DNA of 64,000 bases from Paracoccus tegillarcae (GTDB lineage: Bacteria > Pseudomonadota > Alphaproteobacteria > Rhodobacterales > Rhodobacteraceae): contig NZ_CP025408.1 in the NCBI RefSeq assembly GCF_002847305.1, positions 124,001 to 188,000 of the forward strand. The letters are read 5' to 3'. The notes below the pieces were generated by a model. It was not told where the DNA came from, ran no database searches, and was given only the letters and a program-made list of their open reading frames with translations. A program made the translations under genes and the position numbers. Shown in pieces: positions 1-64,000 of the stretch (position 1 is the stretch's first letter; every line of letters begins with the position of its first letter).

Positions 1-2208
1 TTCGGTGCCGGTATCGCCCTGTTCGACAGCGGCGTGAAGGGTCCAGTAAGGATCGGCCAGATGCCGCCGCGCCAGACAGACCAGATCGGCGCGTCCGGCC
101 ATCAGCATGCCATTCACCTGATCGTAATCGGTGACATTGCCGACGGCCATGGTCGGAATGTGCTCTTCGTTGCGGATCCTGTCGCTGAAGGGGGTCTGGA
201 ACATGCGGCCATAGATCGGGCTGGATGCCGGATCGGTCTGACCCGAGGACACGTCGATGATATCGGCCCCGGCTGCATGAAAGGCCTGCGCGATCGCGAC
301 GGCCTCATCAGGCGTCACGCCACCATCGATCCAGTCATGCGCGGATATCCTGACCGACATCGGTTTGGCCTCGGGCCAGACCGCGCGCATCGCGGCGAAA
401 ACCTCCAGCGGATAGCGCAGGCGGTTTTCCAGAGGGCCACCATAGTCATCGCCGCGCCGGTTGGTCACGGGCGAGATGAAGCTGGCGATCAGATACCCAT
501 GGGCGGCATGCAGTTCGACCATGTCGGCGCCGGCGCGCTCGGCCATCTGCGAGGAGGCCGTGAACTGATCGCGCACCCTGTCCATATCCGCCCGCGTCAT
601 TTCCTGCGGCACCGGGTTGCCGGGCTGCCAGGCGATGGCCGAGGCCGACATGACGGGCCAGCCCTGATCCAGCGGCGCGTCCATGCCACCGCCGGCCCAG
701 GGCACGCAGGTCGAACCCTTGCGCCCCGAATGACCGATCTGGATGCACAGTTTTGCGCGCGTTTCGGCATGAATGAAATCAGCGATCCGCCGATACGCGG
801 CCTCGTGTTCGGGCGCGTAGAGGCCGGGACAACCCGGCGTGATCCGGCCCTCGGGCGAGACGCAGGTCATTTCGGTAAAGACCAGCCCCGCGCCGCCCAC
901 CGCGCGGCTGGTGTAATGCGTGAAATGCCAATCGGTCGGGCAGCCATCGACGGCCTTGTATTGCGCCATGGGCGACACGACGATGCGGTTTTCCAGCCGC
1001 ATGTCGCGCAGTTGAAACGGCGCGAACATCGGGCGGCGACCGACCTGACCACCGGCCTGACGCTGAAACCACGCCTCGGCCTCGGCCAGCCAGCCCGGGT
1101 CGCGCAGGCGCAGGTTTTCATGGCTGATGCGCTGGCTGCGGGTAAGCAGCGAATAGGCGAAACGCAGCGGCGGCATATCCAGGTAACGCTCGACCTCTTC
1201 GAACCATTCGAGGCTGTTGCGCGCGGCGGATTGCAGGCGCAGCACCTCGACCCGGCGTTCCTCTTGATAGCGTTCGAACGCCTGCTGCATCGAGGGTTCC
1301 GATTGCAGGTAATCGGCCAGTGCGATGGCGCTGTCAAAGGCCAGCCGGGTGCCCGAACCGATGGAAAAATGCCCGGTCGCCGCCGCGTCCCCCATCAGGA
1401 CGACATTCTCGTGATACCAGTTTTCGCAGATCACCCGCGGAAACTGCATCCAGACCGCCGCGCCGCGCAGATGGGCGGCGTTGGACATCAGTTTGTGGCC
1501 GTCCAGATGCCGCGCAAAGATCTTGCGGCAGGTCTCGACGATCTGCTCTTTCGACATAGCCTCGAAACCCCATTTATCCCAGGTCTCGGGCAGGGTTTCG
1601 ACGATGAAGGTCGCGGTGCTGTCGTCGAACTGGTAGACATGCGCCCAGACCCAGCCATGTTCGGTCTTTTCAAAGATGAAGGTAAAGGCGTCGTCGAATT
1701 TCTGGTGCGTGCCCAGCCAGACGAACTTGCATTTGCGCATGTCGATATCGGGCTGGAAGACACTTTCATATTCACCTCTGACCAGTGAATTGATCCCGTC
1801 CGAGGCAACCACAAGATCGTAGTCGCGGCGGTATTCCCCGGCGGATCTGAACACCGTCTCGAACTGCATATCCACGCCCAGTTCGCGGGCGCGGTCCTGC
1901 AGGATGGTCAGCATCTGCTTGCGCCCGATCCCGGCAAACCCATGGCCACCCGAAACCGTGCGCGCGCCATCATGGACAACCGCGATGTCGTCCCAATAGG
2001 CAAAATGGCTGCGAATCGCATCGGTGGATTTCGGATCGTTCTTCTGCATCCGTTCCAGCGCATCATCCGACAGCACGACGCCCCAGCCAAAGGTATCGTT
2101 GGGCTTGTTGCGCTCGATCACCGTGACCTGATGCGCGGGATCACGCAGCTTCATCGAAATGGCGAAATAGAGGCCGGCAGGGCCGCCGCCCAGGCACAGA
2201 ATTTTCAT
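1..2208 (-). CDS. Fused FAD monooxygenase / old-yellow-enzyme reductase, 2-aminobenzoyl-CoA or salicylyl-CoA type (C-terminus outside window)
   Basis: The reading frame is open from the ATG at 2208 to the window edge, 736 codons without a stop. The N-terminus has a Rossmann FAD motif (LGGGPAGL, residues 6-13) and a following IERN segment, as in aromatic-ring hydroxylases. The C-terminal half is an NADH:flavin oxidoreductase domain with the family motif VRISAHDW near residues 619-626. This two-domain fusion is known for 2-aminobenzoyl-CoA monooxygenase/reductase and salicylyl-CoA 5-hydroxylase/oxidoreductase, which dearomatise a CoA-activated ring. Family members are roughly 760-780 residues, so only the last few dozen codons should be missing. 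The gene lies downstream of a thiolase and a FadB-like enzyme on the same strand, fitting beta-oxidation of the ring product. A near-perfect palindrome sits 55-76 bp before the start. The exact aryl-CoA substrate cannot be told from sequence alone. Confidence 0.85.
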
Positions 2209-2262
2209 CTCGGTCCGCCCTCCAGGACTTTGCATCAGATGCGACGCTGCCACAGATCTGAT

Positions 2263-2284
2263 TTTATTTCAAACTTGAAATAAA
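2263..2284. promoter_or_regulatory. Palindromic operator upstream of the monooxygenase gene
   Basis: Two perfect 10-bp arms, TTTATTTCAA (2263-2272) and TTGAAATAAA (2275-2284), flank a 2-bp centre. The site lies in the 80-bp gap between the thiolase stop and the monooxygenase start and is AT-rich in a GC-rich neighbourhood. A related site with the same core AAACTTGAAA occurs at 5630-5651, before the first gene of the cluster. This is typical of a dimeric repressor such as a MarR- or TetR-family protein that senses an aryl-CoA, but the regulator itself is not in the window. Confidence 0.7.
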
Positions 2285-2288
2285 TGCC

Positions 2289-3491
2289 TCATGCTCGTTC
2301 CAGCAGCACTGCCGCGCCCTGCCCCACGCCGACGCACATGGTGGCCAACCCGTATCGACCGGCCCCGCGCGACAGATCCAGCGCGACCGATCCGGCGATA
2401 CGCGCGCCCGACATGCCAAGCGGATGGCCAAGCGCGATGGCCCCGCCATTGGGGTTCACGCGGGCGTCGTCATCGGCCAGACCAAGGCCGCGCGTGACGG
2501 CCAGGGCCTGCGCGGCAAAGGCCTCGTTCAGCTCGATCAGGTCCAGATCGGCCAGTAGAACGCCGGCCCGATCCAGCAGTTTCCGCACGGCGGGCACCGG
2601 GCCATAGCCCATGATGCGCGGCGCGACGCCCGCCGCGGCGCCGCCTGCGATGCGCGCCAAAGGCGTCAAGCCATGGCGGCGCGCGGCCTCTGCCGAGGCA
2701 ATGATCAAGGCCGCAGCACCATCATTCACGCCGCTGGAATTGCCCGCAGTGATCGACCCGTCGGGCCGGGTGATCGGCCGCAGCCGTGCCAGATCATCGG
2801 CGCTTACCGCGCGGGGATGTTCGTCTTGCGTAACCGTATCCGTCTTGCCGCGACCAAGCGGCACGGTGACGGGCATGATCTCTGCCGCCAGACGGCCGTT
2901 GTCCTGCGCCGCTGCCGCGCGGCTCTGCGAGCGCAGGGCAAAGGCATCCTGATCGGCGCGGCTGATGGCTTGCTCATCGGCAAGGTTCTGCGCGGTCTCG
3001 GGCATGGAATCGGTGCCATATGCCGCCTGCATCTCTGGATTGACGAAACGCCAGCCGATGGTCGTGTCATGAATCTCGGGGCCGCGCGACCAGGGCGCCG
3101 CGCCCTTGGGCATGACGAAGGGTGCGCGTGTCATGCTTTCGACCCCGCCCGCGATCGCCAGATCCATATCGCCTGACTGAATGGCACGGGCGGCGGCGAT
3201 CACGGCCTCCAGCCCGGACCCGCACAACCGATTGACGGTCACCCCGGGCACGGTTTCCGGCAGCCCCGCCAGCAGCAGCGCCATGCGCGCCACGTTGCGG
3301 TTGTCCTCGCCCGCCTGATTGGCGCAGCCCAGCCAGACCTCGTCTATCGCGGCCGGGTCCAGCCCCGGATTGCGGGCAATCAACTCGGCCAAGGGCAGTG
3401 CGGCCAGATCATCGGCGCGCAGATTGGCAAGCGCCCCGCCATATCGGCCAATCGGCGTGCGGATATAATCGCAGATATAGGCGTCGGTCAT
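2289..3491 (-). CDS. Acetyl-CoA acyltransferase (thiolase, 3-oxoadipyl-CoA thiolase-like)
   Basis: The product is a 400-residue thiolase that cleaves a 3-oxoacyl-CoA with CoA to release acetyl-CoA. The nucleophile Cys90 lies in [12 protein letters not shown], His356 in GHPLGMSG and the second active-site cysteine, Cys386, in TMCVGVGQG. Length and motifs match the PcaF/PaaJ-like degradative thiolases. The ATG at 3491 overlaps the stop of the upstream FadB-like gene in an ATGA arrangement, so the two are translationally coupled. With the downstream aryl-CoA monooxygenase it probably finishes breakdown of the ring-derived acyl-CoA. A generic fatty-acid thiolase role is not excluded. Confidence 0.88.
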
Positions 3492-5572
3492 GCATCCCCC
3501 ATTAGCGTCTTTAGCCCGTCCCCATCTGCCACCAGCCGGCGCAGCACACCAGGAACAGTCCAGGTTACCGGGTCAGCCTCGCTATAGGTTTCAATGCGTT
3601 TCAGCAGCGCCGACTGTCCCTGCCGCTCGGCATAATGCATCGGGCCGCCACGCCAGCGCGGAAATCCGTAGCCGTGGATCAGCACAAGGTCGATATCGGC
3701 AGCGCTGTCGGCAATGCCCTCATCCAGAATACGCAGCCCTTCGTCGAACATTGCCGTGGTGGCACGGTCCACGATCTCGGCATCCGTGAATGCCCGCCGG
3801 GTGATGCCCGCGCGCTCGCTTTCCTGCGTCACGATGCCCTCGATCAGCGCCGATGGCAGGGGCTTTCCCTCATCGTAATCATACCAGCCCGCGCCGGTCT
3901 TGCGCCCCAGCCGCCCGGTTTCCTCGACAATCCGATCCGCAATCGGGATATAGCGGATATCCGGGCGCGCGGCCCAGTTCAGCCGCTGGCGATTGGCATG
4001 GGCGATATCCAGCCCGGAGAGGTCCTGCACCTCATATGGCCCCATCGCCATGCCAAATTCGCGCATGGCGGCGTCGATCTGCGCAGGCATTGCCCCCTCG
4101 ATCAGCATCACGTCGCAGATCTGGCGATAGCGGGTGAGAATGCGGTTGCCGATAAACCCGTCGCAGACCCCGGCGGGTACGGCGATCTTGCCCATCCGCC
4201 GGGTCAGGCGCAGCACCGTGGCCAGCGTTTCCGGCGCGGTATCCTGCGCGCGGATCACCTCGACCAGTTTCATCAGATGGGCGGGGCTGAAGAAATGCAG
4301 CCCCAGAAAGCGCGCCGGATCGCGCAGCCCGTCGGCGATGCTGTTCGGGTCCAGATAGGAGGTGTTGGTTGCCAGAATCGTGGTCCGGGGCAGCGCCGCG
4401 TCCAGCGCGGCAAAGACCTCGCGCTTGACGCCCAGATCCTCGAACACCGCCTCGATGGCGATCTGGGCTGCAGGAAGGCTGTCATAGCCCGCCTGAAACG
4501 AATGGTTCCGCGCCAATGCCTGTTCCGCCGCCTCGGGCGCGATCTTGCCGCGCTGCACCGCCTGATCATAAAGGCCCGCCACGGTGTCGCGGGCGCGGGC
4601 GGCACCGGCGTCGTCGGTCTCGACCAGGGTCACGCGAACGCTTTGCTGCGCAAGCGCATAGGCGATGGCTGAACCCATCGTGCCACCGCCGACAACCACC
4701 GCCTCGGTGATCTCATCCCCGCCCTTGCGCCCGCGCGCCATTGCCGAGCGTTCGGCGAAAAAGACATGACGCAGTGCGGCTGCCTGATCCGAGGTCTTGA
4801 GGTCGAGAAAGGTCTGCCGCTCCAGCGCCAGCCCCTGATCCAGCGGCAGTTGCGTGGCAGCCTCGATCAGTTCGATTGCCTTTAAGGGCGCGATCTGGCC
4901 CTTGGCGCGTTTCGCGGCACCCTTCTGCGCGGCACTGGTGGCAGCGCAGTCCAGAACCGGCGCGGGCAAGGCGCCGGTCGCAGGACGGTCCGGCAAGACC
5001 AGCGCGTTTGCTGCAGCTACGGGATCGTCGTCCAGCGCGTCAATCAGACCGATCTGCAATGCCTTCTCCGCCGCAATGATCCGGCCTTCGGAAATCATCG
5101 CAACCGCCTCGCCAAAGCCGATCAGACGGGGCAGACGCTGCGTGCCGCCGGCCCCCGGTATGACGCCCAGTGTCACCTCGGGCAGCCCCAGCCGTGCCGT
5201 GGGCGCAGCCACGCGCGCAGCACAACCAAGCGTCAGTTCCAGACCGCCGCCAAGGGCAACGCCATTGATCGCGGCGACCACGGGAACATCGCTGGCCTCG
5301 ATCCTGTCAATGATATCGGGCAGATGCGGAGGCTGCGGTGGCGCATCGAATTCACGCGCATCCGCGCCCGCGACAAAGGCCGTTCCTGCCCCGGTCAGCA
5401 CGATCCGGCTGACCTGCGCCTCATCAGCCGCGTCCAGCGCGGCCATCAGCCCGGCGCGCACAGCCTGAGAGGTGACATTGACCGGAGGGTTGTCGATGGT
5501 GATCAGCGCCACCCCGTCATCCAGCGCAAACCGGACAAGATCGCTTGTGCCTGCCCCCAAGGCTACCTCCAT
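3488..5572 (-). CDS. Enoyl-CoA hydratase / 3-hydroxyacyl-CoA dehydrogenase fusion (FadB/FadJ-like)
   Basis: This multifunctional beta-oxidation enzyme hydrates an enoyl-CoA and oxidises the resulting 3-hydroxyacyl-CoA with NAD. The N-terminal crotonase domain shows the oxyanion-hole segment AGADAREF and the two glutamate motifs GGGLELTLG and GLPEVTLGVIPGAGG. The dehydrogenase part shows the Rossmann motif GGGTMGSAIAYAL, the catalytic-His segment HFFSPAHLMKLVEV and the C-terminal GFPRWRGGPM. From the ATG at 5572 it is 694 residues, the usual family size, with GAGG about 8 nt upstream. An alternative GTG start at 5617 adds 15 residues and has a GAGG only 4 nt away. It leads the operon with the thiolase and is preceded by the second operator copy. 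Confidence 0.88.
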   Translation of the reverse strand: MEVALGAGTSDLVRFALDDGVALITIDNPPVNVTSQAVRAGLMAALDAADEAQVSRIVLTGAGTAFVAGADAREFDAPPQPPHLPDIIDRIEASDVPVVAAINGVALGGGLELTLGCAARVAAPTARLGLPEVTLGVIPGAGGTQRLPRLIGFGEAVAMISEGRIIAAEKALQIGLIDALDDDPVAAANALVLPDRPATGALPAPVLDCAATSAAQKGAAKRAKGQIAPLKAIELIEAATQLPLDQGLALERQTFLDLKTSDQAAALRHVFFAERSAMARGRKGGDEITEAVVVGGGTMGSAIAYALAQQSVRVTLVETDDAGAARARDTVAGLYDQAVQRGKIAPEAAEQALARNHSFQAGYDSLPAAQIAIEAVFEDLGVKREVFAALDAALPRTTILATNTSYLDPNSIADGLRDPARFLGLHFFSPAHLMKLVEVIRAQDTAPETLATVLRLTRRMGKIAVPAGVCDGFIGNRILTRYRQICDVMLIEGAMPAQIDAAMREFGMAMGPYEVQDLSGLDIAHANRQRLNWAARPDIRYIPIADRIVEETGRLGRKTGAGWYDYDEGKPLPSALIEGIVTQESERAGITRRAFTDAEIVDRATTAMFDEGLRILDEGIADSAADIDLVLIHGYGFPRWRGGPMHYAERQGQSALLKRIETYSEADPVTWTVPGVLRRLVADGDGLKTLMGDA

Positions 5573-5629
5573 GCCGCCGGCCTCGTTTATTGAGGGCAAG
5601 GGTTTCACAGATGGCACATTGCCTCAAGA

Positions 5630-5651
5630 TAAATTTTAAACTTGAAACTTA
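5630..5651. promoter_or_regulatory. Second copy of the palindromic operator, upstream of the FadB-like gene
   Basis: The 10-bp core AAACTTGAAA (5638-5647) is identical to the core of the 2263-2284 palindrome, and the flanks match at several further positions, though the outer arms are less symmetric. It lies just upstream of the operon's first gene in an otherwise featureless divergent gap (5618-5892), where repressor binding would block transcription. The remaining gap up to the DapA-like gene holds nothing else I can identify. Confidence 0.55.
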
Positions 5652-5892
5652 TTGGCCCACTCTGTGCGCGGGCACTGAAATGATGGCGGATGGCGCCGCA
5701 ATCAAAACTCGTTCGTGAATTTGTAAAGGTCGATTATGGATCCGCAGAATACCGCCCTGGATCACCCTCATTGTATAAAATCGGGCCGACGTCCTTAGAG
5801 CCCAGACCTGTATATTGACAAGTTATCAACTTGCCGCCACTGTCCCGCCACGTAATGATCGCACCAACCTGACCTGAGGGAGCCCGTCGCCG

Positions 5893-6780
5893 ATGACACG
5901 TAACGCCCATGTGGCCCTTGTGACCTGCTTCAACGACGACGAGACCGTCAATTATCAGGCCACCCGCGCACAAGCCCGTCGCCAGGTCGCCGCCGGCAAT
6001 GACCTGATGGTCTGCGGCACCAACGGCGATTTCACCGCGCTGAACCATGGCGAAAAGATCCGCCTGATCGAAGAGGTGATGGACGAGGTTGCAGGCCGGG
6101 TGAAGGTCATCGCCAATATCGGCTGCCCCGCCACGTTCGAGACCCTGCAACTGGCCCGCGCCATCGACGGGCTGGGCCTGCATGGCACGGCGGTGATCAC
6201 GCCCTATTTCATCGCCTGTACGCAGGACGGGCTGATCCGGCATTTCAGCACCATCGCCGATGCGGTCACAACGCCCGTCTACCTGTATGATATCCCCGCG
6301 CGCACCCAGAACCATATAGAGCCCGCGACCGCCAGGGTTCTGGCGCGGCATCCGAACATCGCGGGGATCAAGGATTCCGGCGGGTCTACCGAGACGGTCG
6401 AGGAATATCTGGCCGTGGCGCGCGAAGTGGACGGGTTCGAGGTCTACTGCGCCCCCGATCATCTGGTCCTCTGGGGGCTGGAACAGGGCTGCGCCGGCGT
6501 CGTCTCGGGGTTGGGCAATGTCGCGCCGCATCTGCTGGCGCAGATCGTTTCGGCCTTCAACACCGGCGATCTGGAAACGGCCAGGGACGCCCAAGAGAAA
6601 TTCGCGGTACTGCGGGTCGATCTTTACAAATTGGGATACCCGCCCGCTTTGGTCAAACGAGCGCTATACATGAACGATCCTTCGGTCGGCCTGTCTCGTC
6701 AGCCGGCGCTGCTGCCTGATGCAGAGCAGGACAAGGCGATCCTCGCCATCCTCGAGGCACGGGGCCTGCGCGAGGGCTGA
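5893..6780 (+). CDS. Dihydrodipicolinate synthase/N-acetylneuraminate lyase family protein
   Basis: This is a 295-residue Schiff-base-forming class I aldolase/lyase of the DapA family. The catalytic tyrosine is Tyr132 in VYLYDIP and the Schiff-base lysine is Lys160 in AGIKDSGG. The GTNGDFTAL segment matches the family's GTTGE phosphate/carboxylate loop. A GAGGGAG ribosome-binding site lies about 13 nt before the ATG. Because it is not next to lysine genes and is followed by an ornithine-cyclodeaminase-family gene, it is more likely a catabolic relative (for example of the 1-pyrroline-4-hydroxy-2-carboxylate deaminase type) than biosynthetic DapA. That role is inference. Confidence 0.8.
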   Translation: MTRNAHVALVTCFNDDETVNYQATRAQARRQVAAGNDLMVCGTNGDFTALNHGEKIRLIEEVMDEVAGRVKVIANIGCPATFETLQLARAIDGLGLHGTAVITPYFIACTQDGLIRHFSTIADAVTTPVYLYDIPARTQNHIEPATARVLARHPNIAGIKDSGGSTETVEEYLAVAREVDGFEVYCAPDHLVLWGLEQGCAGVVSGLGNVAPHLLAQIVSAFNTGDLETARDAQEKFAVLRVDLYKLGYPPALVKRALYMNDPSVGLSRQPALLPDAEQDKAILAILEARGLREG

Positions 6781-6922
6781 AGCGGCCCCGGACGGCAAGG
6801 CGATTTGCTGCGTCGCGCGCTGCACTTTGCAGGGCGGCCGGTGCAATTTCGATCATCCTGACCCTTTCGGCCATGCATCTATCTGTGCATTCTCTGCGCT
6901 TGCCCTTGAAATGGTGGACTTG

Positions 6923-7987
6923 ATGCAAGCGACTGAACCCTCTGATCTGGCCATGGTGCCCTTTGTCAGCGTCGACAACATGATGCGGCTGGTCAATCGG
7001 ATCGGGCTGCCGGAGATGCTGGTGGGCCTGGCGGGCTATATCGAGGATGACTTTCGCCGCTGGCAGTTGTTTGACAAGACGCCCCGCGTCGCTGCCCATT
7101 CCAAGGATGGCGTGATCGAGCTGATGCCGACCTCGGATGGCGAAAGCTATGGTTTCAAATATGTGAATGGCCACCCCAAGAACACGCGCGAAGGGCGACA
7201 GACCGTCACCGCCTTCGGGCTGCTGGCGGATGTGTCCAATGGCTATCCGCTGCTCTTGACCGAAATGACCCTGCTGACGGCGCTGCGGACGGCGGCGACC
7301 TCGGCGCTGGTGGCGAAATATCTGGCGCCCGAGGGGGCAGATACCATGGCCATGATCGGCAATGGCGCGCAGTCCGAGTTCCAGGCGCTGGCGATGCAGG
7401 CGATCTGCGGTGTGACCCGGCTGCGGCTTTACGATATCGATCCAAAGGCCACCGAAAAGGCCATGCGCAACCTGTCCGATCAGGGGTTCGACCTGACCGC
7501 CTGCACCAGCGCCGAACAGGCGATCGAGGGTGCGCAGATCATCACCACCTGCACTGCGGACAAGCAATATGCCACGATCCTGACCGACAACATGGTCGGC
7601 GCAGGCGTTCATATCAACGCCATCGGCGGCGACTGTCCGGGCAAGACCGAACTGCACCCCGATATCCTGCGCCGGGCGGATGTTTTCGTGGAATATCCAC
7701 CCCAGACCCGCATCGAGGGCGAGATCCAGCAGATGCCCGAGGATTTCCCGGTCACCGAGTTCTGGCAGGTCGTCACAGGCGTCGCCAAGGGCCGCCGCGA
7801 GCCCCGCCAGATCACCCTGTTTGACGGCGTCGGCTTTGCGACCGAGGATTTCTCGGCGCTGCGCTATATCCGCGATCAACTGCAGGGCACCGGGCTCTTT
7901 CAGCCGCTGGACATGCTGGCCGATCCCGATGATCCGCGCGATCTCTTTGGGATGCTGCGCCGCTCGCAGGTTGATGCCGTCGCCTAG
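6923..7987 (+). CDS. Ornithine cyclodeaminase family protein
   Basis: The product of about 354 residues matches the ornithine cyclodeaminase/mu-crystallin family, NAD-dependent enzymes that convert L-ornithine to L-proline plus ammonia or reduce cyclic imino acids. Visible features are the substrate-side segments IELMPTSDGE and FKYVNGHPKNT, the Rossmann motif MIGNGAQSEFQ and the segment INAIGGDCPGKTEL. Start choice is uncertain: ATG at 6923 or in-frame ATG at 6911, neither with a strong Shine-Dalgarno. It follows the DapA-like gene on the same strand after about 140 bp and may share its pathway (proline/hydroxyproline metabolism, inferred). Its TAG stop overlaps the stop of convergent cobF within one CTAG. 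Confidence 0.85.
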   Translation: MQATEPSDLAMVPFVSVDNMMRLVNRIGLPEMLVGLAGYIEDDFRRWQLFDKTPRVAAHSKDGVIELMPTSDGESYGFKYVNGHPKNTREGRQTVTAFGLLADVSNGYPLLLTEMTLLTALRTAATSALVAKYLAPEGADTMAMIGNGAQSEFQALAMQAICGVTRLRLYDIDPKATEKAMRNLSDQGFDLTACTSAEQAIEGAQIITTCTADKQYATILTDNMVGAGVHINAIGGDCPGKTELHPDILRRADVFVEYPPQTRIEGEIQQMPEDFPVTEFWQVVTGVAKGRREPRQITLFDGVGFATEDFSALRYIRDQLQGTGLFQPLDMLADPDDPRDLFGMLRRSQVDAVA

Positions 7988-8742
7988 ACGGTCTGATCCG
8001 CGCGACGCAGCAGATAGATATCCATGATCCAGCCATGGGCTGCGCGTGCCGCTGCCCGCGCGTCCACGATGCGCGGACCTGCCAGTGATAGCGGGCCGTG
8101 GTCCAGCAGTTCCTGCGCCATCCCGACATAGCCGCCCCACCAGATCTGCAGCCCATCAGGCGGCAGATGGCGGAACGAACAGTCGCCGTCCAGCATCACC
8201 ACGACCGTATCCGCGCCCTCGGGCCAGCCATGGTCGCGCAACCGGCGACCCGTGGTGATCTGGATCGGCGCGCCGACGCGGTTCAACGGAATGGCATGGG
8301 CCGCGCAGAGCGCCTGAATGGCGGTGATGCCCGGAATGACCCGCCGTATGACCGGCAATTCAAGCCGGTCGGCAATGCGCAGGGTGCTGTCGTAAAGCGA
8401 CGGGTCGCCCCAGACCAACAGCGCCACACGCCCCGAAAGACCCGGCAGGTGTTCGCGGATCGCGGCCTGCCAGCTTGCAGCGATGGCATCATGCCATAGG
8501 TTGACGCCGCGCCGGTAATCGGGATCGGCGGCGTCGCGCTGCGGCATCTGGAATTCGACGATCCGCCGGCCATCATCCAGATGCCGCGCGCAGATATCGC
8601 GGCGCAGCCCGGCCAGATCGTCCTTGTCCGCGCCCTTCAGCGGGATCAGGGCCAGATCGGCCGCGCGCATCGCCGCGATGGCCTGCAAGGTCAGGTGATC
8701 GGGATGGCCGGTGCCGATCCCGATCAGGTCAAGTTCGATCAT
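7984..8742 (-). CDS. cobF: Precorrin-6A synthase (deacetylating) CobF
   Basis: CobF is an S-adenosylmethionine-dependent methyltransferase of the aerobic cobalamin pathway that methylates C1 of precorrin-5 with loss of the C20-derived acetate to give precorrin-6A. The tetrapyrrole-methylase fold is visible as the N-terminal LIGIGTGHPDHLTLQA, the central LLVWGDPSLYDSTLR and VIPGITAIQALCA. At 252 residues the length is normal. It is the last gene of the cobL-cobE-cobM-cobB-cbiM-like-cobF run, 6 bp after the CbiM-like gene. Presence of cobF rather than cbiD supports the oxygen-dependent route. Confidence 0.93.
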   Translation of the reverse strand: MIELDLIGIGTGHPDHLTLQAIAAMRAADLALIPLKGADKDDLAGLRRDICARHLDDGRRIVEFQMPQRDAADPDYRRGVNLWHDAIAASWQAAIREHLPGLSGRVALLVWGDPSLYDSTLRIADRLELPVIRRVIPGITAIQALCAAHAIPLNRVGAPIQITTGRRLRDHGWPEGADTVVVMLDGDCSFRHLPPDGLQIWWGGYVGMAQELLDHGPLSLAGPRIVDARAAARAAHGWIMDIYLLRRADQTV

Positions 8743-8748
8743 CCCCGA

Positions 8749-9414
8749 TCAGACGAACAGCCGTGGCGTGACCACACCGCTGCCGCGCAGGCCGCGCAGC
8801 GATTTGGCCGCGGCCAGAACCGCCAGATCAATCAGCGGCTCGATCAGCACGACCATCATATAGGCCAACCCGAAGGTCACGACGCCCTGTGCGCCGGCCA
8901 GTCCCTGACCGTAGATCGCCCAGAACGCCACCCAGGCCACGACGCCACCCTGAAACGCGGTCGACAGCGCCAGCGCCTGACCATAGCGCAGATCGACATA
9001 GGCCGTGCCCGGCGCAATGATCCGACGCGCCAGTGCCGCGACGGCGAACAGCGGCACCAACAGCGTGGTGACGTTCATCCCGTATTGCGGCAGATCGAAG
9101 GGCGCAAAGAACAGCCCCTGCATCAGCAGGCCAAGCGCCAGACCAATCGCCGCCGGTGCCGCGCCGAAAATCAGGAACAGGGTCGAGCCAAGGATGAAAT
9201 GCACCTCGGAAACGCCGACCGGGAAATGTGGCAGGATCTGGAAGAAGGCAAAGACCAGCGCCGTGGTCAGCAGGCTGCGGATCAGCAACGAGGCGCCGCC
9301 GCTTTCGCGCAGGCTGTCCCATGACAGCTTCAGCGTCCACAGGCCCGCGCCTGCCGCTGTGACATAGCTTAGCGCGAGCTTTGCGCCGGTGACGATTTCG
9401 GGTTCGATATGCAT
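8749..9414 (-). CDS. CbiM-like cobalt transport membrane protein
   Basis: This 221-residue, very hydrophobic protein has six or seven predicted membrane spans. It begins Met-His-Ile, like CbiM, whose N-terminal His2 takes part in metal binding. A second conserved-looking segment, FPVGVSEVHFILGS, resembles the CbiM loop that closes over the metal. CbiM is the substrate-binding S-component of ECF-type cobalt transporters. The start has a good ribosome-binding site (GGAG, 5-6 nt away). No CbiN, CbiQ or CbiO gene is adjacent, so it either works alone or with components encoded elsewhere. Its place between cobB and cobF ties it to cobalt supply for corrin synthesis. Confidence 0.75.
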   Translation of the reverse strand: MHIEPEIVTGAKLALSYVTAAGAGLWTLKLSWDSLRESGGASLLIRSLLTTALVFAFFQILPHFPVGVSEVHFILGSTLFLIFGAAPAAIGLALGLLMQGLFFAPFDLPQYGMNVTTLLVPLFAVAALARRIIAPGTAYVDLRYGQALALSTAFQGGVVAWVAFWAIYGQGLAGAQGVVTFGLAYMMVVLIEPLIDLAVLAAAKSLRGLRGSGVVTPRLFV

Positions 9415-9499
9415 CTTGCTCTCCGTGTTTGCCGCGATATCTGGCGGCGGTTGATGATTGACCGGCTGGTCGGATGGTTGGGTAGCGGCGCGGCCATGG

Positions 9500-10831
9500 T
9501 CAGCCCGCCCCCGCCCGAGAAATCAGGTGAAAGAACGTCCCGGTGACGCAGCCGCCGCCGGGCATGGCGCGATGGGCACCGGTTTCCGGGACGGCATTGC
9601 CGCCGGCATCGGTGACCCGGGCCAGAGGCGCATCGGGCTGCGACAAGACGCTGGCATAGTGGAATTCATGGCCGCGCAAGGCTGTGCCGGGCGCAAGGCC
9701 CGGAAAGGGCGCGATCAGTTCTGCCCGGCGATAACCCAGATGCATCCGCCGTTTGTGATAGCTTGTCTCAAGCCCCAGCAAGCCGGCCATCTGGTGGCGC
9801 TGACCGTCCGCATCGACCAGCCCGGCGCCAAGCGCCATATAGCCACCGCATTCACCGTGCACGGGCCGGGTCTGGGCAAACCGGACCAGCCCGTCGCGAA
9901 ATTTTGCAGCCGCTGACAGCCGCCCGGCATGAAGCTCGGGATAACCGCCGGGCAGCCAGCAGGCATCGGCACTGTTATCGGGGGGCTGATCGTCCAGTGG
10001 CGAGAACGGCAGGACCGTCGCGCCCTGTCCGCGCCATTCCGCGATCAGATGCGGATAGACAAAGCTGAACGCCGCATCGCGGGCCAGGGCAATCCGCTGG
10101 CCCGGCGGCGGCAGGGGGCGATAGGGTGGCGTATCAGACAAGGGACGCGCGGCCGCGGCGGCGATGATGGCGTCAAGGTCGCAATGCGCGGCGATGAACT
10201 CGCCCGCCTGCGCCAACAGCCGGTCCAGCTCGGTCGTTTCCTCGGCCTGAACCAGCCCCAGATGACGCTCGGGCAGTTCGACATTTCCCTGCCGGGGCAA
10301 GGCACCCAGCACCGTCAGCCCGGCATCGGCCATCCCCTCGCGGATCAGCGCGTCATGGCGGGGCGAGGCGACGCGGTTCAGCACCACGCCGGCAAAGGGC
10401 AGATCGGGCCGCAGGGTGGCAAAACCGCGCGCCACCGCCGCCGCCGATTGTGCCTGACCCGACACATCGAGGATCAGCACCACCGGCCAGCCCATCATCC
10501 GCGCGATCTCGGCGCTGGACCCGATCCCCGTTTCACCGGGCCGCGCGACACCATCAAACAACCCCATCGAGCCTTCGGCCAGGACCAGATCGGCATCACC
10601 AGACAGACCTGCATGGGCCGCGATCTGGCCGGCCCCCATCGACCAGGTGTCAAGGTTCAGCGAGGCCCGCCCCGATGCCGCCTGATGAAAGGCGGGGTCA
10701 ATATAGTCGGGACCGGATTTGAAGGGTTGCACCGTCAGCCCCCGCGCCCGCAGCGCGACCAGCAGACCCAGCATCAGGATCGTCTTGCCGGTCCCCGAGG
10801 CCGGCGCGGAAATCATCAGTCCCGGCGTCAT
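9500..10831 (-). CDS. cobB: Hydrogenobyrinic (cobyrinic) acid a,c-diamide synthase
   Basis: CobB/CbiA amidates the a and c acetate side chains of the corrin macrocycle using glutamine and ATP. The N-terminal half is a dethiobiotin-synthetase-like P-loop domain with [10 protein letters not shown] at residues 8-17 and [11 protein letters not shown]. The C-terminal half is a class I glutamine amidotransferase with the nucleophilic cysteine in [12 protein letters not shown]. The protein is 443 residues, a normal length. Its ATG overlaps the cobM stop (ATGA). In an aerobic locus with cobN the substrate is expected to be hydrogenobyrinic acid. Confidence 0.95.
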
Positions 10832-11601
10832 GCGGGAAACCTCGGCGCGTCACCCACCGGGCGATAACGGCGGTCGTAATCGGCGGCGTAAAGGCGGCTG
10901 TCGTCGAAACCATCGGCGGCCAGCGCCGGGCCGACCAGGATCAGTGCGGTGCGGTCGATGCCCTGCGCCTCGGCCTCGATCCGCGACAGGGGCGCGCGGA
11001 TGATGCGCTGATCGGGCCAGCTTGCGCGCCAGACCACCGCCACCGGACAATCGGGCCCGTAATGGGGCAGCAAATCGGCCACCACCCGGTCCAGCGCCTG
11101 GATCGACAGATGGATGGCCAGCGTCGCGCCGGTGGCGGCGAATGCTGCCAGACGCTCGCCCTCGGGCATGGACGAGGCGCGGCCCGGCGTGCGGGTCAGC
11201 ACCACCGATTGCGCCACACCGGGCAGCGTCAGTTCGGTTTCCAGCGCGGCGGCGGCCGCGGCAAACGAGGGAACGCCCGGCACCACCTGCACCGCAATTT
11301 CCAACGCACGCAGGCGGCGCAGTTGCTCGCCCATGGCCGACCAGACCGACAGATCGCCCGAATGCAACCGCGCCACATCCTGCCCCGCCGCATCGGCAGC
11401 CGCGATTTCTGCGATGATCTGATCAAGGCTCAGGGGCGCGGTGTTCACGACCCGCGCGCCCGGTGGGCAATGCGACAACAAGGCCTGCGGCACCAGCGAA
11501 CCGGCGAAAAGACAGACCGGACAGGCCGCGATCAGGTCGCGCCCGCGCAGGGTGATCAGATCGGCGGCGCCCGGGCCTGCTCCGATGAAATGAACGGTCA
11601 T
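10828..11601 (-). CDS. cobM: Precorrin-4 C11-methyltransferase CobM
   Basis: CobM adds a methyl group from S-adenosylmethionine to C11 of precorrin-4. Its 257 residues show [16 protein letters not shown] at the N-terminus, [13 protein letters not shown], the [15 protein letters not shown] segment and [15 protein letters not shown], the recognised CobM/CbiF pattern. The ATG at 11601 overlaps the cobE stop (ATGA). A longer in-frame extension upstream has no homology to the family and lies within cobE, so I reject it. Confidence 0.95.
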
Positions 11602-11945
11602 TCGGGTTCTCTCTTTTCTGCAATGGCGGCGGTGGCGCGCCCGCAGGCGCTGATGACGCGCGGCACGGTGATCTGCGCGCCCGGCCCGCAAACGGACAGC
11701 GCGGCGGCCTCGGCGACCGATCCCGTGCCGTAAAGCGCCATTACGCGCGGCGAGGTGGTCGGCGTGCCAATGCCCTCGACACCTGCGAGCGACAGCGCGC
11801 GGCCAAGCGCCGTGACCTCTTCGGCGCGCGCCGCAATGGTGGCCAGCATGTCTGCCGCGCCGCCCTGCGCCTCGGCCTGCGCCAGCGCATCGCGCAATGC
11901 CGCGACCGGGGCGCCTGCCCGGCAACCGATCCCTGCCACCCTCAT
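11598..11945 (-). CDS. cobE: Cobalamin biosynthesis protein CobE (CbiG C-terminal-like)
   Basis: This 115-residue protein matches CobE, the stand-alone equivalent of the CbiG C-terminal domain. It shows the N-terminal [15 protein letters not shown], the central [26 protein letters not shown] and the C-terminal [12 protein letters not shown]. CobE is required for cobalamin production in aerobic producers, but its exact reaction is unsettled. I chose the ATG at 11945, which overlaps the cobL stop by 4 bp and places the conserved VAGIGC motif at the N-terminus. It is coupled to cobM through a second ATGA overlap. Confidence 0.88.
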
Positions 11946-13132
11946 CGCACCACCTGCCATTGCGTCACAGGACGGGCCGGTTGCCAGCCGCGCAGACCGC
12001 CCAGTGGCGTGGCCTCACAGAGTTCCATCCGCAGCAGCCGTCCGCCATGGCTGGCATGGCGCGCAGCCAGCAGGGCTTCGGTTTCCAGTGTCACGGCATT
12101 GGCAACCAGCCGCACACCCTCAGGCAGCAGCTGCCAGAGCCGGTCGAACAAAGGCCCGCTTGCGCCGCCGCCGACGAAGACGGCATCGGGTTCCGGCAGC
12201 CCCTCCAACGCCTCGGGCGCGGCGCCGGGGCGCAATGTCATCCGGTCTTGCAGGCCGAATGCCTCGATATTCAGGTGGATATTGCGTTGCCGATCCTCGC
12301 GCGGCTCTATGGTCACGGCGCGCCCACCGGCCAGCGCCCATTCGACCGAAACAGCGCCCGATCCGCCCCCGATATCCCACAGCATCTCGCCCGCGCGCGG
12401 TGCCAAGGCCGCCAGCGTCATGGCCCGGATCGGCGATTTGGTGATCTGTCCATCATGGGCGAAATCAGCCTCGGGTCGGCCCGGCACAGCGGGCAAGCCC
12501 CTACCGCGCGGCAGGTCGCATCCATCCAGCGCCACGGCAACGGGCGCATCGGCCTTGACCCCGGTCAGGGCATCAGCGCGGTGGTCCCGGATGCGTTCGG
12601 AGGGACCGCCCAGCCCTTCCAGCACAACCATGCGCATGTCACCCATCCCCTGCCCCGCCAACCAACGGGCCAGTGCCGCCGGGGCATCGCCGTCACGCAG
12701 GGTCGCCACGATCCGGCAGCCGCGCACCAGATGCGGACGCAGACGTGCAAAGGGCGCGGCATGCAGGCCAAGGCAGACCGTCGCCTCGATCCGCCAGCCC
12801 AGACGGGCAGCGGCCAGCGAGAAAATACCGGGGCCAGGCAAGGCGCGCCATTCTTCCGGCTCAAGATGGCCGGCCAGACTGCCGCCCGCGCCGAACCAGA
12901 ACGGATCGCCCGATGCCAGCACAGCCACGCGCTGTCCGCGCGCCGCCAGCGCCGGCTTGATATCAAAGGGCACAGGCCATTCCCGACCGCGCGCGCCGGC
13001 ACCTGCCAGCGCCAGATGTCGCGGCCCGCCAAAGACCAGATCGGCGCCGGCCACGGCTTCGCGGCTTGCATCCGACAGGCCGGACAGGCCATCTTCGCCA
13101 ATGCCGATGATGGTCAGCCAGGGATCCGCCAT
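11942..13132 (-). CDS. cobL: Precorrin-6Y C5,15-methyltransferase (decarboxylating) CobL
   Basis: CobL methylates C5 and C15 and removes the C12 acetate carboxyl, making precorrin-8X. The 396-residue protein is a fusion of a CbiE-like tetrapyrrole methylase ([30 protein letters not shown]) and a CbiT-like class I methyltransferase ([18 protein letters not shown]). I place the start at the ATG at 13132, which gives the canonical N-terminus [10 protein letters not shown]. This start codon overlaps that of divergent cobK in the tetranucleotide CATG, so any promoter for cobL must lie inside cobK or further upstream. It heads the cobL-cobE-cobM-cobB-cbiM-like-cobF run. Confidence 0.94.
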
Positions 13133-13883
13133 GTCACGCATCCTCCTTTTGGGCGGCACATCCGAGGCCAGCCGCACCGCACGGCTGTTGGCCGATGCCG
13201 GGCTGGATGCGGTGTTTTCCTATGCGGGGCGCACATCCGCGCCGGTGGATCAGCCGCTGCCGGTGCGGATCGGCGGTTTTGGCGGGGCTCAGGGGCTGAC
13301 GGCGTGGCTGCGCGATCAGCGGATCAGCCATGTGATCGACGCCACGCACCCCTTCGCCGCACAGATCAGCCGCAACGCCATTGCCGCAGCGGCAGCGGCG
13401 CGCCTGCCGATTCTGTCTCTGCAGCGGCCGCCCTGGCAGCCGGTCGCGGGCGATCAGTGGAGCAATGTCCCTGATATCGCGGCTGCAGCGGCTGCGCTGC
13501 CCGAACAGCCCGCAAGCGTTTTTCTGGCCATCGGCAAGCAGAACCTGACCGCATTCTGCAATCTTCCGCATCGCTGGCTGCTGCGGTTGGTCGATCCGCC
13601 GCAGGGCGCGCTGCCCTTGCCCCGCGCGACCGCCGTAATCGCGCGCGGACCCTTCACGCCCCAGTCCGATGAGGCCCTGATGCGCGCGCATGTCATAACC
13701 CATGTCGTCGCCAAGAATGCCGGCGGCGAGGGCGCGCGCGCCAAGCTGACCGCCGCGAACCGCCTTGGCCTGCCAGTGATCCTGATCGACCGGCCCGCCT
13801 TGCCGCCACGCAAGACCGTTACCACGCCAGAGCAGGTGCTGGACTGGCTGCATCACACGCCCTCCACGCTGCGGGGCGTATAG
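13131..13883 (+). CDS. cobK: Precorrin-6A reductase CobK
   Basis: CobK reduces precorrin-6A to precorrin-6B (dihydro form) with NADPH. The 250-residue protein shows the nucleotide-binding start ILLLGGTSEASRTARLLA, the segment HVIDATHPFAAQISRNA, FLAIGKQNL and the C-terminal VAKNAGGEGARAKLTAA. It is the only plus-strand gene in the cobalamin locus. Its start overlaps the cobL start and its last 31 bp overlap the 3' end of convergent cobJ. Its own promoter must therefore sit within cobL coding DNA. Confidence 0.94.
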   Translation: MSRILLLGGTSEASRTARLLADAGLDAVFSYAGRTSAPVDQPLPVRIGGFGGAQGLTAWLRDQRISHVIDATHPFAAQISRNAIAAAAAARLPILSLQRPPWQPVAGDQWSNVPDIAAAAAALPEQPASVFLAIGKQNLTAFCNLPHRWLLRLVDPPQGALPLPRATAVIARGPFTPQSDEALMRAHVITHVVAKNAGGEGARAKLTAANRLGLPVILIDRPALPPRKTVTTPEQVLDWLHHTPSTLRGV

Positions 13884-14590
13884 ACCCAGTTGCCGACGCG
13901 CCGCGTCGCTGCATTCCCCACCAGAACCACTGTTCGCATATCGGCCATCTCTGGCCGGGCCTCTGCCAGCGTGGTGATCCGCAGGGCCTCATCCAGGGTC
14001 GAAACCGCGCGGGCAAAGATGATCATCCGCTCGGGTCCGCATTCCTCGCGCAGGATATCCAGCACGCGGGAGAATTGATGCGGGCGGCTGGCGGATCGCG
14101 GATTATAGAAGCCCATCGCGAAATCGCCCCGTGCCGCGTGCCGCAACCGCTGCTCGATCAGGGCGAAAGGTTTGAGGTTGTCTGACAGGTTGATGGCGCA
14201 GAAATCATGGCCAAGCGGCGCACCTGCACGCGCCGCGGCGGCCAGCATCGCGGTAATGCCGGGCAGGATGCGAATATCCGTTTGCTGGTCCGTCCGGGCC
14301 TCAAGCGCCTCGAAAAGCGCCGAGGCCATGGCGAACACGCCCGGATCACCCGAGGACACGATGACCACGCGCAGCCCCTCGGCCGCCAGATCCAGCGCCA
14401 GATGCGCGCGATCCAGTTCCGCCCGGTTGTCCGAGCCATGCAATCGCAGCCCCGAACGCGGCGTGATGCGGGCAACGTAAGGGGCATAGCCGACCACATC
14501 CGTCGCCTCGGCAAGGGCCGCCCAGACCTCGGGCGTCACCAGATCGGTGGCGCCGGGGCCAAGCCCTGCAACTGTGACCCGACCGCTCAT
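13853..14590 (-). CDS. cobJ: Precorrin-3B C17-methyltransferase CobJ
   Basis: CobJ methylates C17 and drives ring contraction, converting precorrin-3B to precorrin-4. The 245-residue product shows VAGLGPGATDLVTPEV, GYAPYVARI, VVIVSSGDPGVFAMA, LPGITAMLAAAAR and GFYNPRSASRP, the hallmark CobJ segments. The ATG at 14590 overlaps the cobI stop (ATGA). Its 3' end overlaps convergent cobK by 31 bp, with no room for a terminator between them. Confidence 0.95.
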   Translation of the reverse strand: MSGRVTVAGLGPGATDLVTPEVWAALAEATDVVGYAPYVARITPRSGLRLHGSDNRAELDRAHLALDLAAEGLRVVIVSSGDPGVFAMASALFEALEARTDQQTDIRILPGITAMLAAAARAGAPLGHDFCAINLSDNLKPFALIEQRLRHAARGDFAMGFYNPRSASRPHQFSRVLDILREECGPERMIIFARAVSTLDEALRITTLAEARPEMADMRTVVLVGNAATRRVGNWVYTPRSVEGV

Positions 14591-15330
14591 TCCGCTGCGC
14601 CCATGATGGCCAGTGGCCGGCGGCCATGACCGTGGACCATGACGATGGCGAAATAGGGGCAATCCGCATCGCCCACCTCATCCAGCCGCACGACCCGCTG
14701 GCCCGGCATGGTGCCGCGCTCGATCAGCCAGGCCGCATCCAGCCGACCTGCTGCAGCCAATGCGCGGCGGATCTTGGGCAGGTTGCGCCCGGTCTTCATG
14801 ATGACCAGCGCATCGGCGGCGCGCATATGGCGGATCAGATCATCCAGCGGCAGCGTGCCCATCAGCACGGTCATCACATCATCGCCCCAGGTCACCGGCT
14901 GCCCGGTCGCGCCCCAGCAACCAGCCATGCCGGGAATGCCGGGGATCACCTCGATCCGCGCAACCTCGCGCAGGCGGATGTAGAGATGCATGAATGAGCC
15001 GTAAAAGAACGGGTCGCCCTCGCAGATCACCACCACATCATCCTGCTGGGCCAGCAACTCCAGCCGCGCGGCCCAGTCGTCATAGAATGCCGCCAGCAGC
15101 GCATTATAGGCCGGGCTGTCGAAAGGGATTTCCGTCGTGACCGGATATTCCATCGCATGTTCCTCAACGCCCGGCGCCAGCAGGTCCTGCACGATCCGAC
15201 GGGCCTGCCCCTGACGGCCGGCCTTGCGGAAAAACGCCAGATGGCGCGCGCCCCTGATCGCGCGGTCGGCACGGACCGAGATCAGATCGGGATCGCCGGG
15301 GCCAAGGCCCGCACAGATGATCTTGCCCAT
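14587..15330 (-). CDS. cobI: Precorrin-2 C20-methyltransferase CobI
   Basis: CobI methylates C20 of precorrin-2 to give precorrin-3A. The 247-residue protein shows CAGLGPGDPDLISVRA, VICEGDPFFYGSFMHLYIRL and VIPGIPGMAGCWGATG, all diagnostic for the CobI/CbiL family. I place the start at the ATG at 15330, which has a clear AAAGGA ribosome-binding site and matches the family N-terminus. It begins 2 bp after the cobH stop and overlaps cobJ by 4 bp. Confidence 0.95.
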   Translation of the reverse strand: MGKIICAGLGPGDPDLISVRADRAIRGARHLAFFRKAGRQGQARRIVQDLLAPGVEEHAMEYPVTTEIPFDSPAYNALLAAFYDDWAARLELLAQQDDVVVICEGDPFFYGSFMHLYIRLREVARIEVIPGIPGMAGCWGATGQPVTWGDDVMTVLMGTLPLDDLIRHMRAADALVIMKTGRNLPKIRRALAAAGRLDAAWLIERGTMPGQRVVRLDEVGDADCPYFAIVMVHGHGRRPLAIMGAAE

Positions 15331-15332
15331 GG

Positions 15333-15962
15333 TTATTCCTTTCGGCTGGCCAGCGCGTTGACGGCTGCGACCGTAATGGCCGAGCCGCCAAGCCGGCCCT
15401 TGACGATCAGCGCGGGCACCGGCGAGGCGGCCATCAACGCATCCTTGGATTCCGCCGCACCCACGAATCCCACCGGGCAGCCGATGATCGCGGCGGGGCG
15501 TGGGCAGGCGGGGTCCTCGAGCATATTGAGCAGATGGAACAGCGCGGTCGGCGCATTGCCGATGGCGACCACCGCGCCCGCCAGATGCGGTCGCCACAGG
15601 TCCAGTGCCGCGGCCGAGCGCGTATTGCCCATCCGGCGCGCCCGCTCCGGGACGGATGGCTCGTTCAGCGTGCAGATCACTGCATTGTCCCGTGGCAGGC
15701 GGGCGCGGGTGATGCCTTCGCTGACCATGCGCGCATCGCACAGGATCGGCGCACCGGCCTGCAAGGCGGCACGGGCAGCGGCGGCCATGCCGGGGGAAAA
15801 CCGGATGTCGCGTTCCAGCCCGACCAGACCGGCGGCATGGATCATCCGCACGGCCACGGGTTCCTCGTCGGCGTCAAAGCGCGCCAGATCGGCCTCGGCC
15901 CGGATGGTGTGAAAGGACTGCCGATAGATCGCGGCGCCGTCCTTTTCGTAGTCATATGGCAT
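15333..15962 (-). CDS. cobH: Precorrin-8X methylmutase CobH
   Basis: CobH moves a methyl group from C11 to C12 of precorrin-8X, forming hydrogenobyrinic acid. The 209-residue product carries the catalytic histidine in VRMIHAAGLVG near position 42, followed by ILCDARMVSEGI, GNAPTALFHLL and GCPVGFVGAAESK, all family signatures. Its ATG overlaps the cobG stop by one base (TGATG). Length and motifs are complete. Confidence 0.95.
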   Translation of the reverse strand: MPYDYEKDGAAIYRQSFHTIRAEADLARFDADEEPVAVRMIHAAGLVGLERDIRFSPGMAAAARAALQAGAPILCDARMVSEGITRARLPRDNAVICTLNEPSVPERARRMGNTRSAAALDLWRPHLAGAVVAIGNAPTALFHLLNMLEDPACPRPAAIIGCPVGFVGAAESKDALMAASPVPALIVKGRLGGSAITVAAVNALASRKE

Positions 15963-17068
15963 CAGATCACCTCTGGCAGTTGGTCGGGTCGCAAGGCGCG
16001 CCGGACCGGCTGATCGCCGGCGCGGCCATTGCGGATCATGTCAAATCCCTGCGCGGTGGCGGTCAGGGTCAGGTCGGCGGGCCGGGGCCAGCCGCAGCCC
16101 TTGGCGCAGCCCGAAACGTGCAGAATCGCGCCCTCGGGCAAAAGGGCCGCAAGATGGCGGGCCAGTGGACGGGTCTGGGCATGGGCCTGCGGGCAGCTTG
16201 GCGCACCCGCACAGGCACGCAGCCTGCGACGGGGATCGCGCGGATCAAGGATCAGCCCCGCCAGCGCGGGCATGGCCGCGGCGCCCTCGATCAAGATCAT
16301 GTGCCAGGGCGTCAACCGGACAGGCCCCGCCTGCGCAACGGCGATCAGGGTGTCCGGTTCGATCTGCCCGAATTCCAGCCCGACCAGCGCGCCTTGCACC
16401 ACCAAACCGGGTTCCGGCACGGCCTCGGTGCGAGACAAGGGGCGGTCCGCATCGGGCCAGCGTCCCGCTGCAATCAGGGCGGCCATCCGTCCGCGTCCCG
16501 CGACCATGCCGCCCTGCTGCAAGAACCACGCCGCCAGTTCGACCGTCTGCGCAACATCGTGCAGCGGCTGGCCCTGCGACATCCCATCGGCCAGCAGGAT
16601 CAATGCGCCGGTCGGATCACGTTCCAGCCGGATATCTGCGGGCACATCGCGCAGGATCGGGCGCGGTCCGGTATCGACGGCAAAGCCGAACTTGGCGGGC
16701 AGGCTCAGGTCGCTGGCGGCCAGACGCTCAGCAAGCGCCATTGCCAGCCGGTCGGTCGCGCCATCGGCAAAGGGGGTGACGATGATATTCCGCCGTGTCT
16801 CGGTCGCGATGTCGGGGTCGATCAGATCCAGCGCGGCCAACGTCTCGATCAGGTCTGCATGGGTGTCCGGTGTCACGCCGCGCAGTTGCAGATTGGCGCG
16901 GCCCGTCAGTTCGATCCGGCCATTGCCACAGCGCCGCGCGGCCTCGGCAATCGCGACCGCCTGCGCAGGCATCAGCCGTCCGCCCGGCGGCTTGATCCGC
17001 ACCACCCAGCCATCGCCGGATTCCATCGGGCGCAGCGCGCCGGGGCACCATCCCCTGACCGCGCTCAT
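15962..17068 (-). CDS. cobG: Precorrin-3B synthase CobG
   Basis: CobG is the oxygen-requiring Fe-S monooxygenase that hydroxylates precorrin-3A and forms the gamma-lactone precorrin-3B, the defining step of the aerobic pathway. The 368-residue protein resembles sulfite/nitrite reductases: IELTGRANLQLRGV near residue 52 and the cluster cysteines in ACAGAPSCPQA and SGCAKGC near the C-terminus. Its ATG overlaps the cobN stop (ATGA). Presence of CobG means that this organism does not need CobZ for this step. Confidence 0.93.
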   Translation of the reverse strand: MSAVRGWCPGALRPMESGDGWVVRIKPPGGRLMPAQAVAIAEAARRCGNGRIELTGRANLQLRGVTPDTHADLIETLAALDLIDPDIATETRRNIIVTPFADGATDRLAMALAERLAASDLSLPAKFGFAVDTGPRPILRDVPADIRLERDPTGALILLADGMSQGQPLHDVAQTVELAAWFLQQGGMVAGRGRMAALIAAGRWPDADRPLSRTEAVPEPGLVVQGALVGLEFGQIEPDTLIAVAQAGPVRLTPWHMILIEGAAAMPALAGLILDPRDPRRRLRACAGAPSCPQAHAQTRPLARHLAALLPEGAILHVSGCAKGCGWPRPADLTLTATAQGFDMIRNGRAGDQPVRRALRPDQLPEVI

Positions 17069-20000
17069 GCCCCGACCTCAAGACTGGCAGCGATCGAGTT
17101 GCGCCGTGTCACCCACAGGCCCGCCTCGGCCAGCCGGTTGTAGAGGTCGCGCATGGCGGCCAGCGCAGCCGGGTTGGCGTCCTGCATGAATTCGACGACC
17201 TCGGGCCTGCCAAGCGTGGCATCGTGATAAAGGTCGAACAGATGTGGCGGCACGGTCTGGGCCAGATGGGCAAAAGCCGACAGATGGTCCAGGGTTGCCG
17301 CGATCTCGGCAGCACCGCGAAAACCATGCGCCATCATGCCATTGGCCCAACGCGGATCGCTGGCACGGGCGCGCACCGTGCGGGCGATTTCCGCGGTCAG
17401 CGTGCGGGCGCGGGGGCGGTCGGGCTGGGTGGCGTCAAGGTGATAAAGCGCGGGCCGGGGTGCACCGATGCGCGCCATGGCCGCCGCAAATCCGGCCTCA
17501 TGCGCGGCGTAATCGGCAGCCAGCAGCAGATCGCTTTCGGGCAAATCCTGCGCATGGACGAAACTATCGGCACCGGCCAATCGCGCCTGCAATGCCCCGG
17601 GATCAGCCCGGACATTACCATCTTGTCCGATGGCCCAGCTGGACGCTGCCAGCCAGGCCTGACCGGCGGCCTGCCGCGCCGCGTCGCTGAAATCCTGCGC
17701 GGCCACGCCCATCCCCAGCCCGTATTGGCCGGGTTCCGGCCCAAAGACGCGCGGGCTGCGCGCCAGATAGGGGTTGTCGGACGGGTCCTCAACGCGTTCG
17801 GCAAGCGCCTGCGCGCCGGTTTCAAACAATTGCGCCAGCACCGGAAACACGTCGCGAAAAAGGCCCGAGACCCGCAAGGTCACGTCGATGCGCGGGCGAT
17901 CCAGCAGCGGCAGAGGCACGATCTCGACGCCCGAAACACGGCCCGAGCCGTGATCCCAAACCGGCTTGAGCCCCGCCAAGTGCAACGCCATCGCGAATTC
18001 CTCGCCTGCCGTGCGCATGGTGGCGCTACCCCACAGATCGACGACCAGCCCCTTGGGCCAGTCGCCATGATCCTGCAAATGACGGCGCAGCAATTCCTCG
18101 GCCAGTTTCACGCCCTGCGCATGGGCATTGGGCGTCGGCACGGCACGGGGATCGGTGCTGAAGAGGTTTCGCCCCGTGGGCATGACGTCGCTGCGGCCCC
18201 GCGCGGGCGAGCCCGAGGGTCCGGGCGCGACATGCTGTCCGTCCAGCGCCATCAGCAGACCGGCGCGTTCGGCAGCACCGCAGGCGCCATTGCCAAAGAC
18301 ATGCAGCCCCTCGCCGAACTGGCTTTCCTTGATATCGCAGACAAAGCGGTCGATGCGGGTGATGGCCTCGGCGGCACTGGCCTGCCGGGGGATGCCCAGA
18401 TCGGCCTCCAGCCCGGCGGCGCGCGCCTCGTCCCGGATCGCGCCGATCAGCCGGTCGCGGCGGGCCGGGTCCAGACCGTCGGCGGTGGAGTATTCGTCCA
18501 GCAGACGTTCCAGATGCGCCATGCCTTCGGGCACACGCCCCGCGACCATCGGCGGCGGCAAATGGCCAAGCGTGACCGCGCCCAACCGCCGCTTGGTCTG
18601 CGCGGCCTCGCCCGGATCGTTGACGATAAAGGGATAGACGACCGGCAATTTGCCCAGCAGCGCCTGCGGCCAGCACGCATCAGACAGCGCGACCGATTTG
18701 CCCGGCAGCCATTCCAGCGTGCCATGCGCCCCCATATGGATCATCGCGTGCAGGCCCTGCTGGCGCAGCCACAGGTAAAAGGCGACATAAGCGTGGCGCG
18801 GCACTCGGGTCAGATCGTGATAATCATCCGTCCGGCCTGCACGGTGACTGCGTTCAGGCTGCAGCGCCAACAGCAGCTTGCCGCGCCGGATCGCCGCAAA
18901 GCGGAACGCGCCACCCTGCAAATCCGGGTCGCTTTCCGCCGGCCCCCATGCGGTATGCAGATCGTCCCGCAATGCCTGCGGCAGGCATTGCAAGGCTGCC
19001 AGATATTCGCCCATCGGCCAGTCGATGGTCTGCTGCGCCAGTGCCTCGGCGCAGTCACCGGGGGCGACGTCATAGCCGGCACTGGCCATCATATCTGTGA
19101 CCGCATCGGCGGATGCGGGCGCGTCCAGCCCCACGGCATGAGCCATCTGCCAGTCGCGACCGGGATAGGTCGACAGAATCAGCGCGATGGCGCATTCATC
19201 GCGCGGGGTTCGGGCCAGCCGATGCCAGGCAGCGACTTGCGCGACGGTGGCTTTGATACGCGCCGGATCGGCACGGTGGGCAAAGCGGCTGAATTGCAGG
19301 TCAGGATCGCGCGGCTCGGGTGCTTTGAAACTGACGACACCCCCAAAGATGCGCCCGTCGATCTCGGGCAGGACCACATGCATGGCCAGATCAGCCGGCG
19401 ACAGCCCCCGTTCGGACCCCGCCCATTCGCCGCGCCTGTTGGTCGACAGCGCCACCTGAAAGACCGGGCAGCCATAGGCATCGAACGGCGTGGCACCGGT
19501 TTCGGCACGCATGGAAAATCCGGTGCAATTGACGATGGCCGCCGGCGCCACCGGCAGCGCGGTTGCCAGCCAATCGGCGAAACCCGGTGCCTTCAGCGAG
19601 GGGGCAAAGACACCGCAGGCGGCAAAGCCCGCCTCGCGCAGCGACCTGATCAGCGCATCGACCGGCCCTGTATCAGCCGCCGCCAGATAGCTGCGATAAA
19701 AGCTGACCAACGCCAGCGGGTGATCAGAGGCCGCGTCCGGCGCCGCGTCGATCACGCCCTGATCGGGATCGTAGAATCCCCAATCGGGCACCGCCTTCTT
19801 GCCCACAACGGGCCCGGCATAGATGCCCGCCGCCAGCGCCAACTGCGCCAGTGCCGCCTGCGCCGCAACCGCGCCGCCGGCATCACACAGCCGCCGCAAT
19901 TGCCGCAGCACCGATGCCGGCACAGTCGAAAGCGCATCCAGCGTCGCATCATCGCGCCCATCGGCTGGCAGCACGGCAAGCGCGATCCCCTTGCGCCGCG

Positions 20001-20310
20001 CCAGATCCTGAACCGAGGCCAAACCGTAGGGCCAATAGGCCTGCCCGCCGATCAGGCGGATAAGGATGCCCTTGGCGCCCGCCAGCGTGTTCTCGACATA
20101 GGTATCAACCGAAACCGGATGCCGCAGTGCCACCAGATTGCAAAGCCGCAGCGAGGGCAATCCGTCTGCCCCACGACGCCAACCCGCCGCGAAAGCGCCC
20201 AGATCGCTGTCGGAAAACGACAGCACGACCAGATCGCCCGGCGTCTGGCCGGGGTCATAGGGTGTGTCGGTCTCGTCCAGACCGTGGCTTTCGCGAAAGA
20301 CGACATGCAT
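17065..20310 (-). CDS. cobN: Cobaltochelatase subunit CobN
   Basis: CobN is the large, substrate-binding subunit of the ATP-dependent CobNST chelatase that inserts cobalt into hydrogenobyrinic acid a,c-diamide. The 1081-residue protein is at the short end of the family, with no obvious internal deletion. It shows HMGAHGTLEWLPGKSVALS, YPFIVNDPGEAAQTKRR and the C-terminal region VFGPEPGQYGLGM followed by AHGFRGAAEIA, as in CobN/BchH-type chelatases. Its ATG overlaps the cobW stop by one base (TGATG). CobS and CobT are not in the window. Confidence 0.95.
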   Translation of the reverse strand: MHVVFRESHGLDETDTPYDPGQTPGDLVVLSFSDSDLGAFAAGWRRGADGLPSLRLCNLVALRHPVSVDTYVENTLAGAKGILIRLIGGQAYWPYGLASVQDLARRKGIALAVLPADGRDDATLDALSTVPASVLRQLRRLCDAGGAVAAQAALAQLALAAGIYAGPVVGKKAVPDWGFYDPDQGVIDAAPDAASDHPLALVSFYRSYLAAADTGPVDALIRSLREAGFAACGVFAPSLKAPGFADWLATALPVAPAAIVNCTGFSMRAETGATPFDAYGCPVFQVALSTNRRGEWAGSERGLSPADLAMHVVLPEIDGRIFGGVVSFKAPEPRDPDLQFSRFAHRADPARIKATVAQVAAWHRLARTPRDECAIALILSTYPGRDWQMAHAVGLDAPASADAVTDMMASAGYDVAPGDCAEALAQQTIDWPMGEYLAALQCLPQALRDDLHTAWGPAESDPDLQGGAFRFAAIRRGKLLLALQPERSHRAGRTDDYHDLTRVPRHAYVAFYLWLRQQGLHAMIHMGAHGTLEWLPGKSVALSDACWPQALLGKLPVVYPFIVNDPGEAAQTKRRLGAVTLGHLPPPMVAGRVPEGMAHLERLLDEYSTADGLDPARRDRLIGAIRDEARAAGLEADLGIPRQASAAEAITRIDRFVCDIKESQFGEGLHVFGNGACGAAERAGLLMALDGQHVAPGPSGSPARGRSDVMPTGRNLFSTDPRAVPTPNAHAQGVKLAEELLRRHLQDHGDWPKGLVVDLWGSATMRTAGEEFAMALHLAGLKPVWDHGSGRVSGVEIVPLPLLDRPRIDVTLRVSGLFRDVFPVLAQLFETGAQALAERVEDPSDNPYLARSPRVFGPEPGQYGLGMGVAAQDFSDAARQAAGQAWLAASSWAIGQDGNVRADPGALQARLAGADSFVHAQDLPESDLLLAADYAAHEAGFAAAMARIGAPRPALYHLDATQPDRPRARTLTAEIARTVRARASDPRWANGMMAHGFRGAAEIAATLDHLSAFAHLAQTVPPHLFDLYHDATLGRPEVVEFMQDANPAALAAMRDLYNRLAEAGLWVTRRNSIAASLEVGA

Positions 20311-21359
20311 CAGGCGGGCACAGCCCCCAGCAATGCACCACGAATGGCGGTTTCGTTCACGTCGTCATGTTCCGCGATCACCACCAGTCGCGATGCGCGC
20401 GGCTGGCTGCCCCAGGCGCGGTCATATTGGTGCCGCACGCGCGCGCCCACCGCCTGCACCAGCAACCGCATGGGCTTGCCCGACACCGCGACATAACCCT
20501 TGACCCGCAGGATGTTCTGTTCGCGCGCCAGCCGTTCGATGGACGCAACCAGATCAGCCGGGTCGCCGATCTCGGGCAGGTCGATGACCACCGTCTCGAA
20601 ATCCTCATGCTCGTGGTCGTCGGCGCCGTCGTGATGGCTGGGACGCGCGGCCAGATCATCCTCTGCGGCAGCGCCCACACCCAGGATAACCAGCGGATCG
20701 ATGATGCCTTCGGTCACGGCAAGGATAGGCAGCGGACGCGGCGCCTCGGCCTCGATCACCGCGCGGGCCGCGTCCAGCCCCGCCCTGTCGACCAGATCGG
20801 CCTTGGTCAGCAGCACCACATCGGCGCAGGCGATCTGATCCTCGAACACCTCGGACAGGGGCGTTTCGTGATCGAGGCTGTCATCGGCCTCGCGCTGCGC
20901 CTGCACGGCGGCCTCATCCGGCGCAAAGCGACCCGCCGCCACGGCCTCGGCATCGGCCAGCGCAATCACGCCATCAACAGTAATGCGCGACCGGATCGCG
21001 GGCCAGTCAAACGCCTTGAGCAAAGGTTTCGGCAGCGCCAGTCCCGAGGTTTCTATCAAGATATGGTCGGGCTTTTGCGGCATCGCCATCAACTTTTCCA
21101 GCGTCGGGATAAAGTCATCGGCGACGGTGCAGCAAATGCAGCCGTTCGACAGTTCCAGAATATTCTCGGCCGGGCAGCTTTCATCGGCGCAGCCCTTGAG
21201 GATCTGGCCATCGACACCGACGGTGCCGAATTCATTCACCAGAATGGCCAGCCGCCTTCCCTGGGGATTGGCCATCAGATGCCGGATCAGTGTCGTCTTG
21301 CCCGAGCCCAGAAAGCCGGTGATGACGGTGACGGGGGTTTTGGTCAGATCGTTGGTCAT
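20310..21359 (-). CDS. cobW: CobW-family GTPase metallochaperone
   Basis: CobW proteins are G3E-family GTPases that bind Zn or Co and are thought to deliver cobalt to the CobNST chelatase. The 349-residue protein has Walker A GFLGSGKTT (residues 15-23), the metal-binding CxCC motif (Cys74, Cys76, Cys77), the TKAD guanine motif and a histidine/acidic loop (His242, 243, 249, 251). I chose the ATG at 21359 because the AGGAG Shine-Dalgarno, which runs into the stop codon of the upstream gene, is then 6 nt away. A GTG at 21365 would have no spacing. It sits directly before cobN. Confidence 0.93.
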   Translation of the reverse strand: MTNDLTKTPVTVITGFLGSGKTTLIRHLMANPQGRRLAILVNEFGTVGVDGQILKGCADESCPAENILELSNGCICCTVADDFIPTLEKLMAMPQKPDHILIETSGLALPKPLLKAFDWPAIRSRITVDGVIALADAEAVAAGRFAPDEAAVQAQREADDSLDHETPLSEVFEDQIACADVVLLTKADLVDRAGLDAARAVIEAEAPRPLPILAVTEGIIDPLVILGVGAAAEDDLAARPSHHDGADDHEHEDFETVVIDLPEIGDPADLVASIERLAREQNILRVKGYVAVSGKPMRLLVQAVGARVRHQYDRAWGSQPRASRLVVIAEHDDVNETAIRGALLGAVPA

Positions 21360-21361
21360 GT

Positions 21362-21712
21362 TCACTCCTGCGGGGGAATACGGGCAAGGCTTTGCTTGCG
21401 GAAAATCACTGGCCGCTCGCGCCAGGGCACCAGCCCGTCAGCGGTGGCGGCATAGGCGGCGGCACCGGTCAGAATATCGGTGGCATTTTCGGGGGTCAGA
21501 CGGCCATAGACATAAGTCCACTTGCCCGGCGCAGACAGCGCGACCGAACAGCCCTGCGAACAGGCCGACAGGCATTCGACCGGGCGCAGTTCCACGCCGT
21601 CGGGCAGCGCGGCGCCGGCCAGCGCGTCATGCAGCAGCGCGCCGGGGCGTGGATCATCGCCCGCAGCCGCCTCGGCGCGGCAGGTGGTACAAACATGCAA
21701 AATGGCGCGCAT
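21362..21712 (-). CDS. DUF1636 family cysteine-rich putative metal-binding protein
   Basis: This 116-residue protein of unknown function belongs to the DUF1636 family often found beside cobW. Five cysteines (positions 8, 11, 47, 51 and 55) in a C-x2-C ... C-x3-C-x3-C pattern resemble thioredoxin-like [2Fe-2S] ferredoxins, and the segment VECLSACSQGCSVAL is a typical cluster-binding loop. The ATG at 21712 has a GAAGGGG ribosome-binding site 6 nt upstream. It is the first gene behind the B12 riboswitch and ends 2 bp before the cobW start. A role in cobalt handling or electron delivery is inference. Confidence 0.8.
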   Translation of the reverse strand: MRAILHVCTTCRAEAAAGDDPRPGALLHDALAGAALPDGVELRPVECLSACSQGCSVALSAPGKWTYVYGRLTPENATDILTGAAAYAATADGLVPWRERPVIFRKQSLARIPPQE

Positions 21713-21829
21713 TGCGGCCCCTTCGTCGCTGGTGGCGTCGGGGGTGGGGCCAGTAGGACAGGATGGGGCACGCGACCAAGCATCCTGCCTGCCGGTCGCG
21801 AAACACCCCGTTCGCCCGTTAACACTCAG

Positions 21830-22005
21830 CGCTGGCAGGTCTCCCGGCTTGCGGATCAAACGGTCGTCCCGCCTTCCCAACCCGTCCTGTAGGGGTCAGT
21901 GGCCTGGGCGACCTCTCCGGTCACGGTCGCGGGGGCGGCTGCGTTCAGGCCATTGGCCCTTTGCATTCCCTCTTCGCCTGCCACGGATGGCAGGAACCAG
22001 CGCAG
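21830..22005 (-). promoter_or_regulatory. Cobalamin (B12) riboswitch
   Basis: Read on the minus strand, the region has the conserved cobalamin aptamer blocks in the right order: GGTTCC near 21999-21994, GGGAATGC near 21970, the core GCCGCCCCCGCGACCGTG near 21939-21922, GCCACTGACCCC around 21900-21890, GGGAAGGCGG near 21880-21870 and the B12 box AGCCGGGAGACCTGCC at 21849-21834. It lies about 120 nt upstream of the DUF1636 start, which leaves space for an expression platform that may include a hairpin near the GAAGGGG ribosome-binding site. It should repress DUF1636-cobW-cobN-cobGHIJ when adenosylcobalamin is plentiful. The rest of the gap 21713-22118 must hold this operon's promoter and that of divergent larE. 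Confidence 0.92.
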
Positions 22006-22118
22006 CGCCACATGATCCGGTCACCCCCCGGTTGTCAAGCGCTAGCCGCCACCTTGATCCTGCCCGGCTTTGCGACCATCGTGGGGGCTGTGTTTTCGCC
22101 CTGCCCGAGGCCCGGCCC

Positions 22119-22925
22119 GTGACATCCGACACCGCCACATCCGTTCCGATCGCCCTGCGCGATGCCCTTCGGCGCCACCCGCGGCTGGTGCTGGCGGTCA
22201 GCGGCGGGGTCGACAGCATGACGCTGGCGCATGCGGCGCACCATGTGTTGGGGGTGGATCGGGTGGCCGTCTGTCATGCCGTTTCGCCCGCCGTGCCCGA
22301 TCTGGCGACCCGGCGCGTGCAGGACCACGCTGCCCGCAATGGCTGGCGCCTGCACCTGCTGGAAGCCGGTGAATTCGCCGATCCGAACTATCTGAAAAAC
22401 CCCGTCAACCGCTGTTATTTCTGCAAGTCGAACCTTTATGACCGCATCGCGGCATCAGTGGCTGGCAGCATCGCATCCGGCGCAAACTTGGATGATCTCA
22501 ACGACTTCCGCCCAGGACTTAAGGCCGCAGATGAACGTCGCATCTGCCATCCTTTCGTGGAGGCGGGGCTGCGCAAGGCTGATATCCGCGCGCTGGCCCG
22601 CGCCTTTGGCCTGGATGATATCAGCGAATTGCCCGCCCAGCCCTGCCTTGCCAGCCGGATCGAGACCGGCCTGACCGTCACCCCCGAAGATCTGGCCTTT
22701 GTCCAGCAGGTCGAGACCGCGCTGGACGCGCTGGCCCCGCGCGCGACACTGCGCTGCCGGGTCGTTGCAGGCGGCATTCGGCTGGAGCTGTCGCCCGACC
22801 TGATCGCCGATACGGGCCTGCACCAGCGGATGTCGGCAACGGCACGCGACCTATGCGACACCGCAGGGCGCGCGCTGCTGTCGGTGACGCCCTACCAACG
22901 CGGATCGGCCTTTCTGCATGGCTGA
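22119..22925 (+). CDS. larE: ATP-dependent sacrificial sulfur transferase LarE
   Basis: LarE installs sulfur into the pincer precursor P2CMN during synthesis of the nickel-pincer nucleotide (NPN) cofactor of lactate racemase-type enzymes. The 268-residue protein has the PP-loop SGGVDS (residues 28-33), RCYFCKSNLYDRI and the C-terminal PAQPCLASRIETG. Cys176 matches the sacrificial cysteine of the classical enzyme. Cys99 and Cys102 add a CxxC pair, the three-cysteine pattern seen in LarE types that bind a [4Fe-4S] cluster. The start is a GTG with a GAGG about 9 nt upstream. larB follows with overlapping frames. Confidence 0.88.
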   Translation: MTSDTATSVPIALRDALRRHPRLVLAVSGGVDSMTLAHAAHHVLGVDRVAVCHAVSPAVPDLATRRVQDHAARNGWRLHLLEAGEFADPNYLKNPVNRCYFCKSNLYDRIAASVAGSIASGANLDDLNDFRPGLKAADERRICHPFVEAGLRKADIRALARAFGLDDISELPAQPCLASRIETGLTVTPEDLAFVQQVETALDALAPRATLRCRVVAGGIRLELSPDLIADTGLHQRMSATARDLCDTAGRALLSVTPYQRGSAFLHG

Positions 22926-23577
22926 GCCGGACATCCCGCCGCAAGTCCGCTTTGACTGGCAACGTGAGGCGCGCACGGGCATCCCCGAGGCGGTGTTTTG
23001 CGACGGCAAGACCATCGAACATCTGCAAGTCATCCTGACCGAGGCGCGCGACCGTCAGGCGCGGCTGTTCATGACCCGCCTAGCCCCCGACACCCATGCG
23101 GCACTGGCCGGCACCTTCACGCTGGATTATTGCGCGCTGTCGCAGACAGCCATCTTCGGTGGCCTGCCGGACGGCCTGCCGCAACGCGACAAGGTGGCGC
23201 TGGTCTGCGCCGGCACCTCGGATCTGCCGGTGATCGAAGAGGCCCGCCGCGCCCTTGCCTTTCACGGCATCGAGGCGCCGGTCTTTGCCGATGTGGGCGT
23301 GGCTGGGCTGTGGCGGCTGATGTCGGTTGCCGAGGACCTGTCACGCTTTCCGGTGCTGATCGCCGTGGCGGGGATGGAGGGCGCGCTGTTTTCCGCCCTG
23401 GCCGGGCTGGTGCCGGGGCTGGTGATCGCGGTGCCGTCGCCGGTTGGCTATGGCGTCTCGGCTGGCGGTCAGGCGGCGCTGACGGCAGCGCTGGCCAGTT
23501 GCGCGCCGGGCGTGGTGACCGTCAATATCGGCAACGGGTTTGGCGCGGCCGCGGCGGCGCGCAAGATCATCGGCTAG
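22918..23577 (+). CDS. larB: Pyridinium-3,5-biscarboxylic acid mononucleotide synthase LarB
   Basis: LarB carboxylates and hydrolyses nicotinic acid adenine dinucleotide to P2CMN, the first step of NPN cofactor synthesis. The 219-residue C-terminal part is PurE-like: VALVCAGTSDLPVIEEARR, VADVGVAGLWRL-type loop (FADVGVAGLWRL), VLIAVAGMEGALFSALAGL and VPSPVGYGVSAGG. The N-terminus carries DWQREARTGIPEAVFCDGKT, a family hallmark. It overlaps larE by 8 bp, so the two are coupled. The nickel-inserting LarC and any racemase LarA are not in the window. Confidence 0.9.
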   Translation: MAEPDIPPQVRFDWQREARTGIPEAVFCDGKTIEHLQVILTEARDRQARLFMTRLAPDTHAALAGTFTLDYCALSQTAIFGGLPDGLPQRDKVALVCAGTSDLPVIEEARRALAFHGIEAPVFADVGVAGLWRLMSVAEDLSRFPVLIAVAGMEGALFSALAGLVPGLVIAVPSPVGYGVSAGGQAALTAALASCAPGVVTVNIGNGFGAAAAARKIIG

Positions 23578-23608
23578 ATCCTGCGTGGTGTAGATTGGCA
23601 CTGAGGCG

Positions 23609-23624
23609 CACCTCGGCGGAGGTG
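23609..23624 (+). terminator. Hairpin downstream of larB, possible terminator
   Basis: A perfect 6-bp stem CACCTC / GAGGTG with a GGCG tetraloop lies 32 nt after the larB stop. No T-run follows, so it may only be a 3'-end stabiliser or a factor-dependent site. Confidence 0.3.
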
Positions 23625-23776
23625 TAAAACCAAAGACTTCCCAAGATATTCGCGCACCGTTCATTCCCCGTTTTGCAAAGAACCCTTACCCCTCAGCCGA
23701 TGTTCACTGCGCATCACATGAACAGGCGAGATCGGGGCGGAGCGGGAATTCGCCGAACCCAGCATGGAGGTTCACT

Positions 23777-23836
23777 ATGACGGTAAGCTGCGGGAGATCG
23801 TTTTTTTGGAACTTCGAACTCCCCATCGAGTTTTGA
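23777..23836 (+). CDS. Possible 19-residue peptide with a strong ribosome-binding site
   Basis: An ATG at 23777 is preceded by TGGAGGT at a spacing of about 7 nt, one of the best Shine-Dalgarno matches in this area. It opens a frame of 19 codons ending in TGA, with a hydrophobic/aromatic end (SFFWNFELPIEF). It lies 58 bp upstream of the secreted-protein gene at 23895. It could be a leader peptide, a real small protein or a degraded gene start. The rest of the gap 23578-23894 shows nothing recognisable. Confidence 0.3.
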   Translation: MTVSCGRSFFWNFELPIEF

Positions 23837-23894
23837 TATCAGCATTGCCCGTGATCTGCACGGCTCATGCGCCATCCAAGATGGAGAAAAGTGA

Positions 23895-24383
23895 ATGACA
23901 TTTCGTATCGCCGCCGCAACCTCAGTCCTTGCAATCGCGACATTGCCGGCTTTTGCGCAGGAAACCGAGACGCCTGATATGACCGGGCAGGCCGAACTCG
24001 TTGGCAATATGGGTAAGATCGAAGCAAACATCGCTGAAGCGCATGCGCGGCTCTTTACCCATATGCTCTTGCCGCAAGACGATGAAGAACGGCAGACCTA
24101 CAGCGAGGCATTCAGCAACGATATTGCCTCGGTCGACGAATACCTCTCGCTGGTGCAAGACTCTGATCTGTCAGCCGAGGGTGCGGCCGAGATCGAGAAT
24201 TTTGCAGCCGAATGGTCGGAGGTCAAAGACCTTGCAGATGGTCTGACCGACGCGTCCCGAGATGAGCTCGCATCGGTGGATGACATCAAGGCGTTCTCGA
24301 ACGCCGTGCTTGAACTCGACGATTACATTGACGCGGCGCTCGAAGCGGCCGGGCTGCCAGACGACGATGACGCGCCGGAGTAA
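23895..24383 (+). CDS. Small secreted acidic helical protein, unknown function
   Basis: I do not recognise this 162-residue protein. Residues 1-21 form a clear Sec signal peptide, with hydrophobic ATSVLAIATLPAFA and probable cleavage after AFA before Gln22. The mature part is strongly acidic, lacks cysteines, looks almost wholly helical and ends in a DDDD-rich tail, so it is likely a periplasmic helical-bundle protein. A GGAG lies upstream of the ATG. Base composition is less GC-rich than the neighbouring cob and lar genes, and the flanks are gene-poor, which may mean recent acquisition. Confidence 0.65.
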   Translation: MTFRIAAATSVLAIATLPAFAQETETPDMTGQAELVGNMGKIEANIAEAHARLFTHMLLPQDDEERQTYSEAFSNDIASVDEYLSLVQDSDLSAEGAAEIENFAAEWSEVKDLADGLTDASRDELASVDDIKAFSNAVLELDDYIDAALEAAGLPDDDDAPE

Positions 24384-24917
24384 GGTTCTTGCCCGAACCA
24401 CGTTCGCGGAACCCATAGGGCCAGTCGTGTGAGCCTTGGACTTCAGCGACTACAGTCAGCATGACGGTGAGCGCGCGGGCAATCCTGCGAAGGGGTCCGT
24501 TCTTTTGCAGCGGCGCTTGAGGCAAGACGACGTCGCTCGAGCCGAGCGGGATGATGGCGCGGCATTGTGCACCCTGAGTATGGGCACGCCGCATGGTTCC
24601 ACGCAACGAACCTCGCTTGGCGTGACTATGCCCTCGGATGTGCTTTGGTCGGGCAGTACATGGATGCTCGTCCGGCCAAGACCTCCGATACCTCCATGCC
24701 CAAGCTTCACAATTTCGCGGAGTTGCCGGGTCGGCTTACAGTTGAGGCAAAAGAGGCGCGCTCGCAATGCTGTTTGCTGAGACGACATTCAATCCAGCCG
24801 CAGCATCGCGCGCCTTCGGGCTCTGACCCGGAATTGGCTGCGCGGGTCGTGAACGGCTGCTTCGCCGGACGGTCTGGCACTTTCCCAGCACAGATGATCC
24901 GAACGTGAGTTCTGCCG
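24384..24917. other. Gene-poor stretch, possible gene remnants
   Basis: No convincing gene is visible. Short open frames exist on both strands (for example 24436-24780 plus and 24456-24788 minus), but none has a recognised motif or a good ribosome-binding site. Their cysteine/arginine-rich translations look like non-coding frames. An intrinsic-type terminator follows on the plus strand at 24918-24946, suggesting that something here is or was transcribed rightwards. Decayed accessory DNA is the simplest reading. Confidence 0.4.
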
Positions 24918-24946
24918 CCTTGGCGGGGGCGGTGCCGAGGTTTTTT
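24918..24946 (+). terminator. Intrinsic terminator (plus strand)
   Basis: The stem CCTTGGC (24918-24924) pairs with GCCGAGG (24934-24940), including one G-U pair, across a G-rich loop. Six Ts (24941-24946) follow at once. It would end rightward transcription coming from the secreted-protein gene region. The following 95 bp to the ligase stop at 25042 show nothing else. Confidence 0.6.
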
Positions 24947-25041
24947 CGGCGCGGCGGGCAAACCGTCCTCGGGGCGTTTCAGTCGCCTTGAGGACGAACA
25001 GTTGCCACTCGGGTAGATGTCAGTGGCAATTCACACATGGC

Positions 25042-26685
25042 CTAGCTGTCATCCGTGATCGCCCTGGCGCGGTCGCGCAGCACGAATTTCTGGATCTTGC
25101 CGGTCGAGGTCTTGGGCAACTCGTCAAAGACGAATGTTTTCGGCACCTTGAAACGCGCCATGTGCTGGCGGCAGAATTCCGTCATGTCATCGGCTGTCAA
25201 TTCGTTGCCCGGCTTGGCCGTGACGAACGCACAGGGCGTTTCGCCCCATTTCTCGTCGGGGCGTGCGACGACGGCTGCCTCCAGCACGCCGGGATGGCGG
25301 TAGAGGACATCCTCGACCTCGACGGATGAGATATTCTCGCCGCCCGAGATGATGATGTCCTTCAGCCGGTCCTTGATCTCGATATAGCCGTCGGGATGGA
25401 CCACGCCCAGATCGCCCGAGGCGAACCAGCCGCCGCAAAACGCCTTTTCGGTCGCCGAGGGGTTCTTGAGATAGCCCTTCATCACGACATTGCCGCGCAT
25501 GAAGATCTCGCCGATGGTTTGGCCGTCAGGCGGCACCGGCTGCATGGTTTCGGCATCCGCAACCATCAGGCCCTGCAATGCGATGTTCGCCACGCCCTGC
25601 CGCGCCTTGATCCGGGCCCGCGCCTCGCCGTTCAACCCGTCCCATTTTTCCTGCCAGGCGCTGACAACCGAGGGGCCATAGGTCTCGGTCAGGCCGTAAA
25701 CCTGAGTGACCTCGACGCCCATGGCCTCCATCTTTTCGATGACCGCGGCGGGGGGCGGGGCGCCGGCGGTCATGACCTTGACCTCATGGCTGAAATCCTT
25801 CAGCGCATCGGGTGCATTGACCAGCATGTTCAGCACGATCGGCGCGCCGCAGAAATGGCTGACCTTTTCGTCGCGGATCAGCTGGAAAATCGGCTCTGCC
25901 CTCACGGCGCGCAGGCAGATGCACAGGCCGGCATTCGCCGCAATGGTCCAGGGAAAACACCAGCCGTTGCAGTGAAACATCGGCAGCGTCCACAGATAAC
26001 GCGCGTGCTGCGGCATCGACCAGGTCACGATATTGGACAGCGCATTCAGCGTTGCCCCACGGTGGTGATAGACCACGCCCTTGGGGTCGCCGGTCGTGCC
26101 CGAGGTATAGTTCAGGCTGATCGCATCCCATTCATCGCCCGGCAGTGACCATGCATGGTCGGGATCGCCCTCGGCCAGCAGCGCATCGTAGGTCAGTTGG
26201 CCGATAGGCCGCGTTCCCTCGAGGCTGGCATCCTCGATATCGACCACCAGCATATCGGGGCGTCCGGCGATCCGGATCGCCTGTTCCGCGACTTCGGCGA
26301 ATTCGGCATCGACCAGCACCGCCTTGGCCTCGGCATGGCTGAGGATAAAGGCGATGGCTTCTGCGTCCAGCCGGGTGTTGATCGTATTGAGCACCGCGCC
26401 TGCCATGGGCACGCCGAAATGCGCCTCGAACATTTCGGGGATATTGGCGGCGATGATCGATACGGTATCGCCCTTGCCCAGCCCCCGTTTCGCCAGCGCA
26501 CCGGCAAGGCGCCTGGTGCGGGCATAGGTTTCGCCCCAGTTTCGCTTGACCGCGCCATAGCTCACAGCGGGCAGATCGGGATAGATCGCCGCCGTGCGTT
26601 CGATGAAGGACAAGGGCGACAGGGCCACGAAATTCGCGGCATTGGCATCAAGCCCCAGATCATAGATATCGGTGGTCGCGGTCAT
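25042..26685 (-). CDS. AMP-forming acyl/aryl-CoA ligase
   Basis: This ANL-superfamily ligase activates a carboxylic acid through an acyl-AMP to the CoA thioester. Motifs are the P-loop LNYTSGTTGDPKGV, the segment LPMFHCNGWCFPWT, the AMP-binding QVYGLTETYGP, SGDLGVVHPDGYIEIKDRLKD and the C-terminal catalytic lysine in LPKTSTGKIQK. The MFHCNGWC variant is shared with plant peroxisomal benzoate/cinnamate-CoA ligase relatives and with medium-chain ligases. I chose the ATG at 26685, which has GAGGAGG about 8 nt upstream; a start at 26721 would read through that site. It is last in the ALDH-TRAP-ThDP operon, so its acid is probably the product of the aldehyde dehydrogenase. Confidence 0.86.
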   Translation of the reverse strand: MTATTDIYDLGLDANAANFVALSPLSFIERTAAIYPDLPAVSYGAVKRNWGETYARTRRLAGALAKRGLGKGDTVSIIAANIPEMFEAHFGVPMAGAVLNTINTRLDAEAIAFILSHAEAKAVLVDAEFAEVAEQAIRIAGRPDMLVVDIEDASLEGTRPIGQLTYDALLAEGDPDHAWSLPGDEWDAISLNYTSGTTGDPKGVVYHHRGATLNALSNIVTWSMPQHARYLWTLPMFHCNGWCFPWTIAANAGLCICLRAVRAEPIFQLIRDEKVSHFCGAPIVLNMLVNAPDALKDFSHEVKVMTAGAPPPAAVIEKMEAMGVEVTQVYGLTETYGPSVVSAWQEKWDGLNGEARARIKARQGVANIALQGLMVADAETMQPVPPDGQTIGEIFMRGNVVMKGYLKNPSATEKAFCGGWFASGDLGVVHPDGYIEIKDRLKDIIISGGENISSVEVEDVLYRHPGVLEAAVVARPDEKWGETPCAFVTAKPGNELTADDMTEFCRQHMARFKVPKTFVFDELPKTSTGKIQKFVLRDRARAITDDS

Positions 26686-26771
26686 GCGCTTGGCCTCCTC
26701 GGGCCGAATCATCGGTGACACAGGACCAGAAAAGCGCGTGTCGCCGCGCTTGACCAGCGTGGCGTTTGGTC

Positions 26772-28466
26772 TCAGGCGATCATCACGTTCAGCAGCGCGC
26801 AGCGGCGATCCTTCTCGACCGCCTGCAATGCCTGATCCAGCGCCGGTCGCAGATCGTCCGGGTTGCGCACCTCGGCGGTGAAGGCGCGCGAGGCCTGGGC
26901 CACCTTGCAGAAATCAGGGCTGGGTGTCAGGCCGGTCAACGGCATGGCATTGGCGCGCGCAGCGGCCCCGTCAGGGTAGAGGCCGGTCACGGACTGCCGC
27001 ACCGCGCCCCATTCGCCATTGTTCAGCACAATGATCAGCACCGGCAGTTGCATTGCCTCGGCGATCTGGTGGCAGGCGACGGGGTTTGAAAACATGTAGC
27101 TGCCATCGCCCATGGTCGCGACGCAGAGCCGGTCGGGTTCGGCCAGTTGCGCGCCCAAAGCTGCAGGGAAGGACCAGCCCAGACCGCCCGAATGGGGTTC
27201 CTGAAACCAGGATCGGTGATCGCGGCGGGGCAGCGAGCCCAGCATCGTTCCCAGTTCCGAAAAGACCGAACTGGGCCGGCCCGTCGCATCCAGCGCCTCG
27301 CCCAGCACGCGGCTGACGGCCGCCTTGGTCAAGCGGTCGCCCTGAGGAACGGCGGCGCTGATCAGATCCGCACGATGCGCGGCAGTGCGCTCTGCCAGTG
27401 CCTCGCGACGCGTGGCAATGGCGGTTTCATCGCGCGGCAATCCCTGCATGGCCGCGATCAGCGCCGGAATGGTCAGGGCGTTTTCGCCAGTGATCGACAG
27501 ATCGGACCGGAAGTTGCGCACCGGAAATCGCGAAAACAGCGGGTCCGGCCCCAAATGTGCGACCTTTGCCCCCGCACCCGGACCATGCGCATCGGGCATC
27601 CAGGGCGCCAGACAGTCCAGCACCAGCACCACATCGGCCTGCTCCAGCCACGGCCCCGGATCGGCGCCGACATGGCAGGGATGATCGGTGGCGATGGCCA
27701 GATGCGTGGCCCACCAGGAACAGACCGCGATCCCCCAATCCTGCGCCCATTGCCCAAAGGCGGCAAAGCTGGCCGCGTCGCCTGCGCCGCGCTGCGCAAT
27801 GATCAGCGGTGCCTTTGCCTCGGACAACCAGCCAGCCAGTTGCGCCAGCGCCTGCGGATCCGGCGCCGTCCGCGCGGGCCGCATCGTGGGCAGGGCGCCA
27901 AGGCCCTCGCTGGCGATTTCCTCGCACAGCACCTCGCGCGGGATCGACAGATAGACCGGTCCCCTGGGGGTGCTATCGGCGATGGCATGGGCGCGGTCCA
28001 GCAGGCCCGCCACCTGTTCGGGGAACTTCAACTCGTATTCCCATTTGCAGGCCTCACGCACCAGTGCTGCCTGATCGCGCATTTCCTGACCCCAGCCGAT
28101 CGGCACGGTGCGCGCGCCGAAACGGCCCGCTTCGGTCACGGGTGTGCGCCCCGACATCAGGATCATCGGGATATGTTCACAAGCCGCGTTGATCGCGCCG
28201 ACAGAGCCGTTTGCAAGGCCCACATTGGTGTGCAGCATCACCGCCTGTGCACGGCCCGTCATCAGGTAATAGCCATGCGCCATGCCCATCGCGGCATGTT
28301 CATGCGGCATGACCAGCGCGCGCGGGAGGTCCAGCCCTTCGGCTGCGGCCTGTGCCAGCCCTTCGATGATGGGCGGAAAATCGGTGCCGGAATTGGCGAA
28401 TACCACATCAACCCCAAGCGCCTTGAGCCGCGGAAAGATCGCGCCGCCTGCTGTCACCATCACCAT
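26772..28466 (-). CDS. ThDP-dependent decarboxylase, benzoylformate decarboxylase-like
   Basis: The 564-residue protein has the three-domain layout of the acetolactate synthase/benzoylformate decarboxylase family. The cofactor-activating glutamate lies in MPHEHAAMGMAHGY. The LHTNVGLANG segment has a histidine where benzoylformate decarboxylase has its catalytic His70 (LHSAAG). The ThDP/Mg motif runs from GDGSYMFSN to NNGEWGA. A 2-oxo acid decarboxylase is therefore likely. The acetolactate synthase assignment is less likely because no regulatory subunit gene follows. It begins 1 bp after the dctM stop and is followed after 86 bp by the CoA ligase, fitting 2-oxo acid to aldehyde, acid and acyl-CoA. 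Confidence 0.8.
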   Translation of the reverse strand: MVMVTAGGAIFPRLKALGVDVVFANSGTDFPPIIEGLAQAAAEGLDLPRALVMPHEHAAMGMAHGYYLMTGRAQAVMLHTNVGLANGSVGAINAACEHIPMILMSGRTPVTEAGRFGARTVPIGWGQEMRDQAALVREACKWEYELKFPEQVAGLLDRAHAIADSTPRGPVYLSIPREVLCEEIASEGLGALPTMRPARTAPDPQALAQLAGWLSEAKAPLIIAQRGAGDAASFAAFGQWAQDWGIAVCSWWATHLAIATDHPCHVGADPGPWLEQADVVLVLDCLAPWMPDAHGPGAGAKVAHLGPDPLFSRFPVRNFRSDLSITGENALTIPALIAAMQGLPRDETAIATRREALAERTAAHRADLISAAVPQGDRLTKAAVSRVLGEALDATGRPSSVFSELGTMLGSLPRRDHRSWFQEPHSGGLGWSFPAALGAQLAEPDRLCVATMGDGSYMFSNPVACHQIAEAMQLPVLIIVLNNGEWGAVRQSVTGLYPDGAAARANAMPLTGLTPSPDFCKVAQASRAFTAEVRNPDDLRPALDQALQAVEKDRRCALLNVMIA

Positions 28467-28467
28467 G

Positions 28468-29829
28468 CTAACCCCCTATGAACCCCGGCAGCCACAACAC
28501 CAGCGCCGGAAAGGCCAAAAGCAGTGCCACCCGGATCAACTCGGCCAGGAAGAAGGGGATGACGCCTTTGAAGGTCTCGATCATGGGCACGTCCTTCGCC
28601 ATGGCCGAGATAATGAAAACGTTCATCCCTACCGGCGGCGTTATCAGCCCCAGTTCGACCACAATCAGCGCAAGGATGCCGAACCAGATCTTGAGATCAT
28701 CCGTGCTCATCCCAAAGCCCGCGCCATCAGCGGCCTGGTAAAGCCCGCCATTGATCTCTGTCAGCATCGGCCAGAAGAACGGGATCACCAGCAGGATCAT
28801 CGACAGCGAATCCATCAGGCAGCCCAGCAGGATCAGCGCGATCAGCAGCAGCACCATGACCATCATCGGTGCCATGCCGCTTTCGGCGATCCAGGCGGCA
28901 GCCTGCTGCGGCAGGCCGATGCGCGACATGAAGATCTTCATCAACTCGGCGCCCAACAGGATCAGATAGATCATGCCGCTGGTCCTGGCGGTGGCCAGCA
29001 GTGCATGCGCCAGTTCGCGACGACCAATCATCCGCCGGAGGATGCCGTAGACCCAGACCAGAAACACCCCGATTGCGGCAGCAGGCGTGGGGTTGAAAAA
29101 CCCCGCATAGATCCCGCCCAGCACCAGGCCAAAGATGACCATCACCGGCAGCAGGCCAAAGGTCGCCTGCAGGAACTCGTCGCGGTCGGCGGCGCCACCG
29201 GGTGGGCCGGCCTCTGGGCGCAGGCGGACGTAGATGCCAATGGTCAGGATGAACAGGATCACCGCCAGAATGCCCGGCAGCAGGGCTGCGGCGAACATGG
29301 TGACGATATTTGCCTCGACGATGACGGCATAGACGATCAGAACGACCGACGGCGGGATCAGGATGCCCAGCACCCCGCCCGCGGCCAGCGATCCGGTCGC
29401 AAGCGCAGGCGAGTAATTATAGCGGCGCAGTTCCGGCAGCGCGACCTTGCCCATGGTCGAGGCCGTGGCCAGCGACGATCCGCAGACCGAACCAAAGCCC
29501 GCGCAACCGGCGATGGCCGCCATGGCCGTGCCGCCGCGCATCCAGCCCAGCCAGGCATTGGCGCCGCGAAACAGCGCCGTCGACAGGCCCGCCACCGTGG
29601 CCAGTTCGCCCATCAGCACGAACATCGGCACGACCGACAGATCGTAGATCGAGAACTGACCATAGGCCAGCGTCTTCAACTGGCTCAGCAGCAATTGCGG
29701 GCCGTTGAGCAGCGCAATGCCGGTGCCGCCCACAAGGATCATCGAATAGGCGACCGGAATGCGGATCGCGATCAGGGCCACCAGAATGACCAGCGAGACG
29801 ATGCCAAGGGTGATCGGGTCGTTGATCAT
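28468..29829 (-). CDS. dctM: TRAP transporter large permease DctM
   Basis: This 453-residue multispanning protein is the 12-helix transport subunit of a tripartite ATP-independent periplasmic transporter, which imports carboxylates with the sodium gradient. It shows the N-terminal IPVAYSMILVGG, the SSLATASTMGKVALPEL region and GVLGILIPPSVVLIVYAV, a family hallmark, and ends LPGFIGG. Its ATG overlaps the dctQ stop (ATGA), and the ThDP gene starts 1 bp after its own stop. Substrate is unknown; the operon suggests an aromatic or branched 2-oxo acid. Confidence 0.93.
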   Translation of the reverse strand: MINDPITLGIVSLVILVALIAIRIPVAYSMILVGGTGIALLNGPQLLLSQLKTLAYGQFSIYDLSVVPMFVLMGELATVAGLSTALFRGANAWLGWMRGGTAMAAIAGCAGFGSVCGSSLATASTMGKVALPELRRYNYSPALATGSLAAGGVLGILIPPSVVLIVYAVIVEANIVTMFAAALLPGILAVILFILTIGIYVRLRPEAGPPGGAADRDEFLQATFGLLPVMVIFGLVLGGIYAGFFNPTPAAAIGVFLVWVYGILRRMIGRRELAHALLATARTSGMIYLILLGAELMKIFMSRIGLPQQAAAWIAESGMAPMMVMVLLLIALILLGCLMDSLSMILLVIPFFWPMLTEINGGLYQAADGAGFGMSTDDLKIWFGILALIVVELGLITPPVGMNVFIISAMAKDVPMIETFKGVIPFFLAELIRVALLLAFPALVLWLPGFIGG

Positions 29830-30335
29830 GCGCGGGCCTCACGCAGCGATTCCAACAGACTTAGCGCGGCGGCAGCGATCAGCAGCGCCAGTGAGATCAG
29901 GATCGGCACGAAGGCCCACCAGATCGGGATTTGCAGGATCGTGGTGGTATAATGATAGCCCTTCTGATCCAGCATCCCCAGTGACATCCGCCAGATCAGG
30001 ATACAGGCAAAACCAAAGGCAATCAGCGAGGCAAGCGCGCGCAAAACCGCCAGAACCGTGGGCGACGCGCCCGAGGTAAAGATATCTGCAGACACATTGG
30101 CATCGGTCAACTGGCAATAGGGCAGAAAGGCAAAGACAGCGATGGCCACGCCCATTTCGGTCATCTCGAAATCGCCCGCCACGGCAAAGCCCATGATGCC
30201 GCCCAGAACCGACAGCACATTGACCAGCACCACGGCCAGCAGCAGCGCGCCGCCCAGGAGGGCCCAGCCCGTCACGGCGCGCGCGACCGCAGCAGCAAAG
30301 CCGCTGCGATCATCTGCTTCGGACCAGGTGCTCAT
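29826..30335 (-). CDS. dctQ: TRAP transporter small permease DctQ
   Basis: The 169-residue protein has four predicted membrane helices and the DctQ-type sequence around LPYCQLTDANVSADIF and IPIWWAFVPILISLALL. It pairs with DctM to couple the periplasmic binding protein to the transporter. It overlaps dctP upstream and dctM downstream by 4 bp each, so the three subunits are translationally coupled. Confidence 0.9.
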   Translation of the reverse strand: MSTWSEADDRSGFAAAVARAVTGWALLGGALLLAVVLVNVLSVLGGIMGFAVAGDFEMTEMGVAIAVFAFLPYCQLTDANVSADIFTSGASPTVLAVLRALASLIAFGFACILIWRMSLGMLDQKGYHYTTTILQIPIWWAFVPILISLALLIAAAALSLLESLREARA

Positions 30336-31363
30336 TCGGTGTTGTCGGCGATCAGCCCGCGCGCGGTTTCCACCAGCGCGGCACCGTCAAGGCCCTGCCC
30401 CGACACATCGTCGATCCAGCGCTGCACCACAGGTTCCATCGCTGTCTGGAACGCGGCCGTTTCTTCCTCGGTCAGGGTGACGTGGTTGTTGCCCGCGTCC
30501 GTCGCGACCTTGATCCCCTGCTCGTCGATCTCGCGCCAGATGCGGCCGACCTCGGCCACCCATTCGCGATCAGAAGCATCGCGGAAGGCCTGCTTGATGT
30601 CATCGGGCAGCCCCTCCCACCGCGCCGAGTTCATCGAGACCTGAAAGGTCGTCGTGCCGAACCGGGCCTTGTCGAACCCTTCGATCTGATATTCGGTCTG
30701 GTCCTGGATCTTCAGTGCCGGAATGATCTCCCACGGGATCAGGGCGCCATCGACCACCTTCTTGGACAGGGCCTGCGGCAGATCTGGCACCGGCATCGAG
30801 ACCGGCTGCGCGCCAAGCGCCTCGATCAGCCAGGCGCCGGTGCGGGTCGGGATGCGCAGCTTCATCCCGGCCATGTCGGCGGGGCTGCGGACCTCTTTGT
30901 CGACGGTATGGATACCTTGTCCGGCATGCACATGCAGGAACATCGGCTCAACGCCCTGATATTCGGGCGCGAGGTGTTCCTCGTACATGTCGAACAGCGC
31001 CAGATTGGCGCTGACCGGATCGTTGATGAAGACGTTGGGCAGCTCCATCACCTCGGTCCGCGGGAACAGGCCGGGCGTGTAGCCGTTAACCGTCCAGATC
31101 AGATCGACCACGCCGTCGCGCGCCTGGTTGATCAGCTCGGGCGGGCGGCCACCAAGGGTCATCGACGGATAGATCTCGATCTTGACCTGACCGCCGGAGT
31201 TCTCTTCGACCGCGCGGGCCCATGGCTCCAGCATCTGGGTCTGGGCGGGTGCGCCAGCGCCCAGGAAATGATGCAGCTTGAAGACATGTTCCTGCGCCCA
31301 CGCGCCGCCGCTGGCGAACATCGCCACAGCGCTTGCAAGCGCCAGTTTATTCAGTTTTCCCAT
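30332..31363 (-). CDS. dctP: TRAP transporter substrate-binding protein DctP
   Basis: This periplasmic solute-binding subunit has 343 residues. A Sec signal peptide covers residues 1-23 with cleavage after AWA. The mature protein starts EHVFKLHHFLGAG and contains the DctP segments MKLRIPTRTGAWLIEALGAQPVSMP and VPDLPQALSKKVVDGALIPWE. The arginine in MKLRIPT usually contacts the ligand carboxylate, consistent with an organic acid. The ATG at 31363 has a GGGAGG ribosome-binding site. It sits 13 bp after the aldehyde dehydrogenase stop and overlaps dctQ by 4 bp. Confidence 0.93.
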   Translation of the reverse strand: MGKLNKLALASAVAMFASGGAWAQEHVFKLHHFLGAGAPAQTQMLEPWARAVEENSGGQVKIEIYPSMTLGGRPPELINQARDGVVDLIWTVNGYTPGLFPRTEVMELPNVFINDPVSANLALFDMYEEHLAPEYQGVEPMFLHVHAGQGIHTVDKEVRSPADMAGMKLRIPTRTGAWLIEALGAQPVSMPVPDLPQALSKKVVDGALIPWEIIPALKIQDQTEYQIEGFDKARFGTTTFQVSMNSARWEGLPDDIKQAFRDASDREWVAEVGRIWREIDEQGIKVATDAGNNHVTLTEEETAAFQTAMEPVVQRWIDDVSGQGLDGAALVETARGLIADNTE

Positions 31364-31376
31364 TCTTTCCTCCCTG

Positions 31377-32825
31377 TCAGATTGGATAGTGCAGATCGCC
31401 ATCTTGCGTGGTGATCCAGCGTAAATCGGTGAATTCGTTGATTCCCCAACTTCCCCCGAAACGACCGTAGCCGCTTTCCTTAATCCCGCCAAAGGGCATT
31501 TGCGCCTCGTCATGGACCGTGGGGCCGTTCACATGGCAAATACCGCTTTCGATGCGGCGGGCGACGGCCATGGCGCGATTCTGGTCGCGGCCAAACACGG
31601 CGGCGGCCAGTCCGAAATCGCTTTCATTGGCGACGCGCACGGCCTCGTCCACGCTGGTCACACGGATGATCGCGGCGACCGGGCCAAAGCTTTCCTCGGA
31701 ATAAAGCCGCATCGAGGGCGTCACCCCGTCCAGCGCGGCGGCGTTCAGTATGGTGCCCTCGCCGCCACCGCCCAGCAGGCGTGCGCCCTTGGTCACGGCG
31801 TCCTCGGTCAGATCGCGGATGCGGTCAGCGGCGGCGCGGTTCACAAGGCTGCCCAAGGGTGCTGCGGCGACGGATGGATCGCCGGCAGGCAGGCTTTCGA
31901 CCTTGCGCGCGAAGGCTGCAACAAAGTCATCGGCAATGGCGTCCATGACGATGATCCGCTCTGTCGACATGCAGATCTGACCCTGATTCATATAGGCGCC
32001 AAAGCCCGCCGCCGCGACAGCCGCATCGATATCGGCATCGTCCAGCACGATAAACGGCGCCTTGCCGCCCAGTTCCAGCAGCGCGGGTTTCAGATGCCGC
32101 CCGCAGGTTTCGGCGATGATCCGGCCCACGCGGGTCGATCCGGTAAAGTTCACGCGGCGCACGGCAGGCTGAGAAATCAGCGTCTCGACCAGTTCGGCGG
32201 CGTCGTCGGGCGCGTTCGAGATTGCATTGACCACGCCCTTGGGCAGCCCGGCCTCGGCCACGGCCTCCAGGATCAGCGCATGGGTGCGCGGGCATAGCTC
32301 AGAGGTTTTCATCACCACCGTATTGCCGCAGGCCAAGGGTGTCGCGATGGACCGGACGCCGAGGATCACCGGCGCATTCCATGGCGCCATGGCCAGCACC
32401 ACACCCGCAGGCTGGCGCACGGCATAGGCGGTCGAGCCGGGGCGATTGGTGGGCAGGATCTCGCCCTTGATCTGGGTGCACAGGCCCGCCGCCTCGATCA
32501 ACATCTCGGCAGCCAGCATGACGTTGAACCGCGCCCAGGCCTCGGTTGCACCGATCTCGGATTTCATGGCGGCGACGATATCATCGGCGCGCCCTTCAAG
32601 CGCCTCTGCGGCCTTCAGCAGCATCCGCCGCCTTTGGCCCGGCGCGACCGCTGCCCATTCAGGAAAGGCCGCCGCCGCCGCGTCCACGGCGCGGATCGCA
32701 TCGGCCTTGCTGGCCGCTGCAGCGCGAGTGGCGACCTCGCCGGTCACCGGATTGGTGCGCTCGAAATCGCGGCCATTTTCGGCGCTGACATGTTCGCCGT
32801 CGATGAACAGGTTTAGGCTTTCCAT
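31377..32825 (-). CDS. NAD(P)-dependent aldehyde dehydrogenase (aromatic aldehyde type)
   Basis: The 482-residue enzyme oxidises an aldehyde to its acid. Motifs are VLAMAPWNAPVILGVRSIA, the cofactor loop NFTGSTRVG, the catalytic glutamate in LLELGGKAPFIVLDDAD, the nucleophilic cysteine in NQGQICMSTERI and the C-terminal MPFGGIKESGYGRFG. The GQICMST and MPFGG patterns are most like salicylaldehyde, benzaldehyde and vanillin dehydrogenases. It is first in the operon with dctPQM, the ThDP decarboxylase and the CoA ligase, so it probably oxidises the aldehyde made by the decarboxylase. The ATG has an AAGGA site 9 nt upstream. Confidence 0.9.
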   Translation of the reverse strand: MESLNLFIDGEHVSAENGRDFERTNPVTGEVATRAAAASKADAIRAVDAAAAAFPEWAAVAPGQRRRMLLKAAEALEGRADDIVAAMKSEIGATEAWARFNVMLAAEMLIEAAGLCTQIKGEILPTNRPGSTAYAVRQPAGVVLAMAPWNAPVILGVRSIATPLACGNTVVMKTSELCPRTHALILEAVAEAGLPKGVVNAISNAPDDAAELVETLISQPAVRRVNFTGSTRVGRIIAETCGRHLKPALLELGGKAPFIVLDDADIDAAVAAAGFGAYMNQGQICMSTERIIVMDAIADDFVAAFARKVESLPAGDPSVAAAPLGSLVNRAAADRIRDLTEDAVTKGARLLGGGGEGTILNAAALDGVTPSMRLYSEESFGPVAAIIRVTSVDEAVRVANESDFGLAAAVFGRDQNRAMAVARRIESGICHVNGPTVHDEAQMPFGGIKESGYGRFGGSWGINEFTDLRWITTQDGDLHYPI

Positions 32826-33100
32826 CTGTCGTCCTTTTCTTCAACTCGGGGCCGGTTCAGCGCCATTTGGAACGATCCGCTGCGTTCGGGCAGGCGTGCA
32901 GACAACGCGGGAATGTCGGCGTCAGGACCATCATCGGCGTCCGGATGCCCGCCATCCATCAGCACGCGGCGCGCTGCATGGGTCGATGGTGATTTTGATC
33001 CTCCCGCTGACGCCCAGGGCATCTTCAGCGGATCGTCACGCCCGCCCCCCTCAGAGCAATCGTGACGACCCTAGAGCGTAAGCCTATGTTTATTCCGCGC
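32826..33100. other. Divergent intergenic region between ALDH and AraC genes
   Basis: About 310 bp separate the ALDH start from the likely AraC start. A 69-codon minus-strand frame (33022 to 32813) overlaps the ALDH start by 13 bp. It could be a leader frame coupling ALDH translation, but it has no recognisable motif or good ribosome-binding site. The last third turns AT-rich towards the AraC promoter. Operators for the AraC regulator are expected here, but I cannot define them. Confidence 0.35.
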
Positions 33101-33129
33101 TTGATAAAATGCACTCTTGCTGGGATAAA
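33101..33129 (+). promoter_or_regulatory. Candidate sigma70-type promoter of the AraC-family gene
   Basis: TTGATA (33101-33106) and GATAAA (33124-33129) are separated by 17 bp in an AT-rich patch directly before the regulator. Transcription would begin near 33136, only a few bases before the ATG at 33140, which would make that start nearly leaderless. The ATG at 33203 would leave a 67-nt leader. Confidence 0.4.
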
Positions 33130-33139
33130 TTGTACTATT

Positions 33140-34030
33140 ATGCCGCATAGACATACAGGTAGCGATGCAAGCCCGACACGGGCACCGCCCAATCGCAGCA
33201 CCATGGTACCGATCCAGGTGCGCAGCCCCCTGGCCGAGGCCGTCTTTGGCATTCGCCCCGAGCTTGCCTGCCTTGTCGCGCTGGATGCAGGCCGCGGACG
33301 GATGTTGCGCAACGGCGACGAAATACGCTTTGAGGCACCGCGTTTGATTTGGCTGGCGCCTGGTCAGGCCGGCGAATTGCGGCTGCGTCCCGGCAGTAGG
33401 GGCGAGATCCTGCTGCTGGCGCAGGCGCCGCTGTCCCTCGCCCTGCCAACCAGCGCCTTTGGCCAGGAACTGGCCCGGCTGTTGCGAACGGACCTGTCCG
33501 TCCCGGCGGGCGCAGGCCAGGTGCAGGTCTCCCCGCGTATGGCCGATCTGCGCCAGGAACTGGCCAATGATGCGCCGGGGGCGCAAATGATGGCGCCGCA
33601 TCTGTTGGCGCTGCTGCTGATACAGCTCTGGCGCGGGGTGACCGAAGGCCGCGCCCATCCCGACCGGGCAACGGGCGGGTTGGTGCAGGGCTTTACCCGG
33701 CTGGCCGGGCTGCACCTGCATGATCACTGGCAGATCGGCGATTATGCTCAGACACTGGGCGTCACCCGTGACCGGCTTGGCGCGGCGGTCAGGCGGGCAA
33801 CCGGCAAGGCCCCGCAGATCTGGCTGCATGAGGCGCTGCATCGTGAGGCGGTCGAGTTGCTGACCCATTCCGGCCTGCCGGTATCGCAGGTTGGCTTTCG
33901 TCTGGGCTTTGCTGATCCGGCCTATTTCAACCGCTTTTTCAGCCGCATGCAGGGCGAGCCGCCATCACGGTTTCGCCGCAGGGTCGCACGCCGCGCTGAA
34001 CCAGCCCCATCCTATGCGGCATGGCCCTAG
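33140..34030 (+). CDS. AraC family transcriptional regulator
   Basis: The C-terminal part is a typical double helix-turn-helix AraC domain: GLHLHDHWQIGDYAQTLGVTRDRLGAAVRRATGKAPQ holds the first and LLTHSGLPVSQVGFRLGFADPAYFNRFFSRMQGEPPSRFR the second. The N-terminal half looks like a cupin-type sensing domain. Two starts are plausible, ATG 33140 and ATG 33203; neither has a good Shine-Dalgarno. It is divergent from the ALDH-TRAP-ThDP-ligase operon and probably activates it in response to the imported acid, which is an inference from gene placement. Confidence 0.85.
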   Translation: MPHRHTGSDASPTRAPPNRSTMVPIQVRSPLAEAVFGIRPELACLVALDAGRGRMLRNGDEIRFEAPRLIWLAPGQAGELRLRPGSRGEILLLAQAPLSLALPTSAFGQELARLLRTDLSVPAGAGQVQVSPRMADLRQELANDAPGAQMMAPHLLALLLIQLWRGVTEGRAHPDRATGGLVQGFTRLAGLHLHDHWQIGDYAQTLGVTRDRLGAAVRRATGKAPQIWLHEALHREAVELLTHSGLPVSQVGFRLGFADPAYFNRFFSRMQGEPPSRFRRRVARRAEPAPSYAAWP

Positions 34031-34271
34031 GTTCCGTGCGGGACGCTTACCTGTAGTGCTCCAGCCAGAACACTGTGGTCAGGATGACAGCCATGCCTGG
34101 TAACAGGGACAGGCGACAGTTGGCGTCCGTTTTCGCTCATCCGGGTCAAGATCGCGGCGGCCCTGCTCTAACCCATCGTAATCGTTGAAAGTGAATTCTG
34201 AATTCGCGGGATTGCCAAGCCTGCGCGACCCGGCTTTCATGGCGCGGCACATCCACCGCCCGGAGAAAACC

Positions 34272-35681
34272 ATGCGTTACAGTCGTGATTTGCGCGGATA
34301 TGGCGAAGAGACGCCAGATCCGCAATGGCCGGGCGGCGCACGCATCGCCGTGCAAATCGTGGTGAATTACGAAGAGGGCGGCGAAAACAGCATCGAGCAC
34401 GGGGACGCGGCCTCAGAGGCGTTCCTGTCCGAGATCATCGGCGCGCAGCCCTGGCCCGGCCAGCGTCACTGGAACATGGAATCGATCTATGACTACGGCG
34501 CGAGGGCCGGTTTCTGGCGGTTGCACCGTTTGCTGCGCGATGTGCCAGTCACCGTCTACGGTGTTGCCACCGCGCTGGAACGCAGCCCCGGACAGGTCGC
34601 CGCCATGCAGGATGCGGGCTGGGAAATTGCGACGCATGGGTTGAAATGGATCGACTATCGCGACGTTCCGCGCGAGGTCGAGGCAGAGCATATCGCCCGG
34701 GCAGTCCGGCTGCATACCGAGGTCACCGGCGAACGCCCGCGCGGCTTTTATCAGGGGCGGACCTCGATGAACACGGTCGCGCTTGGCTGCGAAGAGGGCG
34801 GCTTTGAATATCTGGCCGATACGATTGCCGACGACCTGCCCTATTGGCATCTGCATCAGGGCCGACCCCAGTTGATGGTGCCCTATACGATGGACGCCAA
34901 TGACATGCGGTTTTCATCCGGTCAGGGGTTTGGCACCGGCGGCGAGTTCTTTGACTATCTGCGTGACAGTTTCGACGTGCTTTACGCCGAAGGCGCTGCC
35001 GGGGCGCCGAAGATGATGTCGATCGGCTTGCATTGCCGGCTGGCGGGCAGACCAGGCCGGGCCATGGCGATCAAGCGGTTTCTGGATCATGTGCGGGCGC
35101 GTGAAGGCGTCTGGTTCGCCTCGCGTCTGGATATTGCGCGCCATTGGGCAAGGGTCCATCCGTTCAGGCCGCAACAGGTGCAGCCTTCACAGATGGAGCG
35201 CGACGAGTTCGTCGCGCGGTTCGGCGGCATCTACGAGCACTCTGCATGGATCGCCGAGCGGGTCTGGGACGCAGAGATGGGCGCCGCCCATGACAGCGCC
35301 GCCGGGCTGGCCGCACGCATGGCACAGGTATTTCGCGCCGCCAGCGACGACGAACGGCTGGCCGTTCTGCGCGCGCATCCCGATCTGGCCGGCAAGCTGG
35401 CCGAGGCCAAGCGTCTGACGGCCGACAGCACCAGTGAGCAGGCCAGCGCCGGGCTGGATGCGCTGACCGACGCAGAACGCGCCGAGTTCACCCGGCTGAA
35501 CGACGCCTATACCGACAAGCACGGTTTTCCCTTCATCATTGCCGTGCGCGATCACGACAAGGCCGGCATCCAGCGCGCCATGACCCGGCGCCTCGAGCAT
35601 GACACCGCGACCGAGCGCACCGAGGCCGAGCGTCAGGTCGCGCGCATCGGTGAACTTCGCCTGCAAGAGGCCCTGAAATGA
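34272..35681 (+). CDS. puuE: Allantoinase PuuE fused to OHCU decarboxylase UraD
   Basis: The 469-residue protein joins two purine-degradation enzymes. Residues 1 to about 300 are a cofactor-independent, polysaccharide-deacetylase-like allantoinase (YSRDLRGYGEETPDPQWPGGA, WEIATHGLKWIDYRD, FYQGRTSMNT). From about residue 310 it is a 2-oxo-4-hydroxy-4-carboxy-5-ureidoimidazoline decarboxylase (FVARFGGIYEHSAWIAERVW, catalytic histidine in RAHPDLAGKLAEA, GFPFIIAVRDHDKAGI). I chose the ATG at 34272 because it gives the family N-terminus; an in-frame ATG at 34239 adds 11 residues. It is fused as in other Rhodobacterales and overlaps the ureidoglycine aminohydrolase gene by 4 bp. Confidence 0.92.
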   Translation: MRYSRDLRGYGEETPDPQWPGGARIAVQIVVNYEEGGENSIEHGDAASEAFLSEIIGAQPWPGQRHWNMESIYDYGARAGFWRLHRLLRDVPVTVYGVATALERSPGQVAAMQDAGWEIATHGLKWIDYRDVPREVEAEHIARAVRLHTEVTGERPRGFYQGRTSMNTVALGCEEGGFEYLADTIADDLPYWHLHQGRPQLMVPYTMDANDMRFSSGQGFGTGGEFFDYLRDSFDVLYAEGAAGAPKMMSIGLHCRLAGRPGRAMAIKRFLDHVRAREGVWFASRLDIARHWARVHPFRPQQVQPSQMERDEFVARFGGIYEHSAWIAERVWDAEMGAAHDSAAGLAARMAQVFRAASDDERLAVLRAHPDLAGKLAEAKRLTADSTSEQASAGLDALTDAERAEFTRLNDAYTDKHGFPFIIAVRDHDKAGIQRAMTRRLEHDTATERTEAERQVARIGELRLQEALK

Positions 35682-36568
35682 CCGATACCCCACCCAAAGG
35701 CGCGCCCATCGGCGACCCCGTTGATCTGCGCCAGCCCCGGTTGGATGGCCCCTATGCCGGCCCCGTAGCGGGCCTGCCGCCGCAGACCGGGCTAACCACG
35801 GATACCGCCGTCTTTACAGAGGCTTACGCCGTCATTCCCAGTTCAACCATGCGCGATATCGTCACCAGCTATCTGCCCGGCTGGACTGGAATGCGGATGT
35901 GGATGCTGGCGCGTCCGCTGACCGGATTTGCCGAGACGTTCAGCCAGTATATCGTCGAACTGGCCCCCGACGGCGGCAGCGACGCACCCGATTATGACCC
36001 CGAAATCCAGCACGCAATCTTTGTGACCGGCGGCGCATTGGACGTGTCGATCGACGGCACGGATCATCACCTGACGCCCGGCGGCTTTGCCTATATCCCG
36101 GCGGGCACTGACTGGTCGGTTCGCAATTCGGGCGACGGCAATACCGGCTTTCACTGGTGGCGCAAGCGGTGGCAGCCCAGCCCCGGCATCGAAAAACCGC
36201 AGGCCTTTGCCGCGCAGGAACAGGACATTGCGCCCTCGCCCATGCCCGATACCGATGGTGCCTGGGCCACGACGCGGTTCATGGACCCCGCGGATCTGCG
36301 CCATGACATGCATATCACCGTGGTGACGTTCAAACCCGGCGGCAGCATTCCCTTTGCCGAAACCCATGTCATGGAACACGGGCTGTTCGTGCTGGAGGGC
36401 AAGGCCGTTTACCGCCTGAACCGCGATTGGGTCGAGGTCGGCCCCGGCGATTTCATGTGGCTGCGCGCCTTTTGCCCGCAGGCCTGCTATGCGGGCGGGC
36501 CGGGACCATTCCGATATCTGCTCTATAAGGACGTGAACCGGCATGCCGGTCTGTGGCCAAACCGCTAA
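35678..36568 (+). CDS. allE: (S)-ureidoglycine aminohydrolase (bicupin)
   Basis: This 296-residue bicupin releases ammonia from (S)-ureidoglycine, the product of allantoate hydrolysis, giving (S)-ureidoglycolate. The N-terminal region shows AVIPSSTMRDIVTSYLPGW and the C-terminal cupin FAETHVMEHGLFVLEGKAVYRL carries the Mn-binding His/Glu residues of the family. The ATG overlaps the PuuE-UraD stop (ATGA). Allantoate amidohydrolase, uricase and HIU hydrolase are not in the window. Confidence 0.9.
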   Translation: MTDTPPKGAPIGDPVDLRQPRLDGPYAGPVAGLPPQTGLTTDTAVFTEAYAVIPSSTMRDIVTSYLPGWTGMRMWMLARPLTGFAETFSQYIVELAPDGGSDAPDYDPEIQHAIFVTGGALDVSIDGTDHHLTPGGFAYIPAGTDWSVRNSGDGNTGFHWWRKRWQPSPGIEKPQAFAAQEQDIAPSPMPDTDGAWATTRFMDPADLRHDMHITVVTFKPGGSIPFAETHVMEHGLFVLEGKAVYRLNRDWVEVGPGDFMWLRAFCPQACYAGGPGPFRYLLYKDVNRHAGLWPNR

Positions 36569-36606
36569 GCAGTCAGCAAAACCGATCCAAATCGCTAAGA
36601 AGAGCC

Positions 36607-36637
36607 CATTCCCGCCACGCGATGGACGACGGGAATG
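36607..36637 (+). terminator. Hairpin after allE, candidate terminator
   Basis: A perfect 8-bp stem CATTCCCG / CGGGAATG with a 15-nt loop lies 38 bp after the allE stop. Only a weak T-containing tail follows, so a factor-dependent end is as likely as an intrinsic one. Confidence 0.4.
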
Positions 36638-36982
36638 CACGATTTGTCAGGCCCTTGCGTTTTCGACCTAAATCTCGCCGTTGGCGCGATGCCGGACCGC
36701 CAGCTTTTTTCGCCCCATGCGGCCAGAGGCCAGGATCCTTGCACCATTCGCGCCGGTGGTTCCGTTCACTTCTGTTATTGATACTCGTTTAAACTGATAT
36801 ATATATTTCAATGGCCTAGCAAGATTGGCCGCACGTTTCGTCCGTCGCAAGGACCGCGCCTGGTCACCTGTTGGTTCAACAATTTCCTCGTCGAAAAAGA
36901 CATGTGACAAGATGCAGGCTCGCCCGGATCAATAGCCGCAGGCCCGCCTGTGGTCTGCCGGCAAAGGCCGTTTCGTCCAGTT
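36638..36982. other. Intergenic region, AT-rich, no assured gene
   Basis: This stretch is less GC-rich than its surroundings, with a run of alternating TA bases around 36798-36810. An 80-codon minus-strand frame (36910 to 36668, basic, no known motif, no Shine-Dalgarno) is open but unsupported. It ends just after the convergent EamA gene stop. I see no RNA gene here. Confidence 0.4.
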
Positions 36983-37891
36983 CTAGGCCTTGGTCGCGCT
37001 GGCGATCGGCGTCTTGGTGCGCACCCGCAGTCGGGCTTCGCGCCAGGTAATATAGCTGATCGCGCCGATCATCAGCCCGCCGCCCAGCAAAACCCAGCTA
37101 TCCACCGGCTCGGCAAAGATCAGCGCACCCACTAGACTGGCCCAGATCAACTGCAGGAATGTAACCGGCTGCGTGACCGTCATCGGCGCGGCAGCAAAGG
37201 CCCGCGTCATGGTGTAGTGCCCTGCTGTGGCAAACAGCGCCACCAGCGCCAGCCACGCAATCTGCCCCAATGTCGGCGGCACCCAGACAGCAATCGCGAC
37301 CGGCGCCAGACCGATTGCAACCGTCAGTGACAGCATCGCCACGACCGTGCTGGCCGGCACCCGCTCGGCCAGCGTCTTGGCAACGATATACGAGGCGCCG
37401 AAACAGATCGCGGCCAGAACCTGCGACAGGTGCCCCGGATCCAGCGGGCGCAAGCCCGGCCGCAGCACGATCAGTGCCCCCAGCAGCGCCACCGCAATAG
37501 CCGCGGCCCGTCGTCCGGCCAGCTTTTCACCCAGAAACAGCGCCGCGCCCACGGTCACGATGATCGGGTTGAGAAAACCGATTGCCGTCGCCTCGGCCAC
37601 GGTGATCCGCGACATGGCGTAAAACCAGGCGATCACCGCCGCCATATGCAGCACGCCGCGCAAGGCAAACATTCGCCAGACGTCCCGTGGAAAGCCCTTT
37701 CGCAACACCGGCACAAGCATCGGCAGCAGAAAGACCAGCCCGATGACAAAGCGGATAAAGGCCGCCTGTGGCGCAGGCAGCGCCCCCTCCAGCCCGCGCA
37801 CAATCGCGTTGACGGCGACAAAGCACAGCCCTGTCACCAGCATCCAGCCAATGCCGGTCAGATCCCGGCGTGTGGTTGCGTCGATTTGCAT
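36983..37891 (-). CDS. EamA/DMT-family transporter
   Basis: The 302-residue protein has ten hydrophobic helices in two EamA repeats, typical of drug/metabolite exporters. Recognisable segments are AAFIRFVIGLVFLLPML, YAMSRITVAEATAIGFLNPIIVTVGAALFLGE in repeat 1 and AFAAAPMTVTQPVTFLQLIWASLVGALIFAEP in repeat 2. I chose the ATG at 37891; a TTG at 37933 would add 14 residues and neither has a strong ribosome-binding site. It follows lysE on the same strand after 45 bp and may be co-transcribed. Substrate unknown. Confidence 0.85.
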   Translation of the reverse strand: MQIDATTRRDLTGIGWMLVTGLCFVAVNAIVRGLEGALPAPQAAFIRFVIGLVFLLPMLVPVLRKGFPRDVWRMFALRGVLHMAAVIAWFYAMSRITVAEATAIGFLNPIIVTVGAALFLGEKLAGRRAAAIAVALLGALIVLRPGLRPLDPGHLSQVLAAICFGASYIVAKTLAERVPASTVVAMLSLTVAIGLAPVAIAVWVPPTLGQIAWLALVALFATAGHYTMTRAFAAAPMTVTQPVTFLQLIWASLVGALIFAEPVDSWVLLGGGLMIGAISYITWREARLRVRTKTPIASATKA

Positions 37892-37936
37892 TATCTGCAG
37901 ATGCCGCGTTTTCGCACCAGCCGCAAGCGCCAAGCA

Positions 37937-38536
37937 TCACCCCAGCAGCAGGCTGAGCGCAATCGCCCACATGACACCGCCAACGCCGAATTCCAGAACT
38001 TGCCATGCGCGCGGCCTTGCGAAAACCGGGGCCAGCAGCCTTGCGCCATAGCCGAGCGCAAAGAAAAACAGGAATGAGCCGCTAATGGCGCCTGCGGCAA
38101 AGGCCTGCTTGTCCTCGAACCGTGCCGAGACAGCGCCCAGCAGCACAACCGTATCCAGATACACATGCGGGTTGGCCCAGGTCAGCAAGGCAATCGTGCC
38201 CATCGTCGCCGCCAATCCAGCCCCGCGGCCATTCGCAGCGGCCTGCAAGGCCTCGCCTCCGCGTGCCGCCGCGCGAAATGACCTCAAACCATACCAGATC
38301 AGAAAAGCCGCGCCGCCATAGCGCATGACCGGCATCAGCCAGGGCAGGTTTTCACCGATGGCCCCGGCACCGCCGACGCCAAGCGCGATCAGCACCGCGT
38401 CCGAAACCGCACAGAACAGACAGACGGCAAAGACGTGCTGGCGCATCAGCCCCTGACGCAGGACAAAGGCATTTTGCGCGCCAATGGCAAGGATCAATGA
38501 CAGCCCGGTGCCCATGCCGGCGAGGTAGGTTTGCAT
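37937..38536 (-). CDS. LysE/ArgO-family amino acid exporter
   Basis: The 199-residue membrane protein has the LysE family pattern: LSLILAIGAQNAFVLRQGL in helix 1, MRYGGAAFLIWYGLRSFRAA and LLTWANPHVYLDTVVLLGAVS. These carriers export lysine and arginine. The ATG at 38536 has an AGAAGG site upstream. It is divergent from an ArgP/LysG-like regulator across 94 bp, the classic arrangement for control by basic amino acids. Confidence 0.92.
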   Translation of the reverse strand: MQTYLAGMGTGLSLILAIGAQNAFVLRQGLMRQHVFAVCLFCAVSDAVLIALGVGGAGAIGENLPWLMPVMRYGGAAFLIWYGLRSFRAAARGGEALQAAANGRGAGLAATMGTIALLTWANPHVYLDTVVLLGAVSARFEDKQAFAAGAISGSFLFFFALGYGARLLAPVFARPRAWQVLEFGVGGVMWAIALSLLLG

Positions 38537-38612
38537 GTTCTGCCTTCTGCAATTGCTGCCGGGGATTGCCATTTCCTGGCCTATAAGTAAAATTTAATTC
38601 ACTAAATCGAAA

Positions 38613-38625
38613 TTAGACGATCTAA
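38613..38625. promoter_or_regulatory. LysR-type box (T-N11-A) in the lysE/argP intergenic region
   Basis: TTAGA-CGA-TCTAA is a perfect dyad of 5-bp arms with the T-N11-A layout bound by LysR-family regulators. It lies 6 bp before the regulator's ATG and within the AT-rich promoter area (38583-38630) shared with lysE, fitting autoregulation and lysE control. Confidence 0.55.
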
Positions 38626-38630
38626 TACTC

Positions 38631-39506
38631 ATGCTGGATTATCCCGCCCTTGCAGCACTGGCGCAGGTCATACGCACCGGCTCTTTCGAGGGTGCCGCCG
38701 CGGCGCTTGGCGTCACCCAATCGGCAATCTCGCAACGCATCAAGACGTTGGAGGAACGCACGGGCGCCGTTTTGATCCATCGCGGCCCGCCGCCCGAACC
38801 GACGGAACAAGGGGCGCGGCTGATCGCGCATTACGATCAGGTGATGCTGCTAGAGGCAGACCTGCACGGGGCATCCGGCCCGCAACCTGTTATCCGCGTC
38901 GCCGTCAATGCCGACAGCCTTGCCACCTGGGCGATGCCGGCGCTGGCGGCGGCGCCAGGGCTGTTGGATCTGGTGATCGACGATCAGGATCATGCGGATC
39001 AATGGCTGCGCGCCGGTCAGGTCGCGGCGGCGATCACGGCTGATCCCGGCCCCGTTCCCGGCTGCGACAGTTTTCCCCTTGGGGCGATGCGGTATCTGGC
39101 CGGGGCGTCAGAGGATTTCATGGCCCGGCATTTTCCCAATGGTCCCACGCCGCAGGCCCTGTCCCGCGCGCCGATGCTGACCTTCAACACCAAGGACGCG
39201 TTGCAGTTGCGCTGGTTGCGGCAGGTGACCGGAAGGCGTCTGTCACCACCACCGCCGACGCATCTGATCCCGTCGACACAGGCCTTTGTCAGCGCGGCGC
39301 GGTTGGGGGTCGGTTGGGGGATGAACCCCGAGGACCTGCATTGCGACCCGGCCGATGGCGGGCCTCTGGTCGCGTTGTTTCCCGATCATCCGCTGGACAT
39401 CCCGCTGCATTGGCAGGTCGCGCGAATTGCCGCAGGTCCGCTTGCGCCTCTGACCCGCGCGATCAGGGCTGCGGCCGCGCGCGCATTGCGGCCCATCGAC
39501 CGATAA
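38631..39506 (+). CDS. LysR-family regulator, ArgP/LysG-like
   Basis: The 291-residue protein has an N-terminal winged helix-turn-helix (LAALAQVIRTGSFEGAAAALGVTQSAISQRIKTLEERTGAVLIHR) and a periplasmic-binding-protein-like effector domain, as in ArgP/IciA. These regulators sense lysine and arginine and activate the divergent LysE/ArgO exporter, exactly the neighbour here. The effector half includes FPLGAMRYLAGASEDFM and WGMNPEDL, typical for the subgroup. A TAATACTC run precedes the ATG and Shine-Dalgarno is weak. Confidence 0.9.
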   Translation: MLDYPALAALAQVIRTGSFEGAAAALGVTQSAISQRIKTLEERTGAVLIHRGPPPEPTEQGARLIAHYDQVMLLEADLHGASGPQPVIRVAVNADSLATWAMPALAAAPGLLDLVIDDQDHADQWLRAGQVAAAITADPGPVPGCDSFPLGAMRYLAGASEDFMARHFPNGPTPQALSRAPMLTFNTKDALQLRWLRQVTGRRLSPPPPTHLIPSTQAFVSAARLGVGWGMNPEDLHCDPADGGPLVALFPDHPLDIPLHWQVARIAAGPLAPLTRAIRAAAARALRPIDR

Positions 39507-39605
39507 GGCTGCATGCCGCGCAGCGCGGCGCGGCTGACCGGATCGACTTTTCTTGAGACGGCATCTGCTCTATCAGTCGGGCAAGGTTTTTTCAGGAACG
39601 AACAG

Positions 39606-40121
39606 ATGCGCTACGAATATACAGTCGTGCCGGCACCGAACCGGGGCGAGAAGGCCAAGGGCGCCAAGACGCCGACCGATCGCTATGTCATCGCCATGAC
39701 AGAAGAGCTGAACCGGATGGCGGCAGAAGGCTGGAACTATGTCCGCGCCGAAACCCTGCCCTCCGAGGAACGCAGCGGCATCGCGGGACGCAGCACTGTC
39801 TATCACAACATGCTGGTGTTCCGTCGTCCGCTGGCCGCGCTGGAGGATACCCCGCCAGCAGCAACCGCCGACACGCCGCAACCGGAATACCCGGCCTCGG
39901 CCACTCCGCCTGCGGCACCGGTGCCGACGCCTCCATTGCCTGACGCCGCCGCGCCGAAAAAGCTGGACGACGGCACCAAACCCATCGCCAACCCGGTCGC
40001 GAACGAGGGCAGTGACACCCAGCCCGACATGCAGGCAGATCAGGAAAAGCGCCCCTTTTCCAACCCCACGATCGAACCGGCGGTGCCGCCAAAGCCACGC
40101 CAGCCCGAGAATAAAGACTAA
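39606..40121 (+). CDS. DUF4177 domain protein with proline-rich tail
   Basis: The first 75 residues form a DUF4177 domain (YEYTVVPAPNRGEKA, EELNRMAAEGWNYVRAETLP, YHNMLVFRR), function unknown. The rest, about 95 residues, is proline/alanine-rich and probably disordered (TPPAATADTPQPEYPASA and similar). The total is 171 residues from the ATG at 39606, with an AGGA site 9 nt upstream. No signal peptide or membrane helix is seen. It is convergent with the DUF1330 gene, 9 bp apart. Confidence 0.82.
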   Translation: MRYEYTVVPAPNRGEKAKGAKTPTDRYVIAMTEELNRMAAEGWNYVRAETLPSEERSGIAGRSTVYHNMLVFRRPLAALEDTPPAATADTPQPEYPASATPPAAPVPTPPLPDAAAPKKLDDGTKPIANPVANEGSDTQPDMQADQEKRPFSNPTIEPAVPPKPRQPENKD

Positions 40122-40130
40122 AGGTCGGGC

Positions 40131-40424
40131 TTAGCTTTCAGCCGTTTCTTCGACGATAACCAGATCGCGCTTGGCCGCACCCCGTGCGTGTTCCAGCGCG
40201 GCCTGGTATTCATCGCTGCGATAGCAGGCTTCGGCTGCCTCAAGGCTGGGAAACCGCGCCACGACATTTCGCGCGCGGTCGTTGCCTTCAAGCTGGATAT
40301 AGCGGCCTGCCCGTGACAGGAACACGCCGCCATGCGCGGCAATCGCCGGGCCGGCCAGCTTGGCATAGCGGCCATAGGCCTCGGCATCGGTCACATCGAC
40401 ATGGGCGATCCACAACGCGGTCAT
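40131..40424 (-). CDS. DUF1330 domain protein
   Basis: This 97-residue protein of the dimeric alpha-beta barrel DUF1330 family shows [31 protein letters not shown] and [24 protein letters not shown]. The biochemical role of the family is unknown. Its ATG overlaps the alaS stop by 4 bp, so it is translated from the alaS transcript, an arrangement that recurs in Rhodobacterales. Confidence 0.88.
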
Positions 40425-43078
40425 GCCGCACCTCCTATCAGTTTCTCGGCTTCGGCAATCGCGGCATCCGCGGCCTCCAGATTGGGCGCGCCGCCCTGTG
40501 CGCGGTCAGGCCGGCCACCGCCGCCCTTGCCGCCAAGCGCGGCAACCGCCGTCTGAACCAGCGCCACCGCACTGATGCGATCGGTGAGATCCGGCGTCAC
40601 GCCAGCGGCGACCGTGGCCTTGCCGTCAGCCTCGGCCAGCACCAGCACCGCGCCGCTGCCCAGTTGCGCCTTCATCTCATCGACCAGCGGTCCCAGTTCC
40701 TTGCCGCTGACACCGTCAACACGGCGCCCCATGAATTTGACGCCACCAATATCCTTGGCCTCGGCTGCGCCACCGCCGCCCATGGCCAGTTGCCGTTTCA
40801 GAACCGCGACCTCGGCGGCCAGCGCCTTGCGCTCGTCCGACAATGCACGGACCTTGTTGACCACATCGCCGGATTGCGCCTTCAGAATGCCCGCAACTTC
40901 GGACAGCTCCGCATCGACGCGGCGCAATTCGGCCATCGCCGCCTGCCCGGTCAGTGCTTCGATCCGGCGGATGCCAGCGGCTGATGCCGCCTCGCTGCTT
41001 AACGCGAACATGCCGATATCGCCGGTGCGGGCGACATGCGTGCCGCCACAAAGTTCCAGCGAATAGGTCTGCCCGTCAGAGCCCTTGCCCGACTCGGGCG
41101 AACGCCCCATCGACACCACCCGTACCTCGTCACCGTATTTTTCGCCAAACAAAGCCTGCGCACCAATTGCGCGGGCGTCATCAGGCGTCATGATCCGGGT
41201 CTCGACCGGGCTGTTCTGGCGGATGTAATCGTTTACATCACGCTCGACCTGAGCGATTTCGTCCGGCGTCAGCGCCTTGTTATGGCTGAAATCGAAGCGC
41301 AGCCGATCATGCGCGTTCAGGCTGCCCCGCTGCGCGACATGATCGCCAAGCGCACGGCGCAGCGCCTCGTGCAGCAAATGGGTCGCCGAGTGGTTCGCGC
41401 GGATGTCACCACGCCGGTCGTGATCGACCGACATCTGCGCGGCCTGCCCCTTGGCGATCTCGCCAAGCGTCACCTCGGCCACATGCAGATACACGCCCGC
41501 CACCTTGCGGGTATCGGTCACGCGCGCAGCGCCGGTCTCTGTCTTGATCAGACCGGTATCGCCCACCTGACCGCCGGCTTCGGCGTAAAAGGGCGACTGG
41601 TTGACCACAATCTGGACCTTGTCGCCCTGTTTGGCGCCGGCCTGTTCGGCGCCGTCGCTCACCAGTGACAGGATCTGGCCCTCGGCCTCTTCGGTGTCAT
41701 AGCCCAGAAATTCGGTCACGCCGTGCTGTTCGGCCAAATCATACCAGATCGCGGCATCCTTGGTCTCGCCACTGCCGGACCATGCGGCGCGTGCCTTGGC
41801 CTTTTGCTCGGCCATGGCGCTGTCAAAACCCGCCACATCCACCGCGCGGCCCTGTTCGCGCAGCGCATCCTGCGTCAGATCCAGCGGAAAACCATAGGTA
41901 TCGTAAAGCTTGAACGCCGACTCGCCCGGCAGGTTGGCACCCTCGGGCAGTTTTGCCAGTTCGTCATCCAGCAGGCGCAGACCACGATCCAGCGTCTGGC
42001 GAAAGCGGGTTTCCTCGCTTTTCAGCGTTTCCTCGATCATGGCCTGACCGCGGCTGAGTTCGGGATAGGCGGCGCCCATCTGGCGGACCAGCGCCGGCAC
42101 CAGCTTGAACATCACCGGGTCCTGCGCACCCAGCATATGCGCATGGCGCATCGCCCGACGCATGATCCGGCGCAGCACATAACCGCGCCCCTCATTCGAC
42201 GGCATCACCCCGTCCGCAATCAGGAACGAGGTCGAGCGCAGGTGATCCGCGATCACCCGGTGGTGCACCTTGCCCGGACCGTCGGGATCGCTGCTGGTCG
42301 CATTGGCGCTGGCCTCTATCAGGCTGCGCATCAGGTCGGTGTCGTAATTGTCGTGCTTGCCCTGCAACAGCGCGCCGATGCGCTCCAGCCCCATGCCGGT
42401 GTCAATCGACTGCGCCGCCAGATCCTTCATGCTGCCGTCTTCGAACTGCTCGAACTGCATGAAGACGAGGTTCCAGATCTCGATAAAGCGGTCGCCATCC
42501 TCATCGGCAGAGCCCGGAGGCCCGCCCCAGATCTTGTCGCCGTGATCGTAGAAAATCTCGGTGCAGGGCCCACATGGCCCGGTCGGCCCCATCTGCCAGA
42601 AGTTGTCATTGGTCGCGATGCGGATGATCCTGTCATCCGACAGGCCGGCGACCTTCTTCCAGATAGACGCGGCCTCATCATCGGTGTGATACACCGTGAC
42701 CAGCAGCTTATCCTTGGGGATGCCGAATTCTTTGGTCAGCAACTCCCAGGCATAGGGGATCGCCTGCTCTTTGAAATAATCGCCAAAGCTGAAATTCCCC
42801 AGCATCTCAAAGAACGTGTGGTGACGCGCGGTGTAGCCGACGTTGTCCAGATCATTGTGCTTGCCGCCTGCCCGCACGCATTTCTGCGAGGTCGTGGCGC
42901 GGGTATAGTCGCGCGTCTCGACGCCGGTGAACAGATTCTTGAACTGCACCATGCCTGAATTGGCGAACATCAGCGTCGGATCGTTGCGCGGCACCAAAGG
43001 GCTGCTGTCCACGATCCGGTGGCCGTTCTTTTCGTAAAAGTTCAGAAATGTGGAACGGATATCGTTCAGGCTGGGCAT
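40421..43078 (-). CDS. alaS: Alanyl-tRNA synthetase
   Basis: The 885-residue class II synthetase charges tRNA-Ala and edits mischarged Ser/Gly. The catalytic domain begins [24 protein letters not shown] with motif 1-2 residues in [24 protein letters not shown] and [18 protein letters not shown]. The editing domain has the zinc histidines in [12 protein letters not shown] and the cysteine/histidine in [17 protein letters not shown]-Ala domain ends the protein. Length is normal. About 230 bp separate it from the recA 3' end. That gap holds the recA terminator and, presumably, the alaS promoter. Confidence 0.97.
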
Positions 43079-43255
43079 CTTGGGCCTTTTTCGCAGAAGG
43101 GTACAGGGTCGTGCCGGCCTTGCCGGTTCGCGCTTTGGTCTAGCCGCAGCGCGCGCGCCTGTCCAGCAACCCTGCAGTCATCGCCCGCTGTAGAGTAATT
43201 CGGGGTGCGGCCATGCCTTCGGGCGTATTCGCCTGCCCCCGGCCGTCAAGGGACG

Positions 43256-43283
43256 AAAAGGCGCAGGTTCGCCTGCGCCTTTT
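43256..43283 (-). terminator. Intrinsic terminator of recA
   Basis: A 12-bp perfect stem, AAAAGGCGCAGG (43256-43267) and its complement CCTGCGCCTTTT (43272-43283), encloses a TTCG tetraloop. Read leftwards it lies 27 nt after the recA stop and ends in TTTT. The A/T ends on both sides would let it act in both directions. Confidence 0.9.
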
Positions 43284-43309
43284 CACCAGATCAGAATGCG
43301 AAGCTCGGA

Positions 43310-44383
43310 TTAGTCTTCCGACAAAAGCTCGTCACCGGCGCCCTCGCCCGTGCCGAAATCCAGACCGTGGCTGGCTCGGATCTTGTCCTCGATCGCATAG
43401 GCGATATCCGCGTGATCCCTCAGATATTGCTTGGCGTTCTCGCGGCCCTGGCCGATGCGCTCGTCGCCATAGGAATACCATGACCCCGATTTCTCGACCA
43501 CGCCGGCCTTGACGCCCAGATCGACCAACTCGCCCATCTTGCTGATGCCCTCACCATACATGATGTCGAATTCGACCTGCCGAAAGGGGGGCGCGACCTT
43601 GTTCTTGACGACCTTGACCCGCGTGGTGTTGCCCACCACCTCGTCGCGATCCTTGATCGAGCCAATGCGGCGGATATCCAGGCGGACCGAGGCATAAAAC
43701 TTAAGCGCGTTGCCGCCAGAGGTGGTTTCGGGGCTGCCGAACATCACGCCGATCTTCATCCTGATCTGGTTGATGAAGATCACCATGCAATTGCTGCGAC
43801 CAATGCTGGCGGTCAGTTTGCGCATCGCCTGGCTCATCAAGCGGGCCTGGGCACCAACCTGATGGTCCCCCATATCGCCCTCGATCTCGGCTTTCGGGGT
43901 CAGCGCGGCGACCGAATCGATCACCACCATGCTGACCGCACCCGAACGCACCAACGTATCCACAATTTCCAGCGCCTGTTCGCCCGTATCGGGCTGGCTG
44001 ATCAGCAGCTCGTCAAGGTTCACACCCAGCTTTCGTGCATATTGCGGGTCCAGCGCATGTTCTGCGTCAACGAACGCGCAAACCCCGCCTTTTTTCTGTT
44101 CTTCTGCCACCGCGTGCAGCGTCAGCGTCGTCTTGCCGCTGCTTTCAGGCCCATAGATCTCGACGATGCGCCCTTTTGGCAGCCCGCCAATGCCCAGTGC
44201 GATGTCCAGCCCAAGCGATCCGGTCGAGGTCGCCTCGATCTCGGTCACCGGGCTGTCCTTGCCCAGTTTCATGATCGAACCCTTGCCGAATTGCCGTTCG
44301 ATCTGCGCCAGGGCGCTGTCCAGCGCCTTCTGTTTGTCCGCGCTGCGTTTATCGTTCATGTCCAGAATACTCGCCGTCGCCAT
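43310..44383 (-). CDS. recA: Recombinase RecA
   Basis: RecA forms the ATP-dependent nucleoprotein filament for homologous recombination and triggers LexA self-cleavage. The 357-residue protein has Walker [10 protein letters not shown], the Walker B region VVIDSVAAL, loop-2 flanks [29 protein letters not shown] and the acidic C-terminus. I chose the ATG at 44383 ([11 protein letters not shown]), with GAGG upstream; the ATG at 44386 adds a single Met. A perfect alphaproteobacterial LexA box lies 65 bp upstream and a strong terminator follows. Confidence 0.98.
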
Positions 44384-44447
44384 CATATCCTCGCCCGTTA
44401 TTTCATACGCCCCGCTGATGGGCAATCTGCCTCGACTTCACAGGCAT

Positions 44448-44462
44448 GTTCACCACCTGTTC
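44448..44462. promoter_or_regulatory. LexA (SOS) box of recA
   Basis: GTTC-ACCACCT-GTTC matches exactly the alphaproteobacterial LexA site GTTC-N7-GTTC (GAAC-N7-GAAC on the recA strand). It is 65 bp upstream of the recA start, where LexA would cover the promoter and be released upon DNA damage. Confidence 0.85.
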
Positions 44463-44626
44463 TCACACTCATGCGCGAAAATAAGGCCTGACGCAAGCCT
44501 CATCTGCATCCGATCAGCCAATGCTTGGGCGATCCTGGCACGGCGAATATTAAGAAACGGTTTACAGCGCCCAACCCGCCGGTTATCCCCTCAAGGCTTT
44601 GACGCGAGGAAGGGAAACAGGACCCT

Positions 44627-45211
44627 ATGCTGATTTTCTGGGAACCCAGGCTGGTCTTTCTGGCGACACCAAAGGCCGGCTCGACCGCCATCGAGGCCGC
44701 GCTGGAGCCGCTGGCCGCTGTGGCCATGCAGCGACCAGCCGCGCTGAAGCATGTCGACAAGGCGACCCTCGACGCCCATGTGCTTCCCTGGCTGGAATCA
44801 GCAGCGGGCAGCACGTTTACAACCGTCGCGCTGATGCGCGAGCCGGTCGAATGGCTGCGCAGCTGGTACCGCTTCAAGCTGCGCGACGATCATGAGGACC
44901 CGGAACACCGGATGGAGGGCGTCAGCTTTGCGCAGTTCGCGCACGACTATGCCAGCCCCGATGGCCCGCAACATCTGAATCTTGTGCCTCAGCATCGCTT
45001 TCTTTCAAGCCAAGGGCGGACGGTTGACCGCATTTTCCGCTATGAAGAGATGCAGAATTTTGTCGATTTCCTCGAGGATCAGCTGGATTGCGCCATCAGC
45101 CTGCCCCGGCTGAACGTGCCACCGACCGTCGATGTCGATTTGGCAGGCCCGGATGAACAGGCGCTGCGGCAAGCAATGGCCGCCGATATCGCCTTGTACG
45201 AAACCATCTAG
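44627..45211 (+). CDS. Sulfotransferase-like P-loop protein
   Basis: The 194-residue protein begins MLIFWEPRLVFLATPKAGSTAIEAAL. The PKAGSTAIE loop matches the 5'-phosphosulfate (PAPS) binding loop of sulfotransferases, and VALMREPVEWLRSWYRFK matches the 3'-phosphate-binding region (RxPxxxxxSxY). In Rhodobacterales such genes are often mislabelled gamma-glutamyl kinase, but no amino-acid-kinase motif is present. Substrate unknown. It lies between recA and cckA, convergent with cckA, a conserved neighbourhood in the order. Confidence 0.75.
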   Translation: MLIFWEPRLVFLATPKAGSTAIEAALEPLAAVAMQRPAALKHVDKATLDAHVLPWLESAAGSTFTTVALMREPVEWLRSWYRFKLRDDHEDPEHRMEGVSFAQFAHDYASPDGPQHLNLVPQHRFLSSQGRTVDRIFRYEEMQNFVDFLEDQLDCAISLPRLNVPPTVDVDLAGPDEQALRQAMAADIALYETI

Positions 45212-45334
45212 CGCCACGCGCTGGCCAATCAGGCCGTTGGGCAACGGACCAGCCATTTGCGCGCATTGCGGCATCATCGGGGGATCACCAAAATCATGCG
45301 CAATGTCCGGCGGGCAATTTCGGGCCGACACGGA

Positions 45335-47401
45335 TCACGTGTCGTCATTGTCTCCGGCCAGATGACGCGCGACCGTCTGGGTCAGTTCGGCCAGCGAAAA
45401 GGGCTTGGCCAGGAACACCGAATTTGGCACCGGGCTTTGCCCTTCGGCAAAGATCTCTTCGCTATAGCCCGAGATGAACACGACCCGTGTCTCTGGCCGG
45501 TCGCGCAGCGCGCTGCGGACCCAGCTGGGGCCATCCATCCCGGGCATGACCACATCGGTTACAAAGACATCGATCTGGACGTCGCTATCCGACAGCAGCG
45601 CCAGCGCGGCCTCGGCGTTCTCGGCCTCTAGCACTTCATAGCCCTTCAAACGCAAGGCCCGTGCCGCGAAGGCACGGACCGGTGCCTCATCTTCGACCAG
45701 CAGGATCGTGGCGCCGCTGGTTTCGGTCAGCATCTGCGCTGCGCCGGCAGCCTTTTCCAGTTCCTTGGGCTTGGCGCCCTCATGGGCAGGGAAATACAGC
45801 GTGAAAACAGTTCCCTGCCCCAATGTGCTGTCACAAAAGATGAAGCCTCCGGTTTGCTTGATGATGCCGTAGACGGTCGACAATCCCAGGCCGGTTCCCT
45901 CGCCGGTGCGCTTGGTCGTAAAGAACGGCTCGAATATCTTGGTCAGGTGCTTGGGCGCGATCCCGTTGCCTTCATCGCGCAGTTCGACCATCACATAGGA
46001 GCCCTTGGCCAGAACCGCGCGATCCCGTTCGAATGCCTCGTCCAGATGGATATTGCGGGTCTGAATCGTGATATCGCCGCCCGACGGCATCGCGTCACGC
46101 GCATTCACCACCAGATTCATGATGACCTGCTCAAGCTGGCGCTTGTCGGCGCGGATCGGCAGCAGTTGTGCATCGTGCAGAATGTTCAGGGCAACGCGGC
46201 CACCCACCAGACGGTTCAGCAAATGGGTCAGATCGGCCAGGATATCGCGCAGATCCAGGATTTCGGGCTTCATCGTCTGCTTGCGTGAAAAGGCCAGCAG
46301 CTGACTGACCAGTGCCGCAGCGCGATTGGCGTTCTGGCTGATCTGATCCAGATCGGCATAATCCTGATCAGCCTTGTCGTGACGCATCATCAACAGTTCG
46401 CAATGCCCGCTGATTGCCGTCAGCAGATTGTTGAAATCATGCGCGACGCCCCCCGCCAACTGCCCGATGGCCTGCATCTTCTGGCTTTGGACGAACTGTG
46501 CCTCCAGCGTCTTCAAGGCACTGGCATCTGTCAGAACCGCGATATGGCCGGAGGCCTGCACGGGATCGCGGGCAAGGGAAATCTGGAAATGCCGGTCGGT
46601 ATCAGCGCCGCGCAGTCGCAGCATCTCGGCGCGCTGATCGGTGCGCCCGGCGGCCACATCGGCCAACCAGTCCCCCACGGGGCGTCCCGGACCTTCGAGG
46701 ATCTTGCCCAGATGAATGTCAATCGGACTGCTGCCCAGCAGGCGCCGGGCGGTCGGGTTTGCACGGCGCACGATGCCGTCACCCGACAGGCGCAGCAATG
46801 AGACCGGCAATGCGTCGAACTCGTCCTCCGGTTCGGGTTCGCTGTCATCCTCCTCGGCCTCATCCGAGCTCGCTTCATCGAGGCCGTGATAGGACCAGAT
46901 CTGCAAGGGCGCATCCACCGAACGGCCCAGTGCCAACACGTCGCCATCAGGCAATTCGGCCTCTGCAAATCCCGATCGGTCGGCGCGGTTCATCAGGTCT
47001 TCGATCAGGTTGCTGGCATCGGCGCGAATATGGGCAATCCACGTCAGGATACTGCGCCCGACGATATCCCCGAACCCGTCCAGCGAGGCGGCATTCTGAA
47101 ACAGGACCAATCCATCGGAATCGGTGATCCAGATAGGCTCGGGTGCGGCGACAACCTCTGATTTGATGGCCGACAGCGCCCGCCGACCCGCCATGCCACG
47201 CGCAGCCTGCAGCAGGGACATCGCCCCGCCCAGGATATACCACGCCACCGCGATCGTGGCGAAGATGATCGCCGCCTTGCCGCTGCTGCTGTCGGGAAAC
47301 ATCACCAGCAGCGCACTGCCCAGCAATGCCGGCAGCATCAGTGCGGGCAGGAATACGATTGCGTTACGCGGCAAACCGATCAGGCGTTCCCATCGAGCCA
47401 T
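45335..47401 (-). CDS. cckA: Hybrid sensor histidine kinase CckA
   Basis: CckA is the top kinase/phosphatase of the CckA-ChpT-CtrA phosphorelay. The 688-residue protein has two N-terminal membrane helices (about 14-36 and 43-62), two PAS-like regions separated by an acidic linker (about 177-196), a HisKA domain with His321 in GVAHDFNNLL, an ATPase domain (MNLVVNARDAM, DEGNGIAP, GTGLGLSTVYGI) and a C-terminal receiver with phosphorylatable Asp616 in VFVTDVVMPG. The start at 47401 has an AGGA site. A CtrA-type box lies about 50 bp upstream. Confidence 0.94.
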   Translation of the reverse strand: MARWERLIGLPRNAIVFLPALMLPALLGSALLVMFPDSSSGKAAIIFATIAVAWYILGGAMSLLQAARGMAGRRALSAIKSEVVAAPEPIWITDSDGLVLFQNAASLDGFGDIVGRSILTWIAHIRADASNLIEDLMNRADRSGFAEAELPDGDVLALGRSVDAPLQIWSYHGLDEASSDEAEEDDSEPEPEDEFDALPVSLLRLSGDGIVRRANPTARRLLGSSPIDIHLGKILEGPGRPVGDWLADVAAGRTDQRAEMLRLRGADTDRHFQISLARDPVQASGHIAVLTDASALKTLEAQFVQSQKMQAIGQLAGGVAHDFNNLLTAISGHCELLMMRHDKADQDYADLDQISQNANRAAALVSQLLAFSRKQTMKPEILDLRDILADLTHLLNRLVGGRVALNILHDAQLLPIRADKRQLEQVIMNLVVNARDAMPSGGDITIQTRNIHLDEAFERDRAVLAKGSYVMVELRDEGNGIAPKHLTKIFEPFFTTKRTGEGTGLGLSTVYGIIKQTGGFIFCDSTLGQGTVFTLYFPAHEGAKPKELEKAAGAAQMLTETSGATILLVEDEAPVRAFAARALRLKGYEVLEAENAEAALALLSDSDVQIDVFVTDVVMPGMDGPSWVRSALRDRPETRVVFISGYSEEIFAEGQSPVPNSVFLAKPFSLAELTQTVARHLAGDNDDT

Positions 47402-47451
47402 GATTCGTCCTTTGAACTGATCCCGCCGAACCAGATCCTGCCGATCGTTTG

Positions 47452-47466
47452 TTAATATCGCGTTAA
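47452..47466 (-). promoter_or_regulatory. CtrA-type binding site upstream of cckA
   Basis: On the cckA strand the sequence is TTAA-CGCGATA-TTAAC, a perfect match to the CtrA consensus TTAA-N7-TTAAC. It ends about 50 bp before the cckA start, in the 89-bp gap after the rsmB-like gene, a promoter-proximal position that suggests feedback by CtrA on its own kinase. Confidence 0.65.
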
Positions 47467-47490
47467 GACGTGCCTTGCGGATCAAGGAAT

Positions 47491-48648
47491 TCACTCGTCC
47501 GACTTTCGAAAGAGCGCCAGGAAAAAGCCATCGCTGGCATCCATGGGCGACCACCGGCGCTGATCGATCAACTGAAAATCCGCCGAAGCCGCAAGGAAGG
47601 CCGCGACACGGTCATCGTTTTCTTCCCGCAGCAGCGAACAGGTCATATAGGCAAGATGCCCCCCCGGCCCGACATGAAGCGCGGCTGTCGCCAAAATCTC
47701 ATCCTGAACTTGAGTTAACTCATTCAAGCGACTGCTATCAAACGACCATTTTGCATCAGGTGCCCGCCTCCAAGTGCCCGAACCAGAGCAGGGCACATCC
47801 GCAACCACCAGATCATAAAGCCCTTGAGGCTGCTCGACGAGACGGATCGTTGCACCCGCGCGCGCCGCACGCGCTGGCAGATCGGCCATGCGGCGCGGTT
47901 CAGCATCATGCGCGTCGATGCTGAGATCAGCGCGCGCCGCCAGCGCCAGTGCCTTGCCCCCACCGCCGGCACAATAATCCAGAACACATGCGCCATCGCG
48001 CAGCGGCAGCGACGCGCAGGCCAGTTGCGGCGACAGATCCTGCAACTCGACCCAGCCCTCAAGATAGGCAGCCGCGGCGTTGATGCGACGGCCACCGCTG
48101 CGCACCTGCAGCGCAGTGGGCAAACGCGGATCGGCCTCGGCCTCTACCCCGTTTTCGGCCAGCGACGCGATGGCGCCCTCTCGCGTCGCCTTGGCGGTGT
48201 TGACCCGCAGCCAGATCGGCGCGCGCGAGGACATGGCACGGGCAATCGGCCCCGCCTGATCCGCCAGCGATCTTTCCCATAATGGGTGCAGCCATTCTGG
48301 CAGGTTCATCTGCTGATGCGGGTCCGGCGGGCTGCCTGCTGCCAATTCATCCTCGCTCAGCGGCGCCGGCGCATGGCCTTGACCGGTGAACATCTGCGCA
48401 GGATCGGCAGCCTCGGCGCGAAGCCGGCCCAGCATCAGGCCACGGCCATCCCTCTTGCCGCCCCAGACAGAATAGCTTGTGCGACAGCGCAAGGCATCGA
48501 AGACCAGATCCCGAACAGCCGCCCGATCCCCCGACCCGGCAAAGCGGCTGCGTCGCGACCAGCGCAACAACGCCTGTTCCGCCGGCAATCCGCCCCCGAT
48601 CCCATCGAGGATCTCAATCGCTGCGGCAATCCGCGCCTGTGGTGTCAT
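47491..48648 (-). CDS. RsmB/NOL1-family rRNA cytosine-C5 methyltransferase
   Basis: The 385-residue SAM-dependent methyltransferase resembles RsmB (16S rRNA m5C) and other Sun/NOP2 proteins. The SAM-binding loop is VLDYCAGGGGKALALAA, motif IV with a catalytic cysteine is VADVPCSGSGTWRRAP, and motif VI with the second cysteine is YMTCSLLREEND. The N-terminal part looks like a shortened NusB-like domain. It follows the glcB stop by 63 bp on the same strand. The precise target base is not determined by sequence alone. Confidence 0.87.
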   Translation of the reverse strand: MTPQARIAAAIEILDGIGGGLPAEQALLRWSRRSRFAGSGDRAAVRDLVFDALRCRTSYSVWGGKRDGRGLMLGRLRAEAADPAQMFTGQGHAPAPLSEDELAAGSPPDPHQQMNLPEWLHPLWERSLADQAGPIARAMSSRAPIWLRVNTAKATREGAIASLAENGVEAEADPRLPTALQVRSGGRRINAAAAYLEGWVELQDLSPQLACASLPLRDGACVLDYCAGGGGKALALAARADLSIDAHDAEPRRMADLPARAARAGATIRLVEQPQGLYDLVVADVPCSGSGTWRRAPDAKWSFDSSRLNELTQVQDEILATAALHVGPGGHLAYMTCSLLREENDDRVAAFLAASADFQLIDQRRWSPMDASDGFFLALFRKSDE

Positions 48649-48711
48649 GATCGCCCCTTCCTCAGGCTCACCGCACCGGCCAGCCGGGTCAGTCCGGCCA
48701 GCGGCTGGCCT

Positions 48712-50850
48712 TTAGCCAATATTGGCCGCCTTGGCCCGACGCCGCGCCGCATGCAGCAAAGGCTCGGTATAACCCGATGGCTGACTGGCACCCTGCAAGA
48801 TCAGATCGCGCGCCGCGGTAAATGCGATGCCATCAAACCCGGGCGCCATCGGCTGATAGTCAGGGTCACCGGCATTTTGTTGATCGACCTTGGGGGCCAT
48901 GCGGCGCAGCGCGGCGTCGATATCGTCGACATCGCACAGGCCATGCATCAGCCAGTTGGCCAGGTGCTGCGCTGATATCCGCAGCGTGGCCCGATCCTCC
49001 ATCAGCGCCACGTCGTTGATATCGGGCACTTTCGAACAGCCGACGCCCTGATCTACCCAACGAACGACATATCCCAGAATCGACTGGCAAGAATTGTCCA
49101 GCTCGTGCCGGATTTCCTCGGCCGACAGATTGCGCCCGCGCAACAGAGGCAGCGTCAACAGGGCCTCTTGCGAGGCATGCGGCCGGTCCGACAGACCCTC
49201 TTGCACCTCTGCCACATCGACGCGGTGATAATGCGTCGCGTGCAACGTCGCTGCGGTCGGCGACGGCACCCAGGCAGTATTGGCGCCCGCCAGGGGATGG
49301 CCGATTTTCTCTGCCAGCATCGCCGCCATCTCGTCGGGCTTGGCCCACATGCCCTTTCCGATCTGGGCGCGTCCCGCCAATCCACAGGCAAGGCCGGTGT
49401 CGACATTGCCATCCTCATAGGCCGACAGCCAGGCGGCGGATTTCATCTCGGCCTTGGGCACCATCGGCCCCGCCTGCATCGAGGTGTGGATCTCATCCCC
49501 GGTGCGATCAAGAAAGCCGGTATTGATGAACACGCAGCGATTTTTCACCGCAGCAATACACGCGGCCAGATTGGCCGATGTGCGGCGCTCTTCGTCCATG
49601 ACGCCCAGCTTGACGGTATTGCGCGGCAACCCCAGCAAGTCCTCGACCCGACCGAACAGCGTGTCGGCGAAGGCGGCCTCTTCGGCGCCGTGCATCTTGG
49701 GCTTGACCACATAGACCGATCCCTTGCGGCTGTTGCGCGCCCCGCTGGTCTTGCGCAGATCATGCATGGCGGCGGCAACGGTCACGACGGCGTCCATGAT
49801 GCCTTCGGGCGTATCCTCGCCGTCCAGGCGCACCGCATCGGTCAGCATCAGATGACCGACATTCCTTACCAGCAGCAAAGCGCGACCCGGATGCGATATC
49901 GGGCGGCCAGCCGGGTCTAGATAATCGATGTCGGGGTTCAGCCGACGCGTCTGGGTCTTGCCACCCTTGGTAAATGTCTCGGACAGATCGCCCTTCATCA
50001 GCCCCAGCCAATTGGCGTAAACGAGGCACTTGTCCTCGGCATCGACTGCCGCGACCGAGTCCTCGCAATCCTGTATAGCGGTCAGCGCGCTTTCCAGCAC
50101 CACATCGGCGATCCCGGCAGGATCATCGCGGCCGATCGGGCTGTCGCGGTTGATCACAATGCGCATCAAGAGGCCGTTGACGCGCAAAAAGATATCGCCG
50201 GCCCCGGCGTAACCGGCGAACTGCGCGGCATCGGCCAGCCCGGTTGCGCCATCGGGCAGTGTCACGCGCAGCGCCCCGTCCGCGACAGACAGCGCTGCCA
50301 CATCCGCCCAACTCCCTTGATCCAGCGGAACGACATCGTCCAGATGCGCGCGCGCCCAGGCAATCACCTGCGCGCCGCGTTCGGCGTCAAAGCCCTTGCC
50401 CTCAGGCGTGCCGGGGATCGCATCGGTTCCGTAAAGCGCATCATAGAGCGAGCCCCAACGGGCGTTTGCCGCGTTCAGCGCAAATCGCGCGTTCATCACC
50501 GGCACGACAAGCTGCGGGCCCGCCTTTCCCGCGATTTCGGGATCGACGTTTTCGGTGCCAAGCCTGAAATCAGCGGCGGCGGGCTGCAAATAGCCGATGC
50601 TGGTCAGGAAGTCGCGATATCCGGCCGCATCATGCGGTTCAGAGCGGTGCTGCTTGTGCCAGTCATCAATCTGCGTCTGCAGGGCCTCGCGCTTTTGCAG
50701 CAGCGCCCGGTTCACAGGCATCAAATCGCGCAGGATGGCGGCATAGCCCGACCAGAAGGCATCGGCATCGACACCGGCCAGCACCTGCGTTTCGATCAGA
50801 TCGGCAAGCGGCGCTGCCACTTCCAACCCATGGCGCGAGACATATGACAT
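48712..50850 (-). CDS. glcB: Malate synthase G
   Basis: Malate synthase G condenses glyoxylate and acetyl-CoA to malate in the glyoxylate shunt and glycolate use. The 712-residue protein is the usual length for form G. It shows the segments [74 protein letters not shown] and [12 protein letters not shown], including the acid/base residues of the family. The ATG at 50850 has an AGGAGG site. The 204-bp gap upstream (50851-51054) shows no gene and no motif I can name. Confidence 0.97.
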
Positions 50851-51054
50851 ATTCCGTTCCTCCTGCCTGTCGTCCTGAGCACCCGGTTGTCCGGGCGATA
50901 TCGGCACGGGGCCGTTCTGACAGGATTAGTCGCGCAGGCCGGGCGGCTCAAGGGAGGATGACGAGATTGCCGGAAATGGCTGACGGCGCAGCTTTGCCCA
51001 GAACGCGTGTGACGGGGCGGCATGGTTCCGGGCAGTGGTCCGGGTTGACGATCA

Positions 51055-52044
51055 CTACTCGAAACGACGCAGATAGGATCTGACACGCGCCTCACGTTCG
51101 GGATCATCCGTCGGCGCGCCGAAAAGATGGCTTTGGGCGAGGCGAAGGGGGATCTGGAACGGGCTTAGAATTTCGGCGATCCGGCGATAGGCCAGCAGTT
51201 CGGCATCAGCCCCGACGCGCCCCCAGCCCGGCTCGGCACCGGCGGTAATCGAGGTGACGCCGTTACGGCGACTGACGCTGATGCCGCAGCCCAGAGACTG
51301 CAATTGCGACAGATCAGGCAGCGTATCCTGAAAAACCGGCCCCAACATGGTGCGCCAGCCGATATCTGCGATATGCGGTGGCCGGTCTTCGGCCTTGGCC
51401 CGGACAGCCGGATTCAGGCAGGCGGCGGCACCGCGCGGCGATACCTCGATCGCGGCAGGTTTGCGCTGCATCATCGCCGGGCAATTGAACATCAGGCTTT
51501 CCATATAATCGGGCAAAAAGCAGCCATAGCCCACGACAGCGCAGCGCAGTGCCATCGCCTCGATGATCTGACTGGCCTGCTCAGAGAACTGCGTCAAATC
51601 AGCCGCCTCATGCGGCAGTTCCAGCGCCAGATAGGCGAGGCCGTGGCTTTCTCCCACCCGCAGGCAGGGTGTCGATTCGATAAAATGCGGCGCGTCGATC
51701 CAGCCGGCCAGACGCAAGTCCAGCGGCTCGTCCGATTTGCCGCCTGACAGCGCCTCGCGGGCCGCATTCAGAACATGATCGGAGACGGGCAGTGTCTTGT
51801 GTAGGCCTGCCTCGGTTCGAAAGGTCGCATTGCGAAGCTGCGCGCCCCAACGCTCGAAAAACAGGTCCGAAATCGCCCAAAGCGAATCGCGATTGCCCGG
51901 ATCACGCCAACTGCCCTCACACCAGACAAGAATGCGGAAGGCAGGCGAGGCAATGGTTCGCCCGTCAAAGTACAGAAATTCCTCGCGCTCTGTGTTGAGG
52001 ATCGGCTCAGCGGAATGATCTTTGACGGGCATCGGTCTAAACAT
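51055..52044 (-). CDS. Possible DUF3396 / type VI immunity-family protein
   Basis: I recognise this 329-residue soluble protein only tentatively. The stretch IGWRTMLGPVFQDTL, followed by GCGISVSRRNGVTSITAGAEPGWG and LLAYRRIAEILSPFQIP, resembles DUF3396 proteins, annotated as type VI secretion immunity proteins. No toxin, VgrG or PAAR gene is adjacent. No signal peptide or membrane span is seen, so it should be cytoplasmic. The ATG at 52044 or one at 52032 could be the start; neither has a clear Shine-Dalgarno. It is divergent from the pxp operon. Confidence 0.5.
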   Translation of the reverse strand: MFRPMPVKDHSAEPILNTEREEFLYFDGRTIASPAFRILVWCEGSWRDPGNRDSLWAISDLFFERWGAQLRNATFRTEAGLHKTLPVSDHVLNAAREALSGGKSDEPLDLRLAGWIDAPHFIESTPCLRVGESHGLAYLALELPHEAADLTQFSEQASQIIEAMALRCAVVGYGCFLPDYMESLMFNCPAMMQRKPAAIEVSPRGAAACLNPAVRAKAEDRPPHIADIGWRTMLGPVFQDTLPDLSQLQSLGCGISVSRRNGVTSITAGAEPGWGRVGADAELLAYRRIAEILSPFQIPLRLAQSHLFGAPTDDPEREARVRSYLRRFE

Positions 52045-52231
52045 GGGAGAATACTCAATTTACCTCTACGGACCTGGGGGAATCAGCGGGCCTTGAGCGG
52101 TGATACGACAAATGTCCTGACAAAAGGTTGCCAGACCCGTTCGACCTTTCGATATGCCCCCAGCTTGCACATGGCACCGCTTGCGACGCAGGATGCGACT
52201 GATCCGACCCAGTACGCGGAACGCAGCCCAT

Positions 52232-52978
52232 ATGAGCGACCCGACAGAATTGACCCCCACCGCCCTGCCCGCCGGGCTGGACGGCGTGTTGATAAGGATG
52301 GCGCTGACGCCTGCCCCTGCTGCGATGGCCGCGGCGCAGATGCTGGCGGCTGAACTGGATCGCACACCACCCAAGGGAACGGTCGAGATCGCACCGGGGC
52401 TGGTGTCGGTCCTCGTGCGGTTCGACGCGGCGGTTACGACCCGCGATCAACTGGCGAAGGCGATGCTGCGACGCGCCTCGGTCATCGCCAATGATCCCCC
52501 CGGCCTGCCCGATCCGGCGCGGCGCTGGACGATCCCGGCGGCCTTCGGCGGCGATCATGGCCCCCAACTGGGCGAGGTCGCCCGCACCGTCGGCCAATCC
52601 GAAGAGGCCGCAATCGACGAAATTTGCAGCGCTGATCTGCGCATTCTGGCGATCGGCTTTGCGCCCGGCCAGCCCTATGTCGGGCTGCTGCCCGAGGCCT
52701 GGAACCTGCCCCGGATGAGCGAATTGAACCCGCAGGTGCCGGCAGGCGCCTTGGTCTCGGCGGTGCGTCAACTCGTGATGTTCACCGCAGCGTCCACGAC
52801 CGGCTGGCGACAGATCGCGCAGACCGGCTTTCGTTGCTTTGATCCGGGCCGCGATCAACCCATTCCGCTGAGGCCGGGCGACGCGATCCGATACACAGCG
52901 GTCAGCGCGTCCGATATGGCCGGGCTGATGGCAACGACGGATGGTCTGGGCGGCGCGCGCCTTGAGGTGCTGCGATGA
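52232..52978 (+). CDS. pxpB: 5-oxoprolinase subunit PxpB
   Basis: PxpB (formerly KipI/allophanate hydrolase subunit 1 family) works with PxpA and PxpC in ATP-dependent opening of 5-oxoproline to glutamate. The 248-residue protein carries VEIAPGLVSVLVRFD, IPAAFGGDHGPQLGEVA, AIGFAPGQPYVGLLP and PAGALVSAVRQLVMFTAAS, a recognisable PxpB pattern. I place the start at 52232 (MSDPTELTP); a longer in-frame stretch upstream lacks family similarity. The gene overlaps pxpC by 4 bp. Confidence 0.9.
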   Translation: MSDPTELTPTALPAGLDGVLIRMALTPAPAAMAAAQMLAAELDRTPPKGTVEIAPGLVSVLVRFDAAVTTRDQLAKAMLRRASVIANDPPGLPDPARRWTIPAAFGGDHGPQLGEVARTVGQSEEAAIDEICSADLRILAIGFAPGQPYVGLLPEAWNLPRMSELNPQVPAGALVSAVRQLVMFTAASTTGWRQIAQTGFRCFDPGRDQPIPLRPGDAIRYTAVSASDMAGLMATTDGLGGARLEVLR

Positions 52979-53991
52979 ACGCCCTGCACGTCCTGCGCGC
53001 CGAAGGCGTGCTCAGCGTTCAGGATCTGGGCAGGCCCGGCCATATCGCGCAGGGCCTCTCGCGCGGCGGCGCGATGGACCGGCTTGCGCTGATCGAGGCC
53101 GGGGCGCTGCTGGGTCTGAAATCGGTCGTCGCAGGGATCGAGATGGCGGGCACAGGCGGGCTGTTCACGGTGGATCAGCCGACGCGCATCGCGCTGACCG
53201 GCGCCGCGATGACCGCCACACTGAACGATGCCCCGCTGCAATGGCAGGCCTGTCATCTGATCGCACCCGGTCAGCGGTTGCGGATCGGCGGTGCGCAAGC
53301 CGGTGCCTACAGCTATCTGGTGCCGGCAGGTGGCGTGCTGACGCCGGAATGGCTGGACAGCCGCGCCGCCCATCTCAACATCGGGATCGGAGCGATCCTG
53401 ACTTCGGGACAAAAGCTGAAGATCGGCACAGATCGCGCGCCCGAAACGCCCAGCCTGATCATCACCGTCGCCCCGCGTTTTCAGGGCGGCACCATCCGAA
53501 TGATGGACGGCCCGCAAACGTCGCTGTTTTCCGATCATGTGCTGGCGACGTTCTGCCAGACCACGTTCGCGCGCGCCCCGCGCGGCAACCGACAGGGCGT
53601 GCGGCTGGATGCGGATGCGCGCTTTGCGTCGGATCACGCCGGCAGTCTGGCCTCGGATATGCTGCTGCCCGGCGATCTGCAGATGACCGGCGACGGCGTG
53701 CCCTATGTGCTGCTGGCCGAATGTCAGACCATGGGCGGCTATCCCCGCATCGGCTCGGTCATCCCGGCCGATCTGGCGCAGATCGCCCAGACCCCGCCCG
53801 GCGGTCAGATCCGGTTTCAGCGCATCACGCTGGAACAGGCCGACGCGCTTTTCCGAGACGAGGCCGGGCAGCTACGGGATGCTGCGGCCCGCTGCCGTTA
53901 CCTGACCCGCGATCCAGCGATGATGGCAGACCTGCTATCCTATCAACTGGTTGGCGGCATGACGCGCGGCGACGAACTGGAGGAGGACTGA
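52975..53991 (+). CDS. pxpC: 5-oxoprolinase subunit PxpC
   Basis: PxpC (KipA/AHS2 family, biotin-dependent carboxyltransferase-like fold) has 338 residues. It shows LRAEGVLSVQDLGRPGHIAQGLSRGGAMDRLAL, the usual start, then YSYLVPAGGV and GYPRIGSVIPADLAQIAQ. It overlaps pxpB by ATGA and pxpA by one base (TGATG), so all three subunits are coupled. Order B-C-A is common in proteobacteria. Confidence 0.92.
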   Translation: MNALHVLRAEGVLSVQDLGRPGHIAQGLSRGGAMDRLALIEAGALLGLKSVVAGIEMAGTGGLFTVDQPTRIALTGAAMTATLNDAPLQWQACHLIAPGQRLRIGGAQAGAYSYLVPAGGVLTPEWLDSRAAHLNIGIGAILTSGQKLKIGTDRAPETPSLIITVAPRFQGGTIRMMDGPQTSLFSDHVLATFCQTTFARAPRGNRQGVRLDADARFASDHAGSLASDMLLPGDLQMTGDGVPYVLLAECQTMGGYPRIGSVIPADLAQIAQTPPGGQIRFQRITLEQADALFRDEAGQLRDAAARCRYLTRDPAMMADLLSYQLVGGMTRGDELEED

Positions 53992-54758
53992 TGCAAGTCG
54001 ATCTGAACGCCGATATGGGCGAAAGCTTCGGGCCGTGGCGCATGGGCGATGATGATGCGCTGCTCAAGATCATCACATCGGCCAATATCGCCTGCGGATT
54101 TCACGCCGGTGATGCGGATGTGATGGCCAACACCATGCGTCTGGCTGCGGCAAACGATGTCGGCATCGGCGCGCATCCGGGCTTTGCCGATCTGCAGGGC
54201 TTTGGACGCCGGCGGATCAGGCTGTCGACCGAAGAGCTGGGCAATATGGTCGCCTATCAACTGGGCGCGGCGCAGGGCATGGCGCGGCTGGCAGGTGGCC
54301 GGGTGCGGCATCTGAAACTGCATGGCGCGGTGGCCAACATGGCCAGCGAGGACGCTGCAATCGCACGGGCCTGTTACGCGGCCGCGCTGAAGGTCGATCC
54401 CGACATCATTCTGGTCACATTGGCCGCCACCGCCTCAGAGGCCACCGCACGCGATCTGGGCGCGGCCTATGCCAATGAGATCTTCGCCGACCGCGCCTAT
54501 AATGACGACGCGACGCTGGTCGATCGCAGCCAGCCCGGCGCAGTGTTGCATGATCCGGGCGTCGCGGGCCTGCGCATGGAGCAAATGATCCGCGCCGGCG
54601 GTATCGTCACGCAATCGGGCAAGACCATCCCCTGCCGCATCGACACGATCTGCGTGCATGGCGACAGCCCCGATGCCGTGGCCATGGCCGGCGCCGTCCG
54701 CAATCACCTGCAAGGCGCGGGCATCACCCTGCGCCAGTTCCCCGGCCAGCGCGCCTGA
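53991..54758 (+). CDS. pxpA: 5-oxoprolinase subunit PxpA (LamB/YcsF family)
   Basis: PxpA is the catalytic-type subunit of the prokaryotic 5-oxoprolinase. The 255-residue product shows DLNADMGESFGPWRMGDD, NIACGFHAGDADVMANTM, IGAHPGFADLQGFGRRRI and LKLHGAVANMAS, diagnostic of the family. The ATG at 53991 has a perfect AGGAGG site about 4 nt upstream, within pxpC. It is followed after 19 bp by a gamma-glutamyltransferase gene. Confidence 0.95.
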   Translation: MQVDLNADMGESFGPWRMGDDDALLKIITSANIACGFHAGDADVMANTMRLAAANDVGIGAHPGFADLQGFGRRRIRLSTEELGNMVAYQLGAAQGMARLAGGRVRHLKLHGAVANMASEDAAIARACYAAALKVDPDIILVTLAATASEATARDLGAAYANEIFADRAYNDDATLVDRSQPGAVLHDPGVAGLRMEQMIRAGGIVTQSGKTIPCRIDTICVHGDSPDAVAMAGAVRNHLQGAGITLRQFPGQRA

Positions 54759-54777
54759 GCCTTCGAAAGATCCCGAG

Positions 54778-56568
54778 ATGAATGATTTCACCACCCGCCC
54801 CGACATTCGCGGCACCTTCGGCACCGTGACCTCGACCCATTGGCTGGCCTCGGCCGCGGGCATGGCCATGCTGGAACGCGGCGGCAATGCCTTTGACGCG
54901 GCGGTGGCCGCCGGACTGGTGCTGCAAGTGGTGGAGCCGCATCTGAACGGCCCCGCAGGCGATCTGCCGGCAATCGTTCATCTGGCAGGTACGGGGGAAA
55001 CCCGCGTCCTCTGCGCCCAGGGCACAGCGCCTGCAGGGGCGACGATGGATCACTATCATGCGCTCTTCGGCGATGGGTTGATCCCGGGATCGGGCCTCCT
55101 GGCCACGGTCGTTCCGGGTGCCTTCGACGGCTGGATGCTGATGCTGCGCGATCACGGCAGCATGGAACTGGCACAGGTCATCGAACCGGCCATTACCTAT
55201 GCCCGCGACGGCCACCCGATCCTGCCGCGCGTCGCAGCAACGATCGCCGGGATCGCAGATTTCTTCCGCGACGAATGGCCCAGCAGCGCGGCCACATGGC
55301 TGCCCGGCGATGCGCCGCCAGAAGGCTGGGAGCTGTTTCGCAACCCCGATCTGGCCAACGCCTATCAGCGCCTGGCAGACGAGGCACAGGGCAACACGCG
55401 CACGCAACGCATCGATGCCGCGCGCAAGGCCTGGTCGTGCGGGTTCATAGCGGATGCCATCTGCGATTATCTGGCCGATGCATCGGTCATGGATGTCTCG
55501 GGCCAGCCGCATTCGGCGGTTCTGGCGCGCGAGGATATGGCTGACTGGCAGGCCCGATGGGAAGACCCGATCAGCATCGACTATCACGGCTGGACCGTTA
55601 TCAAGACCGCACCCTGGTCACAAGGGCCGGTCATGTTGCAGGCGCTTCGTCTTCTTGAGGACATCGACCTCGCCGCCATGGACCCGTTCGGCGCCGATTT
55701 CATCCATACCGTGACCGAGGCGATGAAGCTGGCCTATGCCGACCGAGAGGCCTTTTACGGCGATCCCGATCACTTCGACATCCCTCTGGACATGCTGCTG
55801 TCGCGCGACTACGCCGCCGAACGCCGCAAGCTGATCGGCGACACCGCCAGCGATGAACAGCGCCCCGGTCGCCTGCCCGGTCTTGAGCATCTGGCCGATG
55901 CGGCCATCGCGCGGGCCGGGCGTGATTTCAACGCCGCGCGCGGTGCCAGCGCGGGCGAGCCGACCATGGCCCATCTGACCGAACGGCGCGGCGATACCGT
56001 GCATCTGGATGTGATCGACCAATGGGGAAATATGGTCAGCGCGACGCCTTCGGGCGGCTGGCTGCAATCGAACCCGGTCGTGCCGGGCCTCGGCTTTCCG
56101 CTCAACAGCCGGGCGCAGATGTTCTGGCTGGAAGATGGCCTGCCCTCATCCCTGCGCCCCGGCACACGTCCGCGAACCACACTGACCCCGTCACTGGCCG
56201 AAAAGGATGGCACCCGCATCGCCTTTGGCACGCCCGGCGGCGACCAGCAGGATCAATGGCAACTGATCTGGTTCCTGCGCTACGTCCATCACGGGCTGGG
56301 GATGCAGCAGGGCATGGATGCGCCGCTGTTTCATTCGATGCATTTCCAATCCAGCTTTTACCCGCGTCAGGCCAAGCCCGCCGAGATCATGGTCGAACCC
56401 GGCTTCGGGGCTGAGGTCATCGACGATCTGCGCGCCCGCGGCCACAAGGTCACCGTATCGGACCCCTGGTCCATCGGTCGGCTGACAGCCGCGCGGCGCG
56501 AACCCAATGGCATGCTGACCGCCGCTGCCACCCCGCGCCTGATGCAGGCCTATGCGGTGGGGCGCTAG
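54778..56568 (+). CDS. Gamma-glutamyltransferase family protein
   Basis: The enzyme hydrolyses or transfers the gamma-glutamyl group of glutathione and related compounds. The 596-residue proenzyme has the N-terminal WLASAAGMAMLERGGNAFDAAVAAG and the autoprocessing threonine Thr407 in RRGDTVHLDVIDQWGNMVSATPSGGW, aligning with the TTH...VVD motif of classical enzymes although the second Thr is Val. Unlike E. coli Ggt it lacks a signal peptide, so it is probably cytoplasmic. With pxpBCA it could feed 5-oxoproline or glutamate metabolism. Substrate is not certain; cephalosporin-acylase-like relatives exist. Confidence 0.86.
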   Translation: MNDFTTRPDIRGTFGTVTSTHWLASAAGMAMLERGGNAFDAAVAAGLVLQVVEPHLNGPAGDLPAIVHLAGTGETRVLCAQGTAPAGATMDHYHALFGDGLIPGSGLLATVVPGAFDGWMLMLRDHGSMELAQVIEPAITYARDGHPILPRVAATIAGIADFFRDEWPSSAATWLPGDAPPEGWELFRNPDLANAYQRLADEAQGNTRTQRIDAARKAWSCGFIADAICDYLADASVMDVSGQPHSAVLAREDMADWQARWEDPISIDYHGWTVIKTAPWSQGPVMLQALRLLEDIDLAAMDPFGADFIHTVTEAMKLAYADREAFYGDPDHFDIPLDMLLSRDYAAERRKLIGDTASDEQRPGRLPGLEHLADAAIARAGRDFNAARGASAGEPTMAHLTERRGDTVHLDVIDQWGNMVSATPSGGWLQSNPVVPGLGFPLNSRAQMFWLEDGLPSSLRPGTRPRTTLTPSLAEKDGTRIAFGTPGGDQQDQWQLIWFLRYVHHGLGMQQGMDAPLFHSMHFQSSFYPRQAKPAEIMVEPGFGAEVIDDLRARGHKVTVSDPWSIGRLTAARREPNGMLTAAATPRLMQAYAVGR

Positions 56569-56571
56569 GCG

Positions 56572-57402
56572 ATGGAGGGGTTGAGCACAGGCACTTTGCT
56601 GGAACTGGCCGCCGTTGCCGTCGGCGCCGGCATGGCGGGCGGTGTATTGGCCGGTCTGCTGGGCGTGGGTGGTGGCATCGTCATTGTCCCCGCGCTTTAT
56701 TTCGCGCTGACCCTGTCGGGGATGGAGGGCGACATTGCGATGAAAATCGCGGTCGGCACCTCGCTGGCGACGATAGTTTTCACCTCGCTGGCCTCCAGCC
56801 TCGGGCACTACAAACGCGGCGCGATCGATACCGGGCTGCTCAAACTATGGGCACCCTCGATCCTGATCGGTGTGGTGTTGGGCAGCCTCTTGGGGGGCTA
56901 TGTCTCGGGCAAGGTGCTGATCGCTGTCTTCGCGACCGTGGCGCTGCTGGTGTCAGCCGACATGATCCTGCGCAAGGGCCGCGCCGATCCGGAACCGCGC
57001 AGCTTCAGCAAACCCGTCTGGGCGTTCTTTGGCGTCATTACCGGCACACTCAGCGCCATGATGGGCATCGGGGGCGGCACCATTGGTGTGCCGCTGTTGA
57101 ACTTTCTGGGCTATGATATCCGCCGCGCGGTCGGCACCTCGGCAGCCATCGGCTTTCTGATCGGTCTGCCCGGCGCGCTGATCTATGCCCTCAGCGGCCT
57201 TGGCGCAGAGGGGCTGCCGCCCTTTTCCCTGGGCTATGTGAACCTGCTGGCGGCGGCGGTGATCATTCCGCTGACCACCACCTTCTCGCAATTCGGGGTC
57301 AAGCTGGCCCATTCGATCCCGCGCAGGGCTCTGCGGCTGGCCTTTGGTGGCTTTCTTCTAATCACCGCCACGCGAATGTTCATCGACCTGTTTTCAGGCT
57401 GA
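56572..57402 (+). CDS. TauE/SafE-family sulfite or organosulfonate exporter
   Basis: The 276-residue protein has about eight membrane helices and the duplicated TauE glycine motif: LAGLLGVGGGIVIVPAL in the first half and LSAMMGIGGGTIGVPLLNF in the second. Family members move sulfite, sulfoacetate or related anions. It starts 3 bp after the gamma-glutamyltransferase stop, so it is co-transcribed with pxp-ggt. A link to glutathione sulfur breakdown is plausible but inferred. Confidence 0.87.
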   Translation: MEGLSTGTLLELAAVAVGAGMAGGVLAGLLGVGGGIVIVPALYFALTLSGMEGDIAMKIAVGTSLATIVFTSLASSLGHYKRGAIDTGLLKLWAPSILIGVVLGSLLGGYVSGKVLIAVFATVALLVSADMILRKGRADPEPRSFSKPVWAFFGVITGTLSAMMGIGGGTIGVPLLNFLGYDIRRAVGTSAAIGFLIGLPGALIYALSGLGAEGLPPFSLGYVNLLAAAVIIPLTTTFSQFGVKLAHSIPRRALRLAFGGFLLITATRMFIDLFSG

Positions 57403-57409
57403 CGCCGCC

Positions 57410-57443
57410 AACCCGCAGGCGGTTCAGTTCGCTTGCGGGTTTT
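57410..57443 (+). terminator. Terminator hairpin at the end of the pxp-ggt-tauE operon
   Basis: AACCCGCA (57410-57417) pairs perfectly with TGCGGGTT (57434-57441) across a 16-nt loop, followed by TTTT ending at 57443. It overlaps the 3' end of the convergent MFS gene. Confidence 0.5.
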
Positions 57444-58689
57444 CCTCATCCGCGCCAGCCGAGGATTGCGCCTCGTCCAGCGCCGCGCCGACGGCCAGGC
57501 TGGTCGCGGTCGGGTTGATGAGCGTATAGCCGCCCTGTTCTTGCGCGCTCAGCGAACGGCGACGCGTCATGCGCCACCCACCATAGGCCGCCAACAGAGC
57601 CAGCAGCACGCCCATATAGACCCAGAACCCGTCAGGGCCGATCCCTGCCATCAGCCAGCCGGTGACCATCGGCCCGATGATCGAGCCCACGCCATTGATG
57701 AACAAGAGCCCGGCAGAGGCCGAAGCCATATCGGACTGATCCAGATAGTCGTTGGTATAGGCCAGAAGCAGCGCATAGATCGGGTTGGCCACGCCGCCGA
57801 TGATTGCGGCAATGATCGTCATGCCCCAGATATTCAGGTCCAGCGTGACCACCACAACAATGGCAAGTGCACCGATGACCGAAAGGCCCATGATCAGTTT
57901 GCGTCGGTCATAGCGATCTGACAGCCAGCCAATCGGATATTGAACCGCCAGCCCACCGATATAGATCGCGGCCACAAAGGTCGAAATCTGGCGCACCGAC
58001 ATGCCGACCTCGGCGCCCCAGACCGAGGACATGCCAAACAGCGCCGAGAAGACGCCACCGATCAGGAAAACGCCGATACAGCCAAGCGGCGAGGCACGAT
58101 AGAGGCGACCAAAGCTCATCCGTTTGTTGGTTTCAAAGGCCGGGACGGGCTGGGCCGACAGCAGGATCGGCGTGAAGGACAAAGAGACCAGCACCGAGGG
58201 GATGACAAAGAGCAGGAAGTCCCTGGGATCGCCCAGGTTCAGCAGAAACTGCGCCGACACGACGCCCATCATCTGCACCATCATATAGGCCGACAGCGCC
58301 TGTCCCCGCTTTTCATTCGAGGTGCCCGCGTTCAGCCAGCTTTCGCCGGTGATATAAACGCCGCAAAAGCTGAACCCGATGATAAAGCGCAACACCGACC
58401 ACGCGATCCAGTTGGGCGCGACGGCGTAAAGGACCAGCACCGCCGAGATCAGCGAACCCAGCGCCGCAAAAACCCGGATATGGCCGACCGTGCCGATCAT
58501 CCCCGGCACGACCAGACTGCCCAGCAGGAAGCCGCCGTAATAGGTCGACATGACGAAGGACATCTGCAGTGTCGGGATCCCCTCGATCCCGCCGCGAATA
58601 CCCAGCAGCGTTCCCTGCATGCCGTTGCCGACCATCAGCAGCAGGATGCCAAGAAGCAAAGGCCAGGTAGAGCGGACAACCGAGTTCAT
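57424..58689 (-). CDS. MFS transporter
   Basis: The 421-residue membrane protein has 12 predicted helices and the MFS loop motif GWLSDRYDRRKLIMG between the second-half helices 2 and 3. The early segment GTLLGIRGGIEGIP and FSFCGVYITGESWLNA are like the YcaD subgroup of sugar/metabolite carriers. A hydrophilic C-terminal tail (about 40 residues) ends in EENPQAN. It lies upstream of queA on the same strand, 63 bp after the queA stop region. Substrate unknown. Confidence 0.87.
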   Translation of the reverse strand: MNSVVRSTWPLLLGILLLMVGNGMQGTLLGIRGGIEGIPTLQMSFVMSTYYGGFLLGSLVVPGMIGTVGHIRVFAALGSLISAVLVLYAVAPNWIAWSVLRFIIGFSFCGVYITGESWLNAGTSNEKRGQALSAYMMVQMMGVVSAQFLLNLGDPRDFLLFVIPSVLVSLSFTPILLSAQPVPAFETNKRMSFGRLYRASPLGCIGVFLIGGVFSALFGMSSVWGAEVGMSVRQISTFVAAIYIGGLAVQYPIGWLSDRYDRRKLIMGLSVIGALAIVVVVTLDLNIWGMTIIAAIIGGVANPIYALLLAYTNDYLDQSDMASASAGLLFINGVGSIIGPMVTGWLMAGIGPDGFWVYMGVLLALLAAYGGWRMTRRRSLSAQEQGGYTLINPTATSLAVGAALDEAQSSAGADEENPQAN

Positions 58690-58752
58690 GTCACAACGTC
58701 CATCGACAAGAGAAAAAGGGGGAAAGGGTCAGAAAGCCTGCCCTAGCCCTGC

Positions 58753-59829
58753 TCAGTCGCCGATGCCAGCCCGAAAGCGACCGTCCGGGATCAACAGCGA
58801 CGCATCCCCATAACTGAAAAATCTATACCGTTCATGAACGGCATGATCATATATTTCCTGTATTTTTTCTACGCCCATCAGCGCCGAGACCAGCATCAGC
58901 AGGGTCGATTTCGGCAGATGGAAATTCGTCATCAACCCATCGGTCACCATGAAGTGATAGCCCGGATAGATGAAGATGTCGGTCGTGCCCTCGAATGCCT
59001 CGACGCGGCCGTCCTGTGTCGCGGCTGATTCGATCAATCGCAGCGCGGTGGTCCCTACCGGGATCACCCGCCGCCCTGCCGCCCTGGCCGCATTGATCTG
59101 CGCAGCCGCATCCGCCGTGACCTCGCCCCATTCAGCATGCATCCGGTGGGTGGTTACGTCCTCGACCTTGACCGGCAGAAACGTCCCCGCGCCGACATGC
59201 AGGGTGACGTGGACGAAGTCGACGCCGCGATCCGCCAGCGCCTGCAGCAGGGCGGCGTCGAAATGCAGGCTGGCGGTCGGCGCGGCAACGGCACCCTGCC
59301 GCGCGGCCCAGACCGTCTGGTAATCCTGATGATCCTGCTGATCGGGTGCCCGCTGCGCCGCGATATAGGGCGGCAGCGGCATCGCACCTACCTGCTGCAG
59401 CGCCGCATCAAAAGCCTCGCCTGCGGCATCGAATCGCAGGCGCAATTCGCCGCCCGCGATCTCGGCCACTTCGGCGGACAGGGCCTGGCCAAAGCGGATC
59501 ACCTCGCCCTCGCGCAATTTGCGCAGGGGCTTGGCCAATGCCCGCCACCCATCGGCGGCAGGCTCCAACAGGGTGATCTCGACCCGGGCCACCGCCTCGC
59601 CCTGGCCTGTCTGACGGCTGCGCGTGCCGGTCAGCCGCGCTGGAATTACCTTGGTGTCGTTCAGGACCAGCAGATCGCCGGGCTGCAAAATCTGTGGCAG
59701 GTCAAAGACATGGCGGTCAGAGATCACGCCCCCCTCGGCCAGCAGCATCCGCGCCGCGCTGCGCGGGCGGGCCGGACGCGTGGCGATCAGCGCGTCTGGC
59801 AGATCGAAATCGAAATCGTTCAGTTTCAT
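58753..59829 (-). CDS. queA: S-adenosylmethionine:tRNA ribosyltransferase-isomerase QueA
   Basis: QueA transfers and isomerises ribose from S-adenosylmethionine to preQ1 in tRNA, giving epoxyqueuosine. The 358-residue protein begins [27 protein letters not shown] and contains [38 protein letters not shown] and [18 protein letters not shown], all diagnostic. It is transcribed divergently from bfd. The MFS gene follows after 63 bp. Confidence 0.96.
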
Positions 59830-59945
59830 GGGCGGGCTTCTGCGCCCTCGGACTGCAACGGTCAAGGCAGCAGATCACCAAGTGAAAGACTAAGACTTTA
59901 CTTCTCCGACAGATTTGCTAAGAATTCACGCATCAGGAGCCCATC

Positions 59946-60239
59946 ATGATCGTCTGTCACTGCACCGGTATCACCGATCACGACATCCGCGCTGCGGTTG
60001 ACTGGATGCGCGCGGCTGATCCCGAGACGATCATCACCCCCGGCAAGATCTATCATGCGCTTGGCAGGCGCGCCGATTGCGGCGGCTGCATGCCGCTTTT
60101 GCTGGACACCATGCGTCATTGCGATAGCTTCGGCGTGGCCCCGCCGATTCTGCGGGACAATTCACATCGCATGAAGGGGACGCAGCATGAAGGGCGACGC
60201 CAAGGTCATCGAATACCTCAATTCGGCACTAAGATCTGA
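59946..60239 (+). CDS. bfd: Bacterioferritin-associated ferredoxin
   Basis: Bfd is a [2Fe-2S] protein that reduces bacterioferritin iron to release it. Cys4, Cys6, Cys45 and Cys48 form the Bfd cluster pattern CHC ... DCGGC. The frame runs 97 codons and its last 53 bp overlap the start of bfr in another frame, so the C-terminal 18 residues are not part of the conserved domain. The promoter gap to queA (59830-59945) is AT-rich, but I find no clear Fur or Irr site. Confidence 0.88.
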
Positions 60240-60672
60240 ACTTACGGCCGTCAGCCAGTACTGGCTGCATTACCGCCTGCAAGAAGATTGGGGTTATGGC
60301 CGCATCGCCGATAAATCCCGCGCCGAATCCATCGAAGAGATGAATCACGCCGACCGGCTGATCCAGCGCATCCTCTTTCTTGAAGGTCATCCGAACCTGC
60401 AAAAGCTGGACCCGCTGCGGATCGGCGAAAACCCCAAGGAAACGCTGGAGGCCGATCTGGCAGGCGAGCATGATGCGCGCAATCTTTACATCGAGGCGCG
60501 CGATCACTGCGAAAAGGTTGGCGACTATGTCAGCAAGGCATTGTTCGAGGATTTGATCGGCGATGAAGAGGGTCATATCGACTACCTCGAAACCCAGATC
60601 GAACTGCACACTACGATCGGTGCGGAAAACTATGGCTTGTTGAACGCCAAGCCCGCCGACGAGGCAGAATAA
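60187..60672 (+). CDS. bfr: Bacterioferritin
   Basis: Bfr stores iron in a 24-subunit shell that binds heme at subunit interfaces. The 161-residue protein keeps Met52, the heme ligand, and the ferroxidase ligands Glu18, Glu51 and His54, together with the later EARDHCEK and [10 protein letters not shown] segments. Its AGGGGAC ribosome-binding site and start lie inside bfd, consistent with coupled production of store and reductase. Confidence 0.96.
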
Positions 60673-60680
60673 ACACAGAT

Positions 60681-60696
60681 GGGGGCTGCCGCCCCC
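60681..60696 (+). terminator. GC-rich hairpin after bfr
   Basis: GGGGGC-TGCC-GCCCCC is a perfect 6-bp stem with a tetraloop 8 bp after the bfr stop. There is no T-run, so it may be a factor-dependent terminator or an RNA 3'-end stabiliser. The rest of the gap to gph shows nothing else. Confidence 0.4.
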
Positions 60697-60773
60697 GTCC
60701 GTCCGCTGGCCGGCCTCCCCCGCGGATATTTCGATGAAGAAGAACGCGGTGTGATGCCGATGCGTTGCCGGTG

Positions 60774-61448
60774 TCAGGCCAGCCAGCTTTCGGCCAGTGC
60801 GGGCAGGTCATCGAAGTGATCCAGCAGCGCATCTGGGCCAAGCCGCGCAATTCCAGCACCTTCAGGGCCGAAACTGACCAGCGCAACCTTGACGCCGGCG
60901 GCTGCCGCGGTCTTGCGGTCGGTGTCCGTATCGCCCAGCAGGAAAGAGCGACCGACCTCGCCGCCGGCCGCCGCGACGGCCGCCTTGTAGGGCGCGGGAT
61001 CGGGCTTGCGGACGGGCAGCGTGTCGGCGCCGATCAGACTGGCAAACGCGTCCCGAATGCCCAGTTGGTCCAGTAGCGCATGGGCCAGTCCCTCGGGTTT
61101 GTTGGTACAGACCGCAAGTCGATGCCCCTGCCCCGCCAGGGCATCGAGCGCCGCGACCACGCCGGGATAGAGCTGGGTACAGGTCGCGATATTGGCGGCG
61201 TAGTGTTCCAGCAGGCGCGGGTAGTCGTCACCCTCGGCCCCCGGCGGCAACAGGCTGTTGCCGGACATGCGCCCGTAACCTTCGCGCAGCATCGCGCGCC
61301 CGCCCTGGAACGCGATCAGACTGTCGGCCACCGGGTCCAGCAGATCACCAAGGCCGCGCGCCCGAAAACAGGCGTTGGCGGCCCCGATCAGGTCAGCCGA
61401 GGTATCGGCGAGCGTCCCATCGAGGTCAAAAACCACCGTTCCGGCCAT
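60774..61448 (-). CDS. gph: Phosphoglycolate phosphatase-like HAD hydrolase
   Basis: The 224-residue HAD-family hydrolase has the catalytic DxD as FDLDGTLADT (Asp8, Asp10), the motif-II threonine in AVCTNKPEGLA, lysine in PVRKPDPAPY and acidic motif IV in LLGDTDTDRKTA. It presumably removes phosphate from 2-phosphoglycolate, produced by DNA repair or oxygenase activity. GAAGG precedes the ATG. It is divergent from glmU across 105 bp, an arrangement seen in related Rhodobacterales. Confidence 0.9.
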   Translation of the reverse strand: MAGTVVFDLDGTLADTSADLIGAANACFRARGLGDLLDPVADSLIAFQGGRAMLREGYGRMSGNSLLPPGAEGDDYPRLLEHYAANIATCTQLYPGVVAALDALAGQGHRLAVCTNKPEGLAHALLDQLGIRDAFASLIGADTLPVRKPDPAPYKAAVAAAGGEVGRSFLLGDTDTDRKTAAAAGVKVALVSFGPEGAGIARLGPDALLDHFDDLPALAESWLA

Positions 61449-61553
61449 GCTGCTGTAACCTTCCGTAAAGATGTTTGAACGCACAGGCCCTTTCGCCCGT
61501 GCTGGTGCTTGGTTAGAACGCGCCGAAAAGAAAGACAAACAAACAGGCATCCC

Positions 61554-62897
61554 ATGTCCGATACACCCGTCGCACTCATCATCCTGGCCGCAGGCCAGGG
61601 CAGCCGGATGCAATCGGATCTGCCGAAGGTTCTGCACCGTCTTGGCGGCGTGCCACTGGTCGGTCATGCGCTGGCCGCGGGACGCGGTCTTGAGCCGGAA
61701 CAGGTTGTCGTGGTCGCCGGCCATGGCGCCGATCTGGTCACCAAGGCGGTCGCCAAGCTGGAACCGGAGGCCGGGATCGCCCTGCAGACCGAACAGCTGG
61801 GCACCGGGCACGCCGTGCAGCAGGCGATGCCGCTGCTGGAGGGCTTTGCGGGCAAGGTGATCGTGCTTTATGGCGACACCCCCTTTATCTCGGAAACGAC
61901 GCTGGAGGCATTGGCCGCGCATAAATCCGATGTGGTCGTGCTGGGCTTTGAGGCCGCCGATCCGGGCCGCTATGGCCGGCTGGTCGTCAACGATCAGGGT
62001 TTGCAGCGGATTGTCGAATACAAGGACGCCGATGCCGCCACGCGCCAGATCGCGCTGGTGAATTCCGGCGTCATGGCGCTGGATGCGGCCCTGCTGCGCG
62101 AGTTGATCGGCAATCTGGGCAATGACAACGCCTCGGGTGAATACTACCTGACAGATCTGGTGCAACTGGCACGCGAGGCAGGCCGGCGCGCCGATGTCGT
62201 CACCTGCGACGAGACCGAAACGCTTGGCATCAATACGCGCGCCGAACTTGCCGCCGCAGAGGCCGCCTTTCAGGCTCGCAGACGCACCGAGGCGCTGGAA
62301 AACGGCGTCACGCTGATCGAGCCCGCCACCGTCTGGTTTGCGCTGGACACGACCATCGGACGCGACGCGGTGATCGGTCAGAATGTCGTCTTTGGTCCCG
62401 GCACCACAATCGAAAGCGGCGCCGAAATCCTGCCCTTCTGCCATCTGGAAGGCTGCCATATCGCCTCGGGGGCAAAGGTCGGTCCCTTTGCACGGCTGCG
62501 GCCTGGTGCGGAACTGGGCGGAGATGTGCGTGTGGGCAATTTCGTCGAGATCAAGAACAGCGTCCTGGACGAGGGCGCCAAGGTCGGCCATCTGACCTAT
62601 CTGGGCGACACGCATGTGGGCGAGTTCGCCAATATCGGCGCAGGCACGGTGACCTGCAACTATGACGGGGTGATGAAGCATCGCACCGAGATCGGCGCAA
62701 ATGCCTTTATCGGCAGCGACACGATGCTGGTTGCACCGGTTCGCGTAGGCGCCGGTGCCATGACGGCATCAGGCAGCGTCATCACGCAGAACATTCCCGA
62801 CGAAGCGCTGGGCATGGCCCGTGCGCGTCAGATCAACAAGGCCGGCCTTGCCACGCGGATCATGGCGGCGCTGCGGGTCAGGAAGGATAACAAGTAA
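61554..62897 (+). CDS. glmU: Bifunctional UDP-GlcNAc pyrophosphorylase / glucosamine-1-P acetyltransferase
   Basis: GlmU makes UDP-GlcNAc for peptidoglycan and lipopolysaccharide. The N-terminal uridyltransferase has LIILAAGQGSRMQSDLPKVLH and YGDTPFISE; the C-terminal left-handed beta helix with hexapeptide repeats has FGPGTTIESGAEILPFCHLEG, GPFARLRPGAELGGDVRVGNFVEIKNS and NIGAGTVTCNYDG. I place the start at the ATG at 61554. At 447 residues length is normal. It is followed directly by glmS, the preceding step of the pathway. Confidence 0.97.
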   Translation: MSDTPVALIILAAGQGSRMQSDLPKVLHRLGGVPLVGHALAAGRGLEPEQVVVVAGHGADLVTKAVAKLEPEAGIALQTEQLGTGHAVQQAMPLLEGFAGKVIVLYGDTPFISETTLEALAAHKSDVVVLGFEAADPGRYGRLVVNDQGLQRIVEYKDADAATRQIALVNSGVMALDAALLRELIGNLGNDNASGEYYLTDLVQLAREAGRRADVVTCDETETLGINTRAELAAAEAAFQARRRTEALENGVTLIEPATVWFALDTTIGRDAVIGQNVVFGPGTTIESGAEILPFCHLEGCHIASGAKVGPFARLRPGAELGGDVRVGNFVEIKNSVLDEGAKVGHLTYLGDTHVGEFANIGAGTVTCNYDGVMKHRTEIGANAFIGSDTMLVAPVRVGAGAMTASGSVITQNIPDEALGMARARQINKAGLATRIMAALRVRKDNK

Positions 62898-64000
62898 ATG
62901 TGTGGTATCATCGGCATTCTGGGCAAGCACGAAGTTGCCCCGCAACTGGTCGAGGCGCTGAAGCGGCTGGAATATCGCGGCTATGACAGTGCCGGCGTGG
63001 CCACCATCGACGCAAGCGGCCAACTGGATCGCAGGCGCGCGGTGGGCAAACTGGTCAACCTGAGCGACCGACTGGTGCATGAGCCGCTGTCTGGCCATTC
63101 GGGCATCGGCCACACACGATGGGCCACACATGGTGCCCCGACCGAGGTGAACGCACATCCCCATCGCCATGGTCCCGTCGCCGTCGTGCATAACGGTATT
63201 ATCGAGAATTTCCGCGACCTGCGCCAAGAGTTGATCGCCGCTGGCCTGACGCCTGAATCAGACACCGATACCGAAACCGTCGCATTGCTGACCGCGCATC
63301 ACATGGCGCAGGGCATGGCGCCGATCGAGGCCGCGCGGGCCACGCTGGCACGGCTGCATGGCGCCTTTGCGCTGGCATTCCTGTTCGATGGCGAAGACGA
63401 TCTGATGATTGCCGCACGCAAGGGCAGCCCGCTGGCCATTGGCCACGGCGATGACGAAATGTTCGTGGGCTCGGATGCGGTGGCGCTGTCGCCCTTTACC
63501 GATCGCATCACCTATCTTGAAGAAGGCGACCACGCCGTTCTGACGCGCGAAGGCGCCAAGATCTTCGACGCTCAAGGCCAGCAGACCAATCGCGATATCA
63601 CCCGGATCGACGTCGGTGCCACGGCAATCGACAAGGGCGGCTATCGGCATTTCATGGCCAAAGAGATCGCCGAACAGCCCTCTGTTCTGGGCGATGTTCT
63701 GAACCACTATATCAAGGATGGCCGGATCGTCCTGCCCGATGGTCTGGATTTCGCCGGCGTTGACCGGCTGACGCTGGCCGCCTGCGGCACGGCCTATCTG
63801 GCGGGATATGTGGCGAAATACTGGTTCGAACGTCTGGCCGGATTGCCCTGCGATCTGGATGTCGCGTCCGAATTCCGCTATCGTGAGCCGCCCTTGTCCG
63901 GGAAAAGCTGGGGCATCTTTATCAGCCAATCGGGTGAAACGGCGGACACGCTGGCCGCGCTGCACTATGCGCAGGACCGGGTGGCCAAGACCATCGGCGT
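62898..64000 (+). CDS. glmS: Glutamine-fructose-6-phosphate aminotransferase GlmS (3' end outside window)
   Basis: GlmS makes glucosamine-6-phosphate from fructose-6-phosphate and glutamine. It starts MCGIIGILG, so the cysteine after the initiator Met is the N-terminal nucleophile. The glutaminase domain shows LEYRGYDSAG, HTRWATHGAPTEVNAHPH and VVHNGIIENF; the first SIS domain begins with LAACGTAYLAGYVAKYWFE and ISQSGETADTLAAL. The start codon follows the glmU stop with no gap. 367 codons are present out of roughly 600; no glmS ribozyme is seen upstream. Confidence 0.96.
   Translation, partial: MCGIIGILGKHEVAPQLVEALKRLEYRGYDSAGVATIDASGQLDRRRAVGKLVNLSDRLVHEPLSGHSGIGHTRWATHGAPTEVNAHPHRHGPVAVVHNGIIENFRDLRQELIAAGLTPESDTDTETVALLTAHHMAQGMAPIEAARATLARLHGAFALAFLFDGEDDLMIAARKGSPLAIGHGDDEMFVGSDAVALSPFTDRITYLEEGDHAVLTREGAKIFDAQGQQTNRDITRIDVGATAIDKGGYRHFMAKEIAEQPSVLGDVLNHYIKDGRIVLPDGLDFAGVDRLTLAACGTAYLAGYVAKYWFERLAGLPCDLDVASEFRYREPPLSGKSWGIFISQSGETADTLAALHYAQDRVAKTIG

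Follow-up and report, generated by a model that had tools for sequence, protein, structure and literature searches.

Noncontiguous operons, in which a run of same-strand genes read as one transcript encloses a gene of the opposite strand, have been described for menE-menC-MW1733-ytkD-MW1731 of Staphylococcus aureus (Saenz-Lahoya 2019, via PMC7154746). In the part of PMC7154746 consulted, the internal region of this transcript is untranslated and paired over its full length with the antisense mRNA. In bacteria whose untranslated RNA is terminated by Rho, such operons raise the problem of transcript survival across a long antisense stretch. Two other known arrangements are close to the one described here: bacterial antisense overlapping genes, i.e. 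long ORFs fully embedded opposite an annotated gene (PMC7457138, part consulted), and translational coupling (PMC12548453, part consulted). ATGA and GTGA are stop-start overlaps of the coupling kind.

The locus studied here encodes cobalamin biosynthesis in Paracoccus tegillarcae and lies in a window of 64,000 nucleotides (the whole stretch of DNA analyzed). Gene identities were assigned by NCBIfam and Pfam profile matches. For cobI, cobJ, and cobM, a longer ORF was scanned and the start was taken from the translation.

21817..22016, minus strand: cobalamin riboswitch RF00174 at the head of the first arm (116.5 bits, above the gathering cut-off of 31.5; E 1.6e-28)
21362..21880, minus strand: DUF1636 gene, as ORF (PF07845, E 3.7e-36)
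20310..21365, minus strand: cobW (TIGR02475, 3.8e-162)
17065..20310, minus strand: cobN (NF008973, 1636 bits)
15962..17068, minus strand: cobG (TIGR02435, 8.8e-73)
15333..15962, minus strand: cobH (NF006136, 1e-103)
14587..15330, minus strand: cobI (TIGR01467, 1.1e-65)
13853..14590, minus strand: cobJ (TIGR01466, 1.8e-86)
13131..13883, plus strand: cobK, precorrin-6A reductase (NF005968, 1.7e-94, above its cut-off)
11942..13132, minus strand: cobL, a CbiE+CbiT fusion (TIGR02467, 2e-34; TIGR02469, 6.3e-25)
11598..11960, minus strand: cobE-like, CbiG C-terminal domain (PF01890, 1.9e-11)
10828..11601, minus strand: cobM (TIGR01465, 4.8e-94)
9500..10831, minus strand: cobB (NF002204, 6.8e-146)
8749..9414, minus strand: cbiM-like (PF01891, 1.9e-15)
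7984..8742, minus strand: cobF (TIGR02434, 2.1e-96)

The sequence-only reading of this DNA had described two tightly coupled minus-strand arms with a plus-strand cobK between them, and profile identities and coordinates bear this out: the minus-strand order is DUF1636, CobW, CobN, CobG, CobH, CobI, CobJ, and then CobL, CobE-like, CobM, CobB, CbiM, CobF. Both overlaps it had reported are present as well. cobJ and cobK overlap tail to tail by 31 bp (13853-13883; cobK ends at 13883 and cobJ at 13853), and cobK and cobL overlap start to start (cobK ATG at 13131-13133, cobL ATG at 13132-13130 on the minus strand). An alternative in-frame ATG of cobL is found at 13141. The true start of the DUF1636 gene is probably downstream of the ORF start, because the domain begins at residue 61. 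Alignment of 26 CobK homologues showed 40 invariant columns. The placement of cobK between the arms exceeds chance. A simple custom gene caller was run on 800 kb, about a fifth of this genome; of the 72 genes that it placed between neighbours on the opposite strand, cobK alone had gaps below 30 nt on both sides.

A comparison of cobK placement in related genomes, which the earlier reading had proposed as a check, recovered the order cobJ-cobK-cobL in 80 of 80 kept loci, a set picked for similarity to cobK genes of this order, and in 65 resolved loci from family and class surveys. Another 19 survey loci were left out because the start or motif of cobK could not be resolved, among them at least two with the same order (L037 and L051). 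The main set comprised 140 relatives that share this order; most are Alphaproteobacteria, and some are Beta- and Gammaproteobacteria. Loci with cobK located elsewhere served as controls (113, of which three were excluded by length, leaving 110). In seven annotated plasmid regions (Rhizobium etli p42e, R. johnstonii, and others), cobK is likewise opposite in strand to its neighbours and precedes cobL; the gene tables of these regions, which are incomplete according to their source, list no ORF opposite cobK. Public Ribo-seq data exist for Sinorhizobium meliloti (GSE206492).

The main feature of the locus, which the earlier account omits, is an antisense ORF running from 13856 to 13134, here called the bridge ORF.

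13134..13856, minus strand: bridge ORF on the antisense strand of cobK, in codon register with it (~240 codons; no NCBIfam or Pfam match)
13855-13853, minus strand: stop codon TGA of cobJ
13142..13150, minus strand: Shine-Dalgarno-like AAAAGGAGG for cobL, within cobK codons 4-7
13130..13133, both strands: CATG palindrome common to the start codons of cobK and cobL

The bridge ORF starts either with GTG at 13856 (GTGA with the cobJ stop) or with ATG at 13853 (TGATG). Its stop codon TGA (13136-13134) lies 1 nt before the cobL ATG. A mis-annotated known gene was ruled out by the lack of any profile match.

A bridge-type ORF is kept in 134 of the 140 loci, a lenient count in which the start codon nearest each end was taken; this leniency does not extend to the tests against synonymous expectation. 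Across the main set, cobK carries 44 antisense stops vs 182.5 expected from neighbour genes of the same locus (one ORF per gene), with fewer than expected in 121 loci and more in 10 (p = 2e-25). Without four exceptional loci, 11 stops were observed vs 153.4 expected. In the controls, by contrast, 282 stops were found vs 268.2 expected (87 of 110 loci, the remaining 23 lacking enough neighbour codons). The depletion was replicated in the second set of 80 loci, of which five were dropped from this test (L207, L213, L236, L251, and L265): 8 stops vs 105.2 expected, and 4 vs 75.3 with one locus per genus (53 loci), both against a looser baseline in which ORF extensions and duplicate matches inflate the share of cobJ. 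Relatedness is not accounted for in the p values, yet the loci are far apart at synonymous sites (identity of about 0.5 at 4-fold sites), and the depletion persists in the per-genus test. CTA, TTA, and TCA were the three most depleted codons among those tested in cobK, which was not so in the controls. All 11 named plasmid-borne loci have an uninterrupted aligned frame that extends from the cobJ stop across essentially all of cobK, and in two of them it also spans a cobJ-cobK gap of 170-180 nt.

Antisense frames of GC-rich genes are often open, and in principle their ends could agree by chance. Stops do become rarer in such frames at high GC3, and 44.2 of the 140 loci would be stop-free by chance. 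Observed, however, were 125 loci stop-free beyond codon 2, and cobK held fewer stop-making codons than control cobK in six of six GC3 bins (first set). Moreover, the other two antisense frames showed no specific depletion (one fell below expectation, a shortfall regarded as unspecific because the controls show the same), and the ends of the ORF use otherwise rare codons. A mere GC artefact is thus scarcely credible, and the comparison of sequences indicates that selection acts against stops in the frame opposite cobK. An intact bridge is missing from four loci of the main set, all of which have the gene order: (i) L128 and (ii) L147, with a GC of 0.38 and 0.45 and 16 and 13 antisense stops, respectively; (iii) L003, with three antisense stops; and (iv) L056, where spacers flank cobK on both sides. 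The bridge is therefore not strictly required.

Both ends of the ORF appear tuned. The ATGA motif is a signature of translational coupling. At the 5′ end, the last cobJ codon ends in A and so forms ATGA in 99 of 126 TGA-ending cobJ genes vs 20.5 expected; ordinary junctions are similar (ATGA after cobI in 112 of 139). At the 3′ end, the ORF stop (TGA, TAA, or TAG) falls inside cobL codons 1-3 in 91 of 105 loci whose cobL start lies in the shared CATG, vs 9.2 expected. Where cobL starts beyond the CATG, the start codon closest to the ORF stop was taken; these cases were not taken as proof, since a TGA after A, G, or T gives a -1 overlap almost automatically. The codons at the ORF ends are ones seldom used otherwise in those genomes. 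Judging from these patterns, unusual synonymous choices put the ORF start on the cobJ stop and the ORF stop at the cobL start, and the stop-start overlaps appear conserved beyond codon usage at both ends. The Shine-Dalgarno sequence of cobL inside cobK is also stronger than synonymous expectation (-8.20 vs -5.19 kcal/mol, 105 loci, p = 8e-13), with the controls deviating in the opposite direction, whereas that of cobK inside cobL is only modestly so (-5.18 vs -4.58). The overlaps resemble those at other cob junctions; unlike in usual coupling (PMC12548453, part consulted), the partner is the antisense frame of another gene, seemingly a mere relay.

Gene-like junctions and an open frame would also be expected if the ORF encoded a functional protein of ~245 residues made together with CobJ and CobL. 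Amino-acid identity at cobK-identical codons was 0.543 vs 0.489 after permutation, a small excess close to, though slightly above, that of the controls (0.504 vs 0.469). Against such a protein, 4-fold sites of cobK, which are first positions of the ORF, showed no excess of conservation over 4-fold sites of neighbouring genes (mean difference -0.022, 201 pairs), profile matches were lacking, AlphaFold with 24 sequences gave no fold (mean pLDDT 36, pTM 0.10), and 23 homologous frames were only 24-45% identical to that of the window. We regard a functional protein as very unlikely. The amino acids of the bridge seem to be under little or no extra constraint, with weak constraint possible. In contrast to antisense overlapping genes, selection here was found against stops and on end positions but hardly on amino acids, and the evident role is in cis, in operon continuity. 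It is fairly likely that the bridge ORF is a distinct element, selected for being translated and not for its product, which lets polymerase and ribosomes cross a gene inverted in an operon.

Alternatively, the locus could consist of two units, with the cobJ transcript ending in or near cobK, a cobL promoter inside cobK, and an incidental antisense ORF. Gene order does survive without the ORF in L128 and L147, and Bradyrhizobium shows substantial antisense transcription in general, with cob genes unmentioned in the part of PMC4842269 consulted. A consensus scan of the minus strand from 11900 to 14700, limited to sigma-70-type promoters, found neither a promoter nor a terminator-like site. No clear stretch of raised synonymous conservation in cobK or cobL marks a conserved promoter block. 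A separate cobL riboswitch was ruled out: RF00174 occurs once in the window (one of two copies genome-wide), and in the 30 loci scanned, the interval from cobJ to cobL contains none. Two units would explain neither why cobJ so often ends in ATGA, nor why stops are lacking over the full length of the frame, nor why the ORF stop falls at the cobL start; we consider this reading quite unlikely. The tuned stop-start junctions at both ends of an open antisense frame can be understood only if the message of cobJ runs on through cobK into cobL.

Very probably, then, as far as comparative sequence analysis can tell, the locus is one operon through an inverted cobK, with the antisense frame translated as a relay between cobJ and cobL. 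The single transcript through both arms, as the sequence-only reading had proposed, is strongly supported by the comparison, although co-transcription itself is something we infer. Transcription initiated at the riboswitch would pass cobJ, the antisense strand of cobK, and then cobL and beyond. Judging from the conserved anatomy, ribosomes ending cobJ would reinitiate immediately at the overlapping start of the bridge ORF and end it at the cobL start, where the adjacent stop and the Shine-Dalgarno sequence inside cobK would reload them. The polypeptide made is most likely a by-product: stops are purged and ends are kept in place, but amino acids drift. The probable benefits are (i) protection from Rho, which would end the transcript in a stretch of about 720 nt left untranslated (a step resting on general knowledge; PMC12548453, part consulted), and (ii) a supply of ribosomes for cobL. 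RNA coated by ribosomes may also curb pairing with cobK mRNA, which is presumably separate and initiated from inside cobL.

CobK is required whenever the other steps of the pathway are active, which fits awkwardly with the reciprocal regulation of cobK proposed by the sequence-only reading. In another view, the layout could serve chiefly for mutual antisense regulation between the operon and cobK, comparable to that in excludons or in the Staphylococcus noncontiguous operon, given that the two predicted transcripts overlap completely and that reciprocal control is described for such layouts (PMC7154746, part consulted). By reasoning, ribosomes on both messages would impede pairing, and CobK is needed alongside the other enzymes; as chief purpose, it appears unlikely. 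Mutual regulation, which in noncontiguous operons involves RNase III and polymerase collision, would be compatible with a bridge. The analogy to Staphylococcus drawn earlier holds for the gene layout, an opposite-strand gene inside a same-strand run, but not for the internal region, which is untranslated there (PMC7154746, part consulted) and shows comparative signs of translation here, in the form of an antisense ORF that is under selection and coupled at both ends. In addition, the inverted gene here belongs to the same pathway, unlike in S. aureus. No published mention of the bridge ORF was found in titles and abstract openings of the openly licensed literature.

To the question of transcript survival, this locus offers a conserved answer, in that the antisense strand would be kept translated. 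Antisense ORFs would thereby gain a role that does not depend on a working protein, a point of relevance to the debate about whether they are selected. If the bridge ORF is a distinct element of this kind, genes inverted within operons elsewhere are expected to avoid antisense stops and to have tuned ORF ends in the same way, and a scan for these features could reveal further bridge ORFs. Since the locus is most likely one transcriptional and translational unit, the riboswitch would govern both arms, extending B12 control to the second arm, from cobL to cobF.

All genes of both arms of the cob locus in the window, DUF1636-cobW-cobN-cobG-cobH-cobI-cobJ and cobL-cobE-cobM-cobB-cbiM-cobF, were named by NCBIfam and Pfam, which upheld the gene calls and coordinates of the sequence-only reading. 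cobK is the sole gene of the opposite strand within this run, and its overlaps with cobJ and cobL are as that reading had described them. What it had overlooked is a codon-aligned reading frame of 240 codons facing cobK (the bridge ORF), which has no match in NCBIfam or Pfam. The features concerned are:

13853-13883, both strands, tail-to-tail overlap of cobJ (minus) and cobK (plus), 31 bp
13856-13134, minus strand, bridge ORF; start codon GTG, forming GTGA with the cobJ stop
13853, minus strand, alternative bridge ORF start ATG, as TGATG, with GGAGG 7 nt ahead
13136-13134, minus strand, bridge ORF stop TGA, 1 nt from the cobL ATG at 13132
13141 and 13132, minus strand, the two in-frame cobL ATGs within 13130-13160
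13130-13133, both strands, palindrome CATG common to the cobK and cobL starts
21522-23577, plus strand, larE (TIGR00268) and larB (NF033503), divergent from the riboswitch-headed cob operon

A strong Shine-Dalgarno-like AAAAGGAGG for cobL lies inside cobK codons 4-7, with better spacing to ATG 13132 than to ATG 13141. With cobL starting at 13141, the first base of the bridge stop would lie 5 nt past the first base of that start codon, the ATGNNTGA geometry that is commonest in relatives. A consensus scan of 11900-14700 detected neither a sigma-70-type promoter nor a minus-strand terminator-like site. By its position, the transcription start of cobK would have to lie within cobL. In 800 kb of the same chromosome (a fifth of the genome), a simple uncurated caller predicted 742 genes, 72 of them between opposite-strand neighbours; among these 72, cobK was the only one with both gaps below 30 nt, and likewise the only one bridged by an ORF whose two ends lay within 15 nt.

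Relatives were sampled in two sets. cobK was matched in 83 of 110 genomes of the family (about one per genus) and in 119 of 310 genomes of the class. The order with cobK antisense between cobJ and cobL (type A) was found in 65 resolved loci of these surveys; the 113 resolved control loci (type B, 110 of usable length) have another arrangement or one in which the type-A order is not demonstrable. In six type-B loci resolved among seven listed, the cobK start was in every case adjoined by a same-strand ORF of about 1.1 kb, so that cobK is apparently not sandwiched there. For the second set, genome contigs were scanned with type-A cobK as seed, and the 80 best named loci were taken. All 80 were type A, which is uninformative on the frequency of the gene order since they were picked for likeness; the 75 resolved loci belong to Rhodobacterales, Hyphomicrobiales, Acetobacterales, Sphingomonadales, Rhodospirillales, Burkholderiales and Oceanospirillales (four unplaced). 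No identical cobK gene was kept in both sets, but the same species may occur in each. A FastTree phylogeny of 250 cobK proteins required five changes between the two types.

Stops in the codon-aligned antisense frame arise only from the cobK codons TTA, CTA and TCA, and their expected number was derived from one ORF per neighbouring cob gene of the same locus. Across 140 loci, type-A cobK genes had 44 of these codons where 182.5 were expected (lower in 121 loci, higher in 10), or 11 against 153.4 when loci L003, L056, L128 and L147 were left out; type-B genes contained 282 against 268.2 (87 loci). With looser baselines, 8 were found against 105.2 in the second set alone, and 4 against 75.3 with one locus per genus (53 loci). 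Per leucine and serine codon, the frequency was 0.009 in type-A cobK versus 0.027 to 0.048 in the other tabulated cob genes of the same loci, and even relative to cobI, the lowest of these, the ratio was 0.41 (82 loci). Past codon 2, 125 of the 140 type-A loci had no stop-giving codon (44.2 expected) and 11 further loci had exactly one, at the frame ends in 10 cases. CTA, TTA and TCA were the most depleted of all codons tested in type A, but not in type B. As for the other two antisense frames, one exceeded expectation and the other fell below it in both types. This comparison shows that the bridge frame has been selected to stay open. Type-A cobK also avoids CGA, CCT and TCG (CCT being somewhat low in controls as well); their antisense partners TCG, AGG and CGA are possibly poor codons and may hint at selection on the speed of bridge translation.

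By a lenient count that takes the nearest start codon at either end, 134 of 140 type-A loci have one ORF that begins no more than 15 nt from the cobJ stop and finishes no more than 15 nt from a start codon of cobL; in 119, its start overlaps the cobJ stop in -1 geometry. The cobJ stop is TGA in 126 of 140 loci, and in 99 of these the last cobJ codon ends in A, giving ATGA (20.5 expected from synonymous usage), as at ordinary cob junctions (112 of 139 after cobI, 103 of 140 after cobL). At the other end, 105 loci allow a cobL start in the shared CATG; in 91 of them, the bridge stop lies within the first three cobL codons, against 9.2 expected, mostly owing to TCT or GCT as codon 2 (75 of 105). 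TGA, TAA and TAG are all used, so it is the stop that is kept and not an amino acid. Where cobL starts further along, the bridge ORF outruns cobK and stops beside a candidate start, which is suggestive only. Taken across loci, the comparison shows selection on both bridge ends to abut cobJ and cobL.

The stretch of cobK codons preceding cobL pairs with the 16S tail, whose sequence we assumed, at a mean of -8.20 versus -5.19 kcal/mol upon synonymous resampling (105 loci, p 8e-13). Pairing of the equivalent type-B stretch was weaker than expected (-3.61 versus -4.32, 88 loci), and the 22 first-set loci with another cobL start had no excess at this place. For cobK, the corresponding site within cobL was only modestly stronger than expected.

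Exceptions to the bridge were found. L128 and L147, which come from AT-richer genomes, retain the gene order, with 16 and 13 stops in the antisense frame and cobJ in a different phase; L003 has three stops in the bridge frame; L056 has spacers flanking cobK at both ends and a broken bridge; and L024 and L098 each fall outside the limit set for one of the ends. The bridge is therefore common, not obligatory. Genome G061 has two cobK copies (L056 and L077), the type-A copy being the broken-bridge one. In all 11 named plasmid-borne loci, among them Rhizobium etli p42e, R. johnstonii, Azospirillum lipoferum, Acidiphilium multivorum and the betaproteobacterium Methylibium, the aligned frame is free of stops from an NTGA where cobJ ends over practically the whole of cobK; for Azospirillum and Methylobacterium bullatum, this open stretch includes a cobJ-cobK gap of 170-180 nt. 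By script, eight of the 11 frames end no further than 15 nt from a cobL start; two more (R. johnstonii and Methylibium) do so by the annotated start, and that of M. bullatum is unplaced. Gene tables cover this region in seven of the 11 plasmid records; these tables are incomplete, and no ORF opposite cobK appears in them. The other four records have no such table.

Third positions of cobK codons face first positions of the antisense codons, so that altering the former also alters the latter. In cobK, four-fold sites were no more conserved than in its neighbours (mean difference -0.022, 201 pairs; -0.075 in type B, on only 11 pairs) and contained no clear conserved block. At cobK-identical codons, antisense residues were identical at 0.543 in type A, versus 0.489 with synonymous codons permuted, and at 0.504 versus 0.469 in type B; some weak constraint on the bridge amino acids may exist. 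AlphaFold2 on 24 aligned bridge frames gave a pLDDT of 36 and a pTM of 0.10. A review raises the question whether antisense proteins function (PMC7457138); at the cob locus, it seems that the bridge reading frame matters and its protein does not. Searches of the openly licensed literature turned up no report of a bridge ORF; most subscription papers lay outside this scope, and priority is not established.

The sequence-only reading had likened the locus to the noncontiguous operons of Staphylococcus. The likeness holds for the gene layout, but the internal region of the S. aureus operon is described as untranslated in a review that defines such operons (PMC7154746), a detail in which the cob locus appears to differ. 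From the comparison, we infer that the cobJ message and its ribosomes would run through the antisense of cobK into cobL. This would likely leave no long untranslated stretch for Rho, which loads on such RNA (PMC12548453), and would likely reload ribosomes at cobL.

The window has one cobalamin riboswitch, at the head of the first arm. Among 30 loci scanned, many of which may end short of the operon head, none had such a riboswitch between cobJ and cobL, and one had a riboswitch ahead of the first arm's genes. A second cobalamin riboswitch of the genome lies at G000:C1:3716977-3717168 (plus strand, 132 bits). In four of the 10 loci of one of these scans (L033, L040, L052 and L057), a cobalamin riboswitch is located in the second arm, toward the cobF end, which may place the last genes of that arm under separate control in some relatives. 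Given the proposed passage of message and ribosomes through cobK, the second arm is most likely also under the control of the riboswitch at the head of the first arm.
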